Origin: Flavobacteriales bacterium
Lineage (GTDB): Bacteria; Bacteroidota; Bacteroidia; UBA10329
Direction of reading: 5' to 3'
Length of the DNA: 34,921 nt
Assembly (NCBI GenBank): GCA_021739625.1
Contig: JAIPBJ010000028.1
Location: 1-34,921 of the forward strand
Under the pieces are notes generated by a model. That model was not told where the DNA came from, did no database searches, and saw nothing but the letters and a program-made list of their open reading frames with translations. Positions 1-34,921 of the stretch are shown here, piece after piece. The position numbers and the translations under genes were made by a program. Numbering within the stretch: the stretch's first letter is position 1; the number at the start of each line of letters is the position of its first letter.

Positions 1-386
1 GTCACGGCTCCCGTGCCTATGGTCAATGCTCCAGTGTTCACAATGCTGGCATCACCGCTCAGTGCCACACCCGTAGCGATGTTCGAGGCGTTGCCCACGA
101 ACACCCTCCCATCCAGCAGCGTCTCCGACAGCAGTCCTGCGGACGAACTGAATGACACCCACTGCGTGCCGTCCCAGCCTTGGAACGCTCCCGCCACGCT
201 GTTCCAGCGCACGGTGCCCGCTCCTCCGTTGGGCGATCCGACCGTGTTGTCAGAACTCAGACGCAGCCTTCCGGCAACATCCAACTTCTCCTGCGGAGAT
301 GCAACGTCAACACCAACGTTCTGGGCATTGATGGTTGCCATACTGAGCACAAGGCCCACGGTCGCAATGATCTGTTTCTTTTTCAT
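1..386 (-). CDS. Secreted/surface repeat protein, N-terminal part (gene runs off the window)
   Basis: Reading leftward from an ATG at 386, the protein begins with a Lys-rich signal peptide (MKKKQIIATVGLVLSMATINAQ) and continues NVGVDVASPQEKLDVAGRLRL. The 'NVGVxxASPxEKLDVxGRLRL' opening is typical of large Bacteroidota surface proteins with tail-fibre-like or beta-helical bodies, often ending in a chaperone-of-endosialidase or T9SS domain. The visible ~128 residues also contain GTVRWNSVAGAFQGWDGTQWVSF, another hallmark of that group. The C-terminus lies before base 1, so the domain that would settle function is missing. It is separated from the minus-strand EamA gene upstream by 73 bases. Export is well supported by the leader; function is unknown. 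Confidence 0.7.
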   Translation of the reverse strand, partial: MKKKQIIATVGLVLSMATINAQNVGVDVASPQEKLDVAGRLRLSSDNTVGSPNGGAGTVRWNSVAGAFQGWDGTQWVSFSSSAGLLSETLLDGRVFVGNASNIATGVALSGDASIVNTGALTIGTGAV

Positions 387-459
387 GTAAAGCTTGCGTA
401 GAGTGTGTCAAAACTAACAGAAAAAGAAACAGCCCCGCCCTACGCTACAATCGCCCCTT

Positions 460-1344
460 TTAGAGTTTCATTATTCTCCCACTCACGAGATACACCCCCA
501 GGAAGATGAGCATGGCCGAGGCCACCTTCACGGCCGTCAGCACATCCTTGCCCGCCATGATGGCGAACATGCTCGCCAGCACGGGCTGCAGATAGATGTA
601 GGTGCTCACCACCGATGGGCTCACCTGCCGCAACGCCAGGCTGTTGAAGAGATAGGCGAAGAAGCTCAGCCCTATCACCACGTATGCCGTGGCCCATAGT
701 ATCGGCACGGGCATAGCGGCCCAGTCCACCGCCCGAAGCTCCTGCTGCCCGAAGGGGATCACCATCACGAATCCGAAAAGGAAGATCCACTTCATCACCG
801 TGATGGGATGATACTTGGCCACCAGGGGTTTCACGATGACGAGATAGACACCATAGGAGGTGGCATTGACCAGGATGAGGAGGTCGCCCACGAAGGTGTC
901 GGAACTGAAACTCACCTCCTTGCCCGCCAGCAGGATAAGCAGTGCACCCGCCAGCCCCAGCGCTATGCCCGATGCCCGCAACAGCGTGATGCGCTCGCGG
1001 ATGAGTATGGCCGCCACAATGAGCACGAGGATGGGCGTGGAGGTCATGATGACGGCCGCGTTGATGGGCAGGGTCAGGCTCAGCCCCTTGAGGAACATCA
1101 GTTGGTTCACCGCAATGCCGAACACCGCGCAGAGCAGCAGGCGTGGCACATCGCTTCGCTCCATCTTCTCCTTGATGAATGTGCCGGCCAGCCAGAACAG
1201 CGGCACCGCCCCTATGCACCGCAGCACCACCAGCCCCAGCGGCCCGATGAAAGCGGGCGTCACCTCCTTGGCGATGGTATAATTGGCCCCATAGATCAGA
1301 TTGGCCCCCAGCAGCGCAAGGTGGGCCCAGAAGTGCTTCGGCAT
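460..1344 (-). CDS. EamA/DMT-family inner-membrane transporter
   Basis: This 294-residue protein is almost entirely hydrophobic, with about ten predicted membrane segments arranged as two repeats, the architecture of the drug/metabolite transporter superfamily (EamA domains). Family signatures visible are the N-terminal 'LIYGANYTIAKEV' segment, the mid-protein 'PILVLIVAAILIRERITLLR' helix end, and in the second half 'SPSVVSTYIYLQPVLASM', the usual 'xxPVxAxxxA' helix. Length is normal for the family. Substrate cannot be told from sequence; members export amino acids, metabolites or drugs. Its ATG overlaps the stop of the upstream ArsC-like gene by one base (TGATG), so the two are very likely co-transcribed and translationally coupled. 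Confidence 0.9.
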   Translation of the reverse strand: MPKHFWAHLALLGANLIYGANYTIAKEVTPAFIGPLGLVVLRCIGAVPLFWLAGTFIKEKMERSDVPRLLLCAVFGIAVNQLMFLKGLSLTLPINAAVIMTSTPILVLIVAAILIRERITLLRASGIALGLAGALLILLAGKEVSFSSDTFVGDLLILVNATSYGVYLVIVKPLVAKYHPITVMKWIFLFGFVMVIPFGQQELRAVDWAAMPVPILWATAYVVIGLSFFAYLFNSLALRQVSPSVVSTYIYLQPVLASMFAIMAGKDVLTAVKVASAMLIFLGVYLVSGRIMKL

Positions 1345-1694
1345 CAGAGCAGTTTGGCGGCCTCGGCAATGGTGGCCTTCGCATTGCCAACGAAGACGGC
1401 ATCATCGGTCAGGATCACAGGCCTTTTCAGAAAGGTGTATTCCTTCAGGATGTGTTGGCGATAATCCTGCTCTGTCAGCACCAGCTTGTCCAACCCCATC
1501 CCACGGAATTTGATCGCCCGCCTGCTGAAGAGCGCCTCATACGACCCTACCTTCTCCTTGATGGCATCCAGCTCATCGGCAGAAATGTTCTGCTGCTTGA
1601 TGTCCTGCAACGCAAAGCCCTTCTCAACAAGCCCAAGTTCCCGAATGACCTTCTGGCAGGTGTTGCAGGACGAGAGGTGATAGACTTTTCGCAT
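1344..1694 (-). CDS. ArsC/Spx-family thioredoxin-fold protein
   Basis: A 116-residue protein, the usual size for the ArsC/Spx/YffB family of glutaredoxin-like proteins. It starts MRKVYHLSSCNTCQKVI, placing a CxxC pair (Cys10, Cys13) at the family's redox-active position. The C-terminal half has the expected 'FLKRPVILTDDAVFVGNAK' segment, equivalent to the 'lxRPvvvxxxxxxvG' core. Family members reduce arsenate or act as Spx-like regulators. Since the arsenate-binding Arg pattern cannot be assigned by eye, I do not claim arsenate reductase activity. It is the first gene of a two-gene operon with the EamA transporter and follows a good Bacteroidota -7 promoter box. Confidence 0.85.
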   Translation of the reverse strand: MRKVYHLSSCNTCQKVIRELGLVEKGFALQDIKQQNISADELDAIKEKVGSYEALFSRRAIKFRGMGLDKLVLTEQDYRQHILKEYTFLKRPVILTDDAVFVGNAKATIAEAAKLL

Positions 1695-1715
1695 AGACCC
1701 ACTGTTTCAGGAGTG

Positions 1716-1723
1716 CAAATGTA
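1716..1723 (-). promoter_or_regulatory. Bacteroidota -7 promoter box (TACATTTG) for the ArsC-like/EamA operon
   Basis: On the minus strand TACATTTG is an exact match to the Bacteroidota -7 consensus TAnnTTTG and lies 21 bases before the ATG at 1694. I see no clear -33 TTTG. The region 1695-1810 is shared with the divergent lipoprotein gene. Confidence 0.5.
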
Positions 1724-1810
1724 GGCTTGCAGAAAATGGGGACGGCCTTCGGAACAGAGACTCACCCGTGCGGTCGCGAAATAAAACTGTACTTTTCCCG
1801 TTGTTGGGCC

Positions 1811-2965
1811 ATGACAATCCGATTACTCGCTCTTGTTTTTGCCGGCACCTTGCTTGCCGGATGTGAAGATTCCTCGCCTCTTACGGAGGAGGTGGCAGAA
1901 TTCATCCGAGTCTATGAATCTGGCGGTCACCAGTTCGGGCATCAGTTGATACTGGATGACCAAGGGTTGCTGATCATCGGCACTTCGATGGTTGGGAATC
2001 AGAGCTGCGTTCTGCTCATGCGGACTGACCTCAACGGAGAACCCATCTGGAGCCGTCAGATAGCCACCGAACTGTATGCCGAAGGGGAGGGTCTTGCACG
2101 TACCGCAGACGGAGGTCTCATACTGGTGGGGAGTCATCCCATTGCGCCCATGGTGAAGAATCTGCTGCTGGTGCGCACAGACTCCGAAGGGCATGTGCTG
2201 TGGCAACGCAGTTACGGAGGTGCCATGAATGACATCGGCAGAGGAGTGATTCAGTTACATGACGGCAGCTTCATGGTCATCGGCACCACGTCCAGCCTCG
2301 GTCCGGGAGTGGCTTGCATGTATGTGTTGAAAGTGGATGCCCAGGGGAATGAGCTGTGGTCGAAGGCCTTCGGTGGAATCTCGCTTGATGGAGGTTCTGA
2401 TCTGACCCAATTGGACGCCTATCAAGTGGTACTGCTCGGATTCACGGAGAGTCTCGGTGCTGGTGGCCGTGACCAGTGGCTGGTTGGGATGAGCCTCGAT
2501 GGCGATTCGCTATGGAGCAGAACCGTGGGTGGAACGGGATATGAGGAGAGTCAGGGCTTTGCATCCCTGCCCGATGGGGGTTTCCTGTTGTGCGGTCACT
2601 CCTCAAGCATAGACCCTGTCCATGACCTGCATGCCCTCCGGCTCGATGGGTCGGGCAGCCTGCTCTGGGAGCACCACCTTGGAACCATGGGCAACCATGA
2701 CGGAGGGGAAGGCGTGGCCACAGATGCAGATGGCAACTTCTGGTTCGTGGGCCGAGGGGATGTGCAAGGACTTTGGGAGGAGGTGTTCGTGATTCGCACA
2801 GATGCAGAAGGCCAGATATTATCAGAGGAGTATTTCGGTGGGAGCGGCAATCAGATGGCCACCGATGTGAAGACCAACGCCAATTCCGTTTTCATCCTTG
2901 CCCACTCGCAAACAGGTGGAGGAGGTACAGGCAATGTGATGCTTGTAAAACGGGCTGTACGATAA
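1811..2965 (+). CDS. Propeller-like repeat lipoprotein
   Basis: I place the start at ATG 1811 because it gives a lipoprotein signal (MTIRLLALVFAGTLLAGC) with lipobox LAGC and a Cys for acylation; the open frame extends upstream to 1727 but that would bury the signal. The mature 384-residue product has about seven degenerate ~45-residue repeats of the form 'LWxRxxGGxxxDxGxxxxxxxDGGxxxxG', for example around WQRSYGGAMNDIG, WSRTVGGTGYEES and SEEYFGGSGNQMA. Seven such units suggest a seven-bladed beta-propeller anchored in a membrane facing the periplasm or surface. No catalytic motif is visible. It is divergent from the ArsC-like operon and followed by the UPF0104 gene after ~70 bases. Fold is an inference; function unknown. 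Confidence 0.75.
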   Translation: MTIRLLALVFAGTLLAGCEDSSPLTEEVAEFIRVYESGGHQFGHQLILDDQGLLIIGTSMVGNQSCVLLMRTDLNGEPIWSRQIATELYAEGEGLARTADGGLILVGSHPIAPMVKNLLLVRTDSEGHVLWQRSYGGAMNDIGRGVIQLHDGSFMVIGTTSSLGPGVACMYVLKVDAQGNELWSKAFGGISLDGGSDLTQLDAYQVVLLGFTESLGAGGRDQWLVGMSLDGDSLWSRTVGGTGYEESQGFASLPDGGFLLCGHSSSIDPVHDLHALRLDGSGSLLWEHHLGTMGNHDGGEGVATDADGNFWFVGRGDVQGLWEEVFVIRTDAEGQILSEEYFGGSGNQMATDVKTNANSVFILAHSQTGGGGTGNVMLVKRAVR

Positions 2966-3037
2966 TCACGACTCATTGCTACTGGGGTTGATGCCGTGTC
3001 ACCGTCCCGATGTTCCTTACTTTCGGGCCACCACCCC

Positions 3038-4219
3038 ATGGCCTATCGCGCACAGGACCTTGTCCACACACTGAGTCCACGCAGAATCCTCATCCCGATC
3101 GCCATCGGCCTCATCGTGGTGTCTTTCATGCTCTACCACAGCCTCAGTCAGGAGCGGTTCGCAGAGGCGGGGCCTGCGACCGCCACACACAGCTGGGTGG
3201 ATCTCAATGCCGATGGCGAACAGCAGACGGAAGAGTTCTTCCCGGCCGTGGCGAATGGCACCCACATCCGCATCACCTACCGCGACATCCTTGCGGGCAT
3301 CGAGTGGACCACCGCGTCCTATTTCTGGATACTCATCGCCTTTGTGATGATGCTGCTGCGTGATGGTGCCTACATGTACCGCATCCGCCTGCTCACCGAC
3401 AGGGCCATCTCGTGGCGCAAAAGCTTTGATGTCATCATGCTCTGGGAATTCGCCTCTGCCATTTCGCCTTCCGTGGTGGGCGGCACTGCGGTCGCGCTCT
3501 TCATTCTCAACAAGGAGGGCGTGAATGCGGGCAAGAGCACCGCCATCGTGTTCATCACCGCCCTTCTGGACGAACTGTTCTATGTGCTGATGGTGCCGTT
3601 GCTCATCCTCGTGGTCGGCACTGCGCAGCTGTTCCCTGTCGCCATGACCATGGAGGTCTTCGGCACCACACTGGGCACAGCGGGCATCTTCGTCATGGCC
3701 TATCTCGTTCTGGCCGCCTACTCACTGCTGCTCATCTATGGCATCTTCATGAATCCGAGGGGATTCAAATGGCTCATCATAAAGGTCTTTTCACTTCCGC
3801 TGCTCCGCAAATGGCGTCCGTGGGCCAACCGCACAGGCGATGAGATGCTGGTCGCCTCCACCGAATTCCGTGGCCGCCCGTGGGGATTCTGGCTCAAGGC
3901 CTACGGGGCCACCGTCATCAGTTGGACGGGCCGCTTCTGGGTCGTCAACTTCATCATCCTCGCCTTCACGCCCGTGGGCCAACACCTGCTCATCTACGCC
4001 CGTCAACTCGTCATGTGGAGCATCCTGCTGCTCTCGCCCACGCCCGGTGGCAGCGGTTTCGCAGAGCTGGCCTTCACCGGATTCTTCAAGGATTTCATTC
4101 CCCTCGGTCTGGCCGCCTCGCTCGCCCTCATCTGGAGGCTCATCAGTTACTATCCGTACCTCTTCATCGGCACTGTCGTGTTACCTCGCTGGCTCAGGCG
4201 GGTCTATCAGCAGGGCTGA
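3038..4219 (+). CDS. UPF0104/YbhN-like integral membrane protein (lysylphosphatidylglycerol synthase TM-type)
   Basis: A 393-residue polytopic protein of the lysylphosphatidylglycerol synthetase transmembrane (UPF0104, YbhN/AglD-like) family. Supporting features are the multiple long membrane helices, 'SAISPSVVGGTAVALFILNKEGV' in the middle (the family's 'SxxxPxxxGG' element) and 'SPTPGGSGFAELAF' near residue 340, the family's most recognisable motif. A ~60-residue loop after the first helix (Asp/Gln-rich) probably lies outside. The MprF catalytic domain is absent, so this is the flippase-like half only. ATG 3038 is preferred; an in-frame GTG at 2996 would add 14 residues without adding sense. 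It precedes the alpha-2-macroglobulin gene by 78 bases in the same direction. Confidence 0.85.
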   Translation: MAYRAQDLVHTLSPRRILIPIAIGLIVVSFMLYHSLSQERFAEAGPATATHSWVDLNADGEQQTEEFFPAVANGTHIRITYRDILAGIEWTTASYFWILIAFVMMLLRDGAYMYRIRLLTDRAISWRKSFDVIMLWEFASAISPSVVGGTAVALFILNKEGVNAGKSTAIVFITALLDELFYVLMVPLLILVVGTAQLFPVAMTMEVFGTTLGTAGIFVMAYLVLAAYSLLLIYGIFMNPRGFKWLIIKVFSLPLLRKWRPWANRTGDEMLVASTEFRGRPWGFWLKAYGATVISWTGRFWVVNFIILAFTPVGQHLLIYARQLVMWSILLLSPTPGGSGFAELAFTGFFKDFIPLGLAASLALIWRLISYYPYLFIGTVVLPRWLRRVYQQG

Positions 4220-4264
4220 TTGTGTACGTTTTCAGAGCTTTCACGACCTTATGGATTCTCCCTA

Positions 4265-4282
4265 CTTTCAGCATCCTGAAAG
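4265..4282 (+). promoter_or_regulatory. Perfect 7-bp hairpin upstream of the alpha-2-macroglobulin start
   Basis: CTTTCAG-CATC-CTGAAAG forms a perfect 7-bp stem with a 4-base loop, ending 15 bases before the ATG at 4298. No T-run follows, so it does not look like a strong intrinsic terminator for the upstream gene. It could be a leader structure; role is inference. Confidence 0.35.
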
Positions 4283-4297
4283 GCAAAACATACCTAC

Positions 4298-7200
4298 ATG
4301 CGTCATTCCGTTCTTCTCCTGATTCTTTGCATTTCATCGCTGTTCGCCCACGCCCAGACCTACGATGACCTCTGGAAGGAGGTGGACAACCTCACCAACC
4401 TCGGCCAGCCGCGCTCTGCGTTGGAGAAGGCAGAGCAGATACACCGCAAGGCCGCGCAGGAGGACAACGGTGTGCAGCTCATCAAGGCCGTGATCCATGA
4501 GGTGAAATTCAGTGCGCACTTCGAGGAGGAGAGCCTGGTGCTGAGCATCGGGCGGTTGGAGGACGAGGTGAAAGTGCTGCCTGCCCCCACGCGGCAGGTG
4601 CTGCATTCGCTGCTGGGCGAGATGTACTGGGCCTATTGGCAGAACAACAGTTGGCAGATTCGTCAGCGCACCTCCACCACGGTGCAGGGCGAGGGGCTGC
4701 TCTCGTGGGACTTCGACCGCATCGTCCGCATGGCCGACAGCCATTTCGCGCGTTCGCTGGAAGGGGCGGACACGTTGCGCAGCGCAAAACTCAAGGACTA
4801 CGCGCCCATCCTTGCTGGAGATGACCGCTACCGCGACCTGCGGCCCACATTGTATCATCTGCTACTGTCCCGTGCCCTTGATTTCTATGGTTCTGAGGAG
4901 GCCGACCTTGTCAATTTCGACCTCGCAGGCACGTTCGACCACCCCGACCTGCTGGCCGATGCCGATAGCTTCCTCCGCTGGAAACCCACGGATGGCGGGG
5001 AACTCCGCCCTGCGCAGCGCACCATCCACCTGATGCAGGAACTGCTCCGCGAAGCAAGGAAGACCAGTCCACAGGCTGGGACGGTGGAAGACCTCAGACG
5101 CCTCGCCCTCATGCACCGCAGGTCGCAGCGGGACGACCGCGATGCCCGCTACGAATCTGCCCTACGTGCGCTTCTGGGAAAGACAAAAGACCTTCCTCTT
5201 CAAGCAGATATCACCGCCCAGCTCGCGGAGCATCTTTTCAATCTCGGCAGCAATGCCAACAGCCCTTCCGACAGCCTCTATCTCCATTGGAAACTGGCCT
5301 ACGACCTGTGTGACGCAGCAGTGAAGGCCCTCCCGAAGGAGGAGAAGGGCAGTATCGGGGCGGTGAACTGCCTCGCGGTGATGTCAAACATCACGCAGCG
5401 CGATTGGAACATGGCTGCCGAAGGCGCGGTGCTGCCCCACAAGCCGTTCCGTTTCCTGATGAATTACCGCAACGTGGGCGCTGCCTCGGCCAAGAACTGG
5501 CCCGTCCATGTCCGCGTGGCGCGTCTCGACCCACTGCATTACCGCAGCAGTGCTCGCCAGAATTACGGGGAGAAACTCACCGAGTGGCTGCTCAAGAACA
5601 GCGTGACCGTTTCCACCCAACAGTTCGACCTGCCCAACCCGCAGGATTTCCGCGCCCACAGCATCGAGCTGCCGCTGGCGGGGCTGCCCATCGGCACCTA
5701 CGTCATATTCGCGGCCACCGATAAGGATTTCAGGACGAAGGGCGAGGCGGTGGCCCACGCCATCGTCACCGTCACCGACCTCACGTTGCTCAAGCGGCAG
5801 GAATCGGACGGCAACACACGCCTCGTAGTGCTGACCCGCGATGGCGGCCAGCCCGTGAAGGGTGCGCGCATCGAGCTGCTCGAATCGTCCTATGACCGCA
5901 ACACACGGGGCTACGCCTACCGTCTCAAGAGCACCCTCACCACCGATGCGCGGGGCGAGGCGGTGTTCAAGACAGGCGGCACGGGTTATGGCAGCCTGAT
6001 GGTCGATGTCTATACGGACGGTGACCGCCTCATCGCGGCCGACAATGTCCACACCTACCGCAACGTGGAGGACGAGCGGTGGAACGACCAGACGCAGTTC
6101 TTCCTCGATCGCGCCATCTATCGCCCTGGGCAGGTCATCCATTTCAAGGGGCTGATGATGCGCAGCAATGGCAAGGATGTGGAGCGCGTGAAGGACAGGA
6201 ACACCACCGTCCGCCTCTTCGATGTCAACGGGCAGGAGGTGAGCCAGTTGGAGGTGCGCACGAACGCATTCGGCACGTTCTCAGGCACTTTCATCGCGCC
6301 CACGGGCGGGCTGAACGGCTTTCTGCGCATCGGCAATGAGCACGGATCCATCAGTTTCAGGATGGAGGAATACAAACGGCCGAAGTTTGAGGTGAAGCTG
6401 GACGCGCCCACTGCCCAGTTCCGCGTGGGCGACACGGTGGCGGTGCAGGGCATGGCGGTGTCCTACGCGGGCATACCGCTCGATGGGGCCGAGGTGCGCT
6501 ACCGTGTCACACGCACAGCCCGTTTCCCCTACCCGTGGCGGTGCTGGGGCTGGATGCCGCAGAGCAACCCCAAGCAGGTAGCGTACGGCACGGCCACAAC
6601 CGATGCCACGGGCACGTTCACCGTCCGTTTTGAAGCGCAGCCCGACCCGCTGGTGCGCCCATCGCGCTACCCCGTGTTCACCTACACCATCGAGGCCGAC
6701 ATCACCGACCGCAGCGGGGAGATGCAGACGGGCAGCAGCGCGGTCTCCGTGGGCTACCACGCGCTGGATGTGAATGTCTCCGTGCCTTCTTTCATCGAGA
6801 AAAGCGAACTGAAAAGCTATCCCGTGCGGGCCACCAACCTCTCGGGGCAGGAGCAGGACGCGGAGGTGAAAGTGACGGTGTGGCAACTGGGCCCCAACGA
6901 CCGCATCCTCCGCAGGCGGCAGTGGCAGAAGCCCGACCAGCAGCATCTCTCGGAGAAAGAATACCGAGCAATGTTCCCCAACGAGCCATTCGCGGACGAG
7001 CACGACCCGCAGACGTGGGAAAAGGCCACCAAGGCGCTGGAGACCACCGTGCGCACGGGCAAGGACGGCCAGCTCGACCTCTCATCGCTCCAGCGTGGCA
7101 GCCTCAGCCATTACCTCATTGAGCTGACGGCCACTGACGCCTTCGGCAAGGAGGTGACGCAGAAGGCCTTCTTCCAACTATTTGATAAGGATGGAAAAAC

Positions 7201-10200
7201 GCCCGCAACACCCGTGACCTCTTGGACGCACCTGATGCAGGAGACGCTGGAACCCAACGACACGCTGAAGCTGCTTGTGGCATCGTCCTACCCTGATATG
7301 CGGTTTCTGTTGGAGGTGGAGGTACGCGGCTCGGGCGTGCGCACCAACCGCATCATCCATTCGGAGGAAATCAATCTGAGCAACGCGCAGCGCATGGTGC
7401 GCATCCCCGTGACCGAGGAGTGGCGCGGCAACGCGGTGGTTCATCTGCGGGCGGTGCGCAACAATGAGCTGCTTGGCAGTACGCACAGCATCAACGTGCC
7501 CTACACCAACAAGCTGTTGGACGTTTCACTGGAGACTTTCCGCAAGGAGATGACCCCGGATGACAAGGAGGAATGGACCCTGCGCATAACTGATAAAAAA
7601 GGAAAGCCCGTGAAGGCCGAGCTGCTCGCCACGATGTACGATGCCTCGCTCGATGTGCTCGCGGCCAACAATTGGTCGTTGAACCCATACCGCTCACTGA
7701 ACCCGCGCCTGCACTGGGGCAGCGGTTCGTTCAACAGTGCGGATGTGCGCGTGTGGGACAGGGACTGGAATGCTTATCCGAAAGGAGGAATGACGCGGGA
7801 GTTTGAGACGCTGAACTGGTTCGGGCACTACTTCGGAGGAAGAAGGCATTCAAACACATATATCGATGGTGTTAAGGTTCGAGGTTCGGCAATTCTTCCA
7901 CAGTCTGCGATGGAGATGGGAGCAGAAATGATGGAGATGGAAGTCAATGACCACGATACATTTAAAGCAGAGACATCATCGCGAAAAGATGCACCAATGG
8001 CAACAGGAGGAGTACCTGCACAGTTTGGTGATGAATCGGGAGGAACTGTCAATGAACCAGCCCCCGAAATCAAACTTCGCTCCGATTTCAGCGAGACGGT
8101 GTTCTTCCATCCGCATCTCACCACGGATGATTCGGGGAAGGTGAGCATCGTGTTCAATGCGCCACAGAGCCTGACGCGGTGGAAGTTCATGGGCCTTGCT
8201 ACCACCGAGGACCTGAGCATCGGCATGGTCACCGAGGAGGTGGTCACCCGCAAGCTGCTGATGGTCACGCCCAACTATCCGCGCTTCGTGAGGGAAGGAG
8301 ATAAACTGCGATTTCAGGTGAAGGTGGATGTTGTGGATTCGACCGTTGCGGAGGTGAATGCAAGTTTGGAGGTGAAGGATGGGCTGACGGGGGAAGAAAG
8401 TTTAAGGTTTAAAGTTCAAAGTTTAAGGTTGGAGGGAAGCAGTGCCGTCTTTCATTGGGAACTGGAGATTCCCGAAGGGATTTCGGCATTGACGTTCACG
8501 GTGAAGGCGTGGGGGAAATCGGCCTCTGTAATGCATACGGACGGGGAGGAGAAGACCATCCCCGTGCTGCCCAACCGCATGTTGGTGACCGAGGCCATGC
8601 CGCTGCCCGTGCGCGGCAAGGGGACGCATGATTTCACGTTCTCCAAACTGTTGAACAATGATTCCCCGACCCTGCGTCACCACAACCTGACACTGGAATT
8701 CACGCCCAACCCCATCTGGCTGGCAGTGCTCGCGCTGCCCTACATGATGGAGTATCCGCACGAATGCGCGGAGCAGATATTCAGCCGTTTCTACGCCAAT
8801 GCCATCGGCACGCACCTCGCCAACAGTGACCCTGCCATCAAGCGGGTGTTCGACCAGTGGAAGCGCGATGCGGAAACAGGGCAGGGCAATGTCTTCCAAT
8901 CGCAACTTGACAAGAATCCTGAGCTGAAACAGGCCCTGTTGCAGGAGACCCCGTGGGTGCGCGATGCGCAGGACGAGGCGGAGCAGCGCAGGCGCATCAC
9001 CGAGCTGTTCGACACGGAGCGCATGGCGCGGGAGCTGACGGAATCGCTCCGCAAACTTCAACAGCAACAACAGGCAGATGGCGGCTGGGGCTGGTTCAGC
9101 GGCCTCCGCAGCGACCTCTACATCACGCGGCACATCGTGATGGGTTTTGGCAAGCTGAGGAAAATGGGCGTTTGGGAACCTGATGCCGCATCAATGAAGA
9201 TGCTCCGCAACGCGATCGAATTCATGGACAGCGAACTGGTGGCATACTACGAACGCGTGAACATGAAGGACAAAGAGCGAATCCCAGACTGGTTTGAGCT
9301 GCATTCGATGTATGCTCGGTCGTTCTTCCTCGCGGATTTCAAACCCACGGGCAGGGCGAAGGCCATCTACGAGGACATGCTATCACGCATCAAGCAGCAC
9401 TGGACGAAGTTCGATGCCACCCAGAAGGGCATGGCGGCTGTGATCCTGCACCGCAATGGCATGGCGAAGGACGCGGCACAGCTCATCGTCTCCCTCCGCG
9501 AGACCGCGCTGACCAGCGAGGAGTTCGGTACTTACTGGGCCATGGAAAAGGGCTACTACTGGCATCAGGCGCCCATCGAGAACCACGTGATCATCCTGGA
9601 GGCGTTCCATGAGGTGGCGAACGATGTCGCGATGGTCGATGAGATGAAGATATGGCTGCTGAAACAGAAGCAGACGCAGAACTGGAAGACCACCAAGGCC
9701 ACGGCCGAGGCGTGTTACGCGCTGCTGGGCATGGGCAGCCGCGACCTGAACACGCAGCCGAATGTGAGCATCCGCATCGGCAGTGAGACCATCGACCCGA
9801 GCAAGGACAGGGATCTGAAAACGGAAGCGGGCACAGGCTACTTCAAGACCAACTGGTCGGGCAAATCCATCACTCCTGACATGGGCCGTGTGACCGTGAC
9901 CAAGGACAGCGAGGGCGTGGCCTGGGGAGCGGTCTATTGGCAGTATTTCGAGAATCTCGACAAGATCACGGGCGTGGATGACAACCCCATCAAGATGAAG
10001 CGCGAGGTGATGCTGCGCGAGGATACGCCCAACGGACCGCTGCTTCGCCCTCTTACCGATGGCGCAAAACTGAAGGTGGGCGACCGTGTGCAGGTGCGGA
10101 TCGTGCTGGAAACCGACCGCCACATGGAATACGTGCATCTGAAAGACATGCGTGCCGCCAGTTTCGAACCGCGCGAACAGCTCTCTGGCACGGCCTATCA

Positions 10201-10405
10201 GGAGGGGATGGGCTACTACCGCAGCACGACCGATGCGGCCATGCACTTCTTCTTCAGCTACATGCCAAAGGGCACGTTCGTGTTCGAGTACGGCCTCAAC
10301 GTGACGCAGGCGGGGGATTTCAGCAACGGCATCTCACAGCTGCAGTGCATGTACGCGCCTGAATTCACAACCCATAGTGAGGGGGTGAGGGTGAGGGTGG
10401 AGTGA
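4298..10405 (+). CDS. Alpha-2-macroglobulin family protein with intact thioester
   Basis: A 2035-residue protein with a signal peptide (MRHSVLLLILCISSLFAHAQ). Bacterial alpha-2-macroglobulins trap proteases that cleave a bait region, which exposes a reactive internal thioester. Residues ~20-380 look alpha-helical; an MG2-type domain carries FLDRAIYRPGQ near residue 608; an A2M domain starts with SDFSETVFFHPHL near 1263. The thioester motif CAEQ is at 1490-1493 in YPHECAEQ, followed by ADGGWGWFSG near 1590 in the helical thioester domain. The residues that form the thioester (Cys, Gln) are intact. No lipobox is visible, unlike E. coli YfhM, so it may be periplasmic or surface-released. The presumed bait region (1180-1260) is lower in GC and holds a TonB-plug-like segment. 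The usual pbpC partner is not adjacent; the 3' end is duplicated downstream. Confidence 0.93.
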   Translation: MRHSVLLLILCISSLFAHAQTYDDLWKEVDNLTNLGQPRSALEKAEQIHRKAAQEDNGVQLIKAVIHEVKFSAHFEEESLVLSIGRLEDEVKVLPAPTRQVLHSLLGEMYWAYWQNNSWQIRQRTSTTVQGEGLLSWDFDRIVRMADSHFARSLEGADTLRSAKLKDYAPILAGDDRYRDLRPTLYHLLLSRALDFYGSEEADLVNFDLAGTFDHPDLLADADSFLRWKPTDGGELRPAQRTIHLMQELLREARKTSPQAGTVEDLRRLALMHRRSQRDDRDARYESALRALLGKTKDLPLQADITAQLAEHLFNLGSNANSPSDSLYLHWKLAYDLCDAAVKALPKEEKGSIGAVNCLAVMSNITQRDWNMAAEGAVLPHKPFRFLMNYRNVGAASAKNWPVHVRVARLDPLHYRSSARQNYGEKLTEWLLKNSVTVSTQQFDLPNPQDFRAHSIELPLAGLPIGTYVIFAATDKDFRTKGEAVAHAIVTVTDLTLLKRQESDGNTRLVVLTRDGGQPVKGARIELLESSYDRNTRGYAYRLKSTLTTDARGEAVFKTGGTGYGSLMVDVYTDGDRLIAADNVHTYRNVEDERWNDQTQFFLDRAIYRPGQVIHFKGLMMRSNGKDVERVKDRNTTVRLFDVNGQEVSQLEVRTNAFGTFSGTFIAPTGGLNGFLRIGNEHGSISFRMEEYKRPKFEVKLDAPTAQFRVGDTVAVQGMAVSYAGIPLDGAEVRYRVTRTARFPYPWRCWGWMPQSNPKQVAYGTATTDATGTFTVRFEAQPDPLVRPSRYPVFTYTIEADITDRSGEMQTGSSAVSVGYHALDVNVSVPSFIEKSELKSYPVRATNLSGQEQDAEVKVTVWQLGPNDRILRRRQWQKPDQQHLSEKEYRAMFPNEPFADEHDPQTWEKATKALETTVRTGKDGQLDLSSLQRGSLSHYLIELTATDAFGKEVTQKAFFQLFDKDGKTPATPVTSWTHLMQETLEPNDTLKLLVASSYPDMRFLLEVEVRGSGVRTNRIIHSEEINLSNAQRMVRIPVTEEWRGNAVVHLRAVRNNELLGSTHSINVPYTNKLLDVSLETFRKEMTPDDKEEWTLRITDKKGKPVKAELLATMYDASLDVLAANNWSLNPYRSLNPRLHWGSGSFNSADVRVWDRDWNAYPKGGMTREFETLNWFGHYFGGRRHSNTYIDGVKVRGSAILPQSAMEMGAEMMEMEVNDHDTFKAETSSRKDAPMATGGVPAQFGDESGGTVNEPAPEIKLRSDFSETVFFHPHLTTDDSGKVSIVFNAPQSLTRWKFMGLATTEDLSIGMVTEEVVTRKLLMVTPNYPRFVREGDKLRFQVKVDVVDSTVAEVNASLEVKDGLTGEESLRFKVQSLRLEGSSAVFHWELEIPEGISALTFTVKAWGKSASVMHTDGEEKTIPVLPNRMLVTEAMPLPVRGKGTHDFTFSKLLNNDSPTLRHHNLTLEFTPNPIWLAVLALPYMMEYPHECAEQIFSRFYANAIGTHLANSDPAIKRVFDQWKRDAETGQGNVFQSQLDKNPELKQALLQETPWVRDAQDEAEQRRRITELFDTERMARELTESLRKLQQQQQADGGWGWFSGLRSDLYITRHIVMGFGKLRKMGVWEPDAASMKMLRNAIEFMDSELVAYYERVNMKDKERIPDWFELHSMYARSFFLADFKPTGRAKAIYEDMLSRIKQHWTKFDATQKGMAAVILHRNGMAKDAAQLIVSLRETALTSEEFGTYWAMEKGYYWHQAPIENHVIILEAFHEVANDVAMVDEMKIWLLKQKQTQNWKTTKATAEACYALLGMGSRDLNTQPNVSIRIGSETIDPSKDRDLKTEAGTGYFKTNWSGKSITPDMGRVTVTKDSEGVAWGAVYWQYFENLDKITGVDDNPIKMKREVMLREDTPNGPLLRPLTDGAKLKVGDRVQVRIVLETDRHMEYVHLKDMRAASFEPREQLSGTAYQEGMGYYRSTTDAAMHFFFSYMPKGTFVFEYGLNVTQAGDFSNGISQLQCMYAPEFTTHSEGVRVRVE
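7859..8053 (+). other. TonB-plug-like segment inside the alpha-2-macroglobulin (residues ~1188-1252)
   Basis: In frame within the macroglobulin, YIDGVKVRGSAILPQSA is followed ~35 residues later by TGGVPAQFGDESGGTVN. Both closely resemble consecutive parts of the plug domain of Bacteroidota TonB-dependent receptors, where 'IDGVxVxGSxxLPxSAIExVxVxTGGxPAxYGDxxGG' is continuous. Here they are split by a Met/Glu-rich linker (MEMGAEMMEMEVND). The DNA is visibly more AT-rich than its surroundings. The similarity is from memory of the family, not an alignment. Confidence 0.55.
8399..8430 (+). repeat. Short low-complexity direct repeat within the alpha-2-macroglobulin gene
   Basis: AGTTTAAGGTT occurs at 8399-8409 and again at 8420-8430, a 21-base period in an AT-rich, TTTAAAG/TTTAAGG-like stretch. 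It is translated in frame (about ESLRFKVQSLRLEGS) between MG domains and differs strongly in composition from neighbouring codons. It may be a dispersed intragenic repeat that was tolerated in frame. Confidence 0.5.
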
Positions 10406-10464
10406 CGAGGCTTCCGTGCAGACCAACAGATAGGGGCTTCTGTTCTGAATTATTGGATGAAGGT
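10289..10464 (+). repeat. Repeat copy A: 3' end of the alpha-2-macroglobulin gene plus its downstream flank
   Basis: This ~176-base segment spans the last 38 codons of the macroglobulin (from YGLNVTQAGDF to the stop at 10403-10405) and ~59 bases beyond. It is repeated at 11945-12120 (copy C), with shared landmarks including GGCTTCCGTGCAGAC and TTCTGTTCTGAATT after the stop. A shorter decayed version is copy B (10595-10679). Confidence 0.85.
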
Positions 10465-10567
10465 TCGAAAGAATTGGATGCTTCATCAAATACTTTTGAT
10501 GACTGTTCCAAAGAATTGGAAGCTTGTTCAAATGATTTGGAAGCTTGACCTGAAACTTCAGATGAAT
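10442..10567. repeat. Degenerate 21-bp tandem array, six units
   Basis: Units start at 10442, 10463, 10484, 10505, 10526 and 10547, each 21 bases. The best conserved pair is GTTCCAAAGAATTGGAAGCT and GTTCAAATGATTTGGAAGCT. Read on the minus strand they encode heptads such as QASNSLE, QSSKVFD and EASNSFE. Copy C carries only about two units at the equivalent place (from 12098), so the copy number varies. The enclosing minus-strand open frame has no recognisable gene signals, so I list it as repeat DNA. Confidence 0.75.
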
Positions 10568-10594
10568 CCCACCCTGAAACCTCATCCTCGAAGG

Positions 10595-10679
10595 GCGATT
10601 TCTGCAACGGCATCTGATAGCTGCAGCGCATGAACGCCTGAGTTCACCAGGCATAGTGAGGGGGTGAGGGTGGAGTGAG
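10595..10679 (+). pseudogene. Repeat copy B: decayed fragment of the alpha-2-macroglobulin 3' end
   Basis: The sequence GCGATTTCTGCAACGGCATCT...CATAGTGAGGGGGTGAGG aligns with the macroglobulin tail from GDFSNGI to the stop. Unlike copy C it carries amino-acid changes, in-frame stops and a small deletion relative to copy A. It is therefore a decayed non-coding fragment. It sits between the 21-bp array and the low-GC T9SS gene, ~150 bases upstream of that gene's start. Confidence 0.7.
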
Positions 10680-10829
10680 CAGATTTCACTTTTTCATTGA
10701 ATCCGCTAAATTTGACGGGGTGGTCCTTTAAACACTTGAGATTCCGAAAACGTGAAAACGATTCCGTCAAACCTGTATAATTGGAACCGCACCTACTGAA
10801 GTGTAGGATTGAATTTGAATCGAGACAAA

Positions 10830-11942
10830 ATGAAAAAGCTCTTTTACTTGATGTTCATTTGGGTTTTGACGAGTGCATCTGTCTATGGTCAAGGGATGCC
10901 TGTTCCGCCTACCAAGCTGGCAAAGGGATGTTTCAGAGACAGCACCATCACCTACGATGGGAAAGGCAATTTATCAGCGAAACGATTGTTTCTACACAAT
11001 GATAAAGGGTTTTTGGAAGTCGAGTTTTTTTACAGGTGGAGAGGAGGTACTTGGTGGGAGGACGGTATTACTACTTTTGGTTATGACCGAAGGGGAAATG
11101 TTATAGAAATCATAAAGGAACGAACCAGTCAATACGATTGCTCTCTGGGCGAATACTCCATTTTTAGTTATGATAAATTGAACCGAATGACTTCAAACAC
11201 TTTTCATAGGGGTAATGGCCAGTATTGGGAAAAGGAAAAGGAAGCTACTTATACACATGATTCAACGGGAAATGTGGTGGAGTCAGTTTTACGCATGTGG
11301 AGAGAAGATTTGACCATTGTTAAGATGGCTCATACATATGATTCGGTCGGAAATGAAACCCACAGTATCGGCCTTAAACGTATTGGGAATGATTGGGAAA
11401 ATTCCAGCCAGAAATCGGTCATCTATGACAGAGGAGGAAACAAGGTTGAGGAAATTTCCCAAGTATGGCGTGATGGCACGTGGAACAACTACTCGCGCAA
11501 CCAGTATTTGTATGATTGGAACGGAAATCAGATAGAGGAAGTCCAATTGACTTGGAGCATGGGCGATTGGAAGAATCTGGGCAGACTGGTCACCACCTAC
11601 GATTTACATGGTAATGCGAATCGAGTTCTTCATCATTCTTGGAACGGTAGCGATTGGTATGTTCAATTCGATGTTCAACGTCACTACGGTTGTATGCCCT
11701 TCGGTAAGAGCGGTTACAGGGAATTGAAGCTTTGGCCCAACCCATCGGTTGGCGAGTTGAACATCCGTGTAGAAGGGAAATACCAGCCTTCGTCTGTGAC
11801 AGTGATAGCGATGAATGGTCAGCGTATGCTTCAACAGCCATTCACACCAAAGTTAAATGTCGAGACGCTGGCAACTGGTTCATACATTGTGGAGGTTGTC
11901 GCTGGTAGCAACATACACCGAGCGCAATTCATTAAGAAGTGA
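10830..11942 (+). CDS. T9SS-secreted YD-repeat-like protein
   Basis: The ATG at 10830 gives a signal peptide (MKKLFYLMFIWVLTSASVYGQ); the frame opens at a TTG further upstream that I reject. The 370-residue product carries repeats of the YD/RHS kind: TYDGKGN, GYDRRGN, TYDSVGN, IYDRGGN, LYDWNGN and TYDLHGN, alternating with Trp-rich strands (WENSSQ, GTWNNYS, GDWKNLG). The last ~75 residues are a type A T9SS sorting domain: LWPNPSVGELNIRV, then NGQRMLQ, then LATGSYIVEV and HRAQFIKK. It is therefore likely exported through the outer membrane and displayed or released. GC is much lower than in both neighbours, and the gene lies exactly between macroglobulin-tail copies, suggesting insertion. A candidate -7 box TAAATTTG lies at 10707-10714. 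Function unknown. Confidence 0.85.
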   Translation: MKKLFYLMFIWVLTSASVYGQGMPVPPTKLAKGCFRDSTITYDGKGNLSAKRLFLHNDKGFLEVEFFYRWRGGTWWEDGITTFGYDRRGNVIEIIKERTSQYDCSLGEYSIFSYDKLNRMTSNTFHRGNGQYWEKEKEATYTHDSTGNVVESVLRMWREDLTIVKMAHTYDSVGNETHSIGLKRIGNDWENSSQKSVIYDRGGNKVEEISQVWRDGTWNNYSRNQYLYDWNGNQIEEVQLTWSMGDWKNLGRLVTTYDLHGNANRVLHHSWNGSDWYVQFDVQRHYGCMPFGKSGYRELKLWPNPSVGELNIRVEGKYQPSSVTVIAMNGQRMLQQPFTPKLNVETLATGSYIVEVVAGSNIHRAQFIKK

Positions 11943-11944
11943 GA

Positions 11945-12120
11945 TACGGCCTCAACGTGACGCAGGCAGGCGATTTCAGCAACGGCATCTCACAGTTGCA
12001 GTGCATGTACGCGCCTGAGTTCACCACGCATAGTGAGGGGGTAAGGGTGCGGGTGTAGTGAGGGGGCTTCCGTGCAGACGGACAAATGGGGTCTTCTGTT
12101 CTGAATTGTTTGACGAAGCT
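11945..12120 (+). pseudogene. Repeat copy C: detached, sequence-conserved alpha-2-macroglobulin 3' end
   Basis: It begins two bases after the stop codon of the T9SS gene and encodes, in frame, the same 37 C-terminal residues as the macroglobulin (YGLNVTQAGDF ... EGVRVRV). Against copy A I count eight codon differences, all synonymous, and then the final GAG (Glu) is TAG, followed by the shared TGA. The non-coding flank continues to match to about 12120. No start codon or upstream body is attached, so it is a gene remnant. The purely synonymous pattern implies it was recently part of a functional macroglobulin gene. Confidence 0.8.
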
Positions 12121-12233
12121 CCAGATAAACTCCTCTCCGAAACCTCGTTCGTAGGGTGATCTTAGGCAATGGCGACTCTGACTTCAGGCGTGTCTGCACT
12201 TTTTCAATGCGCGATGACTGAGGAGAAGGATAA

Positions 12234-13031
12234 TCACTTCGCAATCTTCTCATAAGAAGTCACAATTCCCTTGATGAGGGCAGAACTGAATCCCGCGTGC
12301 TCCATCTCGTTGAGGCCGACAATGGTGCAGCCTTTGGGCGTGGTCACCTTGTCGATCTCCTGCTCGGGGTGACCGCCCTTCTGAATGAGCAGTTGGGCCG
12401 CGCCTTTCACGGTCTGACTCACGATGGCCGTGGCCGTTGCGGCATCGAAACCCACCTCGATGCCGCCCTGGATCATGGCGCGGATGAAGCGCAATGCGTA
12501 AGCGATGCCACAGGCCCCGAGGATGGTGGCCGACTCCATGAGGCTTTCATCAATGATGAGCGACATGCCGATGGTGTCGAAGAGGGCAGTGACCTGCCCA
12601 CGCTGCTGCTGTGTGGCGTCCACCCCACAGATGGCCGTGACCGATTCGCCTACATCGGCAGCGGTGTTGGGCATGGCGCGGAACATGGGCAGTCCCTTGG
12701 GAACATGGGCGGCCATCTGCGCCAGCGTGATGCCTGTGGCCAATGAGATGAGCATTTGGCGCGAGGGGTCCAGCAGCGGGCCAATTTCCTGCAGCATCGG
12801 AGCCACATTGAAAGGTTTCACGGCCAGGATGACCATGTCTGCACCTGCAACCGCATTGCGGTTGTCGGACGTGACCTGTACACCCAACTCTGCAAGAGCG
12901 GCCAATGATCTGAGATTCCTACGTGTGGCAGTGATGTTGGCCGCAGCCACCGTGCCGGAGGCGATAAGTCCATGCGCAATGGCCTGTCCGAGATTTCCAC
13001 AGCCAATGATGGCTATCCGTTGATCGTTCAT
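12234..13031 (-). CDS. proC: Pyrroline-5-carboxylate reductase
   Basis: The 265-residue product reduces 1-pyrroline-5-carboxylate to L-proline with NAD(P)H, the last step of proline synthesis, in the cytoplasm. The start at 13031 gives MNDQRIAIIGCGNLGQAIAHGL, a proper Rossmann GxGxxG motif; longer upstream readings would run into the neighbouring gene. Later hallmarks are MFRAMPNTAA, QTVKGAAQLL and KVTTPKGCTIVGLNEME. The substrate-binding loop usually written GSGPAY reads GACGIAYALRF here, a variant worth noting. The gene begins 17 bases after the DUF5686 gene on the same strand, so they form an operon although their roles seem unrelated. Confidence 0.92.
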   Translation of the reverse strand: MNDQRIAIIGCGNLGQAIAHGLIASGTVAAANITATRRNLRSLAALAELGVQVTSDNRNAVAGADMVILAVKPFNVAPMLQEIGPLLDPSRQMLISLATGITLAQMAAHVPKGLPMFRAMPNTAADVGESVTAICGVDATQQQRGQVTALFDTIGMSLIIDESLMESATILGACGIAYALRFIRAMIQGGIEVGFDAATATAIVSQTVKGAAQLLIQKGGHPEQEIDKVTTPKGCTIVGLNEMEHAGFSSALIKGIVTSYEKIAK

Positions 13032-13048
13032 TTCGAGGTGTTGATGGT

Positions 13049-15730
13049 TCAAAGTCCGAGCTGCACCCGGAAAGCAATCTGTTGGAACTGCGCCTCGCGG
13101 AACGGGAACGCCACATCCACACGGATGATGCGAAAGATGTTCTCGATGCCCACGGTCACCTCCCAATAGTTGCCGAAGTTGGGTTCGTAGAGATAATGGC
13201 CTCCGACCACGGTCTGCCATTTCAATTTCTTGATGAGCGGGATCTTGTTCAGGATTGCTCCGTGAAAGTGATGTTCCAAATGGGCCGAGGCATAAACGTC
13301 ATCGGTGCTGGCGAGATAGTAGGGCAACGCCATGAAACGGTTTAGACCTGTGGGGACGATGTGGATCTCGGAGGTATAGAAGTGCTTGAAATCGGCAAAG
13401 GCGACATTGCGGTCAAAGACGAACCAGCCAGCGTCCACGGCCCATTCCAGTTTGCCACCCATGCCAAGGCTATGGCTGTGGTCGATATCCACTTGCAGGT
13501 AGGAATAGTTGCTCACAGAGCCGCCCACCTCCGGAATCCCCCATTCGTAAGTCATCTTGAACTGTGGCCACTTGCTGCCGAGATTGATCTTGCGGTCTGG
13601 GAATTCGAGGTATTTCTGAAACGGACGGAATCGGGCCGACACCCTCAGTTTCATTGCCCGGTTATCACCGAACCGTGAATTCGAGAAGGTGTATTTCCCG
13701 TTGATGGGAACATTGGCATCGAACTGCCTTCCGTCCCAATTCACATATTGGCCTTCGAGGCCTGTGGCATTCACAAGATTCCTGCGTTCACCGTAGTAGA
13801 GCTGCACTCCGAGATTGATGCCGTTGAACACCTCCATGCCCCATCCGATCTTGCCATACGTCTCGGCATAAAGGCGCGCATAGTTCATCTCGAAAAGAAC
13901 GGTGTAGAGCGAGTTCCAAGAATCGGCCACGGCCTCGTTCTGGAACTGGTTCACATAATGCCCGCCCTCGGCCGAAAGTCTCATTCTGTTGAGTCGGTTG
14001 AACCGGTAGAACACGCTGCCCTTTCCGAAATACCGTCCGGTTGCGAATCCGTACCGGTTCCAGTAGCTCGCCACCAGCCCCGCACTCTTGTCCTCACGGT
14101 ATTTGGAGAAGGTGAGCTTGTGGTCTATGAGGTAGCCTTCGACCGTGTTGAACTGAACGGCCATGAGCGGACTCTGCAGTTCCAACTTCCAGTTCTGCTT
14201 GCTGTTGCTGTACGTGTAGCCATAAAGCAGGTCCTGAATCTTGAAACGGTTGTTCTTGCGGTCCACAGAATCCTTGTAGGCATCGGTCTTCATGACCTGT
14301 TCTATGCTGTCCTTGCGCACATAGTCGTTGACCTCCACCGCAGTGAGCGGAATGGTGCGGATGGAATCCCAGAAGGCATCGCCCTTCGCATTGGCCTCGC
14401 TTTCCACTTTGATAAGGGCGCCCTTGTCCCAGCTCTTGAAGTCGAACGGGGTGGCATCGCCCTCCACGCGGCCCTCCTCTTCAAACTCCCCGTCCACCGC
14501 TGCGGCCTCTGGCGCGCTCTCATGAACGGTGGTGCTGTCCTGTGCCCCAGATTCTGGTTCCTTCGGCAGCAGATCGGCCAATTTCGGGCGGGCGGCAGCG
14601 GGTGCCGGGGCCTCTTGCAGCTTCTTGTTCTTCAGGAACTCATGATAATCCCGGTCGCGGAAATACTTGCGCACACTGTAGTCTGAGAAGGTACTGGTGA
14701 AGGTGCCATAGCCCTGAACCTTCAGAAGTTTCACATTGAAAGCAAAGTCGAACGTGAGGGTTCCCTTGAGCCAGAGATCGGGGGTAATGGGGACAAAATT
14801 GGCCCGCAGGCGCACCGTGTCCACATAGTCTATGCCCGATTCGGAGGTGAGGAGCACATCGGCCGAATGAATGCGCCACGTGTTCTCCTGAATGAAGAGG
14901 AAGCCCTTGAACAGCGGCACGCCTTTGACACGCGGCAGCAGCTCGATGCGATTGACGATGACCGAATCCTCGACATAGAAACCCGCATAGCGGAAACGGT
15001 AATAGAGGGTGGCAGAGGGCGAGAGGGGCGAAACGAGGTCGCGGTTGCTCAACCCTTCGAGACTGAACATCTTGTCGTAGAAATTGAATTCGAGGCTGGT
15101 GGCGTTGTTCCAAGTGAAGCCCTGCGACTTACCGCTGACCTTGGAGGCGATGACCCGCTCCTTGGACTTTCCGGGCGCCTTGTAATGGTACTCGGAAACG
15201 CTCTCGGAGAGGTAGATGATTCCACTACGGGTAGAGTCGAGCCCGCCCACATCAATGCTGCGGCCCAGCACGCGCTTGGGGAGGTTCTTCACAAAGTTGG
15301 TTCCCTTCACATAGACCTTGCAGGAGTATTCCTGCACCTGCTGCCGATAGAACTCACGCTTTTCGCGGGCCAGGCGCATGACGCGGTAGGCGGGGTCCTC
15401 GCTACCATCGGCCACGGCCTCGCCCAGCTCGAAGATGACGCGTTTCATGACCACATCGAGGCGGCTGTCGGCATTGAGGGTGAGGGGCCGCACCTCGGTG
15501 CCATAGCCCACAAACCGGAACACGATGACATGGTATCCCTGTTTCAGCTCCAACTGATAACTTCCCTCGGCATTGGTGGTGGTGCCGATGGTGGTGCCCT
15601 CAACATAGACCGTTGCAAAACCCACGGGCAGCCCTTCCTTATCGGTGACAGTGCCACGCACGGTGAATGCCGAGACGATGGTCGGCATCAGGAACAGGAA
15701 GGACAGCAGGAGGGGGTTCAATGGCCGCAT
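13049..15730 (-). CDS. DUF5686 outer-membrane protein with carboxypeptidase-like regulatory domain
   Basis: An 893-residue Bacteroidota-specific protein. After the signal peptide (MRPLNPLLLSFLFLMPTIVSAF) residues ~23-105 form a carboxypeptidase-like regulatory domain (VRGTVTDKEGLPVGFATVYV ... NAEGSYQLEL). DUF5686 follows, marked by AYRVMRLAREKREFY and QEYSCKVYVKG near 120-145. The C-terminal third is rich in alternating aromatic strands (YFGKGSVFYRFNRLNRMRL, EWAVDAGWFVF) and ends with the strand FQQIAFRVQLGL, as expected for an outer-membrane beta-barrel. A low-complexity linker with APAPAAARPK and Glu runs lies around 380-440. The family's function is unknown. It is the promoter-proximal gene of the pair with proC; a one-mismatch -7 box (TACCTTAG) precedes it. 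Confidence 0.9.
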   Translation of the reverse strand: MRPLNPLLLSFLFLMPTIVSAFTVRGTVTDKEGLPVGFATVYVEGTTIGTTTNAEGSYQLELKQGYHVIVFRFVGYGTEVRPLTLNADSRLDVVMKRVIFELGEAVADGSEDPAYRVMRLAREKREFYRQQVQEYSCKVYVKGTNFVKNLPKRVLGRSIDVGGLDSTRSGIIYLSESVSEYHYKAPGKSKERVIASKVSGKSQGFTWNNATSLEFNFYDKMFSLEGLSNRDLVSPLSPSATLYYRFRYAGFYVEDSVIVNRIELLPRVKGVPLFKGFLFIQENTWRIHSADVLLTSESGIDYVDTVRLRANFVPITPDLWLKGTLTFDFAFNVKLLKVQGYGTFTSTFSDYSVRKYFRDRDYHEFLKNKKLQEAPAPAAARPKLADLLPKEPESGAQDSTTVHESAPEAAAVDGEFEEEGRVEGDATPFDFKSWDKGALIKVESEANAKGDAFWDSIRTIPLTAVEVNDYVRKDSIEQVMKTDAYKDSVDRKNNRFKIQDLLYGYTYSNSKQNWKLELQSPLMAVQFNTVEGYLIDHKLTFSKYREDKSAGLVASYWNRYGFATGRYFGKGSVFYRFNRLNRMRLSAEGGHYVNQFQNEAVADSWNSLYTVLFEMNYARLYAETYGKIGWGMEVFNGINLGVQLYYGERRNLVNATGLEGQYVNWDGRQFDANVPINGKYTFSNSRFGDNRAMKLRVSARFRPFQKYLEFPDRKINLGSKWPQFKMTYEWGIPEVGGSVSNYSYLQVDIDHSHSLGMGGKLEWAVDAGWFVFDRNVAFADFKHFYTSEIHIVPTGLNRFMALPYYLASTDDVYASAHLEHHFHGAILNKIPLIKKLKWQTVVGGHYLYEPNFGNYWEVTVGIENIFRIIRVDVAFPFREAQFQQIAFRVQLGL

Positions 15731-15788
15731 GAATGCTTGGCGCTAAGGTAAGGTGCAATACAAACCATCAGAAGGCCGCCTACGTCAC

Positions 15789-16466
15789 TCAGAGCGCCCC
15801 ACCCATAAAGCGCATCATCTCCTCGGCTTTGGGATAGATGAAGAAATGCCCGCCATCGAACCTTTGCAGCCTCAGCGGAAACATGGATTCCTGCTGCCAG
15901 TCGCGGACAGAGGAGACGAGGGCGGTCTCCTGCGAGCCGAACATCACGGTGATGGGCACCGCGAGCGGCTCGTGGTCCAGATACCTGTAACTGTCAATGG
16001 CAGCGATGTCGGCACGTAGCATGGGCAGTATGATGCGCAGCAGCTTCGGCTCGTCCAGCACTGCGGGCGGCAGGCCACCGAGGGTGCGCATGTGGGCGAT
16101 GAACTGCTCATCGGTCATGGTGCCGCGATGGCGGTCGTGGTGGTGCGCGGGGGCGGGGAAACTGCTCAGGAAAAGGTGCTGCGGCAGGGGCCTGCCCGTT
16201 TCTGCGAGGCGGTGCGTGAGCAGATAGGCCAGCATGGCGCCCATGCTATGGCCGTAAATGGCATACGGCCCCTTCACCATCTCATCGAACTGCGCGAGAT
16301 AGCACCCTACGATGGCATGGATGTCGGTCAATGGCGGTTCGCTGATGCGCGTGCCCTTGCCGGGCTGGGTCATGGAGACCATCTCCCATCCCTTTGGCAG
16401 AAATGGCCGGAGGAATCCGTAGGAGGTCTCGTTGCCACCGGCAAAGGGGAGGGTGAGGAGGAGCAT
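15789..16466 (-). CDS. Type II thioesterase (alpha/beta hydrolase, GrsT/SrfA-D-like)
   Basis: A 225-residue alpha/beta hydrolase of the thioesterase family that removes aberrant acyl groups from carrier proteins in non-ribosomal peptide or polyketide synthesis. Visible marks are LPFAGGNETSY at the N-terminus (the family's 'PxAGG' opening), the nucleophile elbow YGHSMGAMLAY with the catalytic Ser near residue 74, the lid segment MRTLGGLPPAVL, and RFDGGHFFIY with the catalytic His near 208. Length matches type II enzymes. No peptide- or polyketide-synthase gene is in the window; the nearest lipid gene is the desaturase 86 bases upstream on the same strand. Its true carrier-protein partner is unknown. 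Confidence 0.85.
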   Translation of the reverse strand: MLLLTLPFAGGNETSYGFLRPFLPKGWEMVSMTQPGKGTRISEPPLTDIHAIVGCYLAQFDEMVKGPYAIYGHSMGAMLAYLLTHRLAETGRPLPQHLFLSSFPAPAHHHDRHRGTMTDEQFIAHMRTLGGLPPAVLDEPKLLRIILPMLRADIAAIDSYRYLDHEPLAVPITVMFGSQETALVSSVRDWQQESMFPLRLQRFDGGHFFIYPKAEEMMRFMGGAL

Positions 16467-16505
16467 GAGAAATAGGAAAATGGGGAAATGGTAAACATGG
16501 AAATG

Positions 16506-16556
16506 GTAGGGACGCGATGCAGGTTCCCACCGGAGCGGGTCTGCACCTCCGACTAC
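16506..16556. repeat. Imperfect inverted repeat between desaturase and thioesterase genes
   Basis: GTAG (16506) pairs with CTAC (16553), TGCAG (16518-16522) with CTGCA (16541-16545), and inner CCC with GGG around a CGGA loop, giving a ~50-base interrupted hairpin. Its end overlaps the desaturase stop codon. Without a T-run it may be a REP-like element or an attenuator rather than a classical terminator. Confidence 0.4.
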
Positions 16557-17515
16557 TGTATGGCTCCCAACGCGATGGCCGTGTCTGGGCTGTCGGGCAC
16601 ATCGGCCACCCAGTCCTGAGAGAAATCCTCTGCCGGGGGCATGGCGATGGGGTTGCCAAGGTAGTCCGACCGCTTGCCGGGCCAGACGTGGGTGCGCCAG
16701 AGGTAGGCGATGAGCGAGGGCTGGTCGAGGTTGGGGTGGCAGTGGGGCTTCACCTCACGGGCGTGGTACTCAGGATAGAGGCTCCAATGCACCTCTGGCC
16801 GCATGTGGTGGATGGCGTGATAGCCGTTGTTGAAGGTGAGTATGTTGAAAAGCCTGCCCGTGAAGTTGCGCGAGTGGTTGTAGGGGTGAGTGTGGTCGCA
16901 GCCATCGTGCTGCCAATAATTGGTGCCGAAGATGCCCCAGGTGGCATAGAAGTTCGGGATGATGAGGATGAGCACCGCCAGCTTCCAGTCGATGATGAGC
17001 AGGGCGATCTTGAGTCCAAAGACCACAAAGGCCTCCATGGCATACTGCCGTGCCCAGCGCGGCTTCACCTTGCGCATCTTCTTGACGAACCGCTGCTCTG
17101 CGGCCATGATCTCGAACATCAACAGGAAGAAGAAGAAGGCCTGGTTGAGGATGTTCCACCGGAAGCGGGCGCGGGTGGTGCGGGCCGAGTCCATCGGGGT
17201 CTGCAGGTGCTTGTGGTGGCTCAGGTTGTGGCCGGGCACAAAACCGCTGACAGGATGGCCATGCACACCAGAGAGCAGCATCTGGAACATCCGGTTGAGA
17301 AGCAGGCTGTGGAACAGCGGTACGTGCACGGTATTGTGGACAATGGTGGCCACGCAGAACTGATAGCAGCAGTTGACGGCCACCACGGCCACGACCCACG
17401 GCCAAGTGAGCTGTGGGATGGCCCACCAGCTCGCGGCCATCAGTGCCGCGCAGCCCAGCACGGTGAGCAGCGTGAGCACATCGGCCCTATAACGGAAGAT
17501 ACCCTTTGTCTCCAT
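16553..17515 (-). CDS. Fatty-acid desaturase-family membrane di-iron enzyme
   Basis: A 320-residue membrane protein with the three histidine boxes of the desaturase/hydroxylase superfamily: HNTVH (~residue 60), HNLSHHKH (~96-103) and NGYHAIHH (~230), plus an extra His-rich stretch WQHDGCDHTHPYNHS. Such enzymes use a di-iron centre and O2 to introduce double bonds or hydroxyls into lipid chains. Hydrophobic helices lie between boxes as expected. The precise substrate (acyl-lipid, carotenoid or amino lipid) cannot be decided. It begins 39 bases beyond the nhaA stop and is followed by the type II thioesterase, a pairing that could point to acyl-carrier-bound substrates. Confidence 0.87.
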   Translation of the reverse strand: METKGIFRYRADVLTLLTVLGCAALMAASWWAIPQLTWPWVVAVVAVNCCYQFCVATIVHNTVHVPLFHSLLLNRMFQMLLSGVHGHPVSGFVPGHNLSHHKHLQTPMDSARTTRARFRWNILNQAFFFFLLMFEIMAAEQRFVKKMRKVKPRWARQYAMEAFVVFGLKIALLIIDWKLAVLILIIPNFYATWGIFGTNYWQHDGCDHTHPYNHSRNFTGRLFNILTFNNGYHAIHHMRPEVHWSLYPEYHAREVKPHCHPNLDQPSLIAYLWRTHVWPGKRSDYLGNPIAMPPAEDFSQDWVADVPDSPDTAIALGAIQ

Positions 17516-17554
17516 GCTGTCAATGAAGGGGCAATTATAGGAAATCTATAACCG

Positions 17555-18877
17555 TTATACCTTGACCACTGGCAGCCGTCTCAGCAGCAGATAGCCGGCC
17601 GTGCCCCCGATGAGCGAGGCGATTAGGATGCCCATCTTGGCCTGCAGGATGAACTCGGCCTGCCCCTTGAAGGCCAGCTCGGTGATGAACAGCGACATGG
17701 TGAACCCCACCGAGGCCAGAAGGGCCGCCCCCAGCAGATGGCGCCAGCCGCAGTGCTCCGGAAATCCGGCCCACTTGAGGCGCAGCATCAGCCAGCATAT
17801 TCCCATGATGCCCGCCACCTTGCCCACCAGCAGCCCGAAGATGACACCCAGCGTAACGGGGCTGGCCAGTTGCGACAGCACCCCGCTGGGGAAAGTGACC
17901 CCGGCATTGGCGAGCGCGAACACGGGCATCACAAAATAGGCCACGAAGGGGTGCATGCGGTGCTCCAACCGCTGCAACGGGGTGAGGGCCTGCTTGGTCA
18001 CAGTGCGGATCTCTTCGAGCACGTGCAACTGCTCGTGGGTGACCAGCGTGACATCGTTGGGCGCTGCACGGTCGAAACGGGTCACCAGTGCGTTGATGCG
18101 CTGCATGAATCCCTTGTCAGAGACCTTGACATTGGCCGGAATGGTGAAAGCCGCCAGCACGGCCGCAATGGTGGCATGAACCCCCGACATGAGGAACGCC
18201 AGCCACAGCCCGCCAATGCCCAGCATGGCATACCACACCACATTGCGCACCCCGAGCAGATTGGACCCGATGAGCACCACCATGAAGCCCGCGCCCACGG
18301 CCAGGCTTATGAAGTCGATGTTCGATGTGTAGAAGAACGCGATGACCAGCACGGCACCGAGGTCATCGGCAATGGCGAGGGCGGTGAGGAATATCTTGAG
18401 GCTCAGCGGCACCCGCTTGCCCAGCAGATGGATGATGCCGAGGGCAAAGGCGATGTCGGTGGCCATGGGGATGCCCCAGCCGTCATTCGTGTCGCCCGAA
18501 AGGTTGAAGGCCAGATAGACGAGCGCGGGGAGTAGCATGCCCCCCACTGCGGCCGCTATGGGCAGCACCGCATCGCGCGGATTGCTCAGTTCGCCCGCCA
18601 TGATCTCGCGCTTCAGCTCCAGCCCTATCACAAAGAAGAACACGGCCATCAGACCATCGTTGATCCAATGGTGCAGCGTCTTGCTGATGAGGAAATCATC
18701 GAACCCTACCGAAAGCTCATGTTGCCAAAGGTGATGATAGCCATCGGCCCAAGGCGAATTGGCCACGATCAGGGCGATGAGGGCCGACACGAAAAGCACG
18801 ATGCCACTGGTGGTGGACCGCCCAAGGAAACCCGCCAGCGGGTCGATGAGCCAGATGTCTATCGGTGCTTTCTTCAT
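17555..18877 (-). CDS. nhaA: Na+/H+ antiporter NhaA
   Basis: The 440-residue protein matches the NhaA family over its full length. NhaA exchanges cytoplasmic Na+ (or Li+) for external H+ across the inner membrane for pH and salt homeostasis. Seen directly are HHWINDGLMAVFFFVIGLELK, ATDIAFALGIIHLLG with the conserved Asp of helix IV, and ALAIADDLGAVLVIAFFY, whose adjacent Asp pair is the ion-binding/transport site. The cytoplasmic loop and C-terminal helices (SVGFTMSLFITELAF) are also present. The gene is divergent from the MATE transporter, with only 29 bases between start codons. A near-match -7 box (TATCTTCG) ends four bases before the ATG. Confidence 0.95.
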   Translation of the reverse strand: MKKAPIDIWLIDPLAGFLGRSTTSGIVLFVSALIALIVANSPWADGYHHLWQHELSVGFDDFLISKTLHHWINDGLMAVFFFVIGLELKREIMAGELSNPRDAVLPIAAAVGGMLLPALVYLAFNLSGDTNDGWGIPMATDIAFALGIIHLLGKRVPLSLKIFLTALAIADDLGAVLVIAFFYTSNIDFISLAVGAGFMVVLIGSNLLGVRNVVWYAMLGIGGLWLAFLMSGVHATIAAVLAAFTIPANVKVSDKGFMQRINALVTRFDRAAPNDVTLVTHEQLHVLEEIRTVTKQALTPLQRLEHRMHPFVAYFVMPVFALANAGVTFPSGVLSQLASPVTLGVIFGLLVGKVAGIMGICWLMLRLKWAGFPEHCGWRHLLGAALLASVGFTMSLFITELAFKGQAEFILQAKMGILIASLIGGTAGYLLLRRLPVVKV

Positions 18878-18906
18878 TCCACGAAGATACCATTGAGCGT
18901 TTTGTC

Positions 18907-20307
18907 ATGGGGACGGATAACCTGACCTTTGCGGCCCGTCCGCGAACCTTGTCCACAGCCCTCCCCAACACCGACCGCTCGTCCGAACTGGGCACTGCGT
19001 CCATCAACAGACTGTTGGTGCAGCAGACCGTTCCTGCCTCGGTGGGCGTTCTGGTCATGTCGCTCTACATGATCGTGGACACCATCTTCGTAGGGCGATG
19101 GGTGGGGCCGCTGGCCATCGGGGCCATCACGGTGGTGATGCCGGTCATGTTCCTCATCAGCAGCACGGGCATGGCCATCGGCATCGGGGGCAGCAGCATC
19201 ATATCGCGCGCACTGGGGGCGGGCAACACCGCCCGCGCCTCGCGCACCTTCGGCAATCAGGTGGCGATGACCGTGGTGATGGCGGTGGTCACGCTCATCC
19301 TCGGGTTCGTGTTCGATGAGCAGATCCTGCGCCTGTTCGGGGCTGCGGGCCAGGTGCTGCCGCTGGCGTTGGAATACTATCACATCATCCTCATAGGCGT
19401 GCCGTTCCTCGGCTGGGCCATGATGGGCAACAATGTGATCCGCTCGCAGGGATTCCCACGCGAGGCAATGATGGTGATGCTGCTGCCCGCCATGCTCAAC
19501 ATCATCCTCGACCCCATCCTGATGCTGGGCTTCGACATGGGGCTGAAGGGCGCGGCCTGGGCCACGAGCATCTCCTACATGGTCAGCGCCACCTACGTGG
19601 CCCGGTTCTTCATGGGCAAAAAAGTGGAGGTGCGCATGACGGCCGCAGACCTGCGCCTCGACCGCGGAATAGTCAAGGAGATCAACGCCCTCGGTGTTGT
19701 GACGCTCGCCCGGCAGGGGGCCATCAGCCTGCTCTACATTGTGGTGAACCACGCGCTGGTGAAGCACGGGGGCATCATCTACCTTTCGGTTTTCGGCATC
19801 GTGAACCGGTTGATGATGCTGGCCCTGTTCACCGTGCTCGGCCTCACACAGGGCATTCTGCCCATTGTGGGCTACAACTATGGGGCGCACAACTATGAGC
19901 GGGTCATCACCACCATCCGCAATGCGGTGTTGGGCGGCACGGGCATGGCGGCCTCCATCTGGGTGTTCGTCCTCATTTTCAGGGAGCAGGCCGTGGGCAT
20001 CTTCGGCAACGACCCCGAGCTGATGGCCCTCACCCCGCCTGCGGTGCTGCTGGTGTTCCTGGCCACGCCCATCATCTCTTTGCAGATGATCGGGGCGGCC
20101 TACTTCCAGGCCGTAGGCCGCGCACTGCCTGCACTGCTGCTCACGCTGAGCCGCCAGACGTTGTTCCTCATCCCGCTGGTGCTCTTGTTCTCAGACATCT
20201 GGCAGATCAACGGGGTGTGGTATGCCTTCCCCGTGGCCGATGTGCTCTCGGCCATCGTCACCACATGGTTCCTGCAAAGGGAGATCCGCAACCTGAGGGA
20301 AATCTGA
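18907..20307 (+). CDS. MATE-family efflux transporter
   Basis: From ATG 18907 the product has 466 residues and about twelve membrane helices in two halves, the MATE fold used for Na+- or H+-driven export of drugs and metabolites. Typical stretches are PASVGVLVMSLYMIVDTIFVG (helix 1), AIGIGGSSIISRALGAGN, and TQGILPIVGYNYGAHNYER in the second half. The frame stays open upstream to a GTG at 18865, which would overlap nhaA; I prefer the ATG. The first ~30 residues are a polar N-terminal extension. The stop TGA (20305-20307) directly abuts the stop of the convergent aldehyde dehydrogenase. Confidence 0.92.
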   Translation: MGTDNLTFAARPRTLSTALPNTDRSSELGTASINRLLVQQTVPASVGVLVMSLYMIVDTIFVGRWVGPLAIGAITVVMPVMFLISSTGMAIGIGGSSIISRALGAGNTARASRTFGNQVAMTVVMAVVTLILGFVFDEQILRLFGAAGQVLPLALEYYHIILIGVPFLGWAMMGNNVIRSQGFPREAMMVMLLPAMLNIILDPILMLGFDMGLKGAAWATSISYMVSATYVARFFMGKKVEVRMTAADLRLDRGIVKEINALGVVTLARQGAISLLYIVVNHALVKHGGIIYLSVFGIVNRLMMLALFTVLGLTQGILPIVGYNYGAHNYERVITTIRNAVLGGTGMAASIWVFVLIFREQAVGIFGNDPELMALTPPAVLLVFLATPIISLQMIGAAYFQAVGRALPALLLTLSRQTLFLIPLVLLFSDIWQINGVWYAFPVADVLSAIVTTWFLQREIRNLREI

Positions 20308-21729
20308 TCACCCCCTGCCCTTCACCAGCAGCTTGGGCTCCAACATGTCGCGCATGGCATACTTGACGCCCTCGCGGCCCAGACCGCTGTCCTTGATGCC
20401 GCCATACGGCATGTGGTCCACACGGAAGGTGGGCACATCGTTCAGAATGACTCCCCCGCACTGTATGCGCTCAAACGCCATGTCCATCTCGGCAATGCTG
20501 TCGGTATAGACCCCGGCCTGCAGCCCGAAACGCGAGTCGTTGAGGCTGTCGATGGCATCAGAAAAATCATCAAAAGCCTCTACTGTGATGATGGGGCCGA
20601 AGACCTCCTCCGTACAGACCCGCGCCTCCCTTGGCACATCGGAGAGGATGGTGGGCGCGAAGATGCCATCGCGCCCGAAACCGCCCGAGACCACCTTGGC
20701 CCCTGCGGCCACCGCCTCGGCCAGCCACTCGGCCACGCGAGAGGTGTTGCTGCTGTCGATCATGGCAGAGATGTCCGTGGTCGGGTCGGTCGGGTCTCCC
20801 CATTTCAGCGCTGCGGCACCATCGGCCATCTTTCGGCAGAAATCCGCGAACAATGAGCGGTGAACGAAGAACCTCTGGGCGTGGATGCACACCTGCCCCG
20901 AATAGGCGAACGCGCCCATCAGCAGCCTCGGCAGGGCCTTGTCGAGGTCGGTGCCTCCGGTGATGATGACGCCCGCGTTGCCGCCCAGCTCCAGCACCAC
21001 GCGCTTCTTGCCTGCCTGCGCCTTCATCTTCCAGCCCACCTCTGGCGACCCGGTGAAGGACAGCAGCTCGAAACGGGGATCGGTCACTAGCAGGTTGCCC
21101 GTCCCGCGGTCCATCGGCAACACGGTCACCGCTCCCTTGGGCAGGGCCGTCCGGCCGATGATGCCCGCCAGTTCCAAAGCGGAGAGTGGTGCGGACGATG
21201 CAGGTTTCAGAATGATGGGACAGCCCGCTGCAATGGCCGGTGCCACCTTGTGCGCCACCAGATTGATGGGATAATTGAAGGGGGCGATGCCCGCCACCAG
21301 CCCCACCGGGAAATAGCGCACAATGCCCTCACGGCCTTCGCCAGCGGGGCTGTTGTCCAGTTGAAGCACCTCCGCTGGGAGGCGCGTGGCCTCCTCGCTC
21401 GCCACGTGGAACGTCTGTATGGCGCGGTCCCACTCCACCAGCGCATACTTGATTGGTTTGGCACACTCCCGTGCCAGCAAAAGGCCCAGCTCCTCCCTCC
21501 TGCCCCGCATTTCATCAGCAATCTGGCGCAATGCCGTTGCCCGCGCATGCGATGGCATGGCCCACAGCGCACTCCCCGCCTGCTGCGCCAACGCGATGGT
21601 CTGCTCCAGCTCCTGCTCCCCGGCCAGAAACGTGGTTCCCACCAACGAACCATCGAACGGATTGCGCACCTCCAAAGGCCGCGTTGTCGTAACGTTCCTA
21701 TCGCCTATCAGCAGTGGATATTCTCTCAT
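20308..21729 (-). CDS. NAD(P)+-dependent aldehyde dehydrogenase
   Basis: A 473-residue member of the ALDH superfamily, which oxidises aldehydes to acids through a Cys thiohemiacetal. Landmarks in order: IAPFNYPINLVAHKVAPA and ILKPASSAP (cofactor and substrate entry), LSFTGSPEVGWKM, the general-base motif VVLELGGNAG, the nucleophile in YSGQVCIHAQR, and EEVFGPIITVE towards the C-terminus. The sequence style is nearest to GapN, lactaldehyde or phosphonoacetaldehyde dehydrogenases, but the substrate is undetermined. It lies alone on the minus strand, downstream of the HMA operon's terminator, with a perfect 10-bp palindrome (CTTCGCGAAG, 21748-21757) 18 bases before its start that might be an operator. 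Confidence 0.9.
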   Translation of the reverse strand: MREYPLLIGDRNVTTTRPLEVRNPFDGSLVGTTFLAGEQELEQTIALAQQAGSALWAMPSHARATALRQIADEMRGRREELGLLLARECAKPIKYALVEWDRAIQTFHVASEEATRLPAEVLQLDNSPAGEGREGIVRYFPVGLVAGIAPFNYPINLVAHKVAPAIAAGCPIILKPASSAPLSALELAGIIGRTALPKGAVTVLPMDRGTGNLLVTDPRFELLSFTGSPEVGWKMKAQAGKKRVVLELGGNAGVIITGGTDLDKALPRLLMGAFAYSGQVCIHAQRFFVHRSLFADFCRKMADGAAALKWGDPTDPTTDISAMIDSSNTSRVAEWLAEAVAAGAKVVSGGFGRDGIFAPTILSDVPREARVCTEEVFGPIITVEAFDDFSDAIDSLNDSRFGLQAGVYTDSIAEMDMAFERIQCGGVILNDVPTFRVDHMPYGGIKDSGLGREGVKYAMRDMLEPKLLVKGRG

Positions 21730-21797
21730 GGTCAGTCGGGTCGGTTGCTTCGCGAAGTTGCTGATTCTGTCGTTGTGGCGATTGCCAGAAACAGAAA

Positions 21798-21815
21798 GGC
21801 ACGGTCGCCCGTGCC
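21798..21815 (-). terminator. Intrinsic terminator after the HMA operon
   Basis: On the minus strand GGCACGG-GCGA-CCGTGCC forms a perfect 7-bp GC-rich stem with a tetraloop, followed by TTTCTGTTTCT. It lies 24 bases past the stop codon of the HMA lipoprotein gene, so it probably ends that transcript before the aldehyde dehydrogenase gene. Confidence 0.7.
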
Positions 21816-21839
21816 TCCGTCATCCTATATCTTGATGTT

Positions 21840-22253
21840 CTACAGAGTCACGCCCGGTTCCTCGGTGGTCTCGTCCTCTGCTGGCTCCACAGTGCTGTTC
21901 TCTCCCTCTATCGAAACCACCTTGTAGTGATCGCCCCCGTTCGTTCCCTCTATGCAGGCGATGATGTCCTTTTCGCTCAGCTTGGCAGCATCGAATGTGA
22001 AATATCCCTTGCCCGAGGCAAAGTCCACACGGCTCTCAGCCACACCTGTAAGTTTGGCGCAGTTGTCCTGAATGGGTCTTGCGCATCCGTTGGGGCAGGC
22101 CATTCCATCTATCTGCACGACCAGCGTGGTCGCAATCTCCAACTGGTCAACTGTGAGGGCCGGTTTCACATCCTCAACGGGCTCCTGACCTCCACATGCA
22201 GCGAACAGGGCTATGAATGCAATGGAAACAATGGAAAGAAGTTGCTTTTTCAT
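21840..22253 (-). CDS. Lipoprotein with a variant heavy-metal-associated (HMA) domain
   Basis: A 137-residue protein with a lipoprotein signal (MKKQLLSIVSIAFIALFAAC, lipobox FAAC, lipidated Cys20). Residues ~43-115 read like an HMA domain: VVQIDGMACPNGCARPIQ, then LTGVAESRVDFASGKGYFTFD. The classic metal site GMxCxxC is here CPNGC (CX3C), one residue wider. The acidic tail (Glu/Thr-rich) follows. It likely binds a soft metal such as copper in the periplasm, with changed geometry; this is inference. Its ATG overlaps the stop of the upstream HMA gene by four bases (ATGA), indicating translational coupling. Confidence 0.82.
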   Translation of the reverse strand: MKKQLLSIVSIAFIALFAACGGQEPVEDVKPALTVDQLEIATTLVVQIDGMACPNGCARPIQDNCAKLTGVAESRVDFASGKGYFTFDAAKLSEKDIIACIEGTNGGDHYKVVSIEGENSTVEPAEDETTEEPGVTL

Positions 22254-22468
22254 TTGAGTCTGGCTTTGTAAGTATCGCTGGAATTGATGTTGTCGATGAT
22301 GGACTGTGATGAGACCTTACCGCTGACGGAGATGGATACTTCCTTCGTTCCGAGATTCACATTGGCCGATGAGACACCTGCCACCTCCTCGGCCAACTCC
22401 TTGACGGCCCGCGCACAATGGCCACAGGTCATTCCATCTACTTCAAGGATGATGTCTGTGCTTGGCAT
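22250..22468 (-). CDS. Small cytoplasmic heavy-metal-associated (HMA) protein, CopZ-like
   Basis: A 72-residue single HMA domain: ILEVDGMTCGHCARAVKELAEE contains the canonical GMTCxxC site, followed by GVSSANVNLGTKEVSISV, the ferredoxin-like fold strands. Such proteins shuttle Cu(I) to P-type ATPases or other acceptors. The start at 22468 is set by the immediately preceding -7 box and by the usual HMA length; the frame continues upstream into the acyltransferase gene but without meaning. No copper ATPase is present in the window. It is co-transcribed with the HMA lipoprotein, suggesting a cytoplasm-envelope pair. Confidence 0.87.
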   Translation of the reverse strand: MPSTDIILEVDGMTCGHCARAVKELAEEVAGVSSANVNLGTKEVSISVSGKVSSQSIIDNINSSDTYKARLK

Positions 22469-22472
22469 GGGG

Positions 22473-22480
22473 CAAAGGTA
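22473..22480 (-). promoter_or_regulatory. -7 promoter box (TACCTTTG) for the HMA pair
   Basis: An exact TAnnTTTG match on the minus strand ends four bases before the ATG at 22468. With transcription starting about 3-7 bases after such boxes, the mRNA would be leaderless or nearly so. It sits in the 37-base gap between the acyltransferase stop and the HMA start. Confidence 0.5.
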
Positions 22481-22505
22481 GGGATGAACAGGTTGGCGAC
22501 AGTTG

Positions 22506-23084
22506 CTACACGTAGCGCTCGTCCAATGAGAATCGTTCTCTGTGCTTGGGCGCAATATTCCTGTAGAATGCCATGATCTTGCGCATGTCGCTGTCAATGT
22601 CCCCTGTAGGGTGGATGATGGGCCCCACCCCGGCACGCTTCCGGTCGTAGTCCAAGTATCCAAGAGCGATGGGCACACCGGCATTGAGCGCCACGTAGTA
22701 AAACCCAGTTTTCCACTCGGTGCGCAATCCCCTTGTTCCTTCAGGAGTGACCATCATCGCCAGCTGCTGATGTTTGGCAAACAGGTCTGTCATGGCCTCG
22801 GTCATGCTCTTTCGTGGATCGCCCTCCACTTTGGGCCTCCGGTCGATGCCTATTCCTCCGAATGCCCTGGTCAATGGCCCGAAAGGGAAGCGCAGCCATT
22901 CCTGCTTGATGGTGAAACGCAGTGGAATGTCCATCAGGTAGAAGGCAAGGCGGGCGTAGAAGAGGTCCCAGTTGCTGGTGTGGGGTGCTGCGATGATCAC
23001 GCAGCGGTTCACATCATTGGGGATGTCCTTGTCCATGGTCCATCCGAAGAGAGAGAAAGCGATGCGCGATAAGTGTTTCCACAT
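22506..23084 (-). CDS. 1-acyl-sn-glycerol-3-phosphate acyltransferase-family protein
   Basis: The 192-residue protein belongs to the PlsC-like acyltransferases, which pass an acyl chain to a lysolipid. It has the catalytic HX4D box as HTSNWD (His35, Asp40 with the ATG at 23084), the acceptor-site block GGIGIDRRPK, and the substrate-binding box TPEGTRG. It is a short form compared with ~240-residue PlsC, common among Bacteroidota, and may act on an unusual lipid. The frame extends to a TTG at 23108, but the -7 box upstream and the better N-terminus favour the ATG. It is divergent from the sphingomyelin-synthase-like gene, with 90 bases between. Confidence 0.85.
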   Translation of the reverse strand: MWKHLSRIAFSLFGWTMDKDIPNDVNRCVIIAAPHTSNWDLFYARLAFYLMDIPLRFTIKQEWLRFPFGPLTRAFGGIGIDRRPKVEGDPRKSMTEAMTDLFAKHQQLAMMVTPEGTRGLRTEWKTGFYYVALNAGVPIALGYLDYDRKRAGVGPIIHPTGDIDSDMRKIMAFYRNIAPKHRERFSLDERYV

Positions 23085-23105
23085 GGTCCTTAGGGGTTGA
23101 ACGGG

Positions 23106-23113
23106 CAAAATTA
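23106..23113 (-). promoter_or_regulatory. -7 promoter box (TAATTTTG) for the acyltransferase gene
   Basis: Exact TAnnTTTG match on the minus strand, 21 bases before the ATG at 23084 and within the 90-base divergent gap to the PAP2-related gene. Confidence 0.4.
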
Positions 23114-23174
23114 TGTACTCAGCGGGCAGTGCCCATTGACTTTGGACATGTAGTTGGTGTCACCTCTTCACAGA

Positions 23175-23834
23175 ATGCCCCGAATGCAGACCTTTGCCGC
23201 AATGGAATGGAAAGAGGCATGGTCGCACCGTAGTTTCAGGATTGGCCTGTTGGTCACGGTCGTGTCGCTGTTCACGGTTCTCCAGGTCATCATTCGCGTG
23301 ATGGACTTCATGGAGACACAGCCGGGGGCACAATTGCACGACCCCATTCTGGCCCTTCTGCCTCCAACAGATCTGACCTGGCCTCTCACCTTTCTCATCT
23401 ACTCCAATCTGATCCTGCTTCTTTGGGGAAATTTGTATCACCCCCGCGAACTGTTGATCTCCATGCAGACCTACACGCTGATGGTACTGACCCGCATTGT
23501 TACGCTTTACACATTCCCTTTGGAGGCTCCGGACGGCATCATCCCCTTACTGGACCCATTTGTGCAATGGAAAAGTGAGAGCGGATTTGTACACACCAAA
23601 GACCTCTTCTTCTCAGGTCACACCGCCACCGTGTTCATCTGTTTTCTCACCACCGTCAGTTCCCGACTGAGGATATGGTTCCTCATCGCTACGGCCCTTG
23701 TCGGATTCTTCGTTCTTCTTCAGCACGTACACTACACCATTGACGTTGTGGCCGCACCATTCGTAAGCTACCTGTGCTACAAAATGGTGCTCGTTACCAA
23801 CGAGAAGCTCGCCATGAAGGGAAGCCTTTCATAA
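23175..23834 (+). CDS. Sphingomyelin-synthase-like (PAP2-related) membrane protein
   Basis: A ~219-residue polytopic protein. Two segments mark the C-terminal PAP2/sphingomyelin synthase-like domain: KDLFFSGHTATVF and QHVHYTIDVVAAPF, with the two His and the Asp expected for phospho-headgroup transfer. Five to six hydrophobic helices surround them. In sphingomyelin synthases these residues move a phospho-headgroup from a glycerophospholipid to ceramide; whether this protein is a transferase or a phosphatase is open. The ATG at 23175 is chosen; other in-frame ATGs follow at 23187 and 23202. It is divergent from the acyltransferase, and both suggest lipid remodelling. The parS site and mnmG follow. 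Confidence 0.8.
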   Translation: MPRMQTFAAMEWKEAWSHRSFRIGLLVTVVSLFTVLQVIIRVMDFMETQPGAQLHDPILALLPPTDLTWPLTFLIYSNLILLLWGNLYHPRELLISMQTYTLMVLTRIVTLYTFPLEAPDGIIPLLDPFVQWKSESGFVHTKDLFFSGHTATVFICFLTTVSSRLRIWFLIATALVGFFVLLQHVHYTIDVVAAPFVSYLCYKMVLVTNEKLAMKGSLS

Positions 23835-23909
23835 AAGTCCCTGTCATCAAATTCCATCCTGCTTCCGTTGAACAACTCTATAGTACTGATTAACAATTAT
23901 ATATATCAT

Positions 23910-23925
23910 CGTTTCACGTGAAACA
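23910..23925. promoter_or_regulatory. parS site 1 (ParB-binding palindrome) upstream of mnmG
   Basis: CGTTTCACGTGAAACA matches the bacterial chromosomal parS consensus TGTTTCACGTGAAACA at 15 of 16 bases, with a perfect 14-bp palindrome GTTTCACGTGAAAC. It sits 20 bases before the mnmG start. ParB loads at such sites for chromosome segregation, which are normally close to oriC. Confidence 0.85.
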
Positions 23926-23945
23926 ATTCACTTCTCGGAAGACCA

Positions 23946-25811
23946 ATGGAGCACTATGATGTAATTGTAGTGGGAGCGGGCCACGCGGGATGTGAGGCTG
24001 CTGCTGCTGCTGCCAATCTTGGTTCACGGACGCTCTTGGTCACCATGAACATGGCCACCATCGGCCAAATGTCCTGCAATCCTGCAATGGGCGGCATTGC
24101 GAAGGGTCAGATCGTGAGAGAGATAGATGCGCTTGGTGGCTACTCAGGGATCGTTTCCGACCGGTCCATGATCCAGTTCCGCATGCTGAATCTCTCCAAG
24201 GGCCCCGCCATGTGGAGTCCTCGCACGCAGAACGACCGCTACAGGTTCTCATACGAGTGGCGATTGATGCTCGAGAAGACCGAGAACCTTGATTTTTGGC
24301 AGGACATGGTGAGCTCACTCATCATTGAGGGTGAGCGAGTGGCCGGAGTGCGCACATCAATGGGCGTTGATTTCCGTGCCCGGTCCGTAGTACTCACCAA
24401 CGGAACATTTCTGAACGGTCTCATCCATATCGGTGAAAAGCAAATTGGCGGGGGCCGTTCAGGTGAGAAATCAGCGACCGGAATCACCGAACAGCTCGTT
24501 TCCTTAGGTTTCGATGCCGGTCGAATGAAGACCGGAACACCACCACGACTCGATGGTAGAAGCATTGACTATTCAGTAATGGTCGAGCAGCCAGGGGATG
24601 AGCATCCGGGGAAATTCTCGTTCACAGATACACAGCCCCTCAAGCATCAGCGCAGTTGCCATATCACCTATACCAACAGCGAGGTCCACGACATGCTGCG
24701 CACGGGTTTCGACCGTTCACCGATGTTCAATGGCAGAATCCGTGGTCTGGGGCCACGCTATTGTCCATCGATAGAGGACAAGATCGAGCGGTTCGCTGAC
24801 AAGGACAGGCACCAGATATTCGTGGAGCCAGAGGGCTGGGACACCATTGAAGTATATCTCAACGGTTTCTCCACCTCCCTTCCCGAAGAGGTGCAGTATG
24901 CCGCGCTGAGGAAGATACCGGGCCTCGAAAAGGCCAAGATATTCAGGCCAGGATATGCAATCGAGTACGACTATTTCCCACCTACACAACTCACCCACAC
25001 ATTGGAGACCAAACTGGTCAAGGGCCTCTACTTTGCGGGTCAGATCAATGGCACCACTGGTTATGAGGAGGCCACATGTCAAGGACTGATGGCCGGAATC
25101 AACGCTCACCGATGTGCACAGGAAGAATCACCTTTCACACTGAAAAGGTCTGAGGCCTATATTGGAGTTCTCATTGACGACCTGATAACCAAGGGCACGG
25201 AAGAACCCTATCGTATGTTCACATCGCGGGCCGAGCACCGTATCCTACTTCGTCAGGACAACGCTGATGCCAGACTCACTCCCATGGGTCATGCCCTCGG
25301 ACTTGCCTCTGATGAGCGGCTTCGCAAGGTTGAAGAAAAACATACGAATGTCTCCGGGGTACGTAAGCAGTTGGAAAAATTGAGTCTACTGCCAGCAACA
25401 ATAAATCCTTACCTCGAATCTTTAGGCAGCACGCCAGTGAAGCAGCGGCTACGGGCGGTCGCTATTATTCCCCGTCCCGATGTACACCTTGCCGACATGA
25501 TGGGCCGCATGGCAGAGGTACGCGATGCGATACTGTCCGTTACAGCCGACCCTGAAACCATTCAACAGGTGGAGATCCTTATAAAGTATGAAGGCTACAT
25601 TCACAAAGAGGCTGAGGCTGCCAACAAGATTCTTAGGTTCGAGGACTTCAAACTCAAACCTGATTTCAACTATCACGCGCTTGAATCCCTTTCAGCAGAG
25701 GCACGCCAGAAACTTTCGCACATCAGGCCCGACAGCATAGGTCAGGCTTCGCGCATCAGTGGTGTTTCTCCCTCCGACATTTCAGTCCTTCTTGTTCATC
25801 TTGGTAAATAA
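23946..25811 (+). CDS. mnmG: tRNA uridine-5-carboxymethylaminomethyl(34) synthesis enzyme MnmG (GidA)
   Basis: A full-length 621-residue MnmG. With MnmE it builds the cmnm5 group on wobble U34 of several tRNAs, using FAD and methylene-tetrahydrofolate. The N-terminal dinucleotide-binding motif is [14 protein letters not shown] (residues 6-19), followed by [13 protein letters not shown] with conserved Cys44, and [13 protein letters not shown] with the second conserved Cys at 273. The C-terminal helical domain ([20 protein letters not shown] ... [17 protein letters not shown]) that binds MnmE and tRNA is complete. gidA is a classic origin-proximal gene, in accord with parS sites immediately before and after it and the oriC candidate ~5.3 kb downstream. 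Confidence 0.98.
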
Positions 25812-25827
25812 CGTTTCACGTGGAACA
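25812..25827. promoter_or_regulatory. parS site 2, overlapping the methyltransferase start codon
   Basis: CGTTTCACGTGGAACA begins one base after the mnmG stop codon. Reverse-complemented it is TGTTCCACGTGAAACG, one base from the degenerate parS consensus TGTTNCACGTGAAACA. The central CACGTG includes the GTG (25820) that starts the next gene. The two parS sites are 1.9 kb apart. Confidence 0.8.
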
Positions 25828-26734
25828 ACTACTTGAGAAACTTGACCAATGCCCCTCATGCAGCGATACACAGCAGCATCCTTGGCTCGAATGCGTGGAT
25901 TTCAGCGTATCAAAACGGCCCTTTTCCATAATGGAATGTGAGCGGTGTGGGCTGCGTTTCACCAATCCCAGACCTTCGGCTGACGCAATCGGACCATACT
26001 ACAACAGCCCAGAATACGTTTCACACAATGACACATCCGAAGGTCTGCTGTTCTCCCTCTATCAGGCCGTCAAAGCATTCACTTTAAAAAGAAAGGCCAA
26101 GCTGCTCGCAAAAAGCACCAACGGCCGCACGCTGCTCGACTATGGGGCCGGAACAGGAGATTTCGCTGGATCCGTAGCGCAACAAGGATGGAATGTCATG
26201 GCATTCGAACCGGACGGCTCGGCAAGGCAACGAATCAAAGAGAAGTATCCGAACATTCAGTTGCAGGCAGGTCTGAATCAGATAGCAGACGCGTCACGGG
26301 CGGTGATCACCCTGTGGCACGTGTTGGAACATGTGCATACGTTGCAGGAGACCATGCAGCATTTCCAACGCATCCTTTCCAAGCAAGGAACCTTGATAAT
26401 AGCTGTTCCCAACTGCAACAGTTATGACGCACAACACTACCGAGAGTATTGGGCTGCCTATGACGTGCCCCGTCACCTCTACCATTTTACCCCCTCAGAC
26501 CTTGAGGCCCTGATGGAGAAATGCGGCTTCTTGCTCGTTGCCAAACACCCGATGTGGTTCGACTCATATTACGTGAGCCTGCTCAGCGAACGGTATAGGG
26601 ATACTTCGACCGGTACACTGCGCAATCTGATAAAGTGGCTCAAAGCCTTGAGCACCGGTACTATTTCGAATCTCAAGGCCATTACCGACACCGATAGATG
26701 CTCGAGCATCATTTACATCCTCAAAAAGGCTTGA
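25820..26734 (+). CDS. Class I SAM-dependent methyltransferase with N-terminal zinc-ribbon-like motif
   Basis: The 304-residue protein begins at a GTG inside parS site 2; no ATG occurs before the conserved N-terminal cysteines. Two Cys pairs (CPSC at 11-14 and CERC at 40-43, followed by GLRFTNPRPS) form a zinc-ribbon-like element common in Bacteroidota methyltransferases. The SAM motif I is LLDYGAGTGDFAG (~104), then VITLWHVLEHVHTLQETM (motif II/III region) and YDVPRHLYHFTP. Substrate unknown; this architecture is often linked to envelope glycolipid or polysaccharide methylation. It follows mnmG by eight bases and is likely co-transcribed with it. Binding of ParB at its start codon could affect its expression. 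Confidence 0.85.
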   Translation: MEQLLEKLDQCPSCSDTQQHPWLECVDFSVSKRPFSIMECERCGLRFTNPRPSADAIGPYYNSPEYVSHNDTSEGLLFSLYQAVKAFTLKRKAKLLAKSTNGRTLLDYGAGTGDFAGSVAQQGWNVMAFEPDGSARQRIKEKYPNIQLQAGLNQIADASRAVITLWHVLEHVHTLQETMQHFQRILSKQGTLIIAVPNCNSYDAQHYREYWAAYDVPRHLYHFTPSDLEALMEKCGFLLVAKHPMWFDSYYVSLLSERYRDTSTGTLRNLIKWLKALSTGTISNLKAITDTDRCSSIIYILKKA

Positions 26735-26843
26735 AAGATGCCTTCTGTGCCATGATGTGGCATGATTGGCACTGGGAGTCCGGCTGAGCGGAGAAGATGC
26801 ATCAGAACGCATCTATGTGGGTCGATTATCCGTACCCATAAAC

Positions 26844-26858
26844 CACTGAAAAACAGTG
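26844..26858. terminator. Weak bidirectional terminator-like hairpin
   Basis: CACTG-AAAAA-CAGTG is a 5-bp stem followed by ATTTATTCT on the plus strand and, read from the other side, GGTTTATGGG. It lies between the convergent methyltransferase and response-regulator genes, where a shared terminator is expected. The short stem limits confidence. Confidence 0.45.
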
Positions 26859-26885
26859 ATTTATTCTCATGAAATCTCCGAAGTG

Positions 26886-27638
26886 TCAAACAAATTTCAA
26901 ACGGCTGACGAGATCGTCCTTGTACGAACCCCCGATTGGAATGATCTTCTTGTCATCGTCCATCACCAGATTGCTCTGTTCAATAGCACTGATCTTGTCC
27001 ACCCGCACAATGTAGGAGCGATGCACCCGCTGAAATTCATTGCTGCTGAGTTTATCAGAAATGTCCTTCATAGTGGAATGCACGGTGTACTTGCCGGATG
27101 ATGTGTGGATGATCACATAGTCCTTCAAAGCCTCCACGTGAGATATATCCGTAGTCTTCACTTTCACCAAGCGACTATTTGACTTCACGAAAATGCAATC
27201 ATCAACAGATTTATCGGTGACAATGGCCGAATAGAGGTCTCGTTCGCGCTTCACCTCCTGTTCCTTCGAATGCTTATACAGGGCCATTTCAATGGAGGTG
27301 TGCAGATCGATCTCCTTGAATGGCTTAATGATGTAGCCATAAGGTTCCGTGACCTTGGCCTTGTTCAACGTGCTTTCATCCGCATAGGCAGTGAGGAATA
27401 TGACTGGAATCTCATACCGCAACCGAATCTGCTCGGCAGCCTCAATGCCACTGATCTGGCCTTTGAGCATGATGTCCATAAGCACCATGTCGGGACGGTG
27501 TTCGCCCGCGGCCACAATGGCATCTTCGCCCGTGTTCTCTACACTCGGCACATTGTAGCCAAGTTTCTTCAGACTGTTCTGAATGTCCTTTGCCACAATC
27601 GCCTCGTCCTCTACTACAAGAATGCTTGTCTTTGCCAT
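26886..27638 (-). CDS. LytTR-family response regulator
   Basis: A 250-residue two-domain regulator. Residues 1-120 are a receiver: ILVVEDE with Glu10/Asp11, the phospho-acceptor Asp55 in MVLMDIMLKG, Thr in VIFLTAYAD, and Lys in GYIIKPF. Residues ~145-250 are a LytTR DNA-binding domain (VKVKTTDISHVEALKDYVIIH ... EFQRVHRSYIVRVDKISAIE). Such regulators bind direct repeats upstream of targets after phosphorylation. It is the last gene of the MORN-kinase-regulator operon, 10 bases after the kinase stop, and its cognate kinase is surely the adjacent one. Target genes are not visible. Confidence 0.93.
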   Translation of the reverse strand: MAKTSILVVEDEAIVAKDIQNSLKKLGYNVPSVENTGEDAIVAAGEHRPDMVLMDIMLKGQISGIEAAEQIRLRYEIPVIFLTAYADESTLNKAKVTEPYGYIIKPFKEIDLHTSIEMALYKHSKEQEVKRERDLYSAIVTDKSVDDCIFVKSNSRLVKVKTTDISHVEALKDYVIIHTSSGKYTVHSTMKDISDKLSSNEFQRVHRSYIVRVDKISAIEQSNLVMDDDKKIIPIGGSYKDDLVSRLKFV

Positions 27639-27648
27639 TTATCCTACT

Positions 27649-29487
27649 TTATTGCTCGTTGAAATCAAGGACGTATTTGGTACCGTTACTAATGTCTATG
27701 GACAGCTTGCCGCCAACCTGAGTGGTAAGAGCAGTCACCAACTGCAATCCCAGCGAATCTGCTGTCTCCACATCAAAGTCCTTAGGAAGCCCCACTCCAT
27801 CATCCTCAACCACCATTCTCAACAACTTGTCGCTTCGTCTGCTCAAATGTATGGTAATCCTTCCTTTCTCCCTCCCCTCAAAGGCATACTTCAGTGCGTT
27901 CGATACAAGTTCGTTAATGATCAGCCCACAAGGAATGGATGTGTCAAGATTGATGAACACAGGTTCCAGATCGAAAATCAGTTCTATTCCACCCTGTGGC
28001 CTTCCATAAGAGTGATAGAGGTTGGTTGCAATGTTCCGGATATACTCGGCAAAATTGACCTCGCTCAACGTATCACTCTGATAAAGACTCTCGTGGACAA
28101 AAGACATCGACTTTATCCTGTCCTGGCTTTCGCGAAGCATTGCCAGCGCCTTCTCATCATCTATATAGGAACTCTGCAGGCTGAGTATGCTCGATATGAC
28201 CTGCATGTTGTTCTTCACCCTGTGGTGCACCTCTTTCAAAAGAACCTCCTTCTCGCGCAATGAGTCCTGCAATTTGCGGTCGTTCTCCTTCCGTTCTGTG
28301 ACATCCTCGAAAACGGCCACAAAGTAGTTTGGTGCCTCATTCGCATCCTTGACCAACGAGACCGTAACGTTGGCGCTTATATGCCTTCCATCACTGCGTA
28401 CATAAGTCTGTTCTTTGCTGAAGTTGCTTAACTTACCACTCAGCAGGTCGTCCCAACTCTGCAGGCTGCTTTCAACCTCCTTTTCCAGTACAAGTTCATA
28501 GAATGTCTTCCGATAAAGCTCCTCGGCGGTGTATCCCATCATGTCCGAAAGACGCTGATTGACCAAAAGGAAACGGCCCATCTTCGCAATCCTTGCGATG
28601 CCGATGTAGGCCTGGTCATAGATGGCCCTATGCCGCTCCTCACTGAGACGCAATTCCTCCTCGGCCTTCCTCGAAGTGGTGATGTCGCGCGAAACACCCA
28701 TTGCCCCAATCACCTCCCCATCGTTGTTTCTCAGCAATGATGCGGATAACATGGAAATGAAAAGAGACTTGTCCTTCCTTCTATTTACAATGTCAAGTGC
28801 AACCCGTCCTTCGCTATCAATTCTCGTCTTCACTTTGGCAAATTCCGCCCTGTCAGAATAGAGCATTGATATGTGCTTGCCAAGCACCTCAACCCTCTTA
28901 TATCCAAATGTGTGCTCAGCGGCCTTATTGAACTCGTTTATATTGTAATCAATATCGGTCGCTACAATCATGTCCAACGAACTGTCGATGATGCTCTTGT
29001 TGAACTTCTCTGTGTTCACCAATTCCTTCATCAACTTTCTTCGCTCAATTATCTCTCTCTGAAGTTGAAGATTTGTCTCTTCCGCAATCTGCGCCCGCAG
29101 CTGTTCCCTAGCCAACATCTTGCGTGACGAAATATCATGAATCGTCAAATGAACACTTCCTCCCTTGGAACCGGTCGCACCGATTTCGACATCCGACACT
29201 TTTCCCGTATCAATGTTCATCAACTTCATTTCCTTGAACTCGACAACATCCCATTCCCGGGCCCTTCCCAACAACTTGAACAACTCATCCACATAGCTCG
29301 GATGTATCAAATCCACAACACTTCTTCCAACAACACCATTCACCTCTCCTCCAGTGAACTTCCTCGCACTTACATTGGCGTACGTCACCACATCATTGTC
29401 AATCATAAGAACACCCACCGGCAGATGCTCAAGGAGCATCCTATACCTTATGGCTTCCGCTGTGCTGATCACATCCATCGTGTCCAT
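27649..29487 (-). CDS. PAS-domain sensor histidine kinase (HisKA_2 type, cytoplasmic)
   Basis: A 612-residue kinase. I see three PAS domains (roughly 10-125, 158-280, 285-405, each ending in a 'DI(T/S)xRK' or 'DVTERK' coil), then a HisKA_2 dimerisation domain at ~415-490 with the phospho-acceptor in LLKEVHHRVKNNMQVIS, and a HATPase domain with LIINELVSNALKYAF (N box) and VEDDGVGLPKDF (G1 box). No transmembrane segment is present, so it senses an intracellular cue, perhaps redox or a small ligand in a PAS pocket. HisKA_2 kinases commonly pair with LytTR or non-canonical regulators, as here. The gene follows the MORN gene by four bases. Confidence 0.93.
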   Translation of the reverse strand: MDTMDVISTAEAIRYRMLLEHLPVGVLMIDNDVVTYANVSARKFTGGEVNGVVGRSVVDLIHPSYVDELFKLLGRAREWDVVEFKEMKLMNIDTGKVSDVEIGATGSKGGSVHLTIHDISSRKMLAREQLRAQIAEETNLQLQREIIERRKLMKELVNTEKFNKSIIDSSLDMIVATDIDYNINEFNKAAEHTFGYKRVEVLGKHISMLYSDRAEFAKVKTRIDSEGRVALDIVNRRKDKSLFISMLSASLLRNNDGEVIGAMGVSRDITTSRKAEEELRLSEERHRAIYDQAYIGIARIAKMGRFLLVNQRLSDMMGYTAEELYRKTFYELVLEKEVESSLQSWDDLLSGKLSNFSKEQTYVRSDGRHISANVTVSLVKDANEAPNYFVAVFEDVTERKENDRKLQDSLREKEVLLKEVHHRVKNNMQVISSILSLQSSYIDDEKALAMLRESQDRIKSMSFVHESLYQSDTLSEVNFAEYIRNIATNLYHSYGRPQGGIELIFDLEPVFINLDTSIPCGLIINELVSNALKYAFEGREKGRITIHLSRRSDKLLRMVVEDDGVGLPKDFDVETADSLGLQLVTALTTQVGGKLSIDISNGTKYVLDFNEQ

Positions 29488-29491
29488 TGAA

Positions 29492-31018
29492 TCAATTCAC
29501 CTTATCCCCTTTGGTCATCTGCACGTTCACACCGTCAACTTTAACGACCATGCCCCGCTCATACGTAACAATCGTCCTTACCGTTCCATCCTCACTGTAC
29601 TCTGTCCAATCACCTTCCATCTCACCGAATTTATATCTTCCACTTAACTTCAATTGTCCTGTACTATAATACTGATTATGAACTCCTTCTTCTCTACCAT
29701 CGACATATTTTCCTTCAAACTTCAACTTATTGTTGTGATAATGGAACTTCCACACCCCTGACCTTTGACCAAGCCGGTAATCCCCTTCCTCACGATGCTC
29801 CCCAACATCGATCAGCCACGCTCCTTCCCGTTCTCCATCCATATACATACCCTTGGCCACCACCTTTCCTGTGTCGCTGTATTCCACCGCCAAACCTTCT
29901 TCCTTTCCTTCATAGAAAATCTCCTCTCTCCATGTCATCCCATTTGGATGGGTCCACTTCCATTCTCCATCGGCCAGTCCTTTTCTATAATCTCCTTCCT
30001 GCTCCACTTTCCCTGTTCTGTAATAGAACACCCATCTTCCCTCCCGCTTGTTGTTCTCATATCTGCCCTTACTGCGCAATTCCCCAGTTTCATAGAACTC
30101 CTTCCATTCTCCCTGCCTCTTTCCCTCTGGATCCACAATCCCCTCACCTATAACCTTCCCGACTCTATAGATCCTTGCACTCTCAACCTTCCCGTCCATA
30201 GAGTAAAATCTATGTACCCCTTCTTCAACTCCTTTCACATAGCTACCTACTGAACTCACTTGCGCATTAGGGTAATACTTCTTCTTTATATCAATCTTGG
30301 CCAGCTCCTCTGGCTCCGCTATCAGAATACCATTGTCATATTTTAAGGTTTGAACCAGATTGCCGTTCTTATCAAACTCCTTCCAATAACCATCCTTCTG
30401 GTCACTTCTGAACTTTCCCTCCGTGTACACCACCATATTGTCGTGGTACGTGCGCCAAACACCCTGTCTTTGATTGAACTTGTCCTTTCTATTTATCCTT
30501 TCTCTGTTCCTAACATAGCCATTGGCATACGTGACCACTGATATCACCCTTCCATCCTGCTCATCGTACTCATAGCCCAATCCTTGTTCCTTTCCACTTC
30601 CAAGAGAGTCTATTGGAGTAAGTTCTCTCAGCTTCCCATTGCTGTAGTATTCCTCCACTCTGTCAACCCTAACATCATTCCTATACAACTCAACTCTCGC
30701 AAGGCTCCCGGTCTCATCATAACTTCTGGCCGGTCCATTCCTCTTGTCTTCTCCATAGAAAATCTCATTTTCAAGCACTCCGCTCTCTGCATAGAAGCTC
30801 CATAAGCTGTCCAATTGATGATTGCTTCTGTTCCCTTCCGATTTCAAGCTACCCGATGGATAGTATGTTCTCCAATACCCATTAGGCCTACCGTTTACCA
30901 TTGGCCCCTCACTTGACAACGCCCCATCTGGGTAGTAGAACCTAACAATCTCAGCTTCCTGCGCCATGAGCAACAGCGGGAACAGACAAAAAAGAAGCAG
31001 GGTCGAACGTATGCTCAT
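29492..31018 (-). CDS. Exported MORN/YwqK-repeat protein
   Basis: A 508-residue protein with a signal peptide (MSIRSTLLLFCLFPLLLMAQ) and about fifteen to eighteen MORN_2/YwqK-type repeats of the form 'GxWxxYxxxGxLxxExxYxxGxxxG'. Examples are GYWRTYYPSGSLKSEG, GEWKEFYETGELRSKG and GVHNQYYSTGQLKLSG. These beta-hairpin repeats form an elongated solenoid; the exact role is unknown, though they are common in Bacteroidota envelopes. No T9SS sorting domain is visible at the C-terminus. It is the first gene of the operon with the histidine kinase and response regulator and borders the oriC candidate. The plus strand across this gene is strikingly C/T-rich. Confidence 0.88.
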   Translation of the reverse strand: MSIRSTLLLFCLFPLLLMAQEAEIVRFYYPDGALSSEGPMVNGRPNGYWRTYYPSGSLKSEGNRSNHQLDSLWSFYAESGVLENEIFYGEDKRNGPARSYDETGSLARVELYRNDVRVDRVEEYYSNGKLRELTPIDSLGSGKEQGLGYEYDEQDGRVISVVTYANGYVRNRERINRKDKFNQRQGVWRTYHDNMVVYTEGKFRSDQKDGYWKEFDKNGNLVQTLKYDNGILIAEPEELAKIDIKKKYYPNAQVSSVGSYVKGVEEGVHRFYSMDGKVESARIYRVGKVIGEGIVDPEGKRQGEWKEFYETGELRSKGRYENNKREGRWVFYYRTGKVEQEGDYRKGLADGEWKWTHPNGMTWREEIFYEGKEEGLAVEYSDTGKVVAKGMYMDGEREGAWLIDVGEHREEGDYRLGQRSGVWKFHYHNNKLKFEGKYVDGREEGVHNQYYSTGQLKLSGRYKFGEMEGDWTEYSEDGTVRTIVTYERGMVVKVDGVNVQMTKGDKVN

Positions 31019-31025
31019 GCTCCGT

Positions 31026-31033
31026 CAAAGATA
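31026..31033 (-). promoter_or_regulatory. -7 promoter box (TATCTTTG) for the MORN-kinase-regulator operon
   Basis: Exact TAnnTTTG match on the minus strand, seven bases before the ATG at 31018. It lies at the edge of the oriC candidate region. Confidence 0.5.
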
Positions 31034-31413
31034 CTTGGTGAGAACGGAACGCTGCCTGTGTTCAACTACTACTATCATTTCACTTTTTAAAGTAATTCTT
31101 AAGAACTATGGTAGATATATAAGCGTGTCAGCTTGTGTAGAACTTATGGCGAGACAAGCTTGTGCAATTCACATTTCAGTCATTGATAACAGGTTATTAA
31201 CATCAACGCCATGTAAAAAGTAATCATTCATGTGAATTATATAAACCACAGATTATTAGTAAGTTATTATTAAATAAGTATAATTATAGCAAACTATTTC
31301 TCTTGAAAATCATGACTTTAACAGCTTTGTAAGCGCAGGGAATTAACAACTGTGAAAACTGATGGATACACGATGGATTTGATAACTTGCTGAATGCACT
31401 GCATTATGTTGGT

Positions 31414-31422
31414 TGTGGAGAA
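31414..31422 (-). promoter_or_regulatory. Near-consensus DnaA box (TTCTCCACA)
   Basis: TGTGGAGAA on the plus strand differs by one base from TGTGGATAA. It lies 126 bases left of the perfect box and in the same orientation. Confidence 0.45.
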
Positions 31423-31539
31423 TAAGGGGTAAGAAATGAAGGAATAATCAGAAAATTGATCAAGGCCAACAGCGTTTGAAAAAGGGGTATAAATGTTTGA
31501 GAACATGTGAACAAGCAAAAGGAATTGCTGACAAAAAAA

Positions 31540-31548
31540 TGTGGATAA
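31540..31548 (-). promoter_or_regulatory. DnaA box (TTATCCACA)
   Basis: TGTGGATAA on the plus strand is the reverse complement of TTATCCACA, the canonical high-affinity DnaA box. It is the best single box in the oriC candidate, 91 bases before rpiB. Confidence 0.8.
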
Positions 31549-31626
31549 CCTCGATATTGGCTGTCGCTAAGCAAACCCTTGCCCATTGACAGAAAATGAG
31601 GAAATGCAGAGCCGTAGACAAAAGCG

Positions 31627-31635
31627 TTATACACA
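31627..31635 (+). promoter_or_regulatory. DnaA box (TTATACACA)
   Basis: Exact match to TTWTNCACA, ending three bases before the rpiB start at 31639. DnaA bound here could also influence rpiB transcription; that is inference. Confidence 0.65.
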
Positions 31636-31638
31636 TCA

Positions 31639-32082
31639 ATGAACAGCATCATGGACATTGTCATAAGTTGCGACCATGCAGGATTTGACCTGAAAGAGAA
31701 GGTGAAACAGGTGTTGATTGCCAGAGGGACGATAGTGAATGACATGGGGCCGGCCACAGCAGACCGTGTGGACTATCCAGATATGATACATCCATTGGCA
31801 AAGGCCATTGATGAAGGTAGGGAGGCAATGGGCATCATCATCTGCGGCAGTGGCAATGGGGTGGCCATGACGGCCAACAAATACGCCAATGTTCGCGCAG
31901 CCCTCTGTTGGAACAGAGAGATTGCGGCACTGGCCAGGCAGCACAATGATGCGAATGTCCTCGCGCTGCCTGCGCGCTTCATCAGCGAAGAGGAGGCCTT
32001 GGCGTGTGTGGAAGAGTTTGTTACGGAGAAGTTTGAAGGAGGCAGACACGCGGAAAGGGTTGAGAAGATTGCAATCAAGTGA
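31639..32082 (+). CDS. rpiB: Ribose-5-phosphate isomerase B
   Basis: The 147-residue enzyme interconverts ribose-5-phosphate and ribulose-5-phosphate in the pentose-phosphate pathway. It carries the RpiB/LacAB signatures IVISCDHAGFDLKEKVKQ, VDYPDM, GIIICGSGNGVAMTANKYANVRAAL (active-site Cys, anion-hole glycines) and LARQHNDANVLALPARFI. An internal ATG at 31651 (MDIVISCDHAGF) gives the length most usual for the family and may be the true start. It stands directly beside the oriC candidate and is read away from it, four bases before the peptidase gene. Confidence 0.93.
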   Translation: MNSIMDIVISCDHAGFDLKEKVKQVLIARGTIVNDMGPATADRVDYPDMIHPLAKAIDEGREAMGIIICGSGNGVAMTANKYANVRAALCWNREIAALARQHNDANVLALPARFISEEEALACVEEFVTEKFEGGRHAERVEKIAIK

Positions 32083-32086
32083 ATGC

Positions 32087-33643
32087 ATGAGTAAACGGTG
32101 GAGTAGGGGATGGGCCTTTCTGTGCTGTGCTCTGGTACCTTGGTGGGCCTACGCGCAGGTAGATACGGTTGCGCAGCACTATGCGTCCACGTTGAGTGTC
32201 GAACACCTGAAGGAGCGTTTGACGATACTGGCAAGCGACAGTATGGAAGGCAGGGAAACGGGAATGCCAGGACAGAAAAGGGCGGCCGCGTACCTTTCGG
32301 AATGTCTTTCGGATTTCGGTGTTCTGCCCTTGCCACAGTTGGATAGCTATCTGCAGCACTACAACATCAACGTTACCTGTCCTGATACGGTCAGATTGAT
32401 GTTGGGCAAGGACACGTTGCGTTTTCTTAAGGACTTCTATGCGTTCAATCTTGCGGACATGCGTGTGCGTGCGAGTGACATCACTTATTTGGGATATGGC
32501 ATCCATGCCGGGAACTACAGTGACTATGAAGGTGTAGATGTAGTGGGAAAAGTGCTGATGATTTCGAGCGGAGAGCCCAAAGTGCATGGGAAATCGTTGG
32601 TGGAAGCGGGAAAGACAAGCACAGACTGGAGCACCGATTGGCGCAAGAAGATCGAAGAGGCTCAGAGGCGAGGAGCAAAGGCACTTGTGGTGATAGACGG
32701 GAAATTGTCCACATCGTTGGTCCAAATGGGTCGCTACCTGAAAGGCCCGAGCATGAGTGTGGGAAAGGAAATAGAGGAAACCAGCTTCCCGGTTCTATTC
32801 ATTTCCTCCGAATGGGCAGACCAGATGTTGACCAAGGCAGGGCAAAGGAGAGGTCATCATAAGCTGGAGAAGCTCATAGGCAGGAAGTCGAGCAGCGCAT
32901 CACTTGACATACCATCACCATTCTCGCTTGAGGTGAGCAAGAGAAAGGAGGTGATGCAGGCGGAGAACGTGATAGGCCGCGTGGAAGGAAGCGATCTGAA
33001 GGATGAGGTGGTGGTGATAAGCTGTCACTTCGACCATTTGGGGATGAAGAACGGGGAGATATACAACGGTGCCGATGATGACGGTTCGGGCACCACGGCC
33101 CTGTTGGAATTGGCGGAGACATTCGCCCAAGCCAAACGCGATGGTCATGGACCGAGGCGCAGTTTGCTTTTCATTGCTTTCAGCGGGGAGGAGAAAGGGC
33201 TGCTGGGTTCGGAGCTGTTCACCAATGATCCGGTGATTCCACTGAACAGCATTTATGCGGACCTGAACATAGATATGATAGGCCGTGTGGACAAGCAGCA
33301 TGAACCTGATTCGAACTATGTTTACCTTATTGGAGCTGACAAGATCAGTAAGGATCTGCATGCTCTGAGTGAGCGGGCCAACGCTATCTACACAGACCTG
33401 AAGCTGGATTACACTTACAATGATGAACGCGACCCCAACCGATTTTACTACAGGTCAGACCACTTCAATTTTGCCAAGAATGGTATTCCGGTGATCTTCT
33501 ACTTCACTGGGGTGCACAGGGACTACCACAAGCCGACTGATACAGTGGATAAAATCATGTTCCCCAAGATGAAGCGCATCGTTCAGCTCATCTTCCACAC
33601 GGCATGGGAGCTTGCCAACCGGAACGGGGAGCTTAGGGAGTGA
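32087..33643 (+). CDS. M28-family metallopeptidase with PA-like insert
   Basis: From ATG 32087 the product has 518 residues with a signal peptide (MSKRWSRGWAFLCCALVPWWAYAQ). An upstream extension of the frame overlaps rpiB and is rejected. The middle part (VVGKVLMISSGEP ... RGAKALVVIDG) resembles a PA domain inserted before the catalytic domain. The M28 zinc ligands are visible in order: His in SCHFDHLG, Asp in GADDDGSG, Glu in FSGEEKGLLGSE, Asp in NIDMIGRVD, and His in HRDYHKPTDT. Such enzymes are exported aminopeptidases. It is four bases downstream of rpiB, so the two are probably co-transcribed. Confidence 0.92.
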   Translation: MSKRWSRGWAFLCCALVPWWAYAQVDTVAQHYASTLSVEHLKERLTILASDSMEGRETGMPGQKRAAAYLSECLSDFGVLPLPQLDSYLQHYNINVTCPDTVRLMLGKDTLRFLKDFYAFNLADMRVRASDITYLGYGIHAGNYSDYEGVDVVGKVLMISSGEPKVHGKSLVEAGKTSTDWSTDWRKKIEEAQRRGAKALVVIDGKLSTSLVQMGRYLKGPSMSVGKEIEETSFPVLFISSEWADQMLTKAGQRRGHHKLEKLIGRKSSSASLDIPSPFSLEVSKRKEVMQAENVIGRVEGSDLKDEVVVISCHFDHLGMKNGEIYNGADDDGSGTTALLELAETFAQAKRDGHGPRRSLLFIAFSGEEKGLLGSELFTNDPVIPLNSIYADLNIDMIGRVDKQHEPDSNYVYLIGADKISKDLHALSERANAIYTDLKLDYTYNDERDPNRFYYRSDHFNFAKNGIPVIFYFTGVHRDYHKPTDTVDKIMFPKMKRIVQLIFHTAWELANRNGELRE

Positions 33644-33723
33644 CCCCAGCAGGACTTTGGTCATACGAGAAGGATAGGGGATGAACGACCTTTGTGCGAG
33701 AACAATGGACACGAGATAGCCTA

Positions 33724-34320
33724 ATGCTGTGGACCCTTCCTGTTATTTCAGCCATCGTTGGATGGTTCACCAACTATTTGGCGGTGAAGATGCTGTTCTA
33801 TCCCAAGGAGCCGTGGGATTTCAAATTGTTCAAGATACAGGGCATCTTCCCTAAGAATCAAAGGCAAGTGGCCGAGAAGATAGGCAAGATGGTGGCCGAT
33901 GAACTGCTTTCGTCCGATGACCTTCGCGACAAGATGCACAACCCCGAAAACCTGCTGAGCATCAATCAGATAGTGGAGGCCAAAATCGACTATTTCCTAA
34001 ACGTGAAGTTTCCAAAGCAGTATCCCATCACAGGACTGCTATTTACCGAGAAGCGCAAAGCGAAGATGAAAGGCGAACTGATGGTGGAGGTGAAGGAGAG
34101 TGTGCCGCAGGTCATAGACCACTACATGTCCAATCTGGAAGAGCGATTCAATGTGGAGGAGATCATCAAGGAACGGGTTGCCGTCCTTCCGGCAGAGAAG
34201 TTGGAGGGCCTGATCATGAATCTTCTCAAGAAGGAATTCAAGTTCATTGAATATATCGGTGCCGTGGTGGGATTTCTTATTGGCCTCATACAGGTTGCCT
34301 TGGTGAGTTTGGGACAGTAA
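33724..34320 (+). CDS. DUF445-family membrane protein
   Basis: A ~198-residue protein of the DUF445/YheB type: an N-terminal helix (LPVISAIVGWFTNYLAVKMLF) with the conserved 'GWxTNxLAVxMLF' signature, then PKEPWDFKLFKIQGIFPKNQRQVAEKIG, a charged helical middle, and a C-terminal hydrophobic helix (FIEYIGAVVGFLIGLIQVAL). Function is unknown; members are membrane-anchored with a cytoplasmic or periplasmic helical body. I prefer ATG 33724; a GTG at 33694 would add ten polar residues. A near-match -7 box (GACCTTTG) lies upstream at about 33687. It is much shorter than the ~400-residue DUF445 proteins of other phyla. Confidence 0.85.
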   Translation: MLWTLPVISAIVGWFTNYLAVKMLFYPKEPWDFKLFKIQGIFPKNQRQVAEKIGKMVADELLSSDDLRDKMHNPENLLSINQIVEAKIDYFLNVKFPKQYPITGLLFTEKRKAKMKGELMVEVKESVPQVIDHYMSNLEERFNVEEIIKERVAVLPAEKLEGLIMNLLKKEFKFIEYIGAVVGFLIGLIQVALVSLGQ

Positions 34321-34441
34321 TGTCCTTTTGATAGGGAGAGGAAGTTTTGAAAAGTACTCAGTGGACTGGGGAGGTGGACATTGTAGAAAATCGCTATGAA
34401 GGTGAGTGCGCACGAGTCAGTGCTCCCATTGGTGGCTTCTC

Positions 34442-34449
34442 TACATTTG
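34442..34449 (+). promoter_or_regulatory. -7 promoter box (TACATTTG) for the amidotransferase gene
   Basis: Exact TAnnTTTG match ending four bases before the ATG at 34454, the same spacing as for the HMA pair. A leaderless or near-leaderless mRNA is implied. Confidence 0.5.
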
Positions 34450-34453
34450 CGGC

Positions 34454-34921
34454 ATGGCCGTCATCGTAAACGGAATTTCCAGAAACATCGCCTACCAACG
34501 CTGCACCTGCTGCATCAGCGACAGCACCTGCCCGGGCATCTCCTTCGATGCCAAGGGCGTCTGCAACTTCTGCCACCTCCACGATAAGTGGGTGCGGTGG
34601 TATCCGAACGGCACCGAAGGCAAGGCGAAGCTCGATGCCCTGATCGGCACCATCAAAAAGGACGGCAAGGGAAAGAAATACGACTGCGTGGTGGGCATCA
34701 GCGGTGGGCGCGACAGCTCGTGGCTGCTGCATCGCACGGTGACGGAATATGGCCTTCGCCCCTTGGCGGTGCATTTCAACGATGGGTTCGACAATCCCGT
34801 TGGTGGCGAGAACATGGTGAACATCACCCGCAAACTGGGCGTGGAACTGCGCACTATCACCAGCGACTGGCGCGAGGCCAAAGACCTCAAGATCTCCTTT
34901 CTCAAAGCATCGGTGCCACAG
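34454..34921 (+). CDS. N-acetyl sugar amidotransferase (WbpG/PseA-like), N-terminal part
   Basis: The gene is cut by the window end; 156 residues are visible. They show CTCCISDSTCPG and CNFCHLH, the zinc-binding Cys set, and VVGISGGRDSSWLLHRTV, the PP-loop ATP-binding motif. This matches N-acetyl sugar amidotransferases, which convert a C-linked group to an amidine on N-acetyl sugars for O-antigen or nonulosonic-acid synthesis, working with a HisH/HisF-like ammonia pair. It may start a surface-glycan cluster beyond the window. GC is clearly higher than in the preceding genes, and a -7 box directly precedes the ATG. Confidence 0.85.
   Translation, partial: MAVIVNGISRNIAYQRCTCCISDSTCPGISFDAKGVCNFCHLHDKWVRWYPNGTEGKAKLDALIGTIKKDGKGKKYDCVVGISGGRDSSWLLHRTVTEYGLRPLAVHFNDGFDNPVGGENMVNITRKLGVELRTITSDWREAKDLKISFLKASVPQ

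Follow-up and report, generated by a model that had tools for sequence, protein, structure and literature searches.

A displaced, silently diverged macroglobulin gene end beside an inserted gene in a Flavobacteriales bacterium

Described insertions and the anatomy of the locus

At icd of Escherichia coli, prophage e14 has replaced the end of the gene with an alternative allele that carries mainly silent differences, and the original end lies beyond the insert. The locus described here lies in a window of 34,921 nucleotides (the whole stretch of DNA analysed) from a 3.69-Mb assembly of 179 contigs; it shares this sequence pattern, whereas the integrase and the prophage of icd/e14 are both absent from it. 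Insertion with long target duplication is another close parallel. According to later papers, this type of insertion is reported mostly for restriction-modification genes in Helicobacter (Nobusato et al., 2000, via PMC1643837, PMC3154945, PMC3031569), and a review of toxin-antitoxin (TA) systems, citing the same study, likens restriction-modification to TA systems with regard to addiction and mobility (PMC2654758). The window is similar in placing an accessory-type gene between long direct target repeats without a transposase or integrase, and it differs in that its repeats diverge almost only synonymously and its cargo is T9SS-sorted.

Partial anchor duplications are also known from laboratory crosses of E. 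coli, where single crossovers of end-trimmed, recircularised molecules generate duplications of 109-950 bp and true homology-facilitated illegitimate events are rarer (PMC3240628). Like the window, these events show homology at one end, a non-homologous joint at the other and a partial duplication of the anchor, but they involved identical sequence, whereas the anchor in the window is diverged and the event itself is read from sequence alone. A similar route has been proposed for sequential displacement at T6SS effector loci of Vibrio cholerae (PMC5361080). There, as may be the case here, modules enter via a conserved anchor and older ends are pushed downstream in repeated rounds (compare copy B, below); the displaced parts in Vibrio are immunity genes or effector ends under selection, whereas the displaced tail in the window has no evident function. 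Transformation, furthermore, can create merodiploids (PMC3784515). Our literature search for TA modules with truncated target copies returned nothing useful.

The alpha-2-macroglobulin-family gene of the window encodes a product of 2035 aa with MG2, bait-region, A2M and bMG10 domains (Pfam), and its end is present three times (Table 1). Copies A and C align over 174 bp without gaps at 89.1% identity (E about 1e-60), and this repeat spans the last 38 codons, the stop and 57 bp of 3' noncoding DNA. Copy B, described as decayed in the initial annotation, indeed carries stops and a 2-bp deletion, and is 85% identical to A and 88% to C. Past copy C, a weaker match duplicates the start of B: positions 10556-10612 (spacer and start of B) align with 12119-12173 at a score of 21, against a best score of 16 in 300 shuffles. 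The A/C homology thus appears to continue past C into a remnant of B, probably to about 12174, so that two tail-spacer-B units probably flank one cargo gene. The length of the flanking direct repeats is 174 bp at 89%, and probably about 230 bp with gaps. Both this match and the 57 bp of homology beyond the stop codon were absent from the initial annotation. No further tail copies occur elsewhere in the 3.69-Mb genome, which rules out a REP-like genome-wide repeat family.

Table 1. Features of the window, and displaced ends at other genes in related bacteria
Feature	Position or locus	Strand	Basis or remark
Alpha-2-macroglobulin-family gene, host of the tail	4298..10405	+	ORF, Pfam; one per genome in the genus
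Copy A, real gene end (to 10405) and 57 bp of 3' noncoding DNA	10289..10462	+	
A+T-rich spacer, unit 1 only	10463..10555	+	GC 0.36; degenerate 21-bp tandem repeat
Copy B, decayed tail	10593..10672	+	frame broken, stops
Cargo gene, 370 aa	10830..11942	+	weak RHS/YD repeats; T9SS type A C-terminal sorting domain
Copy C, displaced tail and 57 bp of the same 3' noncoding DNA	11945..12118	+	coding part 11945-12061
Probable remnant of spacer and start of copy B, unit 2	12119..12173	+	alignment versus shuffles
Convergent proC-type gene (pyrroline-5-carboxylate reductase), downstream of unit 2	12234..13022	-	Pfam P5CR_dimer
Eco57I-type methylase	G000:C59, L088		cargo weakly Abi-like, below cut-off
dnaG	G008, L100		cargo: HTH gene and PIN gene
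MoxR-like AAA ATPase	G008, L090		PIN-like pair by inspection, no Pfam match
F420-dependent reductase	G008, L158		IS200-like transposase domain
pfkA	G004, L153		4-gene island
Displaced tail	L147		no cargo
Displaced tail	L195		outside the genus

The cargo gene stops 2 bp before copy C, which lies in another frame, so that C is not read as an extension of the cargo protein. This joint is sharp, with no homology upstream of it and homology on the tail side, and no microhomology was found at the joints. The GC3 of the cargo is 0.48 versus 0.78 for the host gene, although low GC3 is also seen in genes at the window's far end. No orthologue of the cargo was found in the genus; its other matches were partial repeats or sorting domains. 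The T9SS-sorted ORF lies alone between the tails in the window, with no integrase or recombinase gene beside it.

Silent divergence between the displaced tail and the gene end

The initial annotation held that C encodes the same 37 residues as the real gene end, with eight synonymous changes, no replacement and a last codon turned into a stop, and a codon-by-codon comparison confirms each of these points. Copies A and C share the residues YGLNVTQAGDFSNGISQLQCMYAPEFTTHSEGVRVRV with 0 replacements. The synonymous changes fall in the codons at 10310, 10313, 10340, 10361, 10367, 10370, 10385 and 10394, and the last sense codon, at 10400, is changed from GAG to TAG (E to stop) in copy C. Within the 37 codons, 8 of about 24.7 synonymous sites have changed and none of about 86.3 nonsynonymous sites; the dN/dS comparison that the annotation had proposed as a check gives dN=0 and dS=0.43, with an upper bound on omega of about 0.08. 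Past the stop codon, the homologous 3' noncoding DNA differs at 10/57 sites (17.5%), and the difference from 0/86 at nonsynonymous sites is pronounced (Fisher p=6e-5).

These counts bear on the possibility of a fresh target duplication, in which the cargo entered one site, the resident tail was duplicated on either side of it and C then drifted freely. The anatomy of the window, an insert between long direct target repeats of variable length, is that of insertion with long target duplication as published (PMC1643837, PMC3031569). Nevertheless, such an origin is unlikely for the window, given the absence of nonsynonymous changes next to the noncoding ones and the outcome of a passive-decay simulation in which A was constrained and C was free from the start. 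Under this model 5.8 of the 9 changed codons are expected to be nonsynonymous and one, the stop, is observed (P=0.0018), a value that becomes P=0.02 if the displaced copy is given 30% of the mutations and P=0.058 if it is given only 20%. With this caveat on the share of mutations, decay of C as a passive copy is rejected, in agreement with the earlier argument that a passive duplicate would have gained replacements. The synonymous-only divergence of the repeats, together with the noncoding divergence, points to diverged alleles and not to copies made at insertion. Subject to the same caveat, the simulation and the Fisher test also support the claim that copy C was until recently the end of a functional macroglobulin, a role it would have held during most of the time separating C from A.

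When the changes are polarised against congeneric tails, A is derived at codons 25, 28 and 36, and C at codon 38 (the stop) and probably at 33, the others being ambiguous. Since C carries few changes after polarising, the evidence lies in how few changes it has compared with the noncoding flank, and not in many silent changes on C. The nearest relative (G006) shows 20 differences from A and 17 from C over 111 sites; being slightly closer to C, it gives mild support to C as the resident tail, in which case A may be the import. Of the two alternatives in the initial annotation, a tail imported with the neighbouring cassette is favoured if taken broadly, as a meeting of two diverged alleles on cargo entry, but the part that makes C the newcomer fares less well, G006 being nearer to C.

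Displaced ends at other genes and in congeners

We searched for displaced non-ORF copies within 8 kb of 1493 gene ends and 1370 gene starts, in a sample of about 2.1 Mb from genomes G000, G008 and G004 plus two further genomes from this class. The seed prefilter of the scan misses some weak cases (L090 came from a run without it), names without a Pfam match were given by inspection, and the repeats at L051 and L099, which are local tandem or paralogous, were set aside. Displaced gene ends recur beside inserted genes at several other genes in related bacteria (Table 1), which suggests that such sequence records DNA uptake. Displaced gene starts are found as well (roughly four loci); the process thus extends beyond 3' ends and no 3' bias is claimed. 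Some of the cargo genes are toxin-antitoxin-like, an observation that does not imply enrichment over background.

The ratio of synonymous to nonsynonymous changes is 8:1 in the window, 13:3 at a thiolase gene (G003), 5:1 at dnaG and 5:3 at the MoxR-like gene. The other cases are pfkA (3:2), L195 (4:3), L158 (4:3), L147 (3:2) and the methylase (0:6), whose displaced tail may derive from a less closely related homologue; L258 (4:4) was left out of the pool. Taken together, the nine cases contain 24 nonsynonymous codons versus 44 expected under passive decay (P<1/4000), and the deficit persists without the two strongest cases (P=0.007). Both the pooled value and the thiolase alone (P=0.0013) argue further against fresh target duplication, which could still account for the short comparison cases L153, L195, L158 and L147, all four individually non-significant.

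The downstream side of the macroglobulin is variable among congeners. In G001 and G004 it is followed by a convergent thiolase gene whose stop overlaps the macroglobulin stop, and G005 has an inserted ORF, whose tail is T9SS-like (just under the Pfam cut-off), before the thiolase. In G003 a 309-aa ORF is inserted, accompanied by a displaced copy, 182 bp long, of the 3' end of the thiolase gene itself. In G008 the displaced tail is that of the macroglobulin, followed by a ParE-type toxin gene with a small partner, and G006 has a carboxyltransferase-like ORF (by inspection). All congeners other than G008 have one macroglobulin tail, with downstream neighbours that differ and at a distance too great for a clean empty site. 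L258 is a further displaced macroglobulin tail, with an NTase-HEPN pair between the tails. A second tail of this macroglobulin is seldom seen across the class: among 395 genomes, 172 have the tail and only five have two matches, on different contigs in one of the five. Insertion directed to the overlapping TTAA stops of macroglobulin and thiolase (G001/G004) was considered and dropped, as other junctions give no support.

The initial annotation also offered a lost tandem paralogue, that is, a second full macroglobulin reduced to its last 37 codons with the cargo where its body was. Coding constraint on C until recently is expected under this history, and a duplicate would bring the same 3' noncoding DNA. 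We nonetheless find it improbable, since no relative has a second full macroglobulin of this type (0/8 congeners) and the displaced tails in G008 and L258 are short fragments too. The same pattern occurs, moreover, at unrelated single-copy genes such as dnaG and pfkA, and, with the cargo stop 2 bp from C, the deletion would need to have had its endpoint at precisely that place. Harder still to credit is a gene-end-restoring element, as at icd, that integrated site-specifically with an integrase since lost or acting in trans. Such elements do evolve a gene end swapped for a version with silent differences and an original stranded on the far side, but no integrase or recombinase was found between the window tails or in the other cargo regions examined, except for the IS200-like domain in L158. 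Furthermore, the homology passes the gene end into noncoding DNA and the pseudo-tail, and different genes with unrelated ends are involved. Very unlikely, finally, is an assembly artefact that joined contigs of two co-occurring strains in the MAG and set two strain alleles side by side: the assembly is fragmented and mixed strains would yield silent differences, but A and C are followed by different sequence and are thus more than alternative forms of a single flank, one contig holds the cargo together with both units, and comparable arrangements turn up in several genomes that were assembled independently.

Proposed origin and meaning of the displaced tail

We consider it fairly probable that A and C are two alleles of one gene end, juxtaposed on entry of the cargo in an event anchored by homology and closed by one illegitimate joint. 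A foreign or strain-variable gene, encoding the T9SS-sorted protein, would have entered at the macroglobulin 3' end. The incoming DNA, from a diverged relative and carrying a macroglobulin tail and the cargo, would have paired and recombined in the homologous tail region of the resident gene, and its far end, just past the cargo's stop, would have been joined without homology to the start of the truncated tail. Such a joint could arise through one-ended homology-facilitated illegitimate recombination or through a fragment, trimmed at its ends and recircularised, that integrated by a single crossover. One tail would then complete the gene, while C would be stranded beyond the cargo with its decay only begun (the TAG). 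The source lineages of A and C would have diverged by roughly 20% at neutral sites, and copy B, apparently in both units, may be the scar of an earlier event. What the sequences themselves show is the arrangement of the repeats, their synonymous-only divergence and the recurrence of displaced tails beside inserted genes at other loci; the donor, the recombination route and the choice of resident allele are inferred.

Certain points count against reading A and C as alleles. Neither a donor genome nor an empty-site strain was found, the genus relatives being too distant (their macroglobulins are 61-69% identical in amino acids to that of the window). The simulated probability when C takes only 20% of the mutations and the absence of synonymous changes at the methylase weigh in the same direction, as do the four comparison cases that lack significance on their own and a possible mixed-strain misassembly of the MAG.

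Nothing changes in the function of the macroglobulin. If A and C are indeed alleles, mostly silent displaced gene ends are a readable record of single gene acquisitions without mobile-element machinery. A flanking 'target duplication' can then be an imported allele, each event yields a distance between donor and recipient, and displaced ends can be searched for automatically. We suggest only tentatively, as a rather doubtful generalisation, that gene gain across Bacteroidota works in this way, with small accessory genes and TA modules travelling joined to a conserved gene's 3' end, which would serve as a movable homology arm and take the place of the recipient's own end. The old end would then remain as a dated scar, and its silent differences would show the divergence of the donor. 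The displaced ends could also shed light on the way in which small accessory genes, toxin-antitoxin genes among them, come to settle beside conserved genes.

Unit 1 spacer and base composition

The greater length of unit 1 (copy A, spacer and copy B) relative to unit 2 (copy C and a probable remnant of B) is mostly accounted for by an array of a degenerate 21-bp tandem repeat with consensus TGTTCAAAAGAATTGGAAGCT, which is confined to the unit 1 spacer and, judged by eye, starts at about 10441. Translated in one frame, the repeat gives heptads, among them SKELDAS, SKELEAC and SNDLEA.

GC3 declines along the window, from 0.72-0.87 at 4298-21729 (the left two thirds) to 0.50-0.60 at 23946-31018 (right). 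Because of this drop, a low GC3 is not enough by itself to identify the cargo gene as foreign.

Positions of the repeat and of other features in sampled stretches
Feature	Stretch (genome:contig)	Positions
Degenerate 21-bp repeat	window	10504-10547
Displaced gene start	L172 (G008:C9)	6673-6781
Displaced gene start	L086 (G000:C107)	
Displaced gene start	L060	
Displaced gene start	L189	
Near-identical 3' ends	L099 (G008:C10)	11317-15540
Near-identical 3' ends	L144 (G004:C8)	447-4524

Displaced gene starts

The displaced starts, of 56-112 bp and 76-97% identity, are located upstream of intact genes and form the mirror image of displaced tails.

Near-identical 3' ends of neighbouring genes

Three genes in a row in L099 (~377, 476 and 470 aa) have common 3' ends, with DNA 97-98% identical across the final 118-227 bp and differing upstream parts. 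L144 is a second cluster of this kind, in which three same-strand neighbours have near-identical 3' ends (44-298 bp, 95-98%). The identical ends of the adjacent L099 genes perhaps reflect module swapping.
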